From the NCBI RefSeq assembly GCF_001717505.1, contig NZ_CP017037.1, positions 1,135,001 through 1,199,000 of the forward strand: 64,000 nt of DNA, read 5' to 3'. Positions 1 through 64,000 of the stretch are shown one piece after another. Origin of the DNA: Dialister pneumosintes. GTDB lineage: Bacteria > Bacillota > Negativicutes > Veillonellales > Dialisteraceae. The notes beneath the pieces were generated by a model. That model searched no databases, had not been told where the DNA came from, and saw only the letters and a program-made list of their open reading frames with translations. The translations under genes and the position numbers were made by a program. Positions within the stretch are counted from its first letter, which is position 1. Every line of letters starts with the position of its first letter.

Positions 1-4
1 ATAC

Positions 5-38
5 AAAAAAGAGTGCTTACTTAGCAAACACTCTTTTT
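5..38 (-). terminator. Rho-independent terminator of the symporter gene
   Basis: An inverted repeat (arms AAAAGAGTG and CACTCTTTT) is followed on the minus strand by a T run. It lies just after the stop codon of the minus-strand symporter gene. Confidence 0.7.
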
Positions 39-41
39 CTT

Positions 42-1295
42 TTACTTAATAATGCTATTCATTTCTTTTTCTTCTTGCATTTTTTCAATGAGTTCTTTAT
101 CGCTACTCTTTTCTGAATGATCAACAGCTACAGCCACTGCAGCATCACCTGTTATATTCAAGGTTGTACGGAACATATCCAATACACGGTCGATGCCTGC
201 TACAAGAGCAATACCTTCTAAAGGTAAATTAGCAGACTGAAGAACCATAGCAAGCATGATAAGTCCGCCGCCGGGAACTCCTGCTGTACCAATAGATGCT
301 AAAGTACCGGTAAACATAATCATAATCATCTGATTCATAGTAAGCGGAACGCCATACACATTCGCTACGAACAAAGCACACACACCCATATAAACGGCAG
401 TACCGTCCATATTAATGGTTGCCCCTAAAGGAAGAACGAAAGATACTACTTCTTTCTTTACTTTAAGTTTTTCAATCAAGTTCTTCATGTTAACCGGAAG
501 TGTACCGGCAGAAGAACAAGTCGTAAATGCAATCATCATAGCTTCAGACATTGCTTTATAGAAGCGAGCAGGATTCATTTTGCCTAAAAATGCAATAATA
601 GGAGTATATACTACTAATCCATGTGCAATAGAGCCAAGTGCAGCTGCAATAATAACAGACAAGAGAGGAAGAAGTACTTTCGGACCATTAGTAACTACTA
701 CCGGAACTAATAAACAAAATACGCCAATAGGAGAAAGACGCATAATCATGCCGATAATCTTGTAACATACTTCTGCAAAAGCATCAAACAGGTTAGTAAG
801 GAACATCCCCTTCTTACCACCTACGGCAATAATACCGGAACCAATGAAAATAGAAAACACAATCAATGGCAAAATTTCCGCTTTAGCCATAGATGCAATC
901 GGATTAGCAGGAATCATGCTTACCAAAACTTGCATAAATGTTGGAGCCGCTTTAATTTCAGGAGCTGTTGCTGCTCCCATATCCAAGCCTACACCCGGTT
1001 GAATTAAGAACGCAGATGCAAACCCGAGTAAAATAGCTACTGCGGTAGTTCCCATATAGATAAAGAAAGTCTTTGCACCGATGCGTCCTAATTTCTTTAA
1101 ATCTCCCAAACCGGTCATACCGGTAACAAGAGATGAAAAAATAACAGGAACAATCATCATCTTAATTAAGTTAATAAATATAGTTCCTACAGGTGCAATC
1201 CACTGCTTTACCCAAGGAGCAGAATCCGGTCCTAATGTTAAACCTACTACCACGGATAAAATCAGTGATATAAAAATCTGAATAGAAAGGCCCAT
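42..1295 (-). CDS. Dicarboxylate/amino acid:cation symporter (DAACS family)
   Basis: A 417-residue integral membrane protein of the GltP/DctA type, importing glutamate/aspartate or C4-dicarboxylates with Na+ or H+. The family signatures are visible: the serine-rich hairpin SSAGTLP at residues 261-267 and the substrate/cation motif GATINMDGTA at 291-300, within several hydrophobic segments. The length is normal for the family. The start follows a GGAGG ribosome site. It is a single-gene unit with its own promoter and terminator. Whether amino acids or dicarboxylates are carried cannot be told from sequence alone. Confidence 0.92.
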   Translation of the reverse strand: MGLSIQIFISLILSVVVGLTLGPDSAPWVKQWIAPVGTIFINLIKMMIVPVIFSSLVTGMTGLGDLKKLGRIGAKTFFIYMGTTAVAILLGFASAFLIQPGVGLDMGAATAPEIKAAPTFMQVLVSMIPANPIASMAKAEILPLIVFSIFIGSGIIAVGGKKGMFLTNLFDAFAEVCYKIIGMIMRLSPIGVFCLLVPVVVTNGPKVLLPLLSVIIAAALGSIAHGLVVYTPIIAFLGKMNPARFYKAMSEAMMIAFTTCSSAGTLPVNMKNLIEKLKVKKEVVSFVLPLGATINMDGTAVYMGVCALFVANVYGVPLTMNQMIMIMFTGTLASIGTAGVPGGGLIMLAMVLQSANLPLEGIALVAGIDRVLDMFRTTLNITGDAAVAVAVDHSEKSSDKELIEKMQEEKEMNSIIK

Positions 1296-1331
1296 ACCAT
1301 TTCCTCCTACAACTAAAAATTATTTATGTAT

Positions 1332-1360
1332 ATTATAAACTCATACATCTACATTTGCAA
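1332..1360 (-). promoter_or_regulatory. Promoter of the symporter gene
   Basis: On the minus strand TTGCAA (1355-1360) and TATAAT (1332-1337) are separated by 17 bases, a sigma-A type promoter about 40 bases upstream of the start codon. The same -35 TTGCAA/17/TATAAT layout recurs at two glycine riboswitches in this window. Confidence 0.65.
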
Positions 1361-1700
1361 CCATGTTTTGACGAATTAACGTATACACTAACCAGTAAGT
1401 TTCGATGAATATAACACTAATAGATATATGAATGCATGATATTACAGAATCACTTTTTATTTTCAACTATTCATTTCTTTAGTAATTTCGCTTATTCTAT
1501 ATTTTATTTTCATTATTTTTAGTGTATAAATATACAATATTTAAATATATTTATTCTTATCAATAAGCTTCTTCTATTAATATTTTGCATGAGATTTTCC
1601 CGTTTTATAACTTTTTATTTTTAGAGTAAAATGCTGCATCACAAATTTTAAAGATAATAACCAGCATATGTATTGTATAAAATATGATAAAAACATAGCA
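1361..1700. other. AT-rich intergenic stretch without a gene
   Basis: About 340 bases of very AT-rich DNA between the symporter promoter and the pyrG terminator. No open frame with a ribosome site, no repeat and no RNA element was recognised. Confidence 0.5.
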
Positions 1701-1730
1701 AAAAAATGCAGGCTATAATCCTGCATTTTT
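1701..1730 (-). terminator. Terminator of the DUF1934-argS-pyrG unit
   Basis: The hairpin AAATGCAGG / CCTGCATTT with a T run on the minus strand lies three bases after the pyrG stop codon. Confidence 0.75.
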
Positions 1731-1733
1731 ATC

Positions 1734-3359
<1,626 letters not shown>

Positions 3360-5024
3360 TTACATATGATCAGGTGCAGAAACACCCAGAATGCCTAATG
3401 CATGAACAAGAACAATTTGTACCGCACGAATTAAACCGAGTCGTGCTTCTGTAACTTTTGATTCTACACCTAAAATACGGCACTTCTTATAGAAATGATG
3501 GAATAAAGTAGCCAATTCAAAAGCATACTTGGCAATACGCTGTGGCGCTTGTTCACCAGCAGCTGCCGCAAGAAGTCCATGATAAGCTTCCATCTTTTTA
3601 ATTAATTCTATTTCACATTCTTCTTTAAGAACGGTAAAATCGGTATTCTGCCAATCTCCCAATGCAATCTTAGCATCTTTAGCTTGGTTATATAAGCTAT
3701 GAATACGTGCATTTGCATATTGAATATAGTAAACCGGATTATCATTAGAACGCTTCTTAGCTAGGTCAATATCAAATTCCATCTGACTGTCCAAAGTACG
3801 ACTACAGAAGAAATAACGAGCCACATCTACGCCTACTTCATCCATAAGTTCTCTCATCGTTATCGCCGTACCGGTACGCTTACTCATCTTGACAGGCTGT
3901 CCGTCACGAAGAAGAGTTACCATTTGCAAGAGCAATACATTGAACTTATCCGGATCAAAGCCTTGTAATTTCATCGCTGTTTTTAAACGAGCAATATATC
4001 CGTGATGGTCTGCCCCCCAAATATCCAGTAATTCGGTAGCACCACGCTGGAATTTATCTTTATGATAGGCAATATCAGAACAGAAATAAGTCGGAACTCC
4101 ATTAGAGCGAATAACTACACGGTCTTTGTCATCGCCTTCTTTAGTTGTTGCCATCCACCATGCACCATCTTTTTCATAGATAGCACCGGATTCTTTAAGT
4201 GGTTCTAATGCAGCATCTACCTTAGTCGGATACAAAGATTTTTCACTGTACCAAGTATCAAATGTTACATTAAAATCTGTTAAATCTTTCTTAATAGCAT
4301 TTAACTTTTCAACTAAAGCAATATCTTTGAATACGGCTAAACGTTCTTCTTCGCTCATATCCAAATACTTCTTACCGTCACGATCTAAAATAGCTTGTGC
4401 GGTTTCTACGATATCTACACCATGGTAACCGTCTTCCGGAAATTCCACTTCAAACCCGCAAAGCTGCATATAGCGAGCATTTACAGATTTTGCCAAATTA
4501 TCTATCTGATTGCCTGCATCATTGATATAATACTCGGAAGCTACCGGACGACCTGCCGCACGTAATAAATTAACTAAAGCACTTCCCCATGCAGCACCAC
4601 GAGCATGTCCGATATGAAGCGGCCCGGTCGGGTTGGCAGATACATATTCAATGTTAATAAGCCCTTCATCACTCTTCGGCAAATTGCCGTAAGAGTCACC
4701 GGTTTCTAAAATATGCCGAAGTTCACTATACACTAAATCGGAAGTAAGATAGAAGTTAATAAATCCGGCACCTGCAATTTCCACATGGTCGATAAGATTG
4801 GATTTTATATATTTAACCAATACATCTGCAATCATTCTCGGTGCACAATGTGCTGTTTTTGCCCATTGCATAGCTGCATTGGTAGAATAATCACCAAATT
4901 TTTTATCCTTTGGTATTTCTAAACGATGTACCGAAGCATATGTACCTTCCGGTAATTCACCTGCTGCTACAGCAGCATTCTTAGCTTCTTCAATGATTAA
5001 TTGCAGTTGTTCCCTGATTTCCAT
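3360..5024 (-). CDS. argS: Arginyl-tRNA synthetase
   Basis: A class I aminoacyl-tRNA synthetase charging tRNA-Arg. The 554 residues carry an N-terminal tRNA-recognition domain, the HIGH motif at 137-140 (PLHIGHARG), the KMSK motif in QPVKMSKRTG and a C-terminal anticodon-binding DALR-type domain. The start overlaps the end of the upstream DUF1934 gene by 35 bases and is supported by a GAGGAG ribosome site. The DUF1934-argS pairing is also found in Bacillus (ywiB-argS). Confidence 0.98.
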   Translation of the reverse strand: MEIREQLQLIIEEAKNAAVAAGELPEGTYASVHRLEIPKDKKFGDYSTNAAMQWAKTAHCAPRMIADVLVKYIKSNLIDHVEIAGAGFINFYLTSDLVYSELRHILETGDSYGNLPKSDEGLINIEYVSANPTGPLHIGHARGAAWGSALVNLLRAAGRPVASEYYINDAGNQIDNLAKSVNARYMQLCGFEVEFPEDGYHGVDIVETAQAILDRDGKKYLDMSEEERLAVFKDIALVEKLNAIKKDLTDFNVTFDTWYSEKSLYPTKVDAALEPLKESGAIYEKDGAWWMATTKEGDDKDRVVIRSNGVPTYFCSDIAYHKDKFQRGATELLDIWGADHHGYIARLKTAMKLQGFDPDKFNVLLLQMVTLLRDGQPVKMSKRTGTAITMRELMDEVGVDVARYFFCSRTLDSQMEFDIDLAKKRSNDNPVYYIQYANARIHSLYNQAKDAKIALGDWQNTDFTVLKEECEIELIKKMEAYHGLLAAAAGEQAPQRIAKYAFELATLFHHFYKKCRILGVESKVTEARLGLIRAVQIVLVHALGILGVSAPDHM

Positions 5025-5463
5025 GAAAATCGGACTCCTCTCTTACATCGATAATAATTTCATTGACATGCTCAAATAAACCATCTACTGAAATATCATA
5101 GACCATGCGTAAAACACCTATGCCGTTATTCCACGATATATCCAGCTCTCTTGTAATTACTTTCATTCCTAAAATACCCATCGGAGTATTATAATCGGAA
5201 TGCGTTTCTACTCCCACTTTATACTCTTGTCGTTGAAGAAAAGTTCCCGATCGTTCTAAAATAACTCGGTTCTCTTCTATATGAACTGTCGTTGTAGTTC
5301 CTTCCAATCCGACTAATTCAGTTTCCCGGTAGGAAATATAGGGAGTTTCTTCTCTTATCCCTGATACCCCCAATGTTTCCAAAGATAACGTTTCTTCTTC
5401 TCCGGTTGCATCACGAATAACAGTATCTACACGGATTCGAACACGCTTTTCTTTTTCTTCCAT
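4990..5463 (-). CDS. DUF1934 family beta-barrel protein (YwiB-like)
   Basis: A 157-residue protein with alternating beta-strand patterning, no signal peptide and no membrane segment, matching the DUF1934 (YwiB) family of small calycin-like beta-barrels. The function is unknown. It is the first gene of the unit leading to argS and pyrG and overlaps argS by 35 bases, suggesting translational coupling. A GAGAGG ribosome site precedes the ATG. The assignment rests on length, strand pattern and the conserved argS neighbourhood. Confidence 0.75.
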   Translation of the reverse strand: MEEKEKRVRIRVDTVIRDATGEEETLSLETLGVSGIREETPYISYRETELVGLEGTTTTVHIEENRVILERSGTFLQRQEYKVGVETHSDYNTPMGILGMKVITRELDISWNNGIGVLRMVYDISVDGLFEHVNEIIIDVREESDFHGNQGTTAINH

Positions 5464-5579
5464 GTCACGCCTCTCTTCCGCACAAAATCATACACTACAT
5501 TATAACATATCAATAAGCATTTTTGTGGCTTATTACCTATAAATAATCCTAACTTTTATTCTTCTAATGAAAATAAAAA

Positions 5580-6743
5580 TTATTTCCCTAATAATCTTTC
5601 CAACCAACTTTTTTTCTTCACTTTGGGAGAATAAACTTTCTTTTTAACTTCTTTTTTTCCTCTTGAACTTATTTTTCCGCTTGTAAACGGAGCTGTCGAA
5701 ACACTCGATATACGCATCACAGGAGGTACTGTCGGTTGAATATTTCGTTTTAATTGTAAAGGCTTCTGTCTTTCTAACTCTTTTTGCTTTTCCTTAAAAG
5801 TTAAAGGTGTAAAATGACTAACTTGAAAATGATAAGCACGTGAATCCGGATCGGGCGTATTAGCATGTACAATGTATCCCGTTCGGTCAAAATCATTTCC
5901 CTGTAAACGTTCCATTAAAATTTTAAAAATAATTTGTGGTGAAAAATAAGAAAAAGGTAAGCGTGGACCATATCGTGCGATAGAAGATAGAAAATCCCCT
6001 TTTAATTCACTGTCAGATAATTGTAACGTCCTTCGCAATTGATCCATCAATAGAATAATTCCTTTTTGTGTAGGAAATAACTCTTCATAAGAAACTAAAT
6101 GATTTCTATTCCCCATACCGGACATATCTAATAAAAACACAAGATACAGCATCGTTAATGCTTGTCGTGCATTCTCATCACGCACGTAAAAATTAGCCAT
6201 CGTAAAGTATAAATTACGAAGTCTCGTCCATTCACCGCTCATATTTAATATATCTACTTTTTGTAAAAAAGCACGCAACAAAATATTTTTAGCAGAACAA
6301 GGCGCACCACGAGAAACAAGTGTACGCTGTGCTTCACCGATTTCCCCCTCGGTCAATCCGTAATTACCTCTTGCATTTAAAATGTACGCCATATGCCCTG
6401 TCATTTCCCGCTTTCCGCGAGCAGTTGCTATATATAACTTAGGAACGGCATACTCATAAGCATTTTCCGGAATATTTTCAATCACACGTCGTACCAATTC
6501 GACATGCGAACCTTTAGAGTCATATCCATGATGAGCTAAAAAATCAGCCAACGCTTGATCAGGAAGCATATTAACGGTTTCTTGCGGTTTCGTTTGCCGA
6601 ATCCAACCTGCCTCTAAAAGGAGTTGCAATCTCTGATTTGTATTGCCGCCCAACACTTTCTCCTGATAAGAGGGAACTTTGGTATGCAAAGGTTTCCCAT
6701 CTAAATAGTCAAGAAGAAGAATGTCCCGTATTGGTAATCCCAT
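5580..6743 (-). CDS. SAP-domain-containing hypothetical protein
   Basis: A protein of about 387 residues of unknown function. Near the N-terminus a helix-turn-helix-like segment (LADFLAHHGYDSKGSHVELVRR) resembles a SAP motif, usually a DNA- or RNA-binding helix-extension-helix. The middle is helical and the last 60 residues are rich in Lys, Arg, Ser and Pro. The frame extends upstream to a GTG at 6800, but the ATG at 6743 is preferred because GAGGG lies eight bases before it. No signal peptide is seen. It stands alone between DUF1934-argS and a LysR gene on the same strand. Confidence 0.6.
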   Translation of the reverse strand: MGLPIRDILLLDYLDGKPLHTKVPSYQEKVLGGNTNQRLQLLLEAGWIRQTKPQETVNMLPDQALADFLAHHGYDSKGSHVELVRRVIENIPENAYEYAVPKLYIATARGKREMTGHMAYILNARGNYGLTEGEIGEAQRTLVSRGAPCSAKNILLRAFLQKVDILNMSGEWTRLRNLYFTMANFYVRDENARQALTMLYLVFLLDMSGMGNRNHLVSYEELFPTQKGIILLMDQLRRTLQLSDSELKGDFLSSIARYGPRLPFSYFSPQIIFKILMERLQGNDFDRTGYIVHANTPDPDSRAYHFQVSHFTPLTFKEKQKELERQKPLQLKRNIQPTVPPVMRISSVSTAPFTSGKISSRGKKEVKKKVYSPKVKKKSWLERLLGK

Positions 6744-6872
6744 ATTTCCATCCCTCAACATAGTACATACTTTCTTTCCAGTTTCATAAAATAAACACAC
6801 TCTTTTTCAATATATAATAAAAGAAGTAAAAAGAAAAGAAAACTTCTTCTCATTCTACTTCTATATTCCCCT

Positions 6873-7802
6873 TTATTTTGTGTTTTTTTTAGATACCAAA
6901 CCAGCATGATATCTCTCTTTAAGATGAAATAAAAAGCGTTCTGTCAATGCGGATGGAGCAGTATTTTTACAAGTGATTGCACCTAAAGTCATATATTCTT
7001 CTGTTTTTAAAGGAATGGAACTGATTTCCGCTCCGCTAAAATCATCGCTCATAATCCCCGAAGAAATCGTATATCCATCAAGACCGATCATCAAATTAAA
7101 AATAGTTCCCCGGTCCGTTACCGTAATATTTCTATCACTTTCTTCCGTACTATGAACCTCTTCTGTAAAATAGAATGAATTATTAATTCCTTGGTCGTAT
7201 ACAAGACGAGGATATTCACGAAGCTCCTCCAGCGTAATCATCTGCCTGCAAGCAAGAGGATGACTCTTTCTTAAAAACACATGTGGTTTAACAGTAAATA
7301 ACGGAGTAAACTCTAAATCATTATCATATAAAATTCGTTTTAATACATCATGATTAAAAGAACTTTCATATAAAATTCCTAAATTACTTTTTTGAAGATG
7401 CACATCACTAATTACTTCTGAAGTTTTTACTTCTCGTAAATAATAATCATAGTAATTTACATTTTCCTCTTTAATCATGGCTATAAAAGCAGCTACAACA
7501 ATTGCATAATGTTGTGAGGAAATCGAAAAGGTATGATGCATTTTTTCGCTTTCTTTATACCGATGTTCCAACAAATCCGCCTGTTCAACAACTTGTCGTG
7601 CATAAGATAAAAAGCGAATACCTTCTTCTGAAAGAACTACACCACGATTTGTTCTTCTGAAAATAGTAATTCCCATTTCTTTTTCCAGCTCATTAACCGA
7701 TTTGGATAAACTGGGTTGCGTGATAAACAGCTCTTGTGCCGCTGTAGATATCGATCCGAAACGTACAATTTCAATCACATATCGAAGTTGATTCAGTGTC
7801 AT
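6873..7802 (-). CDS. LysR-family transcriptional regulator
   Basis: A 309-residue DNA-binding regulator. Residues 1-60 form the winged helix typical of LysR (MTLNQLRYVIEIVRFGSIS, then AAQELFITQPSLSKSV), followed by a substrate-binding effector domain. The open frame runs on upstream into a tRNA gene, but the ATG at 7802 is the real start: GAGGAGG lies six bases before it and the LysR fold begins there. The target genes are not evident, since neighbours are tRNAs and a SAP-domain gene. Only 36 bases separate the start from the tRNA terminator, so its promoter is close to that hairpin or it is transcribed by read-through. Confidence 0.9.
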   Translation of the reverse strand: MTLNQLRYVIEIVRFGSISTAAQELFITQPSLSKSVNELEKEMGITIFRRTNRGVVLSEEGIRFLSYARQVVEQADLLEHRYKESEKMHHTFSISSQHYAIVVAAFIAMIKEENVNYYDYYLREVKTSEVISDVHLQKSNLGILYESSFNHDVLKRILYDNDLEFTPLFTVKPHVFLRKSHPLACRQMITLEELREYPRLVYDQGINNSFYFTEEVHSTEESDRNITVTDRGTIFNLMIGLDGYTISSGIMSDDFSGAEISSIPLKTEEYMTLGAITCKNTAPSALTERFLFHLKERYHAGLVSKKNTK

Positions 7803-7837
7803 AACACGCCTCCTCAAAATCACTACTTTTATATAGC

Positions 7838-7866
7838 AAAAGACCTCCCATCGGGAGGTCTTTTTA
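7838..7866 (-). terminator. Terminator of the tRNA-His/tRNA-Gln unit
   Basis: A perfect GC-rich stem (AGACCTCCC / GGGAGGTCT) flanked by A and T runs lies downstream of tRNA-Gln and just before the LysR gene. Confidence 0.75.
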
Positions 7867-7887
7867 CATACTTTTGTATGTTTATAT

Positions 7888-7962
7888 TGGCAGGGGTAGG
7901 CAGAATCGAACTGCCGCATAACGGAGTCAAAGTCCGTTGCCTTACCACTTGGCTATACCCCC
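7888..7962 (-). tRNA. tRNA-Gln (anticodon TTG)
   Basis: The minus strand folds as a cloverleaf: acceptor GGGGGTA/TACCCCT with a G-U first pair, D-loop AAGTGGTAAG, anticodon arm ACGGACTTTGACTCCGT with TTG, T-arm with GTTCGATTC, and an encoded CCA end. Length is 75 bases including CCA. Confidence 0.95.
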
Positions 7963-8003
7963 ATACCTAAATCCATCTTCTTTACATACGGATGTAAAAA
8001 AAA

Positions 8004-8080
8004 TGGGGCGAGTGGTGGGGCTCGAACCCACGAGTAACGGAGCCACAATCCGCCGTGTTAACCACTTCACCACACCCGCC
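8004..8080 (-). tRNA. tRNA-His (anticodon GTG)
   Basis: The minus strand folds as a cloverleaf with the histidine-specific extra 5-prime G pairing to C73, anticodon loop GATTGTGGC (GTG), T-arm GGGTTCGAGCCC and an encoded CCA. It precedes tRNA-Gln in one transcript. Confidence 0.95.
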
Positions 8081-8115
8081 ATATATCATAAAGCATGGGC
8101 TATATGACAAAAATT

Positions 8116-8144
8116 ATTTTAACATGCTCTTTTGAGGCTGTCAA
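8116..8144 (-). promoter_or_regulatory. Promoter of the tRNA-His/tRNA-Gln unit
   Basis: On the minus strand TTGACA (8139-8144) and TAAAAT (8116-8121) are spaced by 17 bases, 36 bases upstream of the tRNA-His 5-prime end. It is a near-consensus housekeeping promoter. Confidence 0.75.
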
Positions 8145-8228
8145 CGGTTTATTTCTGTTATTTTGTAATTACATTCCTACTTATATTATAATAATAATGC
8201 ATGACTATTTATAGGTAAGGAGACTCTT

Positions 8229-9797
8229 ATGAAGAGAATACATCAATTATCTAAAACCTTACAAGCACTTATTGCTTGGGATGCATTTAAACTTCGTCTG
8301 TTTTTTGAGGGCATTCTTGTAGGATTCGTAGTAGGGTTGATTATTGGTTCTTTTGTATGGGTATTACATCAAGCTTCTGTTATTAGACAGTTTATTTATC
8401 AAAGCTATATTACACCTGCTTTATTTGCAGGAAATTGGCTTCCTTTTATAGGCTGGATTGTTTTTGCATTACTGCTATCTCTCATTATTTATCGTCTATG
8501 TATTTATGAAACGATGGCAATGGGTGGAGGTATTCCCCAAGTAAAAGGTGAATTACTCGGTATTTTTCACATGAAATGGCTTTCCGTTCTCTATGTAAAG
8601 TTTATCGGTGTCGTTTTAGGTATACTGGGAGGACTTTCTATCGGTCGGGAAGCACCTTCTGTACAAATCGGTGCCGCTGCCGCTAAAGGAATCAGTCGCC
8701 TTTTCGGTCGCTTTCCATTAGAAGAAAAATATCTGATTACCAGCGGTTCCAGTGCCGGACTTGCTGCCGCATTCAGTGCTCCACTTGCCGGTACCGTATT
8801 TGCATTAGAAGAAATGAATCAAAGCTTTTCCAGTGCAGTTCTGCTCCCCTCTATGGCGGCTGCCGTCACTGCGACAATGGTCACTCGTTACATTTTCGGA
8901 GAAAGTGCTTTATTTATTTTTCCCACCATGCCCGACTCTACCATAGCACTTATCATTCCTATTATTTTAGTAGGTGCTATTTGTGGTCCATTCGGTGTGT
9001 TATATAACTACGGCTTAACGCATGTCGGACTCTTCTATAAAAAGATTTCCCTCCATGGTGTATGGCCACGTTTATTTTTTGCTTTAGTAATCGGTGCATT
9101 TGTTTGCCTTTGGCTTCCGGAAATTACAGAAGGTGGCGATGACCTTGTCAATTCTATAGTAGCTAATCGCCCGGGTCTTCTTTTTCTAATACTTCTTTTT
9201 ATAGGTAAATATATTTTTACCATTCTTTCTACCGGAAGCGGTATTCCCGGCGGATTTCTTGTTCCGATGTTTGCACTGGGAGGACTTCTCGGAGCGATTC
9301 AATCTTCTATATTTATTTCCGTAGGCATTCTGGATCCCATATTCAGCAACAATATTGTTACCGCAGCCATGGCAGCTTTTGTAACAGCAAGTATGCGTTC
9401 TCCTATTACATCTGTACTTCTTATTCTTGAGTTAACCGGAGATTTTTCTCATTTAACAACCCTTGTTTTAGCATCTGCTATCGCTTATGTAACCAGTGCA
9501 TTGGTAGGAGGTAAACCTATTTATGGGGAACTCCTTTCTAAAGCCCTTTCTAAACACCCTAAAACTACTAAAAAAGCACGAACACTCATTGAAGTCCCTG
9601 TAGGTCCCGGCTCCTATTTAGAAAACAAACAAATTAAAGAAATCGCATGGCCGACTTGTTCCACTGTTGTTGAAATAAAAAATGGAGAACATACTCTGAT
9701 ACCCACAGCGGATGTACGGCTTTCGACCGGTATGATACTCTATGTATTAACACTCCCAAGCAATTCCCCTCAACTACTAAAAATGGGGCAAAGTTAA
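8229..9797 (+). CDS. ClC-family chloride channel/antiporter with C-terminal RCK-like domain
   Basis: A 522-residue membrane protein. The ClC selectivity motifs are present: GREAPSVQIG near residue 139, GSSAGLAAAFSAPLAGT near 172 and GSGIPGG in the second half, with roughly ten or more hydrophobic segments. The last 70 residues form a soluble domain resembling the TrkA-C/RCK_C fold, which in relatives senses ligand. It exchanges chloride or a related anion, possibly for protons. The start follows AAGGAG. It is probably co-transcribed with the cyclodeaminase gene. The transported anion is not determined. Confidence 0.93.
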   Translation: MKRIHQLSKTLQALIAWDAFKLRLFFEGILVGFVVGLIIGSFVWVLHQASVIRQFIYQSYITPALFAGNWLPFIGWIVFALLLSLIIYRLCIYETMAMGGGIPQVKGELLGIFHMKWLSVLYVKFIGVVLGILGGLSIGREAPSVQIGAAAAKGISRLFGRFPLEEKYLITSGSSAGLAAAFSAPLAGTVFALEEMNQSFSSAVLLPSMAAAVTATMVTRYIFGESALFIFPTMPDSTIALIIPIILVGAICGPFGVLYNYGLTHVGLFYKKISLHGVWPRLFFALVIGAFVCLWLPEITEGGDDLVNSIVANRPGLLFLILLFIGKYIFTILSTGSGIPGGFLVPMFALGGLLGAIQSSIFISVGILDPIFSNNIVTAAMAAFVTASMRSPITSVLLILELTGDFSHLTTLVLASAIAYVTSALVGGKPIYGELLSKALSKHPKTTKKARTLIEVPVGPGSYLENKQIKEIAWPTCSTVVEIKNGEHTLIPTADVRLSTGMILYVLTLPSNSPQLLKMGQS

Positions 9798-9808
9798 TGA
9801 GGTATAAT

Positions 9809-10435
9809 ATGACAACTACTATATGGCATAAAAAAACAATAGAAGAGTATCTAACCGCTTTAGGCAGTAAAAGTGAAACTCCTGCCGGTGGTGTGCAAGC
9901 AGCTTTTATCGGTGCACAAGCCTGTGCTATGGCATGTATGAGCGTACAATTTACATTATCCAACAAAAAGTATAATGACCTACATCCTAAAGCTGCTCTT
10001 TGGTTGGAAACATTACAATTGGCACAAAGTACCATGCTGGATTTAATGCAGAAGGACAGTCGTTGCTTTACTAAAGCTATGGAAATCTGGCGACTTCCCA
10101 AAGAAACCGAAAATAGAAAAGAAAAAATGCAAGAAGGCTTCCGGTTGGCATTGCATGCACCTAAGCTCATGGTACAAACAATGATTAACATGTATCCAAT
10201 TTTTAAAGAAATTATCTTAGAAGGAAACGTGAATCTGGTAAGCGATTCTCTCATCGCAGGTGAATGTGCGGTAACGGCAACTATCAGTGCTCTTTTAAAT
10301 GTAAAAATAAATACAATATATATAAGTGATAACTGCGAAAAAGAAAAGTTACAAGCAGCTATTATCGATTGGGAAAAGCAAGCAGAGCAATTCTCTATAT
10401 TCTTAAAAAAACAAAGAGAAACTCGTTTTCGATAA
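9809..10435 (+). CDS. Cyclodeaminase/cyclohydrolase family protein (FchA-like)
   Basis: A cytosolic helical protein of about 208 residues of the formimino-tetrahydrofolate cyclodeaminase / methenyl-tetrahydrofolate cyclohydrolase family. The N-terminal signature TIEEYLTALGSKSETPAGG is typical. The family handles one-carbon units on folate in histidine, glycine or purine breakdown. The ATG at 9809 has GAGG six bases upstream; an earlier in-frame ATG at 9797 overlaps the ClC stop codon and is the alternative start. No formiminotransferase or folate partner lies nearby, so the physiological reaction is inferred from family only. Confidence 0.85.
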   Translation: MTTTIWHKKTIEEYLTALGSKSETPAGGVQAAFIGAQACAMACMSVQFTLSNKKYNDLHPKAALWLETLQLAQSTMLDLMQKDSRCFTKAMEIWRLPKETENRKEKMQEGFRLALHAPKLMVQTMINMYPIFKEIILEGNVNLVSDSLIAGECAVTATISALLNVKINTIYISDNCEKEKLQAAIIDWEKQAEQFSIFLKKQRETRFR

Positions 10436-10611
10436 AGTCATAAAAAAACTTCTTATAACCTATCCAATAAAAAATAATTACCATTTTATTTCTTTATTTT
10501 GTATTTTTAAAACTCTATATCTTTTCTGAAATACAATTAGAAGTTATAATAATGATATATGTTGATATAAAAAATCTGTATTGATTACAAAAAGAAAGAA
10601 GGGGAATAATC

Positions 10612-10752
10612 ATGGAGCCGGGTCAGGAATATAAATCTTATTGTGTACATGCGGCAAAATGGATTTCCCAAATCACGAGAAAAGAGGCGGAGCCTCCCTC
10701 GTATTTCATCCATCGAGTCGCTTCCATACCTGCAAAATTTAGAGGGCATTAG
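10612..10752 (+). CDS. Small ORF of 46 residues upstream of the AroB paralogue
   Basis: An ATG with a good ribosome site (AAGGGG, eight bases upstream) opens a 46-codon frame ending in TAG 41 bases before the AroB-like start. The peptide (MEPGQEYKSYCVHAAKWISQ...) has no recognised domain, signal peptide or membrane helix. The frame contains a short GAGGC/GCCTC hairpin. It may be a real small protein, a leader peptide for the downstream gene, or chance. Confidence 0.4.
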   Translation: MEPGQEYKSYCVHAAKWISQITRKEAEPPSYFIHRVASIPAKFRGH

Positions 10753-10793
10753 CAATCGTTAATTACATTGATTCGATAGAAAGGATGATGCAC

Positions 10794-11876
10794 ATGGCAA
10801 ATATTCATGTTAATTTAGATTTAGATTCTTACGATATACTCATTGAACGTGGTCTGATTCATAAAGTCGGTCCCATGATAAAAGAACTTACCGATGCAGA
10901 TAAAGTGGTTGTCATTACAGAAGATTCTGTAGGTAAGCAATACGCAGCTAAACTCAATAAAACATTACATGCTGCTAAAAACTTAAGTATCCGTTTCATT
11001 ACCGTACCAGAAGGGGAAGCTTGCAAAACTCTTCGTGTATTAAGTGCTGTATATGAAGCTATTGCTAACTTCGGACTTGACCGTGGCGATGCCATCATCG
11101 GATTTGGCGGCGGTGCGGTAGGTAATATGGCAGGGTTTGCTGCAGCTACCTATCTAGGCGGTATCCAGTATATTCATATTCCGACATCACTTACTGCACA
11201 ACTAGGTACTGCTATTGGGGGTAATGTAAGTATTGATATGCCGGGCAGTAAGAATTTGGTAAGCAGTATTGCACAACCACGCGGTATTTTTATCGACCCG
11301 GATTTACTCTCTACACTTCCAAAAGCAGAATTCCACAAAGGACTCGCAGAAGCTGTAAAGATTGCATGCATTCAAGATAAAGATCTCTTTACCATTTTTG
11401 AACAAGCTAAAAATGACGTAGATTTAAGGAAACGACTTCCTGAAATTATTGAACGTTGTTGCCGTATTAAAGCACGTTATTCTGAAAAAGATGAATTTGC
11501 AGAAGGTTCTCGTATGCTTCTCGACTTCGGCAATACCATTGCACATGCTATTGAAGGATATAACCGTTATGACGGCACATATAATCATGGCGAAGCCTTA
11601 GCTATCGGTATGTATCTCATTACTCGTCAAGCAGAAAAATTAGGACTTACACAAAAAGGATGTGCCGAACGTATAAAGTATGTTCTTCAATTCTTAGAAC
11701 TTCCGATTCAAACTGATATTTCTGCAGCAGACCTCATGCTTTATATGACTAACGACATGAAAATTTGGGGCAATATGATTCGACTAGTCTTATTGAAAAC
11801 GATTGGACAAGCCTATCTCCATCCGGTACCGCTCAAAGAATTAGACAAACACATCATAACTGAAATAGATGCATAA
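10794..11876 (+). CDS. Divergent 3-dehydroquinate synthase-like protein (AroB paralogue)
   Basis: A 360-residue protein clearly of the dehydroquinate synthase superfamily (GFGGGAVGNMAGFAAATY near 103-120). It is probably not a dehydroquinate synthase: counted from the ATG at 10794, canonical residues are replaced at N111 (normally Asp of GD), G122 (normally Arg of YLRG), G138 (Asp of QVDSS), N144 (Lys of GGK) and N247 (metal-ligand His of FGHT). Glu186, Lys189, His251 and His265 remain. A canonical aroB lies at 38636-39712. The start at 10794 has AAAGG nine bases upstream; ATGs at 10785 and 10788 are alternatives. The function is unknown, perhaps a different sugar-phosphate cyclase or a non-catalytic role. 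Confidence 0.85.
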   Translation: MANIHVNLDLDSYDILIERGLIHKVGPMIKELTDADKVVVITEDSVGKQYAAKLNKTLHAAKNLSIRFITVPEGEACKTLRVLSAVYEAIANFGLDRGDAIIGFGGGAVGNMAGFAAATYLGGIQYIHIPTSLTAQLGTAIGGNVSIDMPGSKNLVSSIAQPRGIFIDPDLLSTLPKAEFHKGLAEAVKIACIQDKDLFTIFEQAKNDVDLRKRLPEIIERCCRIKARYSEKDEFAEGSRMLLDFGNTIAHAIEGYNRYDGTYNHGEALAIGMYLITRQAEKLGLTQKGCAERIKYVLQFLELPIQTDISAADLMLYMTNDMKIWGNMIRLVLLKTIGQAYLHPVPLKELDKHIITEIDA

Positions 11877-11881
11877 AAATT

Positions 11882-11916
11882 AAAACCAGTTCCACTAAAA
11901 ACGAACTGGTTTTTTT
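11882..11916 (+). terminator. Terminator of the AroB-paralogue gene
   Basis: The hairpin AAACCAGTTC / GAACTGGTTT is followed by eight T residues shortly after the stop codon. Confidence 0.85.
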
Positions 11917-12046
11917 TATTCCTTAAAGGCAATTTTTTTTTCAAAAACAATACTTACTCCTATAAATTTTATATATTAATATTAAAATCCATGTTAATAA
12001 ATTTTTTATTATTAAAAATAAGGTATTAACATTATCTTGAATTTGC

Positions 12047-12075
12047 TTGACATTCGCAAATTAAGACAGTACAAT
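12047..12075 (+). promoter_or_regulatory. Strong promoter of the porin gene
   Basis: TTGACA (12047-12052), a 17-base spacer and TACAAT (12070-12075) form a near-consensus promoter about 130 bases upstream of the porin start codon. The remaining leader would be roughly 120 bases long. Confidence 0.75.
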
Positions 12076-12090
12076 TCAACTGTCTTAATT
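12059..12090 (+). repeat. Perfect 12-bp inverted repeat over the porin -10 region
   Basis: Arms AATTAAGACAGT and ACTGTCTTAATT flank an 8-base spacer. The repeat covers the -10 box and the expected transcription start, as expected for a repressor operator; no T run follows, so it is unlikely to be a terminator. It could also form a stem at the 5-prime end of the mRNA. Confidence 0.65.
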
Positions 12091-12202
12091 TAGTAATGAC
12101 TCGCATTTTCGTTTATCCAAAAGGAAACAAGGATACTTGCGGATAAGAAACGGTCATATAAATTCGAATTTTATTTTCATATTATAAAAAGGAGACAAGA
12201 AC

Positions 12203-13569
12203 ATGAAAAAGATTCTTGCAATCGCTGCTGTAGCAGCTTTGACCGCAGGCGTATCCGCATACGCAGCAAATCCATTCTCTGATGTATCCACAAGCGATTG
12301 GGCATATCAGGCAGTAAGTGAATTATCCGAACAGGGAATCGTAGAAGGTATGGTTCATGAACATCATCATGAGGAGGATGCACATGAGGAACATGCAAGG
12401 GAGAAAGAAACATCACCCGTTATGAGTTGGCACAGATCATTGCTAGACTCATGGCAAATGAAGATCAATACAATGCAGAACAGAGAGCTATGATTGATCA
12501 GCTCGCAAGCGAATATGCTGATGAACTTAACAACCTCGGTGTACGTGTAGGCAACCTCGAATCCAAGGTAGGCAACATTTCCTGGTCCGGCGATGCTCGT
12601 ATGCATTTCCAGCATGTAAACTGGGGGGATCAATACACAGGTCGTATTCGCTTAAATGCGAAGGCACAGGTAAATGATCATATTTTTGTAGAAGGTCGTT
12701 TGGGTCACGAAACGGACTTTAAAGATTCCAGCAAAGACTCCGGACTGGTACCAAACAGCACCGGTGTATCTATGGATAGACTCCATGCAGTATGGATGCC
12801 AACCGATAAATTCTCTGTTGACCTCGGTCGTACCGGTGTAGAACTCGATCAGAGCGGTGTATTCTAGGATGAAGATGCTATATTTGACGGTGTAGTGGTA
12901 TCTGCAGGTTCTGAAAAAGCAGGTGTTTCTGCAGGTTATGGTCGTTTCAAATCTGTTGAGTTCTTAGATGCACAATACAAAGACCAGGCAAGCCGTGAAG
13001 CATGGTTCGGTAGAGGTTATGCAACCGTAGGTGCTTTAGATGTATCCGCTTTCTACGTAGGATATTTACAGAATCACAATACCGATACAGCAAAGAACTT
13101 CTTGGAGCAACCTGAAGTAAAAGCAGATGAGAAAGCAGATGTATGAGGATTTGGTGCTTCCGTTGACTTAGGTCACAACTTAAAGTTAGATGGAGATTAT
13201 GTACAGACTTTGTACAAGATGTCTTATAATGGCAAAAAACTCCTCAATAATCCAACCATGTGGACTTTAGGCTTGACCTATGGTGAAGTAGATACTGACA
13301 TGCCGGGCTCTTATTCTTTCGGCATTCGCTATGTAGATGCAGACTATGTATCCAACATGCTTGGTGCTACAGGATTGGATCTCGAAGACCAGCTCCACTA
13401 TTCTTATGAAGAAGGAACAGGTGTATCCTTCTGGGCTGCTCGTGCTGCTGTAGCTGTTCAAAAAAATGTAGAACTGGCTGCTTACTACAACTTCGGTGCT
13501 AAATCCGATGTGAAGGGCAAAGCAAATCCCAAAAACTCTTGGGGAATGGAACTTAACTACACATTCTAA
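12203..13569 (+). pseudogene. SLH-domain outer-membrane porin, disrupted
   Basis: It encodes a signal peptide (MKKILAIAAVAALTAGVSAYA), the start of an S-layer-homology domain (NPFSDVSTSDWAYQ), a coiled linker and a beta-barrel ending in MELNYTF, as in the peptidoglycan-anchored OmpM-type porins of Negativicutes. The gene is broken three ways. After GIVEG the SLH repeat is replaced by foreign sequence, and the frame shifts near 12398 (it resumes with RNITRYELAQIIARL in another frame). There is then an in-frame TAG at 12865-12867 and an in-frame TGA at 13144-13146. The rest of the barrel reads normally in a single frame, so the damage looks recent. Promoter, ribosome site (AAGGAG) and terminator are intact. 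Confidence 0.88.
12337..12397 (+). repeat. 61-bp znuA-identical segment inside the porin gene
   Basis: These 61 bases are identical to the reverse complement of 16576-16636, the part of znuA coding for IVEGMVHEHHHEEDAHEEHA. In the porin they replace the stretch expected to encode YPDGTF-like SLH residues. The left junction lies in sequence natural to both genes (coding IVEG), pointing to microhomology-driven template switching; the right junction destroys the reading frame. Confidence 0.9.
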
Positions 13570-13578
13570 TCTCATCAT

Positions 13579-13606
13579 AAAAGGACTCCGATCGGAGTCC
13601 TTTTTA
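13579..13606 (+). terminator. Terminator of the porin gene
   Basis: The perfect stem AAAGGACTCCG / CGGAGTCCTTT is followed by a T run, ten bases after the stop codon. Confidence 0.85.
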
Positions 13607-13672
13607 TATGCTTTACTAATGATTCTTCCTTGTAAAAATCACTTCAGAACAACATCTTTTTACTAAAAAATA

Positions 13673-13707
13673 ATAAAAGGTAGGTATATTATATACCTAC
13701 CTTTTAT
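13673..13707 (-). terminator. Terminator of the zinc-uptake operon
   Basis: The long stem AAAAGGTAGGTAT / ATACCTACCTTTT is followed by a T-rich tract on the minus strand, just after the lipoprotein stop codon. Confidence 0.75.
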
Positions 13708-13722
13708 AACATATTTTTACTA

Positions 13723-14433
13723 TTAATCAGTAATGGTTCCTTTGCCTTCTTTAGGCATTTTAATAACTTTAACCGCTTCCAGATGATAGAACGGTGCCGT
13801 CAAATGTTCGTTCAAGTGTACAATTCCTTTTCTGATGATACCATATACCTGAATCCAAGTTTGTGCTGATTTATAACCGGTAAAATCTTCATCTGAACGG
13901 AATTCAAAATCTACATATCCGCCTGTACAGTAAGGGCAGGTCGGACCATTTCTTCCAACGAAAGTATGTCCGCCAATCTCCAAATAATACCCTTCAATAA
14001 GCACGGTCTTATTTTGATACAATGCGGAATTCATATACCAGTCATTAATTTGTGTCATATATAATTTATCACCGACAGTGATATCTACATGATTATAGTC
14101 AAAAGATTCTCTATCGGAGCTAAAATCATAGTTAAACTCAAAATATGGATAATGCACCTTTCCGGATGCATCGACAACCGGTTCTGTTACCCATTGCACT
14201 TTAGGAATAGACTCCTGTGCATTTTCTGTACGGGAAACTGTTTCAGGTTGTGTCCCCTCTTTATTAACAGCTTGCTCTTTTTTTGCCTTTTCTTCTTGTA
14301 CCGTTTGTCTGGTAATAATCGTATTTTCTGCTACAGGTTCTTCCTGCTCAGAATTTCCACAACCGGACAAACAAAAAGTACCGATTAATATACAGAGAGA
14401 GGAGAATACATATATCCAACTTTTTCGTTTCAT
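13723..14433 (-). CDS. Lipoprotein of unknown function in the zinc-uptake operon
   Basis: About 236 residues. The start at 14433 overlaps the permease stop codon in an ATGA arrangement and has GGGATGG upstream; the longer frame inside the permease gene is not used. A lipoprotein signal ends in LSGC near residue 24, then comes a charged low-complexity linker and a beta-rich C-terminal domain with a Cys-x-x-Cys motif (PTCPYC) and the pattern WIQVYG. That arrangement recalls the DUF1980/TIGR03943 proteins found with Zur-regulated genes, but this is only a resemblance. Its place in the znu operon suggests a periplasmic or outer-membrane role in zinc handling. Confidence 0.75.
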   Translation of the reverse strand: MKRKSWIYVFSSLCILIGTFCLSGCGNSEQEEPVAENTIITRQTVQEEKAKKEQAVNKEGTQPETVSRTENAQESIPKVQWVTEPVVDASGKVHYPYFEFNYDFSSDRESFDYNHVDITVGDKLYMTQINDWYMNSALYQNKTVLIEGYYLEIGGHTFVGRNGPTCPYCTGGYVDFEFRSDEDFTGYKSAQTWIQVYGIIRKGIVHLNEHLTAPFYHLEAVKVIKMPKEGKGTITD

Positions 14434-15257
14434 GAAATCCATCCCTTTTCTTTTGTTTTTCTCATGGCAATTGCCAAAAAGAACATCACAATATCCGTCA
14501 CGACAATACATGCTCCGGTCGGTACTGAATAGACATATGAAATCGTAATACCTGTGATAAAACAGAATACAGATAAAAAAGCAGATACGATAATGGTTGT
14601 TTTAAATCGATGACAAAGTTGCATCGCTGTAAGTGAGGGAAACACAATTAAACTGGAAATCAGTAGCGCTCCCATCATACGCATACCAAGCACAATGGTA
14701 ATCGATGTCAAAAATGCAATCACTAAATTATACCGACGTGAAGGAACTCCGGTTGCTGTCGCAAAAGATTCATCAAAGGTTACTGCAAAAATACGGTTAT
14801 AAAACCATACAAAGAGTACCATAACAAATAAACTAAGTCCTACTGATAAGTATACATCATCAGAAGTCATCGCAAGAATACTTCCGAACATATAATTACA
14901 TACATCTGTATTCATACCGGTAGTAAGTGAAATTGTCATTACCCCGATAGCCAGTGAGCCACTGCATAAAAGAGCCGTTGCCGAATCCCCTTTAACACGA
15001 GAACTATCTTTTATTTGAAGCAAAAGAAAAGCTGCTACGATACAAGCAGGAATAGCAATCGTAAGAGGTTTTTGATGAAAAGCATAGGCAATAGCCAAAG
15101 CGGCAAATCCTACATGAGAAAGACCGTCACCAATCATGGAATATCGTTTCAGTACCAGACTAGTACCTAAAAGAGAAGCGCATAAAGAAACCAGTATCCC
15201 TACAATAAATGCTCGTACCATAAACGGATAGCTTATCATTTCTATAAAAAGACTCAT
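14430..15257 (-). CDS. znuB: Zinc/manganese ABC transporter permease (ZnuB type)
   Basis: A 275-residue membrane protein of the ABC-3 family, homodimeric inner-membrane channel of a metal importer. About eight hydrophobic segments and the family signature GDGLSHVGFAALAIAY (near residue 42) are visible. It overlaps znuC by four bases (ATGA) and the downstream lipoprotein gene by four bases, so the four genes form one operon. The binding protein and operator point to zinc, but manganese cannot be excluded. Confidence 0.93.
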   Translation of the reverse strand: MSLFIEMISYPFMVRAFIVGILVSLCASLLGTSLVLKRYSMIGDGLSHVGFAALAIAYAFHQKPLTIAIPACIVAAFLLLQIKDSSRVKGDSATALLCSGSLAIGVMTISLTTGMNTDVCNYMFGSILAMTSDDVYLSVGLSLFVMVLFVWFYNRIFAVTFDESFATATGVPSRRYNLVIAFLTSITIVLGMRMMGALLISSLIVFPSLTAMQLCHRFKTTIIVSAFLSVFCFITGITISYVYSVPTGACIVVTDIVMFFLAIAMRKTKEKGWIS

Positions 15258-15964
15258 AAGATAAAACCTCTTTCCGTTAACGGTACTCGATTCTCCTGAA
15301 TATAATCCGCTTTTGTACCTACAAAAGAAGCTCTTCCTTTATCTAAATATAAAATATGAGAAGCTTCTTTAAGAACACCACGAATATCATGAGAGACCAT
15401 GATTACAGTCATATGATACGTTTCTATACAACGTCGTAAAATCAGATACATTTCTTTAGTCATTTCCGGATCTAAACCGGTAACCGGTTCATCAAGAATC
15501 AGTAATCTACCAGCAGAACACAGCGCACGAGCTAAAAGAACTCGTTGCTGTTGTCCTCCGGATAAGTCACGATAACATCGATTTTTTAAATCAGAAATCC
15601 CTAAAAACTCCAATTTTTCCTGTGCATCTTCTTTATCTTTTTTTCTATAGAAAGGATAATAACCACAACGATTCAACCGTCCTGACAAAACAATTTCCCA
15701 CACACTGACAGGAAAATCCCTTTGTACCGAAGTCTGCTGCGATAAATAGCCAATTTCATCGGCTTGTAAGCCTTCTCCCAGAATGACTTTTCCACCGGAA
15801 AGCTTTTCTAATTTTAATAGTCCTTTAATTAAAGTACTTTTTCCTGCACCATTTTCTCCGATAATTCCCCAATATTCTCCGGAATTCACAGAAAAACTGA
15901 CATCAGAAAGTACCTTCTTACCTGCATAAGCGATAGAAAGACAATCACAAGAGAAAAGACTCAT
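15254..15964 (-). CDS. znuC: Zinc/manganese ABC transporter ATPase (ZnuC type)
   Basis: A 236-residue cytosolic ABC ATPase. Walker A GENGAGKST (near 36-44), Q-loop in YLSQQT, signature LSGGQQQR, Walker B LLILDEPVTGLD and the switch His in MVSHD are all present, so it should be active. The start overlaps the znuA stop by one base and the end overlaps znuB by four bases. Confidence 0.95.
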   Translation of the reverse strand: MSLFSCDCLSIAYAGKKVLSDVSFSVNSGEYWGIIGENGAGKSTLIKGLLKLEKLSGGKVILGEGLQADEIGYLSQQTSVQRDFPVSVWEIVLSGRLNRCGYYPFYRKKDKEDAQEKLEFLGISDLKNRCYRDLSGGQQQRVLLARALCSAGRLLILDEPVTGLDPEMTKEMYLILRRCIETYHMTVIMVSHDIRGVLKEASHILYLDKGRASFVGTKADYIQENRVPLTERGFIL

Positions 15965-17010
15965 TAATTCAAGGCCTCCTTGAGCGCTTTGACATTTTCT
16001 TTCATAAGATCAATATAAGTAACGCCTTTTTCAAACTGCTCCGCTGTTACATTATGAATCGCATTAAGAAGCATATTCTTAGCTCCGGTTGCTTCTGCAA
16101 TGGACTTGCTCATCTGCTCATTGGACATTTCAATATGGAATACCACCGGAATATTATCTGCTTTTACCTTATCAATCAAGAAAGCAACAGTAGCCGGATT
16201 GGAACCGGTATCCTTAGAGCATCCTGGGAATGCAGCATAGTAGCTTAAACCATATTCCTTAGCAAAATACAAGAACGGGAATCTGTCACCGACAATAATT
16301 TCCTTTCTCTTCGCATGATCAATTACATCGCGGAATTCCTTATCCAAATCTTGGAGTTCTTTTACATAGGTTTCTGTATTTTTCTTGAAATATTCTGCAT
16401 CCGCTGCGTCTAAAGAAATAATATTATCACTCATAGCCTTTACAATGGCAATAGCATTGACCGGAGAAGTCCAAACATGTTCATCCATTTCATGTGCATG
16501 TTCGTGTTCATGGTGAGCATGTTCTTCATGTTCATGCTCATGATGTGCATCTTCTTCATGCGCATGTTCATGGTGTGCATGTTCCTCATGTGCATCCTCC
16601 TCATGATGATGTTCATGAACCATACCTTCTACGATTTCTTCTTCACGAAGAGATACCGCATCCATCATTTTGAAAGCTTTATGCTTATTCGTATCAATCG
16701 ATTCCAATACATGTTCTACCCATTCATCGGCATCTCCACCGGTGTATACAAATAAATCACTGCTCTGAATCGCTTTGATATCCTCCGGAGTCGGTTCATA
16801 ACTATGAGCCTCTGCACCCGGCTTAAGAAGCATGGTTACTTCCGCCTTATCACCGGCAATCTGCCTTGCAAAATCATAACCGGAAAAATTTGTACAAACG
16901 ATTTTCAGTGCTTTATCACCGGAAGTCGTGGATGTACTCTGATTACCACAACCTGCCAAACCAACGGCACCTACACAACAAGCCGTAACTAATGCGATAA
17001 GTTTTTTCAT
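15964..17010 (-). CDS. znuA: Zinc-binding periplasmic lipoprotein (ZnuA type) with His-rich loop
   Basis: A 348-residue cluster A-I metal-binding protein. A lipoprotein signal (AVGLAGC) anchors it. The fold shows the first ligand His in AEAHSYEPTPEDI, a long His/Glu-rich loop at roughly residues 130-172 built from repeats such as HEEHAHHEHEHE, then HVWTSP, and later the VVFHIEMS and conserved TYIDLM segments. The His-rich loop is characteristic of zinc-specific members. GGAGG precedes the start. A 61-bp part of its His-rich coding region is duplicated inside the porin gene 4.2 kb away. Expression is probably controlled by the operator at 17099-17125. Confidence 0.95.
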   Translation of the reverse strand: MKKLIALVTACCVGAVGLAGCGNQSTSTTSGDKALKIVCTNFSGYDFARQIAGDKAEVTMLLKPGAEAHSYEPTPEDIKAIQSSDLFVYTGGDADEWVEHVLESIDTNKHKAFKMMDAVSLREEEIVEGMVHEHHHEEDAHEEHAHHEHAHEEDAHHEHEHEEHAHHEHEHAHEMDEHVWTSPVNAIAIVKAMSDNIISLDAADAEYFKKNTETYVKELQDLDKEFRDVIDHAKRKEIIVGDRFPFLYFAKEYGLSYYAAFPGCSKDTGSNPATVAFLIDKVKADNIPVVFHIEMSNEQMSKSIAEATGAKNMLLNAIHNVTAEQFEKGVTYIDLMKENVKALKEALN

Positions 17011-17098
17011 TATTTCCTCCTATAATACCGCAACATATAAATCTAACAAAAGAACCCGTTAGAATCTATCTTTATTCTTTCCATTGTTTCTTTTGTAT

Positions 17099-17125
17099 AA
17101 CATATGCGAATTATTCGCATATGTT
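17099..17125 (-). promoter_or_regulatory. Zur-like operator of the zinc-uptake operon
   Basis: A perfect 12-bp inverted repeat (AACATATGCGAA, 3-base spacer, TTCGCATATGTT) contains the 7-1-7 palindrome TGCGAAT-T-ATTCGCA typical in layout for Fur-family regulators. On the minus strand a TATAAT (17127-17132) lies directly upstream, so a bound repressor would cover the transcription start of znuA. That it binds Zur is inferred from the operon it controls. Confidence 0.75.
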
Positions 17126-17314
17126 TATTATACCACATTCTTATATTGATAGCAGATAAACACTATATGAACACTTCTAGCATCTACTTTTATTAAAATT
17201 AATTATTAAGCGGTATATTGTTATATTATTTATCTTTTACTTATTTATAATTTTGTTATATATTATATAGGTAAACTAATGATTACTCATTTATTTTTTT
17301 CAGGAGGAATTTTT

Positions 17315-18868
17315 ATGAGCAAACAAAATTTTAAAAAATCGGTATTCTTAACGATGGCAATCAGTGCATTTTTAATGGCTCCAATCAGCGGAGTTCATGC
17401 TACACCTACACTCGATGAACTAAATAATCGTCTAACTACTTTAGAGAATGATGTTAATCAGACACTTCCTACCATCGCAGGAAAAGCAAAACAAGTAGAC
17501 TTAAATAACGAAATACAAGCTAGAACTGACAAAGATAATGAACTTGAAGGAAAAATAACAAATCTAACCAATAATAAATCTGATAAAACTTATGTAGATA
17601 CAGAATTGGGTAAAAAAGTAAATGCTACTGATTTTAATCAGTTCAAGAATGATACGAATGCAACATTAACAGGACTTGCTCATGATAAAGCTGCTAAAGC
17701 ATATGTAGATGATGAATTGGCTAAAAAAGCAAATACGGATGATGTTTACAAGAAAGCTGAAACTTATAACCAGACAGAAATCAACGACAAATTAAACAAA
17801 AAGGCTAACTCTGCTGATGTGTACAAAAAATCTGAAACTTATAGCAAGGATGAAGTAAACGCAGAATTAGCTAAGAAAGCAGATAAGACTACCGTAAACG
17901 CTTTAAAAAGCGATCTTGAAAATACAAAAGATAAATTAAGTGATGCCAGAACGGATATTAGATATTTAAAACAAAATAAAGCAGACAAAGTAGAAACAGA
18001 AAATGCGTTAAATACATTGACAACTCGAATCGCTACAGAAGAAACCAATCGTAAAGCGAATGAACGCATCTTACATAAAAATATCGATGAAGTAAACGCA
18101 GAATTAGCTAAGAAAGCAGATAAGACTACCGTAAACGCTTTAAAAAGCGATCTTGAAAATACAAAAGATAAATTAAGTGATGCCAGAACGGATATTAGAT
18201 ATTTAAAACAAAATAAAGCAGACAAAGTAGAAACAGAAAATGCGTTGAATACATTGACAACTCGAATCGCTACAGAAGAAACCAATCGTAAAGCGAATGA
18301 ACGCATCTTACATAAAAATATCCAAGATGAAATTAGTGCTCGTGAATCAGCAGATCATGCATTGTCTGCACGAATCACTGCTGAAGAAACTGTACGTGCA
18401 GAAGCAGATGCTCGTCATGATAGAGAACTCCAAGCAGCTACCCAAAACGTTTCTGATTTACAAAAAGAAGTAAAGAATACTACGTCTATGACGGCTGCTT
18501 TAGCTGCTTTGAAGCCTCTTACATACAACCCAGAAGCTCCTATTCAGATTATGGCAGGTTACGGTAACTATCGTGGACAATCTGCTGCTGCGTTAGGTCT
18601 TGCATACTACAAGAATGAAAATAACTTACTCCACATGGGTGTATCCTATGCTGGCAATAAAGATGTAGCTGCTAACGCAGGTATCACATGGAGAGTAGGT
18701 AAAGGCGTATCCACTACCATGACTTCCGATTCAGAAGTTACCGCTGAATTAAAAGCATTACAGAAAGAAGTTCGTGCATGCAAAGATAGTGAAAAAGCAC
18801 AAAAAGAAATTATCGAATCCATGCAAAAACAAATTGCAGAATTGACCCGTCAATTAGCTGCTAAATAA
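17315..18868 (+). CDS. Trimeric autotransporter, stalk only (YadA anchor)
   Basis: About 517 residues from the ATG at 17315 (AGGAGG six bases upstream; an earlier in-frame ATG lacks a site). A signal peptide ends near VHA, followed by about 370 residues of coiled-coil stalk with KKADK-type repeats and no YadA head domain, then the membrane anchor beginning at AALAALKPLTYNP and containing IQIMAGYGNYRG. About 50 residues of further coiled coil (ALQKEVRAC to the end) follow the anchor, which is unusual because classical members end at the last barrel strand. The stalk contains a 237-bp tandem duplication. Likely an outer-membrane surface fibre; adhesion is inferred only. Confidence 0.88.
   Translation: MSKQNFKKSVFLTMAISAFLMAPISGVHATPTLDELNNRLTTLENDVNQTLPTIAGKAKQVDLNNEIQARTDKDNELEGKITNLTNNKSDKTYVDTELGKKVNATDFNQFKNDTNATLTGLAHDKAAKAYVDDELAKKANTDDVYKKAETYNQTEINDKLNKKANSADVYKKSETYSKDEVNAELAKKADKTTVNALKSDLENTKDKLSDARTDIRYLKQNKADKVETENALNTLTTRIATEETNRKANERILHKNIDEVNAELAKKADKTTVNALKSDLENTKDKLSDARTDIRYLKQNKADKVETENALNTLTTRIATEETNRKANERILHKNIQDEISARESADHALSARITAEETVRAEADARHDRELQAATQNVSDLQKEVKNTTSMTAALAALKPLTYNPEAPIQIMAGYGNYRGQSAAALGLAYYKNENNLLHMGVSYAGNKDVAANAGITWRVGKGVSTTMTSDSEVTAELKALQKEVRACKDSEKAQKEIIESMQKQIAELTRQLAAK
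17849..18322 (+). repeat. 237-bp in-frame tandem duplication in the stalk
   Basis: Two copies (17849-18085 and 18086-18322), each 79 codons, are nearly identical; one difference seen is TTAAAT versus TTGAAT. The near-identity implies a recent duplication or ongoing homogenisation, and copy number may vary between strains. Confidence 0.92.
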
Positions 18869-18898
18869 TTATTCTCAATAAGTAGCATATAACGATAA

Positions 18899-18929
18899 TA
18901 AAAACCTTCGGAAAATCCGGAGGTTTTTA
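18899..18929 (+). terminator. Terminator of the first autotransporter gene
   Basis: AAACCTTCGGA / TCCGGAGGTTT with one G-T pair is followed by a T run about 30 bases after the stop codon. Confidence 0.8.
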
Positions 18930-19151
18930 TTATGCTGTTATAAAACTTTATACTTTACATAACTTCGATACTTATTAACCCTTATATACTTAAATTATAT
19001 AGATAATATCATATGTTTAGCTATTCCTAAATTTGTGTTAATAAATGCAAAAAAATCATAAATACACCTCTTTATATATCTAAAAAATATGATATACTTA
19101 TATCCGGTTTTATTCATTTTTTGTGTTTTGTTTAATTTTTTGGAGGAATTT

Positions 19152-27362: not shown

Positions 27363-28040
27363 CTATCTACTAATAGTTTCAAATAAAATAGGCATATGAT
27401 CACTATAAGTGAGCCACTCATCAGGTGAACCTATTATAAAAGTTTTCATATACTTTGGGCTGCTATATGCATAATCGATATAATAACCTTTTTCTAAATT
27501 TCTATACATATAGAGAGTAGGAGTATTTTCTTTACCATATGCAATTTTATTTAATACATGAAAGGCAGACTCCAAATTTACTTTTTTTAACATAGTATTG
27601 AATGTTGTATGATTTCGAATATTATGCTTTGTATCCCATATAACATTACTATTAAAATCTCCAATAATAATAGATTTTTCATTTAATAAATGCTTATATA
27701 TGGAAAAATAAACCACCATTTCTTCTATATAAGGGTTCATCGCCCAAATCGCATAACATCTCTTTGTATTTACTTTAAAAGGAATAAAATATCGTAAATA
27801 GTAACTATTTTGTTCTTCAAAATCAATGGATATTTTTGAAAATACGGCTAATCCTTTATTTTTATTTTCTCCAATCCAACGATAATTAAAACTTGTCAAA
27901 AATTCTTTATCTTTATTATTTGAAATCTTCTCCGGATTTTCACATTCTTGAATAACATAAATATCGGCAGGTATTTTTTCAAACAAAATAGAATACTTTT
28001 TACGAAAAGCACCATTACAATTCCAACTTACTATTTTCAT
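27363..28040 (-). CDS. Endonuclease/exonuclease/phosphatase (EEP) family protein
   Basis: A 225-residue protein of the DNase I/exonuclease III superfamily. Catalytic signatures are intact: SWNCNG (residues 5-10), the Glu of VIQECE (about 32), IIGDFNSN and a terminal TYSDHMPILF with the catalytic Asp-His. It is smaller and more divergent than exonuclease III, so a housekeeping repair role is less likely. Together with the GIY-YIG gene it forms a two-gene insert between the AGCS copies. Confidence 0.85.
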   Translation of the reverse strand: MKIVSWNCNGAFRKKYSILFEKIPADIYVIQECENPEKISNNKDKEFLTSFNYRWIGENKNKGLAVFSKISIDFEEQNSYYLRYFIPFKVNTKRCYAIWAMNPYIEEMVVYFSIYKHLLNEKSIIIGDFNSNVIWDTKHNIRNHTTFNTMLKKVNLESAFHVLNKIAYGKENTPTLYMYRNLEKGYYIDYAYSSPKYMKTFIIGSPDEWLTYSDHMPILFETISR

Positions 28041-28116
28041 AAAATTTCTTCCTTACTATTGAATTCTATAATATTGAATATTCCTTAAAAAACAAAATTT
28101 TAAATTTTCAGCAAGT

Positions 28117-28146
28117 AAAAATCCACCTAATATAGGTGGATTTTTT
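28117..28146 (-). terminator. Terminator of AGCS copy 2
   Basis: AAATCCACCT / AGGTGGATTT hairpin with T residues on both sides, ten bases after the minus-strand stop codon. Confidence 0.8.
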
Positions 28147-28155
28147 TGTTTTTAC

Positions 28156-29520
28156 TTATTTTCCAGCTTTATTTACTTTTTCTGCTTTTAGATACTCATT
28201 ATATCTCTTTGTTTCCGCTACCACCACACCGGAGAGTCCGATAAGTGCAATGAGGTTTGGAATTGCCATAAGACCATTTACGATATCGGCCAATACCCAA
28301 ATCACTTCTAACTTTAAGAAAGCGGCAGAAGCAATAAGAAGAATGAATACGATACGGTAAGGAAGTACTGCTTTTACACCTGCCAAGTAGATAATGCAAC
28401 GTTCACCGTAATAGTTCCATCCAAGAATGGTGGTGAAAGCAAAGAGAGCAAGGCAGATACAAAGTAAATAGCTTCCAATGGTCGGGAATACGCTACCGAA
28501 AGCTGCATTGGTTAAAGCAGCACCGTTAAGATTTCCCATCCATTCACCGGAAACGATAATGGTAAGACCTGTCAAAGTACAAATGATAATGGTATCAATG
28601 AAAGTACCTGTCATAGAAATAAGTCCCTGTTCCGCAGGCCACTTAGTTTTAGCTGCCGCCGCTACGATAGGAGCAGATCCTAAACCGGATTCATTGGAGA
28701 ATACACCACGTGCAATACCGTTACGCATAGCTACGATAACACTGGCACCTAAGAAACCTCCCATAGCTGCCGTAGGTGTAAAGGCAGATTCAAGAACCAT
28801 CATGATAGCTGCCGGAATCTTATCCCAAGAGAGTACTAAGATGGTAACAGTTACAATAAAGTATACAACTGCCATAGTCGGTACAATCTTTTCCGCTGTT
28901 TTAGCAATAGACTGTAATCCACCTAAAGTAATAGCAGCAACAAGAGCTGTTACAATACCACCTACAATGTAAGGGCTTACGCCGAAAGTAATGTTGGATA
29001 TATCGATAATGGAATTTACTTGTGCAAAAGTACCGATACCGAAATAAGCTACCAGTACCCCACAGAAGGAGAAAAGGAATGCTAACGGCTTCCATTTTTC
29101 GCCTAAACCATTTTTAATGTAGTACATAGGTCCGCCGGAAATTTCTCCATTGGAATCGACTTCACGATATTTAACTGCTAAACAGCCTTCCGCATACTTA
29201 GTTGCCATACCGAAGAAAGCAGCAATCCACATCCAGAAAATAGCTCCCGGACCACCGGCTTTAATAGCGGTAGCAACCCCAACAATATTACCGGTACCTA
29301 CAGTTGCAGCAAGTGCTGTACAAAGTGCTTTGAAGCTGTCAATATCACCGGAACCTTTATTTTCTGCAGAGAAAATAAGAGATAATGCCTTTTTAAGTTG
29401 AAAAATCTGCAATAAACGAAGGCGATAGGTGAGAAGAATACCTGTCCCTACTAATAAGATTAATAGAGGCGGTCCCCACACAAAACTGTCAATCTGATTT
29501 AATACATCCAACACGTTCAT
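28156..29520 (-). CDS. Alanine/glycine:cation symporter (AGCS family), copy 2
   Basis: A 454-residue sodium-coupled amino acid carrier with the same signatures as copy 1 (GTGNIVGVATAIKAGGPGA, SGGPMYYIKNGLG, GIARGVFSNESGLGSAPI). Long stretches are identical to copy 1, while the segments around residues 140-240 differ. AAGGGG precedes the start. A glycine riboswitch lies upstream, so glycine is again the likely substrate. Confidence 0.95.
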   Translation of the reverse strand: MNVLDVLNQIDSFVWGPPLLILLVGTGILLTYRLRLLQIFQLKKALSLIFSAENKGSGDIDSFKALCTALAATVGTGNIVGVATAIKAGGPGAIFWMWIAAFFGMATKYAEGCLAVKYREVDSNGEISGGPMYYIKNGLGEKWKPLAFLFSFCGVLVAYFGIGTFAQVNSIIDISNITFGVSPYIVGGIVTALVAAITLGGLQSIAKTAEKIVPTMAVVYFIVTVTILVLSWDKIPAAIMMVLESAFTPTAAMGGFLGASVIVAMRNGIARGVFSNESGLGSAPIVAAAAKTKWPAEQGLISMTGTFIDTIIICTLTGLTIIVSGEWMGNLNGAALTNAAFGSVFPTIGSYLLCICLALFAFTTILGWNYYGERCIIYLAGVKAVLPYRIVFILLIASAAFLKLEVIWVLADIVNGLMAIPNLIALIGLSGVVVAETKRYNEYLKAEKVNKAGK

Positions 29521-29591
29521 AAAAAAATTCCCCTTTCAGAAATTAAAATACGACATAAAGAAGCAATCATTTGCTTGCTAAAGAGGAAAAA

Positions 29592-29630
29592 ATAAAAAAT
29601 CCGATTCGCAGTTCAAATTTCTGGAATCGG
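29592..29630 (-). terminator. Regulated terminator of glycine riboswitch 3
   Basis: CCGATTC / GAATCGG hairpin followed on the minus strand by a long T-rich run. Another AT-rich hairpin (29636-29660, AAACATACT / AGTATGTTT) lies between it and the aptamer; the exact switching fold is unclear. Confidence 0.7.
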
Positions 29631-29660
29631 TATAAAACATACTCTAAAAAAAGTATGTTT

Positions 29661-29835
29661 ATTCTCTGTCCTTTTGCCTGAGAGATTTGGATTAATATTT
29701 AACCCTTACACCTTCGGCGCTCATTAAGAGACTCTCCAGAGTGTGTCCATATGCGCTACTCATTCCTTTCGGAACGCCTGAGAGTGTTACTCCTTCGGCA
29801 GGCACCAGCCTTCTCACACATACTTCATCCACCAA
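29661..29835 (-). promoter_or_regulatory. Tandem glycine riboswitch 3 (controls AGCS copy 2)
   Basis: Both aptamers are visible on the minus strand: GCCGAAGGAGTAACACTCTC in the first, and CTCTGGAGAG, GCGCCGAAGG, CTCAGGCAAAAGGACAG in the second. It is more divergent than riboswitches 1 and 2. Confidence 0.93.
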
Positions 29836-29853
29836 TATGTCGTTGTGCCACTT

Positions 29854-29882
29854 ATTATATGATGAATCTTTTTAAATTTCAA
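29854..29882 (-). promoter_or_regulatory. Promoter of glycine riboswitch 3
   Basis: TTGAAA (29877-29882), 17 bases, TATAAT (29854-29859) on the minus strand. Confidence 0.7.
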
Positions 29883-30050
29883 TAGGCTTTTGAAAAAGTT
29901 TATAAATAATTATTTTTTTGAAAATTTTTTCAACGAACTAACTAACGAAGAATAGGCTTATTTTCTTACTTTTTCAGTTTTTCACAATATACACAGAGAT
30001 ATTCACAAGCATGCTATGTATTTGTAGCAGAAATATTTATGAAGTATCAA

Positions 30051-30084
30051 AAAAGCTTTTAGCAGGTATTCCCACTAAAAGCTT
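30051..30084 (-). terminator. Terminator of the McrBC-like operon
   Basis: AAAAGCTTTTAG / CTAAAAGCTTTT perfect stem just after the stop codon of the DUF2357 gene; T residues within and after the stem on the minus strand. Confidence 0.7.
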
Positions 30085-30088
30085 TTGA

Positions 30089-31828
30089 TTAATTTTTTAA
30101 TAATGCAATATAGGATTCTATACGTACTGCCAATTCTTCATTATTTTGACTACCGGGAAGTAAAGAAATAAAGCGTAAGCTATAATCAGTATCTTCCAAA
30201 CTTTCCATTTCTCTTGGAAAAATTGCCCATACTTCTTTGACCGGTCTTGCATGCATGAGCGAATTTCTTTCATCTAAATTTCGATAAAAACGGGTATTCA
30301 TGTCATGATACGCATTAAATTGTCTTCGCAATTCTTTACTTTTTTCTTTATCTTGCCATAAATGATACACATCACGATATTTAAAATCGGCTACTAAAGA
30401 ACCATAGTATTGTTTTTGACAGTAATAATCCATCCTAAAATCGGGTGTTCTATGTGCATTATTAGTATATAAAGGATTAGATAATCTATCTGTGTATTCT
30501 CCGGAATCAGGAATTCCTTTGTCATAACAAAGATGTACAAATTCATCCTTTCTTCTCAAGATAATTTCCGTGCCGGCTTCTAAGTTATGCAAACGGTATC
30601 TTCCTTGCTCTTGTACTACATGAGAAGCCGTTTCTAATACCCATCCTTGTTTCAATAATGCTTTAATAAACTGTAAAAAACACCACAGTTCATATAATTT
30701 ATCCGTTCGTTTCCATTGCAATAAATAGAATGGTGATACAAAAACACTCTGTTCAGGATATAGTAAATTTTTATCCAATCGATACAAAGCCGCATAGCGA
30801 GGATCCATAAAAACTTCCATCGGTATTTCTTTAGGTGGATTATTTTTCGTTTCTTCAAACCAAGACGATTCAGTAATGGTTCGTATCATCTCTAAGAGCT
30901 GTTTTGTTCTCTTGTAATAAGAGTATAATTCTTCTATTCCTTGCTGTGTCTGTTGCGTGGATATATTCATCACATAATAATGATTTTTTTGTTGTGTTTG
31001 TTCCGCCTTTTTAATACTCTTGTGCAATTGTTCTAAAAAAATAAATAAGGTTTTCTTCAGTTTAGTAATTAAATTCTTAGCAAAACGATTTTCAGCAATA
31101 TCCCAAGAAATTTCTTTATGAAGCACTCTACGAGAAGATGCATTCACTACTTCTTTGTTATAGCGTATACGAGAAGGAATAGATGCATCTGCTTTTTCTT
31201 TACTTAGAAAACGTTGTTTCCAAACAATACGACTATTGGCAGTATGTCGTAATTCTTCTAAAGATTTCATCACGACAGGGAACATATCATTGATAATATA
31301 AAACCGAAGTAGCATTTGGCTATCAATACCTAATGTATTACCTAAATTTTTATCTATATGAATATGTTGTTTCATAAAGTCGAAAGAAAGATGACGTATT
31401 TCTTTAGTCAATTCCTCTTTCATAGTTTGCCAATTTTGTTTTCCTAAAAATTTAGGAGTAACTTCTATAAGGGCATACCATACCTTATCATTTCCCTCTA
31501 TGGTAATTACATAATAACCGGGAACTAAAGGAAAATCTTGCCCTTGAAAAAGGGAAATATATTCGTTTCCTTTCATGGGAGGTAGCCAAGATTGTCCTTC
31601 TCTATCGATACTATAAGGAAGAGAAATAACATCCAATCCGTCCATAGTCATGAAAAAACCGTCTGGAGCTTGAAAATGAACCCAAATATCTTGATTTTCT
31701 GAAATAACAAGAGCCGGTTCTATTTCTCCTTCTAAAATTTCTCGAATATCTTCTGAAAAAACTCCTATACACTCTCCTGACGGATAGTCTTTACGTGCTA
31801 TAAATGAAAGTTTAAATGGTATAGTCAT
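30089..31828 (-). CDS. DUF2357 domain PD-(D/E)xK nuclease (McrC-like)
   Basis: A 579-residue protein. The N-terminal 200 residues are beta-rich and fit DUF2357; the middle (about 200-330) is helical; the C-terminal domain shows a PD-(D/E)xK nuclease core with Asp463 in TPDFRMD and Asp481-x-Lys483 in VADFKYR, plus Glu380 in KLYELW. The start overlaps the upstream McrB-like gene by 17 bases. Such pairs are type IV restriction-like systems in which the motor protein and this nuclease act together on modified or foreign DNA. The nuclease motifs look intact; the target is unknown. Confidence 0.82.
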   Translation of the reverse strand: MTIPFKLSFIARKDYPSGECIGVFSEDIREILEGEIEPALVISENQDIWVHFQAPDGFFMTMDGLDVISLPYSIDREGQSWLPPMKGNEYISLFQGQDFPLVPGYYVITIEGNDKVWYALIEVTPKFLGKQNWQTMKEELTKEIRHLSFDFMKQHIHIDKNLGNTLGIDSQMLLRFYIINDMFPVVMKSLEELRHTANSRIVWKQRFLSKEKADASIPSRIRYNKEVVNASSRRVLHKEISWDIAENRFAKNLITKLKKTLFIFLEQLHKSIKKAEQTQQKNHYYVMNISTQQTQQGIEELYSYYKRTKQLLEMIRTITESSWFEETKNNPPKEIPMEVFMDPRYAALYRLDKNLLYPEQSVFVSPFYLLQWKRTDKLYELWCFLQFIKALLKQGWVLETASHVVQEQGRYRLHNLEAGTEIILRRKDEFVHLCYDKGIPDSGEYTDRLSNPLYTNNAHRTPDFRMDYYCQKQYYGSLVADFKYRDVYHLWQDKEKSKELRRQFNAYHDMNTRFYRNLDERNSLMHARPVKEVWAIFPREMESLEDTDYSLRFISLLPGSQNNEELAVRIESYIALLKN

Positions 31829-33884
31829 ATAATTTCAATTCTTTCGCTTTACGCATAAGCACTTTTTTAGATTCGGTAAAAGAAGATACATTTTTATACG
31901 TAGCAAATAAATCCATGAGTTTACCGCCGACTTTACCGTCATCTGTCATGGATAACAAAGTTTGTAATTGTTCACGACTTCCTCTTACCTTTGTTAAAAT
32001 ACGTTGCACAATTTGTAAATCCAGTCCATCTCCTCGAGTAAAATCTTTTAAAGACGGAATATTTTCTACATATCTGTCAATATCAAAAGCTACTCGATAT
32101 CCGATACCTCCGGATACACGACTTTCCTGTAAGGCTTCATTCAAAGCATCTAATAATTCAAGTTCTTCATTACTTAAACGTACCTTTTTATTTTCGACTC
32201 TAAATTTACGATACGCATCCGCTGATATAGGCACAAACAATCCATCTTTTACAGGACAAAAAGATTTCATATCTGCAAATTTCCTTTGATGCAGCGTAAT
32301 TACGTTCGCTCTATCTAATACTTTGTCAGAGAAATGATAGGTCGATTCGTCCATATTCACTGTTCCCATAAATAACACATTATCCCCGATAGAAATTTGT
32401 GCGGGATACAAATGGCTATTATGTACTCGATTTTCTAAAGAAGGATTATATAGCTGAATCTTGCGAGAGTCTTTCTTTTCAAGTACGGAAATAAATTGTG
32501 CAAAATAATGCTCTACTCGTGCTAAATTCATCTCATCAAAACATACCATATACATCTTTTCCGGATGTTTAGACGCTTCGACTAATAATTCTGCCAGTCC
32601 CGTATCTGACGGATAATATAACATGCTGTTTTTATCCAAATACCCTAAAATATCTCCATCATCCATCCAAGACGGACGTACCGGTAAAAATGCCATTTGT
32701 GATGCACTAAGTCCTAATGCTTCTCCATACAAGCGAACCAATGCAGATTTACCGATACCACTCATTCCTGATAAAATCAAAAGTTTTGATGATTTCGCTG
32801 CTACGTGGAAATTATATAAATCTTTCTTATCATATAAGAATCCTTTTTGCTCTACACAAGATAAAAATTGAGCAATAAATTCTTGTTCAGAAAAAGCATC
32901 CGTATTATTAGATGTAAAAGAATCTTTTTCATCTCCTATTTCATTCGTTGTTTCTGCCATGATTAATTGTACAGTTTCATCCAATATCTTTTGAGAAGGA
33001 ATGTCTATCGGCATAGATGTCGAAGAATCTTTATTAACATGTTGTAATCCGTCATGACTCACAGAACAGGGTATTATTTTCTGATCGGATAACCAAAGAT
33101 TACTTTGCTTACGTATTTTTTCAATGAGATTTTCAGGAATAAACCAAAGAGGATCTTCATGACAACGAATAATTTCTTTATTATATTCTTTGTCAGATAA
33201 ATCAATAAATCCATAGGATAATTCATGATTTCCTATATCAAAATAAGCACCGCCTTCTCCTATATGTGCTTCTTTAAAAGTTTTATTATGAGCAGGAGTC
33301 AGATATAAAAAACGATATTTTCCATGATTATCATAATTTCCTGTATGTGCAATAACAAAAGGAGGCTCTACTTGAGATACCCAATGTTTTTTAGAAAGCC
33401 CCGGAAGAGGTTTTCCTGACAATACATGCATACAAAATTTATGAATATCTCCATTAAAAACCGGATTTTTTTCATCACCGAATACAGGAACCGGATAATA
33501 AGTTTCTTCCAAAGAACCTTTAAAATTTTTAAATTCTTTTACAATATCTGTAATCACAAAATATTTAAAATTTTTTAATACAGGTGTAAAAGTAATTAAA
33601 CAATTTCCATACTTTTTTTCTAATACTTTAGAGGCTTCTTCTTCAGAATCAAACATATTAAATCCATATCCTAACTGATTCATAAAACCTGTAAAATATA
33701 AACCTTTTTCTTCCATTTCTTTAAATTCTTCCGGAAGAGGTGATAACGCTTCCACAAAAAAGCGATAATCTTTCTTTCCTTCTCCGGGTCTTGATACTTT
33801 TACTTCACTTTTTATACGACCAAGCACACGTCCATCGGCTTGATACAAAGAAGAATATATACGTTCATTCGTAATATGATTCAT
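31812..33884 (-). CDS. McrB-like AAA+ NTPase
   Basis: A 690-residue protein. The N-terminal 270 residues are a divergent region presumably recognising the target, followed by a linker. The AAA+ domain has Walker A GMSGIGKS (373-380), Walker B VCFDEMN (447-453) and the McrB-group segment GTVNMDEST (507-515) before KVLDRANV. The next gene, overlapping by 17 bases, encodes its likely nuclease partner. A parS site lies 29 bases upstream of its start codon, so the module sits inside the ParB-loading region near the origin. Confidence 0.83.
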   Translation of the reverse strand: MNHITNERIYSSLYQADGRVLGRIKSEVKVSRPGEGKKDYRFFVEALSPLPEEFKEMEEKGLYFTGFMNQLGYGFNMFDSEEEASKVLEKKYGNCLITFTPVLKNFKYFVITDIVKEFKNFKGSLEETYYPVPVFGDEKNPVFNGDIHKFCMHVLSGKPLPGLSKKHWVSQVEPPFVIAHTGNYDNHGKYRFLYLTPAHNKTFKEAHIGEGGAYFDIGNHELSYGFIDLSDKEYNKEIIRCHEDPLWFIPENLIEKIRKQSNLWLSDQKIIPCSVSHDGLQHVNKDSSTSMPIDIPSQKILDETVQLIMAETTNEIGDEKDSFTSNNTDAFSEQEFIAQFLSCVEQKGFLYDKKDLYNFHVAAKSSKLLILSGMSGIGKSALVRLYGEALGLSASQMAFLPVRPSWMDDGDILGYLDKNSMLYYPSDTGLAELLVEASKHPEKMYMVCFDEMNLARVEHYFAQFISVLEKKDSRKIQLYNPSLENRVHNSHLYPAQISIGDNVLFMGTVNMDESTYHFSDKVLDRANVITLHQRKFADMKSFCPVKDGLFVPISADAYRKFRVENKKVRLSNEELELLDALNEALQESRVSGGIGYRVAFDIDRYVENIPSLKDFTRGDGLDLQIVQRILTKVRGSREQLQTLLSMTDDGKVGGKLMDLFATYKNVSSFTESKKVLMRKAKELKLYDYTI

Positions 33885-33912
33885 TTTCTCTCCTTATAAA
33901 AGAATATTATTT

Positions 33913-33928
33913 TGTTTCACGTGAAACA
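33913..33928. other. parS site 1
   Basis: TGTTTCACGTGAAACA, an exact match to the 16-bp palindromic ParB-binding consensus, in the gap between the PPK2 and McrB-like genes about 12 kb from oriC. ParB loading here organises origin segregation. Confidence 0.95.
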
Positions 33929-34002
33929 TTCTATATTAATATAATATTCTTTTAACACTTATAACTCATTTATTTCTATTCCTACTACAAGAAATAAATC
34001 TT

Positions 34003-34902
34003 TTAATCTTCCATAACTTTATAAATTTGCCCCTGCTCCAGTAAAGTTTTTAATTGCTTTAATTGTTCTTCTACATGTGAATCTAATGTCGGAAAAGAAG
34101 GATTTAATTTTCTAAGTTCTTTAACTACAATACATGCAACCACATAACGCGTATACCACTTATCATCAGCCGGAACAATATACCAAGGTGCATAAGAAGT
34201 GGATGTCTTAGATAATAATTCTTCATAATATTCTTGATATTTATTCCAATATTTTCGTTCTAAAATATCAGAAAATGCAAATTTCCAATTCTTTTCCGGT
34301 CTGGAAATACGATCTATTAAACGTTTTTCTTGTTCTTTTTTAGACACATGCAAAAAAATCTTAATCATGGGAAATCCATTCTGTGCTAAATATTTTTCCC
34401 AATGCATAATTTGTTCATATCGTTCTTCCCAAATATGATTCGTTATCAAAGAAGTCGGGAAAGATTCTTTTTCTAAAAGTTGATGTACACGAGTTACTAT
34501 CACTTCTTCATATTGTGAACGATTAAATATAACTATTTCACCACGAGCAGGTAATGCTTTATGGATACGCCATAAATAATCATGACTACTTTCTAAAGAA
34601 GTAGGTTCTTTAAAAGATTTTACAAATAATCCGCTCGGATTTAATTCTGAAAAAACATGATTTATCGTACTATCTTTACCGGCCGCATCCATAGCTTGTA
34701 AAACAAAAGTTAATCCGTATTTCTTTTCTGCATATAATTTTTCTTGCCAACTTTTCATTTCATGAATTACAGCAGGAAATAATTCTTGTTTAACTTCGTT
34801 TTTTTCAATAGCTATATCACAAAAAGTAGGTATATTATGTAAATTTACCGTTTCATTTTGTTTTATTTTATAACGATCTACATCTATATGCTTATCTACC
34901 AT
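34003..34902 (-). CDS. Polyphosphate kinase 2 family protein
   Basis: A 299-residue cytosolic PPK2-family enzyme using polyphosphate to phosphorylate nucleotides (or the reverse). Walker A lies in FVLQAMDAAGKDST, Walker B-like IVIFNRSQYEEV and the lid arginine region (KKEQEKRLIDRI) are present, so it should be active. AMP versus ADP preference cannot be assigned. It is the last gene of the shikimate operon, 12 bases after aroK. Confidence 0.9.
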   Translation of the reverse strand: MVDKHIDVDRYKIKQNETVNLHNIPTFCDIAIEKNEVKQELFPAVIHEMKSWQEKLYAEKKYGLTFVLQAMDAAGKDSTINHVFSELNPSGLFVKSFKEPTSLESSHDYLWRIHKALPARGEIVIFNRSQYEEVIVTRVHQLLEKESFPTSLITNHIWEERYEQIMHWEKYLAQNGFPMIKIFLHVSKKEQEKRLIDRISRPEKNWKFAFSDILERKYWNKYQEYYEELLSKTSTSYAPWYIVPADDKWYTRYVVACIVVKELRKLNPSFPTLDSHVEEQLKQLKTLLEQGQIYKVMED

Positions 34903-34914
34903 ACGGATTCTCCT

Positions 34915-35439
34915 TTACACTTTTTGTAATATATGGAGTTGTTTTATTTTTTCTTGTATTTCATCTATCACCTCACTGATTCTCCCTTTATTAAGAATGT
35001 GAAAATCTGCTACTTCTTTATATAAAGGGAATCGTTCTTCATATAAAGATTCTAAAGATACACCTTTTCGTAATAAAGGACGATATTCTTTTTGAATATC
35101 TTTTTTTATATCTTCTATTTTTCTATCAATAAAAAATACAAAACCTTCTTTTTTTAAAAGTTCCCTATTTTCTTTTCTTACAATAACACCACCTCCTGTA
35201 GCAATAATAGCCTTTTTTAATACTAACTTTTTTAATATTTCCGTTTCGATATCTCTAAAAATATCTTCTCCTTGTATAAACAAAGAAGATATTGATTTTC
35301 CTATAGAAGACTCTAAATAAATATCTGCATCATAAAAAGGTAAAAAAAGATTCTCAGAAAGAATTTTTCCAATCATACTTTTACCTGCACCGGGCATACC
35401 TATAAGGAATATATTTTTTGTAATTGGTTTTCTATGCAT
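34915..35439 (-). CDS. aroK: Shikimate kinase
   Basis: A 174-residue cytosolic kinase phosphorylating shikimate with ATP. Walker A GMPGAGKS (14-21), the shikimate-binding Asp in FYDADIYLE and GGGVIVR are present. The start lies within the end of aroE, giving a 40-base overlap; a later start would remove the P-loop strand, so 35439 is kept. Confidence 0.94.
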   Translation of the reverse strand: MHRKPITKNIFLIGMPGAGKSMIGKILSENLFLPFYDADIYLESSIGKSISSLFIQGEDIFRDIETEILKKLVLKKAIIATGGGVIVRKENRELLKKEGFVFFIDRKIEDIKKDIQKEYRPLLRKGVSLESLYEERFPLYKEVADFHILNKGRISEVIDEIQEKIKQLHILQKV

Positions 35440-36236
35440 ATTATAATTTCCTTACATTTTTCTTCTTCTATTTCTCGTCCTAACCAGTATTCTTCCGCTT
35501 TGAGTGCTTGATAAATTAACATCATAAGACCGTTAGCTGTTTTTTTACCTTGTTTCTTAGCCTCTAAAAGCAAAGTAGTTTCTATAGGGTTGTAAATGAT
35601 ATCAATGACTACGTTAAAAGAATCTATTATTTTTGATTCTATAGGCATTTTTTCATTATGAGGAAACATACCAACAGGTGTAATATTAACAAGTAATTCC
35701 GCTTGTAAAGATGATAACTTTTTATAATCACAAAGAACAGCTTTTTCTTGTTCCAAGAAAGAAAGCATTGATGCATCAACAGATGAAGGAAATCGACTCA
35801 CAACATATATAGAAGAACAACCTTTATCAGCCAGACAAGTAATTACCGCACGAGAAGCACCGCCTGTACCTAATACTACTGCTTCTTTATCTTTTAAATT
35901 AATATCTATAGACTCTAACAATTTAGAAAAACCGAAATAATCGGTGTTTTTTCCCATCCATTGTTTTCCTTTTTTTACTAAGGTATTCACAGCACCGATA
36001 CGCTTTGCTTCTTCGGATATAACATCTATATGAGATAAAATTTCCACTTTATAAGGAATCGTTATATTATATCCATCATATAGAGAAAGAATAGACTTTC
36101 CTTTATTTTTTAAATCTTCCTTAGAAATTTCCAGTAAATCATAAGAAGCTACAATTCCTTGTTTTTCAAAACTTATTTCATGAATCCATTTAGAATAACT
36201 ATGTCCTAATTTTTCACCAATTAAAGCTGCTTTCAT
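35400..36236 (-). CDS. aroE: Shikimate dehydrogenase
   Basis: A 278-residue NADPH-dependent enzyme reducing 3-dehydroshikimate to shikimate. The substrate motif GEKLGHSYSK at the N-terminus, NITIPYK with the catalytic Lys, KNTDYFGF and the Rossmann motif VLGTGGASRAV are present. It lies between aroC and aroK in the shikimate operon. Confidence 0.95.
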   Translation of the reverse strand: MKAALIGEKLGHSYSKWIHEISFEKQGIVASYDLLEISKEDLKNKGKSILSLYDGYNITIPYKVEILSHIDVISEEAKRIGAVNTLVKKGKQWMGKNTDYFGFSKLLESIDINLKDKEAVVLGTGGASRAVITCLADKGCSSIYVVSRFPSSVDASMLSFLEQEKAVLCDYKKLSSLQAELLVNITPVGMFPHNEKMPIESKIIDSFNVVIDIIYNPIETTLLLEAKKQGKKTANGLMMLIYQALKAEEYWLGREIEEEKCKEIIICIENQLQKIYSL

Positions 36237-36247
36237 ATCTAACTTTC

Positions 36248-37336
36248 TTATTCAAACTGAGATAATTTATATATATCCAATAGAACAATGCTTGCTACAC
36301 TTTCTACCACAGGAACAACTCTAGGAACAATACAAGGATCATGACGACCTTCTATAGTAAGCATTGTATTTTCCTTTGTTTTAATATTCACAGTTGATTG
36401 CGGAATACCAATAGATGGTGTAGGTTTTATTGCTACTCTAAAAATAAGAGGCATACCATTCGTAATACCACCTAAAATTCCACCATTATGATTGGATGTC
36501 ATCTTTATTTTTCCATCGCCAATTTGCATAATGTCATTTTTGTTAGAACCATAACCTTGTGCCATAGCAAAACCATCACCAAATTCTACTCCTTTAACAG
36601 CAGGAATAGAAAATAAAGCATGTGACAATACACTTTCTACCGAATCAAAAAAAGGATTTCCTAAACCGACAGGTACTCCCTGTACCATACATTCTACAAT
36701 ACCACCGACAGAATCTTTATTTTGCATCTTTTTTTCTATTTCTTTTTTCATAGATTCTTCAACGACAGCATCTAAAACAGGAAAAGAAGATTTTGATAAA
36801 CAATCTAAAACATCTTGTTTTTCTCCCAAAGGATTATATTTTTTATCACATATAGCTCCTATCTGCTGTATATGCGAGGATATGCTTATTCCTTTTTTCT
36901 TTAATAATTGTCTGGCAATGGCTCCTGCAAACACAAGAGGTGCTGTTATACGTCCGGAAAAATGTCCGCCGCCACGATAATCATTAAATCCTTTATATTT
37001 TATAAAACCCGTATAATCGGCATGTCCAGGTCGCATACTATCTTTTATTTTTTCATAAGAGGAAAAATCTGCATCTTCATTTTTTATAATAACGGTTAAA
37101 GGCGTACCTGTAGTGTGATTATTAAAATATCCACTCAGCACTTCAAAAGAATCCATTTCTTTTCTATGACTGACATACGAATAAACACCGGGAATGCGAC
37201 GTTTTATTTCTTTCTTTATTTCTTCCCATTCTAAAGAAATACCGGCAGGAAGTCCATCTATAACACAACCGATAGCTTTCCCATGAGATTCACCCCATAT
37301 AGTGACTTTAAATGCATTCCCTAATGTATTACCCAT
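36248..37336 (-). CDS. aroC: Chorismate synthase
   Basis: About 362 residues, catalysing the FMN-dependent last step to chorismate. Signatures GESHGKAIGCVIDGLPAG, GHADYTGFIKY and GRHDPCIVPRVVPV are present. The ATG at 37336 has AGGAG five bases upstream; an in-frame ATG at 37351 overlaps the second parS site and has no ribosome site. Confidence 0.96.
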   Translation of the reverse strand: MGNTLGNAFKVTIWGESHGKAIGCVIDGLPAGISLEWEEIKKEIKRRIPGVYSYVSHRKEMDSFEVLSGYFNNHTTGTPLTVIIKNEDADFSSYEKIKDSMRPGHADYTGFIKYKGFNDYRGGGHFSGRITAPLVFAGAIARQLLKKKGISISSHIQQIGAICDKKYNPLGEKQDVLDCLSKSSFPVLDAVVEESMKKEIEKKMQNKDSVGGIVECMVQGVPVGLGNPFFDSVESVLSHALFSIPAVKGVEFGDGFAMAQGYGSNKNDIMQIGDGKIKMTSNHNGGILGGITNGMPLIFRVAIKPTPSIGIPQSTVNIKTKENTMLTIEGRHDPCIVPRVVPVVESVASIVLLDIYKLSQFE

Positions 37337-37350
37337 ATATTCTCCTACCA

Positions 37351-37366
37351 TGTTTCACGTGAAACA
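37351..37366. other. parS site 2
   Basis: A second exact TGTTTCACGTGAAACA, in the aroA-aroC junction, 3.4 kb from parS site 1 and about 8.5 kb from oriC. It lies inside an operon, two bases from the aroA stop codon. Confidence 0.95.
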
Positions 37367-37367
37367 T

Positions 37368-38639
37368 TCATACTTTTTTGATGTAACCGCCCAACTTTTG
37401 AAAATCTTTCCAAAATAAAGGATAAGATTTATTAACACATTCGGCTTGCTCTATAAGTAATTCTTTTTTACAGCGACAAGAAGCTACTGCCAATGCCATA
37501 GCTATGCGGTGATCATTCCATGAAGAAACGACACCTCCCGAAAAAGAAGAAACTCCTTCAATGATAACTTCCTCTGCATTTTCTTTTATCTTAGCACCTA
37601 TTTTGGATAATTCCACTGTCATCGCATGCACACGATCACACTCTTTTAAACGTACTCTGGATACTCCCTTAATAATAGATTTTCCCTTTGATAAAGCACA
37701 AACTACTGCTAAAACAGGAAATAAATCCGGACAATCCGATACATCAAAATTATACGCCGTTAAAAGAGTTTCTTTTATACATAATTCTTCTTGATTCCAA
37801 TAAAGTTTTCCATTCATTTGAGAAATAAATTTTTGAAAAACAGCATCGCCTTGTAAAGAATTTTTAGAAAGTCCTTGTATACTAATATCTCCATAAAGAG
37901 AAGCTGCCGCTATCCAAAAAGTAGATTGTGAATCATCTCCGGATATTCTAAATTTTCCATTTTTATATGTCTGATTTCCTTCTATTTTATATGTATATGT
38001 ATTTTCTTTACTGATAGATATACCAAATAAAGATAAACATTGTTTAGTAACAGCAAGATAAGAAGATGATTCTAAAGGAGGAATAATATTAATAATAGAA
38101 TTTCCATCCAAAAGAGGACATACCATAAAAAGACCAGTAAAAAATTGAGAACTGCTATTTCCAGGTAATGTATAAACAGAAGGAACTATACTTCCTTTAA
38201 CAAGCAAAGTCTTTTCTTCTTCAAGAAAGATTGCTTTTTTTAAACAATCTACATAAGGATATATAGGTCTTTGTGCAAGATGCCCCTGTCTATCATATTT
38301 CATTTCTTTATTAAGAAACAAACCGAGCGGAATACAAAAACGAAGTGTAGAACCTGATTCCATACAATCTACTTCTACTACTCCTTTTTTAGTAGATAAA
38401 CCACCTTGTATTTTATAGATATATTTTCCATTGTTCTTTTTTTCTATACAAGAAAAAGTAGCTCCCCATGCAGATAAAATATGCATGGTAGTTTCTATAT
38501 CGTTAGAAAGAGTAATATTTTCTATGTAACTGGTTCCTTCTGCTAAAGCAGCTCCGATACACAGACGATGTGCTTCACTTTTAGAAGAAGGGATTTCTAT
38601 CTTTCCTTGTAAAAAAGAGGGTGTAATTTTTATATTCAT
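37368..38639 (-). CDS. aroA: 5-enolpyruvylshikimate-3-phosphate synthase
   Basis: A 423-residue enzyme joining shikimate-3-phosphate and phosphoenolpyruvate. SSKSEAHR (18-25), SGSTLRF (93-99), GDDSQSTFWIAAA and the C-terminal NDHRIAMALAV match the family. It overlaps aroB by four bases. Confidence 0.95.
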   Translation of the reverse strand: MNIKITPSFLQGKIEIPSSKSEAHRLCIGAALAEGTSYIENITLSNDIETTMHILSAWGATFSCIEKKNNGKYIYKIQGGLSTKKGVVEVDCMESGSTLRFCIPLGLFLNKEMKYDRQGHLAQRPIYPYVDCLKKAIFLEEEKTLLVKGSIVPSVYTLPGNSSSQFFTGLFMVCPLLDGNSIINIIPPLESSSYLAVTKQCLSLFGISISKENTYTYKIEGNQTYKNGKFRISGDDSQSTFWIAAASLYGDISIQGLSKNSLQGDAVFQKFISQMNGKLYWNQEELCIKETLLTAYNFDVSDCPDLFPVLAVVCALSKGKSIIKGVSRVRLKECDRVHAMTVELSKIGAKIKENAEEVIIEGVSSFSGGVVSSWNDHRIAMALAVASCRCKKELLIEQAECVNKSYPLFWKDFQKLGGYIKKV

Positions 38640-39712
38640 AAGGAACTTCCTGTAGCAAGATATGTAGATATCTGTTCTAAAGGTACTCTTATAAGTTTAG
38701 GATTTCCTATAGATTCTAAAATAACTAAAGTAATAAAATCTCCTCGTATTTTTTTATCATGCATAATATAAGGCATTAACTTTTCAATAGAAATAGATGT
38801 TTTTATTGGAAGATGCAAAAGAGAAAGTATTTCTTTTATTTTTTTTGCAGTTCCTTTTTCTGTAAGTCCCATACGTTCTGTATTTTCAGTAATAACGCTC
38901 ATTCCGATAGACACCGCTTCTCCATGAGAAATTCCCTGATAATTTTTAAAACTTTCTAAAGCATGTGCTAAGGTATGTCCAAAATTTAAAAGCATACGAA
39001 GTCCTGACTCTTTTTCATCTTTTTCTACGATAGAAACTTTATATTGACAACTCTTTTCTATTATATTTTCTAAATTTTTTTCTATATCTTCTTTCATTTT
39101 TATAGATTCAAAAAGAGTAAATAAAGAAAGTTCCCCAATACAACCACATTTTACAGCTTCTGCCAATCCATCATAAAAATAATGTACAGACAAAGTTTTT
39201 ATAACATCTACATCTATAAACACTGCTTTCGGCTGATAAAAACTGCCTGCTAAATTTTTTCCACCATCTAAATCAATAGCTACTTTTCCACCCACAGAAC
39301 TGTCTACCTGTGCCAAAATAGTAGTAGGTACTTGTATAAAAGGAATCCCACGTAGATAAGTAGATGCAGCAAATCCACCTAAATCTCCGATAACACCACC
39401 GGAAAGTGTAAGTAATAAATCACTACGAGTTATACCAAAATCCGTTAACTGATTATATATATATCTCAACATGTCTAAATTTTTGCTGCATTCTCCATGA
39501 GGTATAACAATACGACGAGCTGAAATATATTCTTTTAATAACGAATTTTCTACTACTTCACCATATAAAGAATCTACAATATCATCAGTAACAATGGCAA
39601 CTTTATCAAATGAATATTTATTTTTTATTAAAGAACCTATACCAGAAAGAAAATTTCTACCTATAAAAATAGAATAAGAATCATCTTGCAAATGAACATC
39701 TATTTTTTTCAT
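38636..39712 (-). CDS. aroB: 3-dehydroquinate synthase (canonical)
   Basis: A 358-residue NAD- and metal-dependent enzyme making 3-dehydroquinate from DAHP. All key motifs are canonical: GGVIGDLGGF, STYLRGIPF, AQVDSSVGGK, GKNLAGSFYQPK, GLAEAVK, NFGHTLAHALE and SHGEAVSIGM. It is the first gene of the operon aroB-aroA-aroC-aroE-aroK. The DAHP synthase and aroD genes are elsewhere. Contrast the altered paralogue at 10794-11876. Confidence 0.96.
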   Translation of the reverse strand: MKKIDVHLQDDSYSIFIGRNFLSGIGSLIKNKYSFDKVAIVTDDIVDSLYGEVVENSLLKEYISARRIVIPHGECSKNLDMLRYIYNQLTDFGITRSDLLLTLSGGVIGDLGGFAASTYLRGIPFIQVPTTILAQVDSSVGGKVAIDLDGGKNLAGSFYQPKAVFIDVDVIKTLSVHYFYDGLAEAVKCGCIGELSLFTLFESIKMKEDIEKNLENIIEKSCQYKVSIVEKDEKESGLRMLLNFGHTLAHALESFKNYQGISHGEAVSIGMSVITENTERMGLTEKGTAKKIKEILSLLHLPIKTSISIEKLMPYIMHDKKIRGDFITLVILESIGNPKLIRVPLEQISTYLATGSSL

Positions 39713-39868
39713 AAAAATCTCCTTTCTTTAGATAAAACATCATTTTTCTATATTCTTATTGTATCATTATCTGTCTGCCGGCTAAATAATAAATAGCCAT
39801 TTTTACATCTTTATTTTTCTGCTATAATAAATCCATTCTTTAATACTTACCATAGAAATGAGGTCTTT

Positions 39869-40633
39869 ATGGATATATCTTTTTATTCCTATCTTATTGT
39901 TTGTCCTCTTACTTTTTTAGCCGGATTTATCGATGCAGTTGCCGGTGGCGGCGGACTTATTTCCATACCTGCTTTTATGATGACAGGTATGCCCATGCAT
40001 GCTGTTATAGGTACCAATAAACTATCTTCTTCCATGGGAACAACTTTAGCTACTTATAAATATGCTAAAAATGGATATATTACATGGAAAATCGCTTTAT
40101 ATTGTACGATTTGTGCTTTTTTAGGCTCTTTCACAGGTTCTCATTTAGCACTTTTATTAGATCAATCTCTATTTAAAATTATTATTCTTTTTATTCTTCC
40201 ATTAACTGCTTTTTATGTACTAAGAGGGAATTCTTTTTCTTCCGAAGCAGTGCCATATGAAGAAAAAAAGACCATTATTATTTCAATGATTTGTTCCTTA
40301 CTTATAGGTATTTATGATGGTTTTTACGGCCCGGGTACAGGTACCTTTCTTATTTTATTATTAACCGGATTAGCTCATATGAAACTGACTACTGCTAACG
40401 GTGTTTCTAAATTCATTAATTTAACTACCAATTACACTGCACTCGCTGTATTTTTAGCCAATGGGAATGTATATATGATGCTCGGACTCATAGCCGGTGC
40501 ATTCAATATATTAGGTAATTGGCTCGGAGCCAAAGCTTTTGAAAAGGGTGGTGTTCGTACTGTCAAACCGATTATTATCATTGTACTTACACTTTTCTTT
40601 ATTAAAACTATTTTTGAAATGATTTCAACATGA
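39869..40633 (+). CDS. TSUP family (TauE/SafE) anion permease
   Basis: A 254-residue protein with about eight hydrophobic segments, beginning FLAGFIDAVAGGGGLISIP, the typical TauE/SafE N-terminal signature; a second half-motif (GIYDGFYGPGTGTF) occurs near residue 150. Members export sulfite, sulfonates or related anions; the substrate is not known. GAGG precedes the start. It is divergent from the shikimate operon. Confidence 0.9.
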   Translation: MDISFYSYLIVCPLTFLAGFIDAVAGGGGLISIPAFMMTGMPMHAVIGTNKLSSSMGTTLATYKYAKNGYITWKIALYCTICAFLGSFTGSHLALLLDQSLFKIIILFILPLTAFYVLRGNSFSSEAVPYEEKKTIIISMICSLLIGIYDGFYGPGTGTFLILLLTGLAHMKLTTANGVSKFINLTTNYTALAVFLANGNVYMMLGLIAGAFNILGNWLGAKAFEKGGVRTVKPIIIIVLTLFFIKTIFEMIST

Positions 40634-40635
40634 AC

Positions 40636-40668
40636 TAAAAAGACCGGTAAATACCGGTCTTTTTTTTA
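40636..40668. terminator. Bidirectional terminator
   Basis: AAAAGACCGGT / ACCGGTCTTTT hairpin with A and T runs on either side, between the convergent TSUP and dciA genes. Confidence 0.85.
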
Positions 40669-41538
40669 CCACTTTTTTTCTCGAAGTTGTGTAAATTTTT
40701 CCTGAGCTTCCTGTTCTGTGATTTCTTCCATCGGTTTATGTATGAGAAGAGATAATAATTTTCTTTTATTATTTATAATATCGACTCGATTATAAATTTG
40801 TTCTTCACATTGCAATACTACAAATTCATGTGCCTCTGCATATTCACGATAAGAGCAAGGAATAACATGTGATACCATTTCGTATCCATAATGCGTATAT
40901 TTTTTTAATAAAGAAATAATTTGATTTCTTTTTTTTATAGAAGTTTTTCGTATACAAGCATCACAACATACTTTTTCAGGTTCTATTAAAGTTCCACAAC
41001 TTACACAAGCACGATATCCCTCTTTTAATTGTCCTTTTCTTTTTTTTAACGTATCTTCCATCATCTGAGAAAAAATAGGAACTAAGGAATCATGTGAAAC
41101 ATGCACAGCAACCCATTCTTCTATCCATTTTTTCTCTTCTTTTGATAATTCGGTACTGCATATTTTCTTTTCCAATAAACGACGTGCATTAATACTATCT
41201 ACTGTGCTTTTAGGCTTATTTTTAGTTTCTTTAGTTCCTATACGAAAACGTATATCTTTAAAACGTTTTCCAAAAGAATCTTGTTGTATCTTAGCTAAAA
41301 TTTGTTCTTTCATCATAGTTAATTGATGAATCCATACAGAATTAGTAGCTTGTACATATAAAGTAGAGTCTGTAGCACCGGAAATATAGGATTCTTTCGC
41401 AAGAACTTCTCCTACAAAATCTATCCATTTTTGCCTAAAAAGAAAATACTGAAAACCATCGCTTTCCATAAATCTTCTATGCTTTTCGGATAAAATATCT
41501 GATGCTTTTTGAAAAAATCCTTTACTTTGATAAGACAT
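40666..41538 (-). CDS. dciA: DciA-like DUF721 protein with zinc-ribbon and C-terminal extension
   Basis: A 290-residue protein. The first 100 residues fit DUF721 (WIDFVGEVLAKES, LYVQATNSVWIHQL), the DciA family that supports replicative helicase loading. A central Cys cluster (CVSC, then CCDAC) resembles a zinc ribbon. The C-terminal 90 residues are not recognised. It overlaps recF by 17 bases in the dnaA-dnaN-S4-recF-dciA cluster. It is longer than classical DciA, so the function is inferred from the N-terminal domain and context. Confidence 0.82.
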   Translation of the reverse strand: MSYQSKGFFQKASDILSEKHRRFMESDGFQYFLFRQKWIDFVGEVLAKESYISGATDSTLYVQATNSVWIHQLTMMKEQILAKIQQDSFGKRFKDIRFRIGTKETKNKPKSTVDSINARRLLEKKICSTELSKEEKKWIEEWVAVHVSHDSLVPIFSQMMEDTLKKRKGQLKEGYRACVSCGTLIEPEKVCCDACIRKTSIKKRNQIISLLKKYTHYGYEMVSHVIPCSYREYAEAHEFVVLQCEEQIYNRVDIINNKRKLLSLLIHKPMEEITEQEAQEKFTQLREKKW

Positions 41539-42622
41539 CAGAACCTCCTATACCTCTCTTTTCTATAGTATAAGTCACACCATAATCAACAGTAGGCAAA
41601 ACTGCCGTAGTCATAATTGTTTGCACATGATGTTCTTTTATATATCCCAAAAGAGCTTGTCTTCGTTGCTCATCCAATTCACCTGTCACATCATCTAATA
41701 ATAAGATAGGATAAGCTCCTGTTTCTTCTTTTATAAATTGTATTTCAGCTAATTTCATAGCTAAAATAGCCGTCCTTTGTTGTCCTTGTGACCCAAAAGA
41801 ATCTATATTTTTACCATTGAGAAAAAAAATTAAATCATCTCGATGAGGACCTATCGAAGTATGCCCCAATCGGAAATCTTCTTCTCTATTTTGTACCAAT
41901 TTATGAATATACCAATCTACATCCGTTTCTATTTTTTCTGATGCAAACTGCTTATAAACAATCTGTAATTCTTCTTTATCATTCGTTAAAATCGATTGCA
42001 TTTGTAAAACCGTTTTATTCATCTTACGAATAGCTTCCAATCGTTTCTTTACTAAATAAGAAGCTCCCAATGCAATTTGCATATCCCACATATCCACATC
42101 CGGCATTTTTCCTGTATATTTTGCATTTCTAAAAGCAGCATTACGCTGAGAAACAGCCCGATTATATCGACTGAGTTCTTCATAATAACGGGGATTAATT
42201 TGAGATAATTCCATATCTATAAAACGTCTTCTATCTTTAGGAACTCCTTTGATAAGTTTCATCTCATCCGGCGTAAATAAAACACTGCGAAATAAACCAA
42301 GCAATTCTTTACGAGATACTTGGTTATCATTTAAAAACAGTTTTTTACCTTTGTTTTTAGATAATTTTACTTTAATTTCATGCTCCATATCTCGCACAAT
42401 AAAATATAATAAAATTGTACATTCATCAAAAGGAAATCCTATTAATTCCATTTCTTGATGCGTACGAAAAGAACGTCCTATAGAAGCCATATAAATAGCT
42501 TCCAGAACGTTGGTCTTTCCGGCACCGTTTACTCCTGTTAAAATCGTTAAATTCTTATCAGGAAATATACTTTTATCTATGAAATTACGAAATTGAATCA
42601 ATCGACAAGACGTACATTGCAT
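41522..42622 (-). CDS. recF: DNA replication and repair protein RecF
   Basis: A 366-residue SMC-like ATPase acting in gap repair with RecO and RecR. Walker A GVNGAGKTN (28-36), signature DSFGSQGQQRT and Walker B ILLLDDVTGELD are present. It follows the S4 protein gene by two bases and sits in the conserved replication cluster. Confidence 0.96.
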   Translation of the reverse strand: MQCTSCRLIQFRNFIDKSIFPDKNLTILTGVNGAGKTNVLEAIYMASIGRSFRTHQEMELIGFPFDECTILLYFIVRDMEHEIKVKLSKNKGKKLFLNDNQVSRKELLGLFRSVLFTPDEMKLIKGVPKDRRRFIDMELSQINPRYYEELSRYNRAVSQRNAAFRNAKYTGKMPDVDMWDMQIALGASYLVKKRLEAIRKMNKTVLQMQSILTNDKEELQIVYKQFASEKIETDVDWYIHKLVQNREEDFRLGHTSIGPHRDDLIFFLNGKNIDSFGSQGQQRTAILAMKLAEIQFIKEETGAYPILLLDDVTGELDEQRRQALLGYIKEHHVQTIMTTAVLPTVDYGVTYTIEKRGIGGSDVLSK

Positions 42623-42624
42623 CC

Positions 42625-42837
42625 TTATTCTCCAACGATTTGATATTCTTCTCCATCAATCATTAACACATCATTTACTCGGATTTTCTTTCTTTTTTCA
42701 CATACTTTATTTCCATTTAAAAATACTTCATGCATTTCTAAAAAAGCACCGATTTGCCCACCGGAAGCAATAATATCGTATTTTTTTAATAATTGATCGA
42801 GCTGAATATATTCGCCTTTCATCGGCCATGTATGCAT
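42625..42837 (-). CDS. S4-domain RNA-binding protein (YaaA/RlbA family)
   Basis: A 70-residue protein almost entirely formed by an S4 RNA-binding fold (IQLDQLLKKYDIIASGGQIG, then VFLNGNKVCEKRKKIRVNDV). It occurs between dnaN and recF in many Firmicutes. It ends two bases before recF and starts one base after dnaN. Confidence 0.92.
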   Translation of the reverse strand: MHTWPMKGEYIQLDQLLKKYDIIASGGQIGAFLEMHEVFLNGNKVCEKRKKIRVNDVLMIDGEEYQIVGE

Positions 42838-42838
42838 A

Positions 42839-43951
42839 TTATTTACCTCTCATCGGAGTTACTACATATTTATAATTTTTATCTTCTTCCTGTTCTACCA
42901 ACATCGGTCCACGATTCATCAAATGTAAAGTAATCGTATCACCCGTAGAATGTTTTAATATATCTTCAATATAAGAACAATTAAAGATAATAGATAAAGG
43001 AAGTAAACCGGATAATTTAGCAGGAATTGAAACTTTAGAACCTCCGATATCAGAATCTTCTGCATAAATTTCTACCTGATTATCGTCAAAATTAAAATTA
43101 ACCGTATTATAACTTACATCTCTTGAAATCGGACTTACCATACGAATAGCATCCGATAATTCTTTTAAATTAAACACAGCTTCCACATCAAAACGGGAAG
43201 GAATAACTCTATGATAATCCGGATATTGGCCACTGATTAAATTGGTAATAAAATAAGTATTTCCAAAAGTAAAAGCAGCATGACTCTTTGCCCATGAAAC
43301 TTCCACTTCCGCATCTTCTTCAACAGGAAGTAATTTGCAAACATCAGATAAAATTCCGGAAGGAACAATCATACGACCTTCTGAGGTAGCCGGCATGGTA
43401 AGTGACATATCTTTAGTTGCTAAACGATGAGTATTGGTAGCAGCCATAGCAAATACACTACCTTTAATTTCAAAATAGATACCGTTAAATACCGGATTAT
43501 TCTTTTCTGCAGCTGCTGCATAAGAAACTAAACGAGTAGTTTCTATAAAATCAGAACAACGTAATTTACATACATTGACTCTATCCATTTCTTCTACTAA
43601 AGGAAAATCATCATAAGAACGAGTAGGAAAACGATAATGTGCACTACCTGCTTTAAAATGACATAGAGTATCTCTATGATCGTTTTCCATAATGACTTCA
43701 TTACCCGGTAATAAACGAATCATTCCCGGCATTTGCGGAGAGGCAATAACTACGTCTCCTTCTTCTTCTACAATAGCATCACAAGTTGTTTTTATACCGA
43801 TGGTATAATCATTAGCTTGTAAGGTTACTTTATTATCTTTAGCAATAATCAAAATACCGTTATTGGTATTTGATGTAATTTTATTTTGAGCTGCACGTTG
43901 AACCATATCCAGTGCATGACTTAGTATGTTTTTATCAAATCTAACTTTCAT
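42839..43951 (-). CDS. dnaN: DNA polymerase III beta subunit (sliding clamp)
   Basis: A 370-residue ring-forming clamp. The N-terminal MKVRFDKNILSHALDMVQRA, the central VSYAAAAEKNNPVFNGI and the C-terminal YKYVVTPMR are clear clamp signatures, and the three-domain length is normal. It lies downstream of dnaA with a 259-base gap. Confidence 0.97.
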   Translation of the reverse strand: MKVRFDKNILSHALDMVQRAAQNKITSNTNNGILIIAKDNKVTLQANDYTIGIKTTCDAIVEEEGDVVIASPQMPGMIRLLPGNEVIMENDHRDTLCHFKAGSAHYRFPTRSYDDFPLVEEMDRVNVCKLRCSDFIETTRLVSYAAAAEKNNPVFNGIYFEIKGSVFAMAATNTHRLATKDMSLTMPATSEGRMIVPSGILSDVCKLLPVEEDAEVEVSWAKSHAAFTFGNTYFITNLISGQYPDYHRVIPSRFDVEAVFNLKELSDAIRMVSPISRDVSYNTVNFNFDDNQVEIYAEDSDIGGSKVSIPAKLSGLLPLSIIFNCSYIEDILKHSTGDTITLHLMNRGPMLVEQEEDKNYKYVVTPMRGK

Positions 43952-44210
43952 GGTAGCTCCTCCGTAAATGATTTTTTCTAAAAAATAGTAGTAATAGTAG
44001 TAGGTGGCTGTGAATAAGTGAATAAATTAGTGAATAAACGATAAATACTATTTTTTTACTTGTTGAAAATCTTGTGAACAGATTTTTTGTATTTTCACCT
44101 AATTCACTGATTTTTATGAAATATATTTAATCACAGTTTATTAACAGCCTTTTTCATAGAGTTATACGCAGAAATTTTAAAAATCTGAAAAATTCAGTAT
44201 TTATCGTAGG
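43952..44210. other. dnaA-dnaN intergenic region with a DnaA box
   Basis: It contains TGTGAATAA (44009-44017), the reverse complement of the DnaA box TTATTCACA, plus near-matches such as AGTGAATAA nearby and a very AT-rich stretch. It may contribute to origin function, as the dnaA-dnaN gap does in Bacillus, or regulate dnaN. Confidence 0.55.
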
Positions 44211-45755
44211 TTATCTACTTTCTAATATCTTCTTAATTTTATCATAATCTTCTTTAATAGCAGGTTTTGTTTTTAAATCTTCATCGACACGCTCGCAAGC
44301 ATACATTACAGTGGTATGATCTTTACGTTTAAAAAAGTCACGAATATTAGGATAAGATTCATTCAGTTCCTGTCTACAGAAATACATTGCCATTTGTCTT
44401 GGTGTTACTATTTTCTTTGGACGACTTTTGGATAACACACTGGACTTAGATATACCGTAATATTGACAAACTACATCCGTAATAAAATCCATATTTAATT
44501 CTTTCTTTTTATCGAAAGGAATAATATCACGTAAGAGTTCTTTGGTATTTTCTAATGTGATTTCTTGTTTTGTTAATATAGCATTGCTTACTAACTTATT
44601 ATACGCTCCGTTAAGTTCACGAACATTGGTATGAATATGCCCTGCAATATAATTAACAACTTCTTCCGGAAGAAGTATATTGTCATTTTCCGCTTTTTTC
44701 AGTAAGATAACGGAACACATTTCATAATCCGGAGGTTCAATCGGTGCAATGAGTCCACTGGAGAAACGTGTTTTGATACGATCTTCCAATTTTTCGATGT
44801 CTTGAGGTGTACGATCACTGGTTAAAATAATATGTTTTTTATTATCAAACAGGACATTAAAAGTATTAAATACTTCTACTTGTGATGAATTTTTTCCTGA
44901 AAATAATTGTACATCGTCCATTAAGAAATAATCGACATGACGATAACGTCTTCTAAATTGCTCCATAGAAGAGGTTTCAATCGATCGAATTAAATGATTT
45001 AAAAAAGTTTCACTTGTTACAAAAAGAACATTGAGTGCAGGTGCTTGTTCATGAATATAATTACAAATAGCATGTAATAAGTGCGTTTTTCCAAGTCCGG
45101 ACGGTCCATAAATAAAAAGAGGATTCGTTCGGCGATCCGTTTTTCCAAGTACCGCTGCTTCGGCAACAGAACGAGCCGCTCTAAATGCTAATTCATTGCT
45201 CGGTCCATGTATAAAAGTGTCAAAAGTAAATTGTGGGTCAATTGTCACTTGTTCACTTAAAATTTCACTTTCCGTTGCTTTTGTTTGGTTATCAAATAAA
45301 TTATCCGAAGATAAAGTGGACTTATTTTTTATTTTGTCATGAATACTGGGTAAAGGTACATGATTGTATTCACCGGAGGTCACAGTTTTCATAAAGTCAG
45401 GTACTTTTTCCTGTGATACAAAGTCGGTCGTTTTTTCCGGAAAAGGTGCTGAGGTCGTATTTTCTTTTATAGGAGAGTCTGATTTCTCGATACATTCTTC
45501 TTTTTTATCATCAGAAATGACTTGAATCGTTGTAGGTTGTCCTATTAAGGAAGTAATAATAGATTCCAATTTCTTTTGATAAACTGCTTTAAACCATCCT
45601 AAAATCCAAGGTTGGTCAGAAGTAGTTAAAATAATAGTAAATATGCCTTGTTCCCAAGTTTTAGGAAAGATACCTTTTGTAATAGGTTCGTAGTATTGAG
45701 GGTCTTGCACTTTGATAACTTCTAATGCTTTCGACCATAACGAAAAAATATCCAT
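44211..45755 (-). CDS. dnaA: Chromosomal replication initiator DnaA
   Basis: A 514-residue initiator. Domain I covers residues 1-80, a long polar linker 80-170, the AAA+ domain starts with FTFDTFIHGPSNELAF and has Walker A GPSGLGKT (217-224) and Walker B FLMDDVQLF, and domain IV binds DNA. Domain IV deviates from the usual signature: SYPNIRDFFKRKDHTTV instead of a form like SLPxIGxxFGGRDHTTV. The long linker and these changes are lineage-specific by inference. The start at 45755 is the only suitable ATG. Confidence 0.96.
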   Translation of the reverse strand: MDIFSLWSKALEVIKVQDPQYYEPITKGIFPKTWEQGIFTIILTTSDQPWILGWFKAVYQKKLESIITSLIGQPTTIQVISDDKKEECIEKSDSPIKENTTSAPFPEKTTDFVSQEKVPDFMKTVTSGEYNHVPLPSIHDKIKNKSTLSSDNLFDNQTKATESEILSEQVTIDPQFTFDTFIHGPSNELAFRAARSVAEAAVLGKTDRRTNPLFIYGPSGLGKTHLLHAICNYIHEQAPALNVLFVTSETFLNHLIRSIETSSMEQFRRRYRHVDYFLMDDVQLFSGKNSSQVEVFNTFNVLFDNKKHIILTSDRTPQDIEKLEDRIKTRFSSGLIAPIEPPDYEMCSVILLKKAENDNILLPEEVVNYIAGHIHTNVRELNGAYNKLVSNAILTKQEITLENTKELLRDIIPFDKKKELNMDFITDVVCQYYGISKSSVLSKSRPKKIVTPRQMAMYFCRQELNESYPNIRDFFKRKDHTTVMYACERVDEDLKTKPAIKEDYDKIKKILESR

Positions 45756-46048
45756 GTAAATCCCTTTCTTGCTTGTGAATTAGTGAATAAAATTTTGTGT
45801 AAATATGTGAAATTTTGTGAAAAAGTGAAATGGTTAAAAATTTTTTTTCGATAAAATCTCAATCTTTTTCTTGTGGATAAGTTGAATAACCTTGTGAATA
45901 ACTTTATTTTAGCAGATTCAAAAATACTTGTCTTATGACATTTTAGTATAGAAGTGTTTTCAAATTTTAGAGATACTATATATAGTAGGTTTATAAAAAA
46001 TAATATAAAATTTTGTAAAAAAATTATCATACATGGCGATAATAAATA
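45756..46048. other. Probable chromosomal origin (oriC)
   Basis: Upstream of dnaA lie TGTGGATAA (45872-45880, exact DnaA box complement of TTATCCACA) and TGTGAATAA (45893-45901), further degenerate boxes (for example AGTGAATAA near 45782) and AT-rich DNA that could unwind. Genes to the left are mostly on the minus strand and genes to the right on the plus strand, as expected around an origin. The exact unwinding site could also be in the dnaA-dnaN gap. Confidence 0.8.
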
Positions 46049-46057
46049 TGCTATAAT
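46049..46057 (+). promoter_or_regulatory. Extended -10 promoter of the queuosine operon
   Basis: TGCTATAAT, an extended -10 element, lies 15 bases before the predicted riboswitch. No good -35 box was seen at the usual distance. Confidence 0.55.
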
Positions 46058-46071
46058 GAGTCCGTTGTAAA

Positions 46072-46110
46072 AGTTGTCTATTCTGAGAACCAACTATAAA
46101 AAACAGGAGG
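46072..46110 (+). promoter_or_regulatory. Probable preQ1-I riboswitch overlapping the ribosome site
   Basis: A 5-bp stem (AGTTG / CAACT) closes a 14-base loop and is followed by the A-rich tail ATAAAAAACAGGAGG, the layout of the small preQ1 class I aptamer in which the tail folds back onto the stem and the loop. The tail includes the queC Shine-Dalgarno AGGAGG, so preQ1 binding would block translation. The loop sequence is not a perfect consensus match. Confidence 0.68.
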
Positions 46111-46114
46111 TTGT

Positions 46115-46822
46115 ATGAAAAAAGCCATTATATTATGCAGTGGCGGAGTTGATTCGACGACATGTCTTTCCGTTGCTGTTCATGAATTGGGAGCAGACAA
46201 TGTATGTGCTGCTTCTATTTTTTATGGACAAAAACATGAAAAGGAATTGGAATCTGCTCGAAAAATAGCAGCATACTATCATGTAAAACATGTGGAGTTG
46301 AATCTTTCTTCTATTTTTAATCATTCAAAATGTGCTTTATTGAGTCATTCTACTAAAGAAATTGAACATACAAGTTATGAAGAGCAGATACAAAAAACAA
46401 AAGACGGAAAAGTTTCCACTTATGTTCCTTTTAGAAATGGATTGATGCTCTCAGCAGCTGCCAGTTTAGCTGCCGGTTTGTATGAAGATGATGAGGTTGA
46501 TATATATATCGGAGCACATGCGGACGATGCAGCAGGCAATGCTTATGCCGACTGTTCAGAAAAATTTCTTTCTTCGATAGCAAATGCTATTTCTTTAGGT
46601 ACTTATAACAAAGTACATCTTGTTTTTCCTTTTGCAGATAAAAATAAAGCAGAAATTATAAAAACGGGATTGGCATTAGGAACTCCCTATGAATTGACTT
46701 GGAGTTGTTATGAAGGGCAAGAAGATCCTTGTGGTACCTGTGGTACTTGTATTGATAGAGAAAGAGCTTTTGCTATGAATGGAATTATAGATCCTCTCGT
46801 TAGAAAGGTTAAAGGTAGATAA
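46115..46822 (+). CDS. queC: 7-cyano-7-deazaguanine synthase
   Basis: A 235-residue ATP-dependent enzyme converting 7-carboxy-7-deazaguanine to preQ0. The N-terminal PP-loop CSGGVDSTT (8-16) and the C-terminal zinc cluster CYEGQEDPCGTCGTC are present. First gene of queC-queD-queE-folE-queF. Confidence 0.96.
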   Translation: MKKAIILCSGGVDSTTCLSVAVHELGADNVCAASIFYGQKHEKELESARKIAAYYHVKHVELNLSSIFNHSKCALLSHSTKEIEHTSYEEQIQKTKDGKVSTYVPFRNGLMLSAAASLAAGLYEDDEVDIYIGAHADDAAGNAYADCSEKFLSSIANAISLGTYNKVHLVFPFADKNKAEIIKTGLALGTPYELTWSCYEGQEDPCGTCGTCIDRERAFAMNGIIDPLVRKVKGR

Positions 46823-46823
46823 G

Positions 46824-47153
46824 ATGTATACCATAACTAAAAGAATGGAAATCAGCGGAGCACATATCCTTTCTTTGGAATATGAAAGTAAATGTACAAA
46901 ATTACATGGTCACAACTGGATTATTACCGTTACCGCACAAAGTGAAACATTAAATCATAACGGAATGGTTGTAGATTTTACACATATTAAAAAAGTGGTT
47001 AACCAATTAGACCATGTATGTATCAATGATGTAATTAAAGATAGAAATCCGACAGCAGAAAATATAGCTAAGTGGATTTACGATCAAATTCCGCATTGTG
47101 TGCGTGTTTCTGTTGAAGAAACGGAAGGGAATGTAGCTACTTATGAGGCATAA
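46824..47153 (+). CDS. queD: 6-carboxy-5,6,7,8-tetrahydropterin synthase
   Basis: A 109-residue protein of the PTPS family. The zinc-binding His in ISGAHIL and HGHN, and the catalytic Cys in ESKCTKLHGHN, are present. It makes 6-carboxy-tetrahydropterin from dihydroneopterin triphosphate. It starts two bases after queC and overlaps queE by 11 bases. Confidence 0.95.
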   Translation: MYTITKRMEISGAHILSLEYESKCTKLHGHNWIITVTAQSETLNHNGMVVDFTHIKKVVNQLDHVCINDVIKDRNPTAENIAKWIYDQIPHCVRVSVEETEGNVATYEA

Positions 47154-47802
47154 ATTTCCTGTCGTAGAAATTTTTGACAGTATTGACGGAGAAGGGAAAA
47201 GGACCGGCTATATGGCAATTTTTATAAGATTTGCCGGTTGCAATTTACGCTGTACTTATTGTGATACTTCTTATGCACTTTGTTCATCCGATGCTTCTAT
47301 TTTTCTTACAAAAGAAGAACTGCTAACAAAAATTGCTTCCTATCCTTGGAAACGCATTACTTTTACCGGTGGAGAACCCTTATTACAACCCTTACAGGAA
47401 CTTTGTGAAGAATTGGATAGAGCAGGGTATGAAATGAATGTAGAAACAAATGGAGCTGTGCCTCTTCTTTCCCAAAGACCGAAAAATCTATTTTATACAA
47501 TGGATTATAAATGTAGTGATAGCGGCGTAAAATCTCATATGCGTCTTGAAAACTTTAAAGAACTTACTTCAAAAGATGTTCTTAAGTTTGTAGTCAGCTC
47601 TCAGCGAGATTTAGATGATATGCAGATGATTATAAAAAAATATTTTACTACAGAAAAGCCTGCTTTTTATGTGAGTCCTGTATGGGGAAAAATAACCCCT
47701 GCAGCATTAGTTGATTATGTTAAAGAAAAAGAACTTAGTGAAGTATGCGTGCAAGTACAACTACATAAAATTATATGGAGTCCTGATAAGAGAGGTGTAT
47801 AA
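47143..47802 (+). CDS. queE: 7-carboxy-7-deazaguanine synthase (radical SAM)
   Basis: A 219-residue radical SAM enzyme converting 6-carboxy-tetrahydropterin to 7-carboxy-7-deazaguanine. The cluster motif CNLRCTYC near residues 33-40 and the SAM-binding FTGGEPLLQ are visible. Its stop and the folE start overlap by one base. Confidence 0.95.
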   Translation: MRHKFPVVEIFDSIDGEGKRTGYMAIFIRFAGCNLRCTYCDTSYALCSSDASIFLTKEELLTKIASYPWKRITFTGGEPLLQPLQELCEELDRAGYEMNVETNGAVPLLSQRPKNLFYTMDYKCSDSGVKSHMRLENFKELTSKDVLKFVVSSQRDLDDMQMIIKKYFTTEKPAFYVSPVWGKITPAALVDYVKEKELSEVCVQVQLHKIIWSPDKRGV

Positions 47803-48368
47803 TGGTGGATTTAAAAAAACTGGAAAAAGCAGCGCGTCTTATTTTGGAAGCAGTCGGTGAAAATCCGATGCGAGAAGGACTTTTAGAAACACCTCGTCGT
47901 TTTGCAGAAATGATAGAAGAACAACTTGCATATACGAATATATCCAATGAAGAAATTGCTAAAAATTTTGGAAAAACATTTACATCCTCAGAAGAAGGGC
48001 TTGTTGTTGTGAAAGACATTCCTATTTTTTCTTATTGTGAACATCACATCGCTCTTATGTACAATATGAAAGTATCTGTAGGATATATTCCTTGTGGACG
48101 AGTTATCGGACTTTCTAAAGTCGCACGCATTGCAGATGCAGTATCTAAAAGATTGCAAATTCAAGAACGTATCGGACAGGATATTCGGGAAATTATAGAA
48201 GAGGTTACCGACTCTTCTGATGTTATCGTACATATTGAAGGGGAACATTCCTGTATGACTGCACGTGGTATTAAAAAAGTAACCAGTGTCACACGTACTC
48301 TTTCTGCCGGAGGAAAATGTAAAGAACCGGCATGGCAATCCTTGTTTTTAAAACTTTGTAAAGAATAG
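47802..48368 (+). CDS. folE: GTP cyclohydrolase I
   Basis: A 188-residue type I enzyme making dihydroneopterin triphosphate from GTP. Zinc ligands and catalytic residues lie in [21 protein letters not shown] and [10 protein letters not shown]. In this operon it supplies the first intermediate for queuosine; it may also feed folate. It ends in TAG, showing that amber is used as a normal stop here. Confidence 0.96.
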
Positions 48369-48376
48369 GAGTTTTT

Positions 48377-48871
48377 ATGAGCAACTCAAAAAATGGATTA
48401 GAATCTCTTACTTTATTGGGAAATCAAAATACGAGGTATACTTTTTTTTATCAACCCGAAATATTAGAAAAAATACCCAATGCACATTCATATAGAGATT
48501 TTTTTGTTAAATTTAATTGCCCTGAATTTACGAGTCTTTGCCCGAAAACAGGACAACCTGATTTTGCTACCCTTTATATTTCCTATATTCCGGATGCCTA
48601 TATGGTAGAAAGTAAGTCTTTAAAATTATATCTTTTCAGTTATAGAAATCATGGAGATTTTCATGAAAATTGTGTAAATACTATTATGAATGATTTAATT
48701 TCCTTACTTGATCCCAGATATATAGAGGTATGGGGAAAATTCCTGCCTCGAGGCGGACTTTCTATTGATCCTTATTGCAATTATGGAAAAGAAGATACTA
48801 AATGGGAAGAATTTGCTACCCATAGATTATTGCAGCATGATTTATATCCGGAAATTGTAACTAATCGATAA
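48377..48871 (+). CDS. queF: NADPH-dependent 7-cyano-7-deazaguanine reductase
   Basis: A 164-residue short-form QueF reducing preQ0 to preQ1. The catalytic Cys and Asp lie in [14 protein letters not shown], and the signature [16 protein letters not shown] matches the QueF motif. It is the last gene of the operon, eight bases after folE. Confidence 0.95.
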
Positions 48872-49016
48872 TTTTATGTTTTTTAAAATCTCTTACGAAT
48901 TATATCGGTTGTTTTTAGTAAGAAATTTTTGTTTAAAATTAGATTATTATTTGTTTTTATTATAAATAATAGGTATAATAAATTGATTACTATATATTTT
49001 TTTAAAGGTGATAATT

Positions 49017-50729
49017 ATGAAGAAAAATAAAATATTATGTGCATTGATTATAAGTCAATTGATTACTTATGGAACAGGGAGTATTTTTTATAGTTAGGTA
49101 GAATCAAATACCAGTCCATTAGCAAAGGGTGAATATTCATTCTCTATGGGAGAAAGAACGGAAGCGCAAGGAATTCGTGCAGTAGCGACCGGATATGCAA
49201 CTAAAGCAATGGGAGAAAATTCTTTTACGGCAGGTGAAAACACACAGGCGGAAGGAAGAAACTCTGTTGCAACAGGTTATAAAACTAAGGCGACTGGAAC
49301 GAATGCAGCAGCTTTTGGTGAAGGATCTGAAGCGACAGGGGTAGTTTATTTTACTGCCGGGCTTAATAATAAAGCAAGCGGTCAATCATCGACTGCTCTG
49401 GGTAACTTATCTCAAGCAACAGGAGCAGCTTCTTTTGCCGGCGGATTACGAACAGAAGCATCCGGGGTTGCCTCTACAGCTATGGGTGACTCTACCAAAG
49501 CGACTGGAGTTATATTTACAGCTATGGGATGGAAAACGGAAGCCAGCGGACAACAATCTACTGCTATAGGAACATTGTCTAAAGCCAGCGCACATTCATC
49601 TTTTGCTGCAGGAAATCAAACCGAAGCAAGTGGGGATGCTTCTACTGCTATGGGTATGGAAACCAAAGCAACTGGAGTTATATCTACAGCTATGGGATGG
49701 AAAACGGAAGCCAGCGGACGACAATCTACTGCTATAGGAACATTGTCTAAAGCCAGTGCACATTCATCTTTTGCTGCAGGAAGTGAAACCGAAGCATACT
49801 CATTAGCTACCGGGAATAATACGGAATCCGTTGGAGAAAACTCTTTTTCAGGAGGTTTGCGTTCTCAGGCGATAGGAGACAGCTCCTTGGATTTTGGCGT
49901 AGACAGTAAGGCAAAAGGTCGTTATGCCGTAGCATTAGGTGAAGGAAGTACAGCAAGTGGAAAAGCGGCAACCGCTTTAGGTGAAAACTCTACTGCTAAA
50001 GGAAATAATTCTTTTGCAAGTATGGGCGGATTTGCACAAGGTAACAACTCCTTAGCCTTAGGAAGAGGAGCATTTGCTCAGATAGACGATTCGTATACTA
50101 TCGGTGCAGGAAGTATAGCAAATCGAGCAGCGGGGATGGCAGGTTATTTATCGAATGGTCGAACCGGTGCAGAATGGAAAGCGACAGGAAATGCAGTATC
50201 TATAGGAAGTGTTGATAATGGAGTTACTCGACAAATAACAGGAGCGGCGGCAGGAACGGAAGATACGGATGCGGTAAACGTAGCACAGCTAAAGGAAATG
50301 ACAAAGCCTGTAGACTGGAGTGGAATGGGAGCACAGGCAGCCGCCTTGGCAGCGTTAAAACCGATGCAGTATGATCCGTTAGAACCGACGCAGATAATGG
50401 CAGGTTATGGTAACTATAGAGGAAGCAGTGCATTAGCATTGGGGATAGCACATTATCAGAATGAAAGTAAGATGATTAATGCTGGCGTATCCTATGGAGG
50501 TCATAACAAGTTTATGACGAATTTGGGTGTGACCTGGAAGGTAGGATCCGGAAACAAGGAAGAAAAACAGGAAGAAGCATATAGAAAAGGACCGGTAACT
50601 TCCGTTTATGTTTTTGAAGAAGTAGTACGTGATTTGAAGGCTGAAAACCATGAGCAGAAAGAGCAGATTGAAAATTTAAATAAAGAAGTAGAGTCTTTGA
50701 AAGCTTTGGTTAATCAGCTTATCAAGTAA
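49017..50729 (+). pseudogene. Trimeric autotransporter with YadA head, interrupted by an amber codon
   Basis: The ATG at 49017 opens a signal peptide (MKKNKILCALIISQ...) that stops at TAG 49095-49097; the same frame then continues without interruption to 50729. The downstream part is a YadA-type head of about 300 residues made of 14-residue SxAxG repeats, including a near-identical 168-bp repeat pair (about 49503 and 49671), then a short neck, the anchor (AALAALKPMQYDP, TQIMAGYGNYRG) and a coiled-coil tail of about 60 residues. An ATG at 49146 could start translation but would lack a secretion signal. Suppression, a sequencing error or inactivation are all possible. Confidence 0.8.
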
Positions 50730-50742
50730 TTTTTGAATCAAT

Positions 50743-50773
50743 AAAAAGAGTAGTGATGAAAACTACTCTTTTT
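50743..50773 (+). terminator. Terminator of the third autotransporter gene
   Basis: AAAAGAGTAGT / ACTACTCTTTT hairpin with a T run, about 14 bases after the stop codon. Confidence 0.85.
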
Positions 50774-50840
50774 TGTTTTCTAAATATAGTGTTACGATGC
50801 ACTTAACGTATAAAGGTATTCTGAAAAAAGGAGATTGCTT

Positions 50841-50991
50841 ATGTTATATAGTAGGGAAAAACCATATAATCATTTACCTTTCATATTATCGAAAATAGAT
50901 GTAGAAATAAAAAGTTCTAAAAAAGGTAAATAAGGTTAATAAAGCGTTAAGTGAATTAAAAGGATGGTCACCACATCAGTGCAATCCTTAA
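50841..50991 (+). pseudogene. Remnant of a Fic-family protein N-terminus
   Basis: An ATG with GGAG upstream starts MLYSREKPYNHLPFILSKID, stopping at 50933. In another frame the sequence continues VNKVNKALSELKGW to TAA at 50991. Together these match the typical N-terminal helices of Fic proteins (LPxxPPKIDLET then ANKALAELKGW), so this looks like a frameshifted and truncated fic gene. The catalytic HPFxxGNG part is absent. Confidence 0.6.
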
Positions 50992-50993
50992 AT

Positions 50994-51026
50994 AAAAAGG
51001 GCAGCAGTTAAAAGCTGTTCTTTTTT
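50994..51026 (+). terminator. Terminator after the Fic remnant
   Basis: An AGGGCAGC / GCTGTTCT stem with G-T pairs is followed by a run of T, just after the remnant. Confidence 0.65.
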
Positions 51027-51142
51027 GTTGTTACTGTTTTTAGAGAGTAGCAGGTCATTGTTTTATGTTAATGGGTGTTGTAAGGTTGCTTTTTATAAAA
51101 AGAAAAAGCCTCTCTTTTTGGTAGGCTAGAGATATATTCGTT

Positions 51143-51152
51143 GTTCCGGAAC
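51143..51152 (+). promoter_or_regulatory. 10-bp palindrome GTTCCGGAAC upstream of the sigma-factor gene
   Basis: A perfect palindrome 70 bases before the preferred sigma start. It pairs with GCTCCGGAGC at 51818-51827 before the DUF2922 gene; both have ACTCTC next to them. A shared control site is inferred. Confidence 0.4.
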
Positions 51153-51221
51153 TCTCACAGACGAATTTCAACATATGTATCCATTCTTGTGAAAATGGAT
51201 AGGGTAAGAAATGAGTCGATT

Positions 51222-51779
51222 ATGAACAACTTTAACAGACTAAGTGATGAAGAATTAATACTTTCTTATAGAAAAGGGAATCGAGCAGCCAAAGACATAC
51301 TCTGTCAACGATATATTCCTTTAGTAAAAAAGCTTATAACAGCTCCTTTCGTTTATCGATTTCGAGAAGATTTGGAACAAGCTTTGTGGATAATTTTTTG
51401 TGAAAGAATAGAAAGCTACGATGTAAAGAAAGCAAAATTTTCGACCATGATATCTAAAATACTACGATTTGAACGAGCAAATTATTTTCGGAGAGAAAAG
51501 AAGCGTTGGATTCATGAAGTAAGCGGAATCATAAAAGAGAAAAGTAGTGAAGAAATTTATGTAAGGCTGGAAAGAGAAGAAATCTCTTGTTTTTTAAAGG
51601 AATTTGACAAGCAGCTATCTAGACAAGCATTAGAAGTTTTCAGAAAATTACTTACCGGTTATTTGAGTGAAAGACAATTAGCAGAAAAATTAGGTGTCAG
51701 CAGACATAGCATTCGGAAGTGTAAGAAAGAAATTCGGAATACTTTTTATTCTATACAGAAATCTTTGCAACCAAAATAA
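51222..51779 (+). CDS. Sigma-70-like RNA polymerase sigma factor
   Basis: About 185 residues from the ATG at 51222; earlier in-frame starts at 51195 and 51141 cannot be excluded because no strong ribosome site was seen. The N-terminal part (LSDEELILSYRKGNRAAKDI, then FREDLEQALWIIF) looks like sigma region 2, and the C-terminal YLSERQLAEKLGVSRHSIRKCKK is a region 4-type helix-turn-helix. It heads a cassette of five small genes and probably activates it. Similar small sigma factors control phage-like, bacteriocin or toxin genes in Firmicutes. Confidence 0.78.
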   Translation: MNNFNRLSDEELILSYRKGNRAAKDILCQRYIPLVKKLITAPFVYRFREDLEQALWIIFCERIESYDVKKAKFSTMISKILRFERANYFRREKKRWIHEVSGIIKEKSSEEIYVRLEREEISCFLKEFDKQLSRQALEVFRKLLTGYLSERQLAEKLGVSRHSIRKCKKEIRNTFYSIQKSLQPK

Positions 51780-51817
51780 GAATTTAAGAATGGTAAGTAA
51801 TAGAGAGAGAACTCTCT

Positions 51818-51827
51818 GCTCCGGAGC
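51818..51827 (+). promoter_or_regulatory. 10-bp palindrome GCTCCGGAGC upstream of the DUF2922 gene
   Basis: A perfect palindrome 28 bases before the DUF2922 start, resembling GTTCCGGAAC at 51143-51152. A small hairpin (AGAGAG / CTCTCT) lies just upstream. Confidence 0.4.
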
Positions 51828-51854
51828 GTATTTCCAGTTTGAAAGGAGAAGTAT

Positions 51855-52070
51855 ATGATGGAAGTAAAGAAGTTAAGAATGGTATTCAACACTAATGATC
51901 AAGGCACTTTAGCAATCGATGTTCCCAATCCGAGAGAGGAATTAACTTTAGTCGATGTGCAGAATGGTGCTAATCAAATTATTCCTGTTTTGATGACTAC
52001 GAAAGGTGTAAAAGCGAACGACTTGAAGCGTGCACTTATCATCACAACTAAGGAAGAAGAGCTTAAATAA
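51855..52070 (+). CDS. DUF2922 family protein
   Basis: A 71-residue protein matching DUF2922 (KKLRMVFNTNDQGTLAIDVPNP, then DLKRALIITT). It has no signal peptide or cysteine. The function is unknown. GAAAGGAG precedes a double ATG. In Firmicutes it is commonly next to DUF1659 and sigma-like genes. Confidence 0.8.
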   Translation: MMEVKKLRMVFNTNDQGTLAIDVPNPREELTLVDVQNGANQIIPVLMTTKGVKANDLKRALIITTKEEELK

Positions 52071-52095
52071 GTTGATAAAGAGGAGGAACTGACAT

Positions 52096-52311
52096 ATGGC
52101 AATATCTAAAGTGGTAGAAAAGAATCGATTGATTGTATCTGTAACTAATGAAGAGACCGGAAAGCATAAGCAACTTTCTTTTTCTCGTATTGACCCGAAA
52201 GCTAATGATGAAGCATTGCATAGTGCAGGAGAAGCTATCGGGAATTTACAGAAATATCCGGTAGCAGGTATTGAGCTTACTGTAACTGCTGCACTTCGTT
52301 CTGACGGATAA
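52096..52311 (+). CDS. DUF1659 family protein
   Basis: A 71-residue protein matching DUF1659 (KQLSFSRIDPKANDEALHSAGEAIGNLQ). The function is unknown. GAGGAGG lies 10 bases upstream. It is followed by a terminator, splitting the cassette into a DUF2922-DUF1659 part and a membrane/hydrolase part. Confidence 0.8.
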   Translation: MAISKVVEKNRLIVSVTNEETGKHKQLSFSRIDPKANDEALHSAGEAIGNLQKYPVAGIELTVTAALRSDG

Positions 52312-52317
52312 ATAAGA

Positions 52318-52347
52318 AAGACCGAGCCTATAAGACTCGGTCTTTTT
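52318..52347 (+). terminator. Terminator after the DUF1659 gene
   Basis: AAAGACCGAG / CTCGGTCTTT hairpin with six T residues. Only 16 bases separate it from the next start codon, so it may act as an attenuator that sets the ratio of the downstream genes. Confidence 0.8.
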
Positions 52348-52363
52348 TGTAAGGAGGTGACTT

Positions 52364-52504
52364 ATGAAAGTACAATGGAAACGTATATGGAAAATAATAG
52401 CACCCTATGTTATTGAATGTCTTATTGAAAGCTTATCGTTGCTTAAAAAAGGAGATAAAAAAGAGGAATCTATCCAAGAACAAGAAGGGGTGAGCTTACG
52501 ATGA
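52364..52504 (+). CDS. Small protein of 46 residues in the sigma-factor cassette
   Basis: ATG with AAGGAGG seven bases upstream; sequence MKVQWKRIWKIIAPYVIECL and a charged C-terminus. One hydrophobic or amphipathic helix, no recognised family. It ends in ATGA overlap with the next gene. YvrJ-type proteins occupy this place in comparable clusters, but this sequence is not clearly one. Confidence 0.6.
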   Translation: MKVQWKRIWKIIAPYVIECLIESLSLLKKGDKKEESIQEQEGVSLR

Positions 52505-52767
52505 GCAGTTTATTACGAGAATTTCTTCCTTTTTTGACCGTTATTGCTGCGTTAGCGGCTATTGTTCGTCAATTCATAGCAATTACAGAAAAAAGTTATG
52601 AGTTTCATAAGAAACAATTAGCATGGTTAGCAAAAGAGCTTTCTGATACAAGGGAAGAAATGGTTCATTTACGAAAATCTATTGAAAAGTTACAACAAGA
52701 AGTAGCACAGTTATATAAAAAACGAAAGAAGGGAGAAATGATTTATGCACAAGGAAGAACTTGCTAA
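52501..52767 (+). CDS. Small membrane protein with coiled coil, holin-like
   Basis: 88 residues: an N-terminal hydrophobic helix (FLPFLTVIAALAAIVRQFIAI) followed by a long amphipathic helix with heptad spacing and a basic end (YKKRKKGE). This layout resembles BhlA/UviB-type holin-like peptides. The next gene, overlapping by 23 bases, encodes a putative wall hydrolase, which fits a holin-endolysin pair, though direct evidence is absent. Confidence 0.6.
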   Translation: MSSLLREFLPFLTVIAALAAIVRQFIAITEKSYEFHKKQLAWLAKELSDTREEMVHLRKSIEKLQQEVAQLYKKRKKGEMIYAQGRTC

Positions 52768-53302
52768 GTACATTGCAGAGGGGATTATTGTAACCGGTGT
52801 AGAAGGGACTTATAATGATGTATCTTGTTCGAGTGCCGGAGATTACCCTTCTTTGGGCATTTCGCAGTGGGAGGGGGAACGAGCGGATACCTTGCTTTTA
52901 CAATTGGATGATGGAGGTTATTATAGAAACCGATCTTATAGTGATTTAAAAAGCACCGGAGATATAGTCAACTTGAAAAATTTACTTGCTACAGAACAAG
53001 GACGGAAAATACAGGAGGAACAATTACAAAAAGATGCATGTAATTATGTAGATATGCTTCTTTTAATTCCCTTAAAAAATACAGCATCTATTGTATATGC
53101 AGGACTTTGGTGCCCTACATCGACTTGGGTTGTGCAAGCTTTTCTAACAAATCGAAATAAGAGTTATGATTTAAACGATGTAGAAGTACTTAGTGATGTA
53201 TTTAAGCGTTTTTATGCGAGAGCTGCAGGTGTATCTGCGTATACGCTGCGAGCTGATGAACAACTTCGCTATGTAAAAAGTAAGAAAGAACTTTATAGAT
53301 AA
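52745..53302 (+). CDS. Putative lysozyme-like cell-wall hydrolase
   Basis: 185 residues with no signal peptide. Near the N-terminus GVEGTYNDVSCSSAGDYPSLGISQWEG resembles the catalytic segment of lysozyme-like hydrolases found in phage endolysins (Glu19 would be catalytic). The rest is helical and unassigned. GGGAG precedes the ATG. Last gene of the sigma-factor cassette. The enzymatic activity is inferred from the motif and the neighbouring holin-like gene. Confidence 0.6.
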   Translation: MHKEELAKYIAEGIIVTGVEGTYNDVSCSSAGDYPSLGISQWEGERADTLLLQLDDGGYYRNRSYSDLKSTGDIVNLKNLLATEQGRKIQEEQLQKDACNYVDMLLLIPLKNTASIVYAGLWCPTSTWVVQAFLTNRNKSYDLNDVEVLSDVFKRFYARAAGVSAYTLRADEQLRYVKSKKELYR

Positions 53303-53339
53303 GTAAAAAGAAGTGCATACGCACTTCTTTTTACTTATC
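53298..53339. terminator. Strong bidirectional terminator
   Basis: A 19-bp perfect stem (GATAAGTAAAAAGAAGTGC and its complement) with a 4-base loop between the convergent hydrolase and 150-residue genes; the minus-strand stop codon lies inside it. Confidence 0.85.
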
Positions 53340-53783
53340 TTTTGGAGTATGTAGTACGATGGATACGAATAAATCAGCACATTTTTCATCCATATTTTCT
53401 AATGTGATATCTGAATATCCTTTTTCTTGCAACTCTTTACATAAAAGCATTCTCGTATCTAGAGGTAAACAATGAATTAAATCAATGAATTTTGATAAAT
53501 CCAAATGAGACATCATCCAACTAATTTGGGATTCCGTTAATGATTCCGTTTCTGAAAATAATTGACGTAAATAGGTCGGAGAGCGATCACAGATAGGATG
53601 TGTAGTATCGTGAAAAGAATAGGGGTGATTGTTGGAGTTTGTAAAATTTTCTGTAATTAACCAAAAGATATATGCCACAAAATCGTCATGCGTTCGACCA
53701 TTTCCTATATAACGATAATAAAATTTGATACATTGGTGTATCGGGACAGCGTTTCTTTTCTTAATAATACACTTTTTTTCCAT
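53331..53783 (-). CDS. Hypothetical protein (150 residues)
   Basis: A soluble, His- and Ser-containing protein without recognised motif, signal peptide or membrane helix. Helical segments such as LTESQISWMMSHLDLSKFIDLIHCLP are visible. GGAGG precedes the ATG. It is convergent to the sigma-factor cassette and stops within the shared terminator; it could be its regulator or immunity function, but nothing in the sequence proves this. Confidence 0.6.
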   Translation of the reverse strand: MEKKCIIKKRNAVPIHQCIKFYYRYIGNGRTHDDFVAYIFWLITENFTNSNNHPYSFHDTTHPICDRSPTYLRQLFSETESLTESQISWMMSHLDLSKFIDLIHCLPLDTRMLLCKELQEKGYSDITLENMDEKCADLFVSIVLHTPKDK

Positions 53784-53895
53784 AATGCCTCCTTTTTCTC
53801 TTTTACAATAGGTTGTATTAAGGTAAATTATTAAATTTCTAATATTTATACAAATATTAGAGCTGTAGACTTTTATTAATCATTAGGAGAGCAAT

Positions 53896-54912
53896 ATGTA
53901 CGAACCCTTAATTTCTATTATTGTTCCGGTATATAAAGTAGAAAAATATATTCATCGTTGCATTGAAAGTGTATTGCATCAAACGTATACGAATTGGGAA
54001 CTGATTCTCGTTGATGACGGTTCACCGGATTCTTGTGGTCGCATTTGTGATGAATATGCTATGTACCATGATAAAATAGTGGTCATTCATAAAATAAATC
54101 AAGGAGTAGGTGCGGCTCGTAATACCGGGCTTCATAGAGCAGAGGGGGAGTGGATATATTTTTTAGATTCTGATGATTTTATTAAGGAAGATACATTAGA
54201 AAAGATGATTACTTTTTCTAATGAAGGGTCCTATGATATTGTCATGGCAGGGCATAGTATTTTAAAATCTAGCGGAAAATTTATTCCTTGTTCGGATAGC
54301 TGGAATGAATCAGATGATACCTCTACCATTCAAAAGAAAATTTTATTAGATGAATTGCCTAATTTTAGTTGTGGGAAATTATATAAACGAATTTTATGGG
54401 AAAATGTATATTTTCCTGTGGATATGCTTATTGAAGACATGTATATCAATCCTACTCTTTTTTATCGAGCAAAACATATCTGTATTCATAAAGAAGCTCT
54501 TTATTATTATAGTCATGAAAATACAAACAGTATTATGCGTAGTAAAGAATTTACTACTTATATGCTTAATAAGTATGGTCGTTTTCTTGCTTGGGAAGAA
54601 CATGTACGTATAGCAACTATCCATGCACCGGAATTAGTGCCGATATGCACAAAATATACTATATTAGCGGCTATTAAAGCATTGCTGGTTTATTATGGTA
54701 CGGATAAGAAGGATGCTCGAATAGACGAGTCAAAACCGTTACATTTTTTAAAAACGCATACGGATAATTCTTTACCTTTTATAAAAAAGTGGCAAAGAAA
54801 ATTACTTTTAAGTCATGCTGAAGTAGTTGTTGTTATGGGGCGACTTTATAGAAATGCTTTTAGTTTACGAATATTGTTTAAAAATATAAAGAATATATTG
54901 AGAAATAAGTGA
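53896..54912 (+). CDS. GT2 family glycosyltransferase, copy 1
   Basis: A 338-residue GT-A fold transferase: LISIIVPVYKVEKYIHRCI, LVDDGSPDSCG, GVGAARNTGL and the metal-binding DSDDF are intact, and the C-terminal third is variable. It uses a nucleotide sugar to extend a surface glycan. AGGAG precedes the ATG. The first third is nearly identical to copy 2, starting at 54929. Confidence 0.92.
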   Translation: MYEPLISIIVPVYKVEKYIHRCIESVLHQTYTNWELILVDDGSPDSCGRICDEYAMYHDKIVVIHKINQGVGAARNTGLHRAEGEWIYFLDSDDFIKEDTLEKMITFSNEGSYDIVMAGHSILKSSGKFIPCSDSWNESDDTSTIQKKILLDELPNFSCGKLYKRILWENVYFPVDMLIEDMYINPTLFYRAKHICIHKEALYYYSHENTNSIMRSKEFTTYMLNKYGRFLAWEEHVRIATIHAPELVPICTKYTILAAIKALLVYYGTDKKDARIDESKPLHFLKTHTDNSLPFIKKWQRKLLLSHAEVVVVMGRLYRNAFSLRILFKNIKNILRNK

Positions 54913-54928
54913 TAGTAAAGGATGGATT

Positions 54929-55940
54929 ATGTACGAACCCTTAATTTCTATTATTGTTTCGGTATATAAAGTAGAAAAATATATTCATCGTTGTATCGAA
55001 AGTGTATTGCATCAAACATATACGAATTGGGAACTGATTCTCGTTGATGACGGTTCACCGGATTCTTGTGGTCGCATTTGTGATGAATATGCTATGTACC
55101 ATGATAAAATAGCGGTCATTCATAAAATAAATCAAGGAGTGGATGCGGCTCGTAATACCGGGCTTCATAGAGCAGAGGGGGAGTGGATATATTTTTTAGA
55201 TTCTGACGATTTTATTAAAGAAAATGCATTAGAAAAGATGATATCGTACTCGCAAGAAGGCTTATATGATATGGTTATAGCCGGTTTTTATTATTTGCAA
55301 CCGGACGGAAGTCTTATTCATGGATCTGCTTACTGGGAAGATTCAAAAGATACACATCGCCTGCAAAAAGATAGTTTAGTAGATGCCTTATTTAGCATAG
55401 TTTGTGGGAAATTATATAAGCGAATTTTATGGGAAGGCGTCTATTTTCCTGTAGGATTATTAATTGAAGATACGTATATAAGCTCTACTCTTTTTTATCG
55501 TGCTAAACGTATTTGTAGTTATAGAGAAGCACTTTATTATTATAGCTATGAAAATACAGATAGTATTATGCGAAGTAAGACAAGGAAGACTTATATATAT
55601 AATAGATATTGTCGTTTTTTAGCATGGGAAGAACATATACGCATAGCATCTATCTATGAAGCGGATTTAGTACCGGTATGTACAAGAAAAGCGTTGTTAG
55701 CAGCAATAAAAGCACTTCTTTTATACTATGGAATCGGATGTAAAAATAGTCGAGTCGATTTTACGTCTGTTAGATTTTATAAAAAAGCATCCCGATAATT
55801 CTTTACCTTTACGTAAAAAAATACAAAGGATACTTTTATTGCATATACCCTATGTCACAGGAAGTGGTTATCAATTCCTCTTGGAATGTAGAATAGGCTT
55901 GAAACAAGTAAAGAAAATTATAAAAAATAAATATTCATAA
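54929..55940 (+). pseudogene. GT2 family glycosyltransferase, copy 2, 3-prime frameshift
   Basis: The first 289 residues (to 55798) contain all catalytic motifs of GT2. The frame then ends with VRFYKKASR, while the next frame (to 55940) continues the expected tail LLDFIKKHPDNSLPLRKK, matching HFLKTHTDNSLPFIKK of copy 1. A single-base indel near 55750-55780 is therefore likely. The catalytic domain could still be made; only the C-terminal tail is lost. The 5-prime 330 bases are nearly identical to copy 1. Confidence 0.75.
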
Positions 55941-55972
55941 AGGTTAGATTATGGTTTTAACCTTTTAGTTTT
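55939..55972 (+). terminator. Possible terminator after GT2 copy 2
   Basis: AAAGGTTA / TAACCTTT stem followed by TAGTTTTTT, immediately at the end of copy 2. Confidence 0.55.
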
Positions 55973-56119
55973 TTAAAAATATAGAAAGAACAGTTTTATT
56001 ATACTCTCCTCAAAGAGACTCTCTTTTTGATATACTTTATAAAAGTACTTTTTATTTACGAGAAACTTTTACAACATAGAAAAAGTTTATTTCATGTAAA
56101 TTACCATAAAGGAAACTCT

Positions 56120-57142
56120 ATGTATAAACCTTTAATTTCAGTTATAGTACCTGTTTATAAAGTAGAAAAACATATTAACCGCTGTATCGAAAGTGTATTA
56201 AAACAAACCTATGCTAACTGGGAATTGATTTTGGTCGATGACGGTTCACCGGATTCTTGTGGGCGTATTTGTGATGCATATGCCGCTCGGTATGATAATA
56301 TCTTGGTTATCCATCAAGAAAATCAGGGGTTGAGTGCAGCTAGAAATGCCGGATTGGATAGAGCCGGTGGAGAGTGGGTATATTTTCTTGATTCGGATGA
56401 TTTTATTAGAGAAGATACATTAGAAAAAATAGAACTTTTTTCTAAAAACGGGTTTTATGACATTGTGGTTGCCGGCTATAGTGTTTTAACCGCTGATGGA
56501 AAATTAGTCCCTTGTTCTTCTCACTGGAAAGAAATGGATGATATTTCTGAAATTAGAAAGAAAATTTTATTAGATAATCTGTCTAATATTTCTTGTGGAA
56601 AGTTATATAAAAAGAAATTATGGGATAACTTTCGTTTTCCGGTCGGTTTATTAAATGAAGATTTATATACTTGTCCCGAGATTTTTTCAAGAGCACAAAG
56701 CGCTTGTATTCATGCAGAGTCTTTTTATTACTATTGCCATCAAAACGTAAATAGTCTTACGAATGGTGGAAGTTTTAAAAATTGTATTCTTAGTAAATAT
56801 AGTCGTATGTGGGGTTGGGAAGAACATGCAAGAGTAGCATCAAAATTAGTACCTGCTTTTGAGCGTGAGTGTAGACAAAAAGCCATCGCATATGCAATAA
56901 AGGCATATATGTTAAATCAAGGTAACGGTATTCTTTCTCCTAAGCAGGAAGCGGAAGTTAAAACCTATCTTTCTTTGCATAAAGAGATTCCGTTATCCGA
57001 TAAAAAAGAGTGGCAACGAACATGTATTATAGAAAATAAATATAAAGGATTTATGTGTATCGTAGGGCGATTATATAGGATAGTTTTTAATATGCGAAAC
57101 AAAATCAGAAGTAGGAAGATCAATCGACATGTTCAAAAATGA
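56120..57142 (+). CDS. GT2 family glycosyltransferase, copy 3
   Basis: About 340 residues from the ATG at 56120, which has AAAGGAA upstream; the longer frame to 56027 has no site. LISVIVPVYKVEKHI, VDDGSPDSCG, GLSAARNAGLDRAGGEW and DSDDF are present. It is related to copies 1 and 2 but clearly diverged, so the duplication is older. Confidence 0.9.
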   Translation: MYKPLISVIVPVYKVEKHINRCIESVLKQTYANWELILVDDGSPDSCGRICDAYAARYDNILVIHQENQGLSAARNAGLDRAGGEWVYFLDSDDFIREDTLEKIELFSKNGFYDIVVAGYSVLTADGKLVPCSSHWKEMDDISEIRKKILLDNLSNISCGKLYKKKLWDNFRFPVGLLNEDLYTCPEIFSRAQSACIHAESFYYYCHQNVNSLTNGGSFKNCILSKYSRMWGWEEHARVASKLVPAFERECRQKAIAYAIKAYMLNQGNGILSPKQEAEVKTYLSLHKEIPLSDKKEWQRTCIIENKYKGFMCIVGRLYRIVFNMRNKIRSRKINRHVQK

Positions 57143-57165
57143 AAAATAATAAAGAAAAAATGAAC

Positions 57166-57197
57166 AAAACGGTATATACTATAGATATACCGTTTTT
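57166..57197 (+). terminator. Terminator between the GT2 genes and the lic genes
   Basis: AAAACGGTATAT / ATATACCGTTTT hairpin followed by T-rich sequence. Confidence 0.75.
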
Positions 57198-57226
57198 ATA
57201 TTGCAAAAATACGGAAAGGATATGCT

Positions 57227-59038
57227 ATGTTAACTAAAAAGCAATTTGATCTATTGCATTATTTGAATAATTGTAAAATAGTTCCTACACAAAGGATGAT
57301 GGCTACCGCCATAGAACTTTCTCTTGGAAGTGTCAATAAACTTTGGAAAGAGATGGAAGAAAAAGAATATATAAAAAAGGGACTCCTGTCTGAAAAAGGA
57401 AAAGAAGCATTGGCACCTTATAAAGTGGAAAATGCAATGATTATGGCAGCCGGGAAAGGAACTCGGTTTGTTCCTTTGACCTATGAAATCCCGAAAGGAT
57501 TACTTCGTGTCAAAGGAGAAGTATTAATAGAAAGACAAATTGAGCAATTGCGTAAAGCTGGGATTCATAATATTACCGTAGTTGTTGGATATATGCAGGA
57601 GCATTTTTTCTATTTGGAAGATAAGTATGATGTAAAAATTGTGATTAATACGGATTATTATCGATATAACAATACATCGACTTTAATGGCAGTATTGGAA
57701 GAATTAGGGAATACGTATATTTGCTCTTCGGATAATTATTTTGTAGATAATGTATTTACTCCTTATGTATACGAAGCATATTATGCAGCGCAATATGCGA
57801 CGGGTACCACCGGTGAATATTGCATAACGACTAATTCACATGGAGTCATAACCGATGTAGTTATTGGTGGGAGTAATTCTTGGTACATGATGGGGCATGT
57901 TTACTTTTCAAAAGCATTCAGTGAAAAATTTTCTGATATTTTGAAAGAAGAGTATCAAAAAGAAGAAACGAAGCAGTTGCTTTGGGAAGATGTGTATATT
58001 AAACATATTGATAAATTGTCGATGGTTATGAAACCTTATGATTCTCATAAGATTTTAGAGTTTGACTCTTTAGATGAATTAAGAGAGTTCGATTTTTCTT
58101 ATGTTGATAATGTAGACTCTTCGATTATGACAAATATTTGTCATGCACTTTCTTGCAAAGCCAGGGATATTACACAAATTCGTATTCTGAAAAAAGCTGC
58201 CGGTTATATGGCATTTCGCTTTATATGCAAACAGAAAAGATATGTATATGTATTACCCGATTGGAGCCAAAAAGGACAATCCGTATGGGAGAAGAAAGCA
58301 AAATTTCTAACCCTTGCACAGTCTTTAGGGATGTATACACAAAGTGTGTATTTTGATAAATACAAAGGTTGGGAAATTCTTGCTGTAGAAAAAGAATATA
58401 AACCGCTCAATCCTCAGTCGGAAGACGAAGTAAAAAAGGTAGTAGCCACCTATCGTAAGCTCCATCATTCCGGGATTCTTTCCGGATACTCGCTTAATAT
58501 TTGGGAAGAAATAGAAAGAAATCAAAAAGAGATGGAAGAAATGCAAGTTAAAATGCCATCCGATTTTAACACGATGTACAACCGTATAAAAGAAATATGG
58601 GAAGACGTTTCCCGTTTGTCTTCGATGCAAACGGTTTTATGTTACAACGGTGCAAACTTGGAAGAAATTCTTATTGATGAAGAAAAACAAGTTTCTTTTA
58701 CTAATTGGCAGTTTGCAGGAGATGCACATCCTGCCTGTGATATAGGTTCTTTTATCAGTCATATGCCGATTAATACGCATTCTATGGTTTCTTGTGTACA
58801 TATTATAGAAGAGTATATGCAATCTAAAGTATCCGAATATATGCTGATTCCTTTTGTACAATATGCAGCTATTATGTCTTTTTATTGGTATGTATGGATT
58901 CTTAGAAGGAAAGCGGAAGGCGCATTATTAGAAGATAAAGTTTATCATTACTATAAAGCAACCCGATTTTATGCAACATCTGCACAAAATCTCGTTATAC
59001 CTATTTTAGAAGAGGAGAATACCAATGATACCCCTTAG
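57227..59038 (+). CDS. licC: LicC-like phosphocholine cytidylyltransferase fused to winged helix and pseudokinase
   Basis: 603 residues in three parts: a winged-helix-like region (1-60), a nucleotidyltransferase domain with MIMAAGKGTRFVPLTYEIPKG (71-91), matching LicC which makes CDP-choline, and a C-terminal domain (about 310-590) with the choline-kinase (APH) fold. In that last domain the catalytic motifs are changed: CYNGANLEE (472-480) in place of HxDxxxxN and NWQ (493-495) in place of DWE, so it is probably an inactive kinase. AAGGA precedes the start. The next gene, overlapping by 14 bases, encodes an intact kinase. Confidence 0.85.
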   Translation: MLTKKQFDLLHYLNNCKIVPTQRMMATAIELSLGSVNKLWKEMEEKEYIKKGLLSEKGKEALAPYKVENAMIMAAGKGTRFVPLTYEIPKGLLRVKGEVLIERQIEQLRKAGIHNITVVVGYMQEHFFYLEDKYDVKIVINTDYYRYNNTSTLMAVLEELGNTYICSSDNYFVDNVFTPYVYEAYYAAQYATGTTGEYCITTNSHGVITDVVIGGSNSWYMMGHVYFSKAFSEKFSDILKEEYQKEETKQLLWEDVYIKHIDKLSMVMKPYDSHKILEFDSLDELREFDFSYVDNVDSSIMTNICHALSCKARDITQIRILKKAAGYMAFRFICKQKRYVYVLPDWSQKGQSVWEKKAKFLTLAQSLGMYTQSVYFDKYKGWEILAVEKEYKPLNPQSEDEVKKVVATYRKLHHSGILSGYSLNIWEEIERNQKEMEEMQVKMPSDFNTMYNRIKEIWEDVSRLSSMQTVLCYNGANLEEILIDEEKQVSFTNWQFAGDAHPACDIGSFISHMPINTHSMVSCVHIIEEYMQSKVSEYMLIPFVQYAAIMSFYWYVWILRRKAEGALLEDKVYHYYKATRFYATSAQNLVIPILEEENTNDTP

Positions 59039-59924
59039 CAAAATAAAAAGAATAGTCACCTCTGTTATGGGTAAGGGGATTAGTGATATTGTTCCGTTAA
59101 AAAAGGGAATGACCAATGACTCTTATATTTTTAGACATGGAGATTCTCGTTATGTACTGCGTTTAAACGGTGTCGGTACGGAAAAACTCATTAATCGAAA
59201 GCAAGAAAGTGATACCTATCGTGCTATAGCCGGACTATCTTTAAGCGATACGGTGATTGCTATTGATGAAAAACAAGGATATAAAATTACAAAGTTCATA
59301 GAAAATGCAAGAACTTGTAATCCGATGAATACAGAAGATGTTTCTTTATGTATGGAAAAGTTGCGTGCTTTTCATGAAAAGAACATACATACATCATATA
59401 CTTTTGATTTGTATCGGATGTTAGATTATTACCAATCCTTATGGATTCGTAAAAAGTCTATGTACGCAGATTATGATGAAGTGAAAAATCGAATTTATAA
59501 TTGGAAACCGTGGATAGAGAAAGTAAATAAAGAACATTGGACACTGACACATATGGATGCCGTTCCGGATAATTTTATGATCACGGATAAACAGGAAGTA
59601 GTTCTTATCGATTGGGAATATGCAGGGATGCAAGACAAACATTTCGATTTAGCGATGTTTGCTATTTATGCAGGCTATACATTGGAAGAGTCAGAACGAT
59701 TAATGCATATTTATTTTAAAGGAGAATGTTCTTCAGAATTATATATTCGTATATTGGCATATCATGCTATCGGAGGCTTGTTATGGAGTAATTGGTGTGA
59801 ATTTAAAGAAGATATGGGCATTCATTTTGGAGAATATGCACAAAAACAATATGAATACGCCAAAGAATATTCGTTGTTAGTCGATACTCTTTTACAAGAA
59901 TTGAAGACTGGAGGTAAGTTATGA
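59025..59924 (+). CDS. licA: Choline kinase (LicA-like)
   Basis: A 299-residue cytosolic kinase of the choline/ethanolamine kinase family. Brenner motif THMDAVPDN (His176, Asp178, Asn183) and LIDWEYAG (Asp196) are intact. It phosphorylates choline for activation by LicC. It overlaps licC by 14 bases and licB by four bases. No tetranucleotide repeat like the CAAT tracts of Haemophilus licA was seen near the start. Confidence 0.88.
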   Translation: MIPLSKIKRIVTSVMGKGISDIVPLKKGMTNDSYIFRHGDSRYVLRLNGVGTEKLINRKQESDTYRAIAGLSLSDTVIAIDEKQGYKITKFIENARTCNPMNTEDVSLCMEKLRAFHEKNIHTSYTFDLYRMLDYYQSLWIRKKSMYADYDEVKNRIYNWKPWIEKVNKEHWTLTHMDAVPDNFMITDKQEVVLIDWEYAGMQDKHFDLAMFAIYAGYTLEESERLMHIYFKGECSSELYIRILAYHAIGGLLWSNWCEFKEDMGIHFGEYAQKQYEYAKEYSLLVDTLLQELKTGGKL

Positions 59925-60880
59925 TAGGGATACTTACCGGATTATTGAGCGGCTTTTTATGGGGTGTTAATAATTTATTGATTTCACTCGGTTATACGCA
60001 TATTCCTTTTGCAATCATGAATAGAGAAGATTCTTTATTATGGTTTTTCGGTATTCCTCTTGCTTGCGTAGCATTAACGGATAGTGCCGCTGCTATTTCT
60101 TTGTTGTTACTTAATATAGGGAGAGGGCTTTTCTCACGTATACGAAAATCTTTTTGTACACGTGCCGGTGCCGTCATTTGTTTTGCTGCGCTTCTTGGTG
60201 GCCCCATCGGGCAGTCTTCCTATGTCATGGGAATTGCATTAGCCGGTCCTGCCAGTGCTTTGCTTCTATCTTCCTTATATCCTATCGTAGGTTGTTTACT
60301 GGCAGCTTTTTGGCTTAAGCAACCTATTACTAAAAAGATGTGGATAGGTATTTGTTTATCTGTCGTAGGAGGTACTCTAGTCGGGTATTCTCCTGAACAA
60401 TCTTTGACAGATACCTTTTATATGGGAGTCATATTTTCATTACTGGCAGCTCTTTGTTGGGGCAGTGAAAGCGTAGTGGCGGTATATGGCATGCAACATA
60501 TACTGCCGGATATTGCGATTACCATTCGTGAATGCGTGTCAGCGATTACACTCTGGGTTGCTATTCTTCCTTTTGTGCGTGGTTACACGGCGATTCCTTC
60601 CATTTGCAGTGAAAAAGAAGCGTTACTCTTTTTCTTGTTTGCAGGAATTGCTGCCGGCATTTCCTATTTACTTTGGTATCGTGCCAATAACACTATCGGT
60701 TGTGCGAAAGGGATGGCAACCAATATTACTTATATCATTTGGGGTTGCCTTCTGACCTATATATGGGGAGACTCTTCTGAAATTACGGTCTCTATGTTGA
60801 TAGGTTGCACTTGTGTCATCATCGGAGTACTTCTCGTTACGGTTAATCCCTCTGAATTAATAGAAAAAACAAAAGAATAA
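59921..60880 (+). CDS. licB: EamA/DMT-type choline permease (LicB-like)
   Basis: A 319-residue protein with about ten hydrophobic segments and two EamA repeats (GLLSGFLWGVNNLLISLGY near the N-terminus; SLLAALCWGSESVVAVYG near the middle). In lic1 operons the corresponding gene LicB imports choline. The assignment as choline permease rests on position after licC and licA. Confidence 0.82.
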   Translation: MIGILTGLLSGFLWGVNNLLISLGYTHIPFAIMNREDSLLWFFGIPLACVALTDSAAAISLLLLNIGRGLFSRIRKSFCTRAGAVICFAALLGGPIGQSSYVMGIALAGPASALLLSSLYPIVGCLLAAFWLKQPITKKMWIGICLSVVGGTLVGYSPEQSLTDTFYMGVIFSLLAALCWGSESVVAVYGMQHILPDIAITIRECVSAITLWVAILPFVRGYTAIPSICSEKEALLFFLFAGIAAGISYLLWYRANNTIGCAKGMATNITYIIWGCLLTYIWGDSSEITVSMLIGCTCVIIGVLLVTVNPSELIEKTKE

Positions 60881-60912
60881 AAAGCAGATAGAAATTTCTA
60901 TCTGCTTTTTAT
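60878..60912. terminator. Bidirectional terminator between licB and licD
   Basis: AAAAGCAGATAGAAA / TTTCTATCTGCTTTT hairpin with flanking A and T runs, between convergent genes. Confidence 0.85.
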
Positions 60913-60960
60913 TATGTATGTATCTTATATTTATGTTTTTCGGTTTAGATAAAAAATTAC

Positions 60961-61752
60961 CTATTCTTTGAGAATATGATTCTTTGTATGATAGGAGAGC
61001 CTTTCTTTTTCCGGGGGAAGTTGCATATAGTCACCATAATAGTGACGTAGATAAGCATCGTATTGGGCGATGGCAGGGAAGAGGTGACCGTTAAAAGGGA
61101 CGTCTACAAAATGTTTTAAGTAATTTGTCGGAAGGCGTTCTCTTAGCATGTCATTCGAAGAACCGAGCATGATGGCACCATAGGTGTTTTCTTTATCACG
61201 ATGGCGAGCAATTTCTTTTTCTAATTGGGAAAATACTTTGTCGGGGTGGAACATCGGAAATAAAGTTGCCAAGAGTTTCCATAGAGGTTTATGCATTCGT
61301 TTACGAATAATATGAAATTGTCTTCCTAAACGATGAACTTTAGCAAAATACTTTTTCGCTTCTTGTTCATCTTCCGGTAAGGTATCGATTACAAAAATAT
61401 CCATGAATAAACCGATATCAAAATCATCCCGTGGATAAGTCGGAGCGGTATTATTGGCATACCATTTTCCACTTTCACCGGCAAATGCATTGCTGGTTGT
61501 GCGATTGGTAGTGAGCGTATATCCTTCTTTAGGATACTGCATCCATACTTTTGTCAGCTTGTCGTATTCTTGGCGTGTCATCATAACATCAATATCATCA
61601 TCCCAGGGGATAAATCCTTGATGTCTGATAGCACCTATCAGTGTACCTCCACATAAAGAATAATGGATGGCATGTTTTTTACAAAAAGAATCAAAAGCAA
61701 CTAAAGAAGACAATAAATATTCTTGGAGTTCTATTAAAGTCAGTTTTTTCAT
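60961..61752 (-). CDS. licD: LicD family phosphocholine transferase
   Basis: A 263-residue protein of the LicD family, transferring phosphocholine from CDP-choline to a surface glycan. The core signature YSLCGGTLIGAIRHQGFIPW followed by DDDIDVMM, with the metal-binding Asp cluster, is clear, and a second motif WYANNTAPTYP occurs later. It is convergent to licC-licA-licB. Confidence 0.92.
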   Translation of the reverse strand: MKKLTLIELQEYLLSSLVAFDSFCKKHAIHYSLCGGTLIGAIRHQGFIPWDDDIDVMMTRQEYDKLTKVWMQYPKEGYTLTTNRTTSNAFAGESGKWYANNTAPTYPRDDFDIGLFMDIFVIDTLPEDEQEAKKYFAKVHRLGRQFHIIRKRMHKPLWKLLATLFPMFHPDKVFSQLEKEIARHRDKENTYGAIMLGSSNDMLRERLPTNYLKHFVDVPFNGHLFPAIAQYDAYLRHYYGDYMQLPPEKERLSYHTKNHILKE

Positions 61753-61781
61753 ACAATCCTCAAAGGTGGCAATAGCTTAGT

Positions 61782-62750
61782 TTATCTATTTATAAGCTCC
61801 AGTGCATTTTTCCAAATATTTTCTGCACTGAAATCATCACCGGCAGATAATACTTTGTGCCTGTAAAAGTTTTTGGGAGCCCAGATACGTAAGCTTTCTT
61901 TGTTTTTTCGATAAAAAATATCTACAACCGGAACATCGAGCGCCAGTGCAAAATGTGCAGTTCCTGTATCGGCACTGATAAGTACTTTAGTACGTTTAAG
62001 GAACGCAGCTAATTGCGGAACAGTCGTTTTATTGATAAGATTTAAGGTTTTTTCTTTTGTATGTTCCGGCAGTGATTCATAGTAGGATTCCAATTCTTTT
62101 CCCGTACCGATAATAACAGGCATCATAGACGCTTTAGTAATAAGCTCTATTAAGGGGATGAGCATATCTCGCTTTAAATCCTTTTCCTTATTCTTTGTAA
62201 TCGGATTGAGTGCAACAATCGGTTTATGAATATCTTTTAATAATATAGAGTCCACATAAGCAAAAGCTTCTTCCGGCACATGGTATTTCATTGGAAGACT
62301 TTCGGTGGGGACTTGTGTATAGAGTTCTGCTAAGTAAGTATTTTGATCTTGTATTTGGTACCATTTTCCATAATTAATAGGAGGATTATCCAGTAAGCGA
62401 TGTACATATTTATGTGTGCTGTCTGCATAGATTTTTTTAGCTCCTAATAATTTAGACAGAAAAATGCCTCGTTCATTTCCATAAATGATAAAAGCCGCAT
62501 CGAAAGAATATGCATTCTTATGTTCTTTATAGAAATTGTAAAAACCGATAATTCCTTTGTGTTTTTTATGCTTATCATAAATCCATACTTCATCAACACC
62601 ATCCATATAACGTGCTACATCCGCATAGGTTTTGTCAGAAATGAATACAAGATGAGAGTGTGGATATACTCGTTTTAATTGGCGACATAATGGATTAGTA
62701 AGAATCATATCTCCAAAGAAAGAGGTATTATAGACAAGAAAAGTTTTCAT
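61782..62750 (-). CDS. Glycosyltransferase family 9 (heptosyltransferase-like)
   Basis: A 322-residue GT-B fold transferase of GT9. The N-terminal FLVYNTSFFGDMILTNPLCRQLK and the C-terminal LISADTGTAHFALALDVPVV are typical. Members add heptose or other sugars to the inner core of lipopolysaccharide; the sugar here is unknown. It follows licD on the minus strand by 29 bases. Confidence 0.9.
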   Translation of the reverse strand: MKTFLVYNTSFFGDMILTNPLCRQLKRVYPHSHLVFISDKTYADVARYMDGVDEVWIYDKHKKHKGIIGFYNFYKEHKNAYSFDAAFIIYGNERGIFLSKLLGAKKIYADSTHKYVHRLLDNPPINYGKWYQIQDQNTYLAELYTQVPTESLPMKYHVPEEAFAYVDSILLKDIHKPIVALNPITKNKEKDLKRDMLIPLIELITKASMMPVIIGTGKELESYYESLPEHTKEKTLNLINKTTVPQLAAFLKRTKVLISADTGTAHFALALDVPVVDIFYRKNKESLRIWAPKNFYRHKVLSAGDDFSAENIWKNALELINR

Positions 62751-62845
62751 CGGTACCTACTTATAAATACAAAAGTGGAATATGCTATAATGTATCAAAT
62801 TCTTAGTATAGTATAATCCATGAGTCAACTAAGGAGAATACAAAA

Positions 62846-63649
62846 ATGAAAATACTGTTTATCTTACTTTTAGCATATATATATTATCATTTTCGCAAAC
62901 GTGTGCCAATTTTGATGTATCATCGCATTGCTACGGTAAAAGGAGACAGAAACTCTCTTCCCGTAGAAAAATTTGAAGAGCAAATGCAGTATTTAGAAGA
63001 AAAAGGTTTTCATAGTATTACCATGGAACAATTGGAAAGTCATATCCTGCATGGATCGCCTTTACCGGATAAACCGATTGTACTTACCTTTGATGACGGA
63101 TATAAAGATAATGTAGAAACGGCACTTCCCATACTCAAGAAATATCATCAGATTGGCAATGTTTTTTCTATTGCTAATTGGCGAGGAAAAGAAAATAAAT
63201 GGGAAAACTTCGGAAAAGAGCTTACGGTAACGATGAATGATGAAGAATTGCTCCAATGGCAACGGGAAGGGAACTATATCGGTTCACATACGATGGATCA
63301 TCCCTTTCTTTCGGAATGCGAACCTTTGCGGTTACGTGATGAGTTGACACAAAGTAAAGAAGTTTTCGATGCGTTAACAGAAAAAGATGTTTCCTGTATT
63401 TGTTATCCGTACGGAGATTTCAATGAAGAAGTGATAGAAGAAGCTAAGAAATGTGGATATCGATTGGGGCTAGGTATATTTTATGGAGTTCCTCTTTGGA
63501 AACAAAATCCGTTAGCATTGCCTCGTATTCCTATTCCGGCAAGACAACCGATGTGGGAATTTAAGCTCAAAGTAAGTTCGATTCATCTTCTTTTTGTTTG
63601 GCTGAGACAGATGGAACGAACGGTTAAGAAAAAGGTAAGAAAATTATAA
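62846..63649 (+). CDS. Polysaccharide deacetylase family protein
   Basis: A 267-residue NodB-homology protein: VPILMYHRI, the metal-binding VLTFDDGYKDN (Asp-Asp), SHTMDHPFLSE (His-x3-His) and ICYPYGDFN are present, so it should be an active metal-dependent deacetylase. A short N-terminal hydrophobic segment may be a membrane anchor. It probably trims acetyl groups from a surface polymer. AGGAG precedes the start. Confidence 0.92.
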   Translation: MKILFILLLAYIYYHFRKRVPILMYHRIATVKGDRNSLPVEKFEEQMQYLEEKGFHSITMEQLESHILHGSPLPDKPIVLTFDDGYKDNVETALPILKKYHQIGNVFSIANWRGKENKWENFGKELTVTMNDEELLQWQREGNYIGSHTMDHPFLSECEPLRLRDELTQSKEVFDALTEKDVSCICYPYGDFNEEVIEEAKKCGYRLGLGIFYGVPLWKQNPLALPRIPIPARQPMWEFKLKVSSIHLLFVWLRQMERTVKKKVRKL

Positions 63650-63676
63650 AATAAGCAAGCAAGTAAGGAATAGCGT

Positions 63677-64000
63677 ATGAAACGAATTTTATTTGTAGTA
63701 CCTCGCATGAATATAGGTGGTGCAGAAACCTATGTTTTTACAGTGATAAAAGAATTACATCAAAGAGGATATGAAGTGTTTTTAGCTTCCGGTGGCGGAC
63801 AGTTGGCAGATAAACTTTCCGATATGGGTATACCGACTTTTTTTCTTCCTATTCGTCTTTCCCGTTCTTTGTCTGCTTGGCTTTTAGCACGCATTGTAAA
63901 GAAGCATCATATAGATTTAATACATGCCAATTCCGGAGCTGCCGGCATTGTGGCTGCTAAGGTAAAGAGGCAGTTGGGGATACCGGTTGTGTATACGGCA
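63677..64000 (+). CDS. GT4 family glycosyltransferase, partial (runs off the window)
   Basis: The first 108 residues are present: MKRILFVVPRMNIGGAETYV and HANSGAAGIVAAKVKRQLG match the N-terminal GT-B half of GT4 transferases. AAGGAA lies upstream of the ATG. The rest lies beyond 64000. It continues the glycan locus. Confidence 0.88.
   Translation, partial: MKRILFVVPRMNIGGAETYVFTVIKELHQRGYEVFLASGGGQLADKLSDMGIPTFFLPIRLSRSLSAWLLARIVKKHHIDLIHANSGAAGIVAAKVKRQLGIPVVYTA

Follow-up and report, generated by a model that had tools for sequence, protein, structure and literature searches.

The DNA analyzed here, a stretch of 64,000 nucleotides from Dialister pneumosintes that we refer to as the window, harbors on its forward strand a broken gene for a surface layer homology (SLH) porin and, on the opposite strand, the genes znuA, znuC, and znuB (Table 1). 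A segment of the porin gene is a copy of part of znuA. The bases 12337-12397 (+) and 16636-16576 (-) are identical at 61 of 61 positions, which is far beyond what chance can produce, and a chance match was thus ruled out. The statement in an earlier note on this DNA that the segment equals the histidine-rich loop of znuA, located some 4.2 kb away on the opposite strand, is therefore correct, and the znuA patch in the porin gene is confirmed as a real observation. The extended arms (12329-12397 and 16576-16644) comprise 69 nt, are 96% complementary with a spacing of 4178 nt, and constitute the sole inverted pair detected in the window at a length of 30 nt or more (seed 18). The 61-mer occurs once per strand in the window, and genome-wide searches (one contig of 1,274,073 bases, 99.21% complete) matched the segment at the porin and znuA sites only.

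Table 1. Features of the znuA patch, the porin gene, and the znu genes; positions are counted from the first base of the window.
Feature	Position	Strand	Evidence
Sigma-70-like promoter (TTGACA, 17 nt, TACAAT) of the porin gene	12047..12075	+	11/12 consensus match
Open reading frame (ORF) left by the graft, 96 aa: signal-peptide-like start, half SLH domain, ZnuA His-rich loop, out-of-frame tail	12203..12493	+	Translation
Left anchor	12337..12349	+	13 bases identical in znuA and four intact porin paralogues
Donor-only segment	12350..12387	+	38 nt of znuA where four intact paralogues have 9 nt
Right anchor	12388..12397	+	10 bases, 9/10 common to znuA and paralogues
Rest of the putative OmpM-type porin (SLH end, coiled-coil, presumed barrel), out of frame with the start	12398..13569	+	Two in-frame stops
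Intrinsic-terminator-like hairpin after the porin	13579..13604	+	5 such sites in the region vs. 1.2 in shuffles
znuC-znuB, ABC ATPase and ABC-3 permease, adjoining znuA	14430..15964	-	PF00005 and PF00950
znuA, intact, 348 aa	15964..17010	-	PF01297, E 1.1e-73
Donor segment in znuA, His-rich loop IVEGMVHEHHHEEDAHEEHA	16576..16636	-	61/61 identity to the graft

The znuA product resembles the zinc-binding component ZnuA with its His-rich loop in that PF01297 is matched over the full profile and an ABC ATPase and an ABC-3 permease are encoded next to it. We found no difference from that system, and znuA appears here merely as the donor. In another genome of the family (G003), SLH porins on one strand are likewise accompanied, at a distance of a few kb, by a convergently oriented block of znuB, znuC, and znuA, and the nearness of the porin and znu genes therefore probably predates the graft. 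The porin array near znu in that genome begins with a copy (L110:886-2228) that also looks broken, its SLH and barrel parts being in different frames. Antisense regulation of znuA was considered and rejected, since the grafted sequence has one and the same orientation in the porin and znuA messages.

Several other features of the window were recorded. A gene for a YadA-type adhesin (17279-18868) contains two perfect tandem copies of 237 bp (17849-18322), which suggests a recent in-frame duplication in the stalk, and is followed by a second repeat-rich ORF of similar appearance (19089-20333). Three glycine riboswitch aptamers are located on the reverse strand between 25808 and 29749 (25808-25904, 26219-26310, and 29656-29749), the first two being 314 nt apart, and sequence near them is repeated at a spacing of 3841. 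A 300-nt direct repeat is present in three copies between 53895 and 56418 (one reference copy, to which the other two have 96% and 77% identity) at spacings of 1033 and 1191 nt. Between 40000 and 56000 the GC skew, calculated in blocks of 8 kb, passes from negative to clearly positive, which could mark a replication or strand-bias boundary.

The source genome contains at least six SLH porin copies including that of the window, the five others forming one array elsewhere in which four intact paralogues (C1:60.8-66 kb) are adjoined by a fifth, more distant copy; a further SLH protein is encoded near C1:1113 kb. The intact paralogue matched the SLH profile PF00395 over 44/44 positions (E 1.7e-13). 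No Pfam barrel family was found for the two downstream pieces of the window porin that were scanned nor for the intact paralogue, and the barrel is presumed from the likeness to OmpM in length and position. With this assignment, the gene would combine the SLH domain and the porin barrel that characterize OmpM. In Veillonella parvula, where there are four paralogues, OmpM tethers the outer membrane and forms the general porin (PMC10628300). The likeness to the OmpM proteins of Negativicutes consists of an SLH domain with a TRYE motif, a linker, a C-terminal barrel, and several paralogues per genome, whereas the window copy differs in having breaks inside its SLH domain and at two other sites.

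The first of these breaks is the graft itself. The ORF at 12203-12493 leaves the porin frame at the patch, in agreement with the frame shift claimed earlier; the graft is read in ZnuA's own frame, and the following 31 residues correspond to out-of-frame porin sequence. Only positions 1-27 of the 44 in PF00395 are matched by this ORF. Two further breaks, absent from the earlier note, are in-frame stops in the original porin frame, namely, TAG at 12865-12867 and TGA at 13144-13146. Because it carries these two stops besides the frame-shifting graft, the window porin is, judged from its sequence, a pseudogene. When the second part of the porin was used as query, with X at the stops, ORF matches were obtained in 12/12 family genomes, the best being those in G005 (48% identity) and G006 (50%), and among the matches outside the source genome one (G002) also had an internal stop. 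When an orthologue of the window porin after aroB was sought in the other genome of the genus (G001), the porin matches fell on contigs C12 and C33, and the portion of the aroB-bearing C35 stretch that could be read showed no SLH-porin motif.

A promoter-like site and a terminator-like hairpin remain around the broken gene, and a message may still be made from it. The promoter scan of the region returned 4 promoter-like sites vs. 5.3 in shuffles and was thus not above background; each of the 4 intact paralogues also has a TTGAC at a similar position, 162-168 nt ahead of its start. A block like AGGAAACNAGGAYACT, which at 12122-12137 lies upstream of the start codon, is common to the leaders of the broken porin and of the four intact copies (L009), and is a possible regulatory element.

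Comparison with the paralogues and with relatives showed the direction of the transfer. On either side of the graft the window porin is nearly the same as the four intact copies, its left flank differing from theirs at 2-4 of 132 bases and its right flank at 6-7 of 190. At the graft, the paralogues have 9 nt in place of 38, and they aligned to a graft query of 141 bases over 1-141 with gaps, at 72-74%. The claim that the middle of the SLH repeat had been replaced thus stands; the replacement by an unrelated segment was non-reciprocal, znuA being intact. We ran the same query against 12 family genomes and obtained 42 matches, 35 of them outside the source genome. These 35 were confined to positions 1-50 or 89-141 of the query, that is, to porin sequence up to and including the anchor, with the exception of two that fell in znuA (G003, covering 44-79, and G004, covering 45-76). 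In these two genomes the znuA DNA shows 89% (G003, 36 nt) and 91% (G004, 32 nt) identity to the graft, and the loop of G004 reads EEEVGEGMEHEHHHDD. None of the 35 outside matches joined donor-only bases (51-88) to porin bases. A sister genome whose porin carries the sequence ancestrally would have refuted the reading of the earlier note; none turned up among the 12 family genomes, in which the species is represented by one strain. Furthermore, 30/30 distinct stop-free SLH segments from the fetched loci read YP[D/N]G[T/M]F. These segments were recovered by a motif pattern that selects SLH-like segments and misses some; an SLH protein on L010 that the pattern missed reads GYPDGTF by eye. The histidine-rich sequence is thus long established in znuA and does not belong to the porin. 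As porins carry ordinary SLH sequence at this site and the znuA of relatives is already His-rich, znuA is identified as the donor and the OmpM-type SLH porin as the recipient. The opposite transfer, from the porin to znuA, was rejected, since the loop is present in the znuA of relatives and absent from the porins seen.

These comparisons also bear on whether the graft was retained for a use. The 96-aa product, made of the porin signal peptide, half an SLH domain, and the His-rich loop of ZnuA, might be an exported His-rich peptide that binds periplasmic zinc, or the loss of the porin might itself be advantageous, for instance as the loss of a surface receptor. The promoter-like site, the leader, a ribosome-binding site, and the terminator-like hairpin are all still in place, and the patch is read in the frame of ZnuA. 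The joint was nevertheless seen in none of the 12 family genomes searched, and the product continues for 31 residues in porin sequence read out of frame; we therefore consider retention for such a use very unlikely. Equally improbable, in our judgment, is the more specific proposal that a single microhomology-guided patch gave birth to a gene whose transcribed and exported chimera would have been kept for binding zinc in the periplasm.

Short matches between donor and recipient were observed at both ends of the patch. The left one coincides with the shared IVEG codons, at which the earlier note had placed a microhomology, and amounts to 13 identical bases; the right one (9/10) was found only in the present analysis. 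Base 12395 is of the donor type in the anchor comparison, and the return switch consequently falls between 12395 and 12398. Although 61 bases are identical, donor-type bases are thus spanned by 12350-12395 only (46 nt). Beyond the two anchors, the inverted-pair and anchor comparisons revealed nothing repeat-like at the junctions, and a mobile element or site-specific recombination was rejected on these grounds.

To see how frequent doubly anchored sites are, the first 400 nt of an intact paralogue were taken as the recipient, and the porin-masked window, on both of its strands, served as the possible donor. Since the criterion was fixed once the case was known, the scan is descriptive. Exactly one site, znuA at 16636, combined a match of 13 bases with a nearby second match of 10 bases (at most 1 mismatch), compared with an average of 0.2 sites in 20 Markov sequences. 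At lower stringency, with overlapping sites counted apart, there were 3 sites at 12 bases vs. 0.95 in the controls and 11 sites at 11 bases vs. 2.8. Such sites are thus not unique at 11 and 12 bases, at which single anchors were likewise above the controls.

Taken with the pseudogene state of the recipient, the two anchors very probably point to a one-time mutation and not to a functional element, the event being either microhomology-anchored double template switching or short-patch double illegitimate recombination. While the porin gene was being replicated or a gap in it repaired, the 13 identical bases would have allowed a 3' end or a short single-stranded piece to pair with znuA; about 46 bases of the His-rich loop would have been copied or brought in, and the strand would have been rejoined to the porin through the second short match of 9/10 bases. 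The outcome would be 38 bases in place of 9 and a shifted frame. Such a lesion is presumably tolerated, since the genome has at least six copies of the porin and this one is, with its two other in-frame stops, a pseudogene; redundancy would make the loss of one copy tolerable. That the copying took place during replication is what we infer. Short-patch double illegitimate recombination was reportedly described by Harms et al. in PNAS in 2016 for selected events in Acinetobacter baylyi, with genomic or foreign DNA as donors. The likeness to that process is that a short intragenomic stretch replaces an unrelated one, with microhomology at both ends and a net change in length; the difference is that here the donor is 4.2 kb off and the event was read from a genome and not selected.

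The earlier note had proposed template switching or gene conversion between unrelated genes. A template switch or a conversion-like process agrees with the two anchors and the intact donor, whereas classical RecA-dependent conversion does not fit the shared runs. RecA usually needs roughly 20-30 bases of homology, and the runs shared by znuA and the porin are 13 and 9/10 bases, the longest thus being 13. A conversion between the two genes would account for the non-reciprocal transfer that left znuA intact, but with so little flanking homology we regard it as highly improbable.

Published models of inter-strand template switching and quasipalindrome mutation (PMC8604942, PMC7954356, and PMC7202029) are local and involve short spacers within one fork. 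The likeness to quasipalindrome mutation as outlined there is that a nascent strand switches, copies in the inverted direction, returns, and leaves an inverted repeat; the difference lies in the distance between the arms, which is short and within one fork in those models and 4178 nt here. Among the titles listed in literature searches there was no bacterial patch of such a kind, which is no proof of absence. Given the inverted orientation and the distance of 4.2 kb, within which about 0.7% of the genome lies, we mildly favor an inter-strand switch near one fork over the capture of a free single-stranded fragment. Against the switch stands that 4.2 kb is long compared with the short spacers that accompanied inverted-repeat template switching in a study of yeast (PMC8604942). 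In a single product the two variants would look alike.

The genome encodes members of the RecJ, ComEC-like, DprA, and MutS families. Because ComEC-like and DprA families are present, DNA uptake is conceivable, a point for the captured-fragment variant. Loss of mismatch repair or of RecJ was rejected as a cause, since family assignments predict both MutS and RecJ. Similarly, templating by a retroelement (a diversity-generating retroelement or a retron) was rejected, as there was no match to the reverse transcriptase family PF00078 in the source genome (0/1); the control was positive in 3/14 genomes.

An artefact is another way to join a znuA fragment to the porin, through a chimera formed in whole-genome amplification, library PCR, or polishing. 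Products of this type likewise join at short matches, often in inverted orientation. The perfect identity of the segment fits such an origin, and a single assembly is the basis for both junctions. However, these lie within 61 bases of each other and would both have had to dominate the consensus of a genome that is a single contig. Amplification should, moreover, have left chimeras in several places, whereas the graft and znuA form the only inverted pair of at least this length that was found in 64 kb. The porin is, in addition, independently broken by its two stops. An artefact thus appears unlikely, if less so than either RecA-dependent conversion or retention for a use.

From the perfect identity, the earlier note had concluded that the event was very recent, or else an assembly chimera. 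The recent age was not borne out, since 0 changes in 46 informative bases give a 95% upper bound of 6.3% divergence, and identity is uninformative as to age.

The fifth copy of the porin array contains a perfect palindrome of 28 bp with a loop of 9 nt (L009:6495-6559, corresponding to C1:66794-66858). The first codons of the gene fall within its right arm, and no ATG, GTG, or TTG was found ahead of the signal-peptide-like part of this copy. The palindrome is distinct from the hairpin located downstream of the preceding porin. It is the longest of two perfect hairpins with arms of at least 14 on L009; for comparison, the window contains three with arms of at least 16, the longest being 20. Its sequence makes a second, short-range template-switch scar possible, and it may instead be a terminator or a regulatory hairpin.

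The patch in the porin gene thus has the appearance of a clear natural instance of an already described mutation class and not of a new system. The donor, the recipient, and the unaltered paralogues of a patch with microhomology at both ends are all present in one genome, and the event can therefore be read base by base. It is useful for understanding how clustered mutations arise outside the laboratory, in Negativicutes and away from the model organism, and it illustrates that a fusion may look strange without being a functional element. The possible palindromic scar of the fifth copy hints that inverted template switching may recur in this porin family.

Follow-up and report, generated by a model that had tools for sequence, protein, structure and literature searches.

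A chromosomal sigma factor cassette of a Dialister-family bacterium joins DUF2922 and DUF1659 to putative phage-derived lysis genes

The window analysed here is a 64,000-nucleotide stretch of the 1.27 Mb genome of a member of the Negativicutes, from the family containing Dialister. At 51195-53302 it carries a compact run of genes, all on the + strand, which encode in order a sigma-70-type factor, a DUF2922 protein, a DUF1659 protein and, beyond an intrinsic terminator, products of 46, 88 and 185 amino acids (Table 1). The reading frames of the last three overlap one another. A preliminary description of this DNA had counted five genes, having overlooked the 46-aa open reading frame, and the cassette in fact has six. 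The parts that it did list, namely a sigma factor at the head, the DUF2922 and DUF1659 genes, a hairpin behind them, a membrane peptide with a coiled coil and a putative lysozyme-like wall hydrolase, all in surroundings free of phage structural genes, were recovered in our analysis.

Table 1. Features of the cassette, with positions counted from the first letter of the window.
Feature	Position	Strand	Basis
Sigma-70-type factor	51195..51779	+	TIGR02937, Sigma70_r2; start is ATG 51195 or 51222
Short leader hairpin upstream of DUF2922, agagagaactctct	51804..51822	+	Predicted fold
DUF2922 protein, 71 aa	51855..52070	+	PF11148, E 3.2e-12
DUF1659 protein, 71 aa	52096..52311	+	PF07872, E 5.9e-15
Intrinsic terminator at the boundary of DUF pair and lysis genes	52312..52350	+	Fold, z -6.0
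Putative amphipathic or membrane-active peptide, 46 aa	52364..52504	+	ORF, AGGAGG ribosome-binding site
Holin-like or i-spanin-like protein with one TM segment and coiled coil, 88 aa	52501..52767	+	Layout, hydrophobicity
Predicted endolysin, lysozyme superfamily, 185 aa	52745..53302	+	Predicted structure, fold matches, prophage relatives
Cassette-closing terminator hairpin	53300..53338	.	-22.6 kcal/mol, z -9.5

The neighbours of the cassette are QueF, a YadA-like adhesin, an LmuA-like gene and glycosyltransferases, and the window's ORF list together with Pfam and PHROG scans yielded no phage structural genes among them. A bacteriocin gene was likewise not found among these neighbours, and the ORF list and domain scans gave no cargo gene in the cassette or adjoining it. 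An Rfam scan of 50700-53900 returned nothing close to gathering score, and a reading of the cassette as a defence system was set aside, PADLOC having given no match of note within it. Convergent with the cassette, at 53331-53783 (-), lies a 150-aa gene that corresponds to the N-terminal part of LmuA, a Lamassu effector (PADLOC E 3.1e-13); no LmuB partner was noticed alongside, and the gene is rare, being found in 4 of 200 genomes of the class. YadA-type adhesins are encoded at 49146-50729, 17279-18868 and 19089-20333, and in the first of these the YadA anchor is followed by an extra charged coiled-coil tail and the listed start lacks a signal peptide. The first halves of the two adjacent glycosyltransferase genes at 53896-55798 are nearly the same, the product of a recent tandem duplication, and a lic1-like phosphocholine set at 57227-61752 (nucleotidyltransferase, choline kinase, EamA transporter and LicD by Pfam) suggests that surface glycans are decorated with phosphocholine. 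Elsewhere, the window holds two 3-dehydroquinate synthase-like genes, at 10785-11876 (+) and 38636-39712 (-), and an outer-membrane barrel-like protein that is encoded as two pieces, at 12427-12867 and at 13210-13569, and may reflect a porin gene that has been split or frameshifted. The same genome also has a second phage-type lysin set at positions 4473-5714 of locus L315 (G000:C1, about 312972-314213), where a GH25-like gene is followed by a spanin-like gene, with a phage-type repressor and an ImmA-like gene nearby.

The first gene product is sigma-70-like by TIGR02937 (E 9.4e-10, 38.4 bits against a cut-off of 42.9) and by Sigma70_r2 (E 7.7e-5, 22.8 bits against a Pfam cut-off of 24), and homologs in related loci pass the cut-off for region 4 of sigma-70. 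Because the host genome has four or five sigma-70-type genes in all, this protein is one of few alternative sigma factors available to the cell. Of 200 Negativicutes genomes searched with it in full, 100 contain a homolog. An N-terminal HTH_16 domain (PF12645) marks the sigma factors of Group V (TcdR/UviA-like); for this domain the window's protein gave E 0.17, and relatives gave 4.4e-5, which passes the cut-off, and 2.4e-4, which narrowly misses it. As a candidate promoter motif shared by the sigma gene and DUF2922 we considered the 8-base GAACTCTC and the word CGNATTTC upstream of both genes; their spacing differs, and these words were abandoned when no motif proved to be kept across relatives.

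Both small proteins that follow are well over their Pfam cut-offs, DUF2922 (PF11148) at 51855-52067 with 46.6 bits against 25.5 and DUF1659 (PF07872) at 52096-52308 with 55.3 bits against 24.1. In the genomes sampled, DUF2922 was present in 237 of 300 from Negativicutes and in 124 of 249 from Bacillota; it had no match in the B. subtilis control genome, and a single DUF2922 protein used as query found none in phage records. DUF1659 is predicted to adopt a beta-beta-alpha-beta fold (pLDDT 86) for which the PDB offered nothing worth quoting (best Z 5.0). A comparison of their profiles, made to see whether the two are paralogs, gave a probability of 48%. The preliminary description held that DUF1659 has no known role. 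Among 34 DUF1659 proteins, 8 are recognised by the NCBIfam model for SroA, a regulator under SigS control in S. aureus, at a best E of 7.8e-4, any other model matching at most one, so that the apparent relationship to SroA may make the statement outdated. The equivalog cut-off of the SroA model (NF049869) was far from reached, with 13.5 bits against 80, and for the window's own DUF1659 this model gave E 0.054. DUF1659 thus looks related to SroA by distant kinship only, a lead on the role of the pair and not proof of membership. In S. aureus, SigS directly drives sroAB and SroA raises sigS mRNA (PMC13192611), an arrangement that resembles the cassette in placing two small proteins in the regulon of a sigma factor and differs from it in that sroAB is not described as a lysis operon. 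By analogy with SroA and SroB for SigS, the DUF pair would most likely be a regulator of the sigma circuit.

The hairpin behind the DUF pair is a strong intrinsic terminator (-20.1 kcal/mol, with none of 200 shuffles as good), and the leader hairpin upstream of DUF2922 folds no better than shuffles (z -0.2). The terminator lies only about 14 bases ahead of the next ribosome-binding site, with no promoter identified in between, so transcription would have to pass it to reach the genes beyond; since the DUF pair and the lysis genes are on opposite sides of the terminator, a single transcript is not a given. A hairpin stands at the same position in most loci of the Dialister family, and in five loci of a sister family (L071, L072, L074, L075 and L077) a hairpin (TGCCTTGGGC...) follows DUF2922 and precedes a sigma gene located downstream. 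In many loci of the YvrJ type, however, YvrJ comes straight after the pair and there is mostly no hairpin. We therefore rejected the terminator as a general feature, and regulated read-through is at most an idea for the family.

Two small proteins of putative membrane type precede the hydrolase. The 46-aa ORF follows an AGGAGG ribosome-binding site, and short peptides containing W and P occupy the same position in four related loci (L057, L066, L067 and L068). The 88-aa protein has one hydrophobic segment, with a best 19-residue Kyte-Doolittle mean of 2.06, and C-terminal to it a charged, helix-prone, coiled-coil-like stretch. No family exceeded its cut-off for this protein in Pfam, PHROG or NCBIfam searches, in which PHROG 739 gave E 0.003; the BhlA family is absent from its Pfam list, and short peptides score low in any library. 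Its single transmembrane segment, position and gene overlap make it holin-like, a putative holin, and its transmembrane and coiled-coil layout, like the PHROG 739 match, could point to the spanin type. A 104-aa counterpart with the same layout, also overlapping a hydrolase gene, is found in D. micraerophilus (L060 and L210). No spanin was recognised after the hydrolase in the cassette of this diderm host.

The 185-aa hydrolase had no match in Pfam, PHROGs or NCBIfam and no sequence match in the PDB; used as a query it found nothing among phage records and plasmids nor, as a single query, among viral contigs. Relatives of about 45% identity, which are prophage endolysins, are present in 23 of 380 Negativicutes genomes and on 27 IMG/VR viral contigs. 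In their loci the hydrolase gene lies downstream of small membrane proteins and of phage tail genes, one of which Pfam names Tail_P2_I, and a spanin-like coiled-coil protein comes after it in 14 of 21, an arrangement that places these relatives in the endolysin position. A structure modelled from an alignment of 32 sequences reached a pLDDT of 94.8. Foldseek against the PDB ranked GH46 chitosanases (prob 0.97) and T4-type lysozymes best with no significant E-value, VIA-align gave Z 11.9 for GH46 chitosanases and 10.0 and 9.9 for the phage endolysins of DLP12 and R21, and the best viral structural match was a PlyB-like endolysin (TM 0.69). Like GH24 phage endolysins and GH46 chitosanases, which it resembles in overall fold (Z about 10 to 12), the enzyme carries a catalytic-type glutamate around residue 20; it differs from them in sequence, with an identity of about 10-13% and no match of any of the 32 aligned members to the GH24 or GH46 Pfam profiles. 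From the model we are confident in assigning the predicted fold to the lysozyme superfamily. Residue E20 is invariant in all 32 aligned sequences and, by sequence position, we infer that it corresponds to the GH46 glutamate mutated in 6lwu and 7c6d (E19A). The window's gene has an intact reading frame that keeps E20, and its N-terminus, read directly (MHKEELAKYIAEG...), shows no visible signal peptide.

We compared loci across genomes and found that DUF2922 adjoins DUF1659 in all 79 Negativicutes loci and in all 40 loci from other Bacillota, with YvrJ following the pair in 43 and 30 of these, respectively. A sigma gene is also a regular neighbour: the window's sigma had 47 matches in genomes for which a DUF2922 position was listed, and 40 of these lay within 1.5 kb of DUF2922, 39 of them on the same strand. 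A wall hydrolase lies within 1.5 kb of the pair on the same strand in 30 of the 79 Negativicutes loci, and by Pfam these are Amidase_3 (15), Amidase_2 (12), the window's type (2) and GH25 (1), four unrelated families whose N-termini show no visible signal peptides; the same profiles found two more, one on the opposite strand, in the remainder of the 7-9 kb loci. These are counts of loci and not of independent events, given that related genomes repeat each other, and the independence of the linkage lies in the differing hydrolase families and sides. Next to the pair, HMMs matched no hydrolase in the 49 other Negativicutes loci or in most loci of Clostridia, so lysis cannot be the sole role of these proteins. 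In Clostridia, hydrolase neighbours were found by HMM in 3 of 40 loci, plus seven Amidase_2-like ones by clustering, and because hydrolase profiles match far less often there, the association is strongest in the Negativicutes.

A genome of the genus Dialister (L065) has sigma, DUF2922, DUF1659, Phage_holin_4_1, GH25 and spanin-like genes in succession, and in six genomes from a different genus of this order a sigma homolog stands directly beside a GH25 gene in the absence of the DUF pair, the two genes overlapping in two of the six. Plasmids of Peribacillus and Geobacillus (Bacillaceae) encode, after DUF1659, DUF2922 and YvrJ, either an Amidase_3 enzyme or an M15 peptidase, and near the pair on a Paraclostridium plasmid there is a divergent amidase. 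Genomes G008 and G009 keep the order DUF2922, DUF1659, peptide and hydrolase with no recognisable sigma gene in front; the hydrolase of G009 (L068) has lost about 45 residues in frame, among them the conserved WCPTS motif, and in G010 the short peptide remains and the hydrolase is absent. In D. micraerophilus DSM 19965 the sigma-DUF pair unit and the membrane-protein/hydrolase pair are at separate places, the hydrolase copy standing alone in the chromosome behind the 104-aa protein with no phage genes around. Linkage of the cassette genes holds for sigma factor, DUF pair and a wall hydrolase, which recur together with other hydrolases, and fails for the exact gene order with the window's hydrolase, which among the loci compared was seen only in the window. 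That description had named a fold unrelated to lysozymes together with a lack of conserved linkage as what would speak against it; we found a lysozyme-type fold and a linkage that recurs. Its reading of the locus as a lysis, secretion or colony-level release programme thus has partial support. Judged from gene neighbourhoods, the association of the sigma/DUF pair with wall hydrolases is not accidental.

Overall, we favour, as somewhat more probable than its competitors combined, the reading that the locus is a chromosomal holin/endolysin module for lysis or release, under its own sigma factor and built from captured phage lysis genes. Under such a scheme, the sigma factor would transcribe its own operon, including the DUF pair, and enough transcription would pass the terminator at 52312-52350, or termination would be relieved, perhaps with the aid of DUF1659 and DUF2922. 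The 46-aa and 88-aa membrane proteins would then open the inner membrane, the endolysin would cross and cut peptidoglycan, and some cells would burst or release cytoplasmic or outer-membrane material. There is precedent in B. subtilis SigO-RsoA, a sigma factor that transcribes yvrJ (PMC8103513), and in the locus of the UviA sigma factor, the UviB holin and an amidase (PMC9527704). Together with the TcdR/TcdE loci, this Clostridium locus resembles the cassette in its dedicated sigma-70-type factor, small holin-like protein, phage-type wall hydrolase and non-phage DNA (PMC9527704, PMC3369941). Unlike those loci, the cassette has DUF2922 and DUF1659 and no bacteriocin or toxin gene, and it differs from UviA/UviB further in that the 88-aa protein has no BhlA match and the hydrolase comes from a lysozyme-superfamily family outside Pfam. 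The type 10 secretion and lysis cassettes of Yersinia entomophaga are similar in consisting of holin and endolysin genes of phage type that a diderm host has domesticated in its chromosome and controls (PMC10101115, PMC10847048), yet they have a PhoB-like regulator, a spanin and known cargo where the cassette has a sigma factor and no recognised spanin or cargo gene. An endolysin lacking a signal peptide is a criterion for type 10 secretion or phage-type lysis cassettes, and the N-terminus of the window's enzyme agrees with it. By analogy, the best reading is that the module works like UviA/UviB or type 10 secretion; because a bacteriocin was not found and holin and spanin are uncertain, we do not file the cassette as either a UviA/UviB locus or a host-controlled lysis cassette.

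The most serious competitor, which we regard as unlikely, is that the sigma-DUF2922-DUF1659 operon simply ends at its terminator and that the lysis genes behind it are a silent or decaying prophage leftover. The terminator itself and the lack of an identified promoter between DUF pair and lysis genes agree with this, as do the prophage setting of the hydrolase's close relatives, the separation of the two units in D. micraerophilus, and the internally deleted or missing hydrolases of G009 and G010. However, a chance remnant leaves unexplained why unrelated hydrolase families occupy the same place across many lineages and why sigma and GH25 genes are neighbours in six genomes without the DUF pair, and the window's hydrolase retains its frame and catalytic residue. 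It is because of the recurrence with unrelated hydrolases that we prefer a functional reading to a parked phage remnant.

Two further readings are non-lytic. The sigma factor might answer wall or DNA damage, with the DUF pair tuning its mRNA, as SroA and SroB do for SigS, and the hydrolase remodelling or recycling the wall non-lethally, as could be argued from the SroA matches among DUF1659 proteins and from SigS, which drives sroAB and whose inducers are genotoxic and envelope stress (PMC13192611). The enzymes, though, have no signal peptide in their N-termini, a feature that suits export through a holin-like pore better, and the window's enzyme is of endolysin ancestry with membrane-protein partners, so we hold this envelope-stress regulon to be distinctly improbable. 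Least credible of all, with hardly any of our confidence, is a non-lytic secretion system or weapon whose holin-like proteins would carry the lysozyme or an unlinked cargo out of the cell, the role suggested for TcdE and UviB: clostridial toxin loci and UviA/UviB do share this set of sigma factor, small membrane protein and hydrolase (PMC9527704), but neither the cassette nor its neighbours supply a cargo gene.

Beyond the single locus, a lysis or release module of this kind invites a more speculative proposal, possible though doubtful in our estimation: that across the phylum a control module made up of DUF1659, DUF2922, YvrJ-type peptides and a dedicated sigma factor governs programmed lysis or holin-type release, unrelated phage hydrolases being plugged into it, with DUF1659 and DUF2922 acting as timers that stabilise the sigma mRNA or relieve the terminator ahead of the lysis genes. 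The likeness of B. subtilis SigO-RsoA (PMC8103513) is that a non-standard sigma factor transcribes a YvrJ gene of the kind that trails DUF1659 and DUF2922 in 43 of 79 loci; SigO-RsoA differs in being a two-subunit sigma, and the window carries a different short peptide in the place of YvrJ. Whatever the fate of this proposal, the analysis brings to light an endolysin family that neither Pfam nor PHROGs model, ties the DUF families to the work on SigS and SroA of S. aureus, and places DUF2922 and DUF1659, which are widespread and lack a clear role, in a concrete setting that can be tested, that of a sigma circuit with links to wall hydrolases. If the favoured reading is true, human-associated diderm Negativicutes would own a built-in route for releasing their contents or vesicles.
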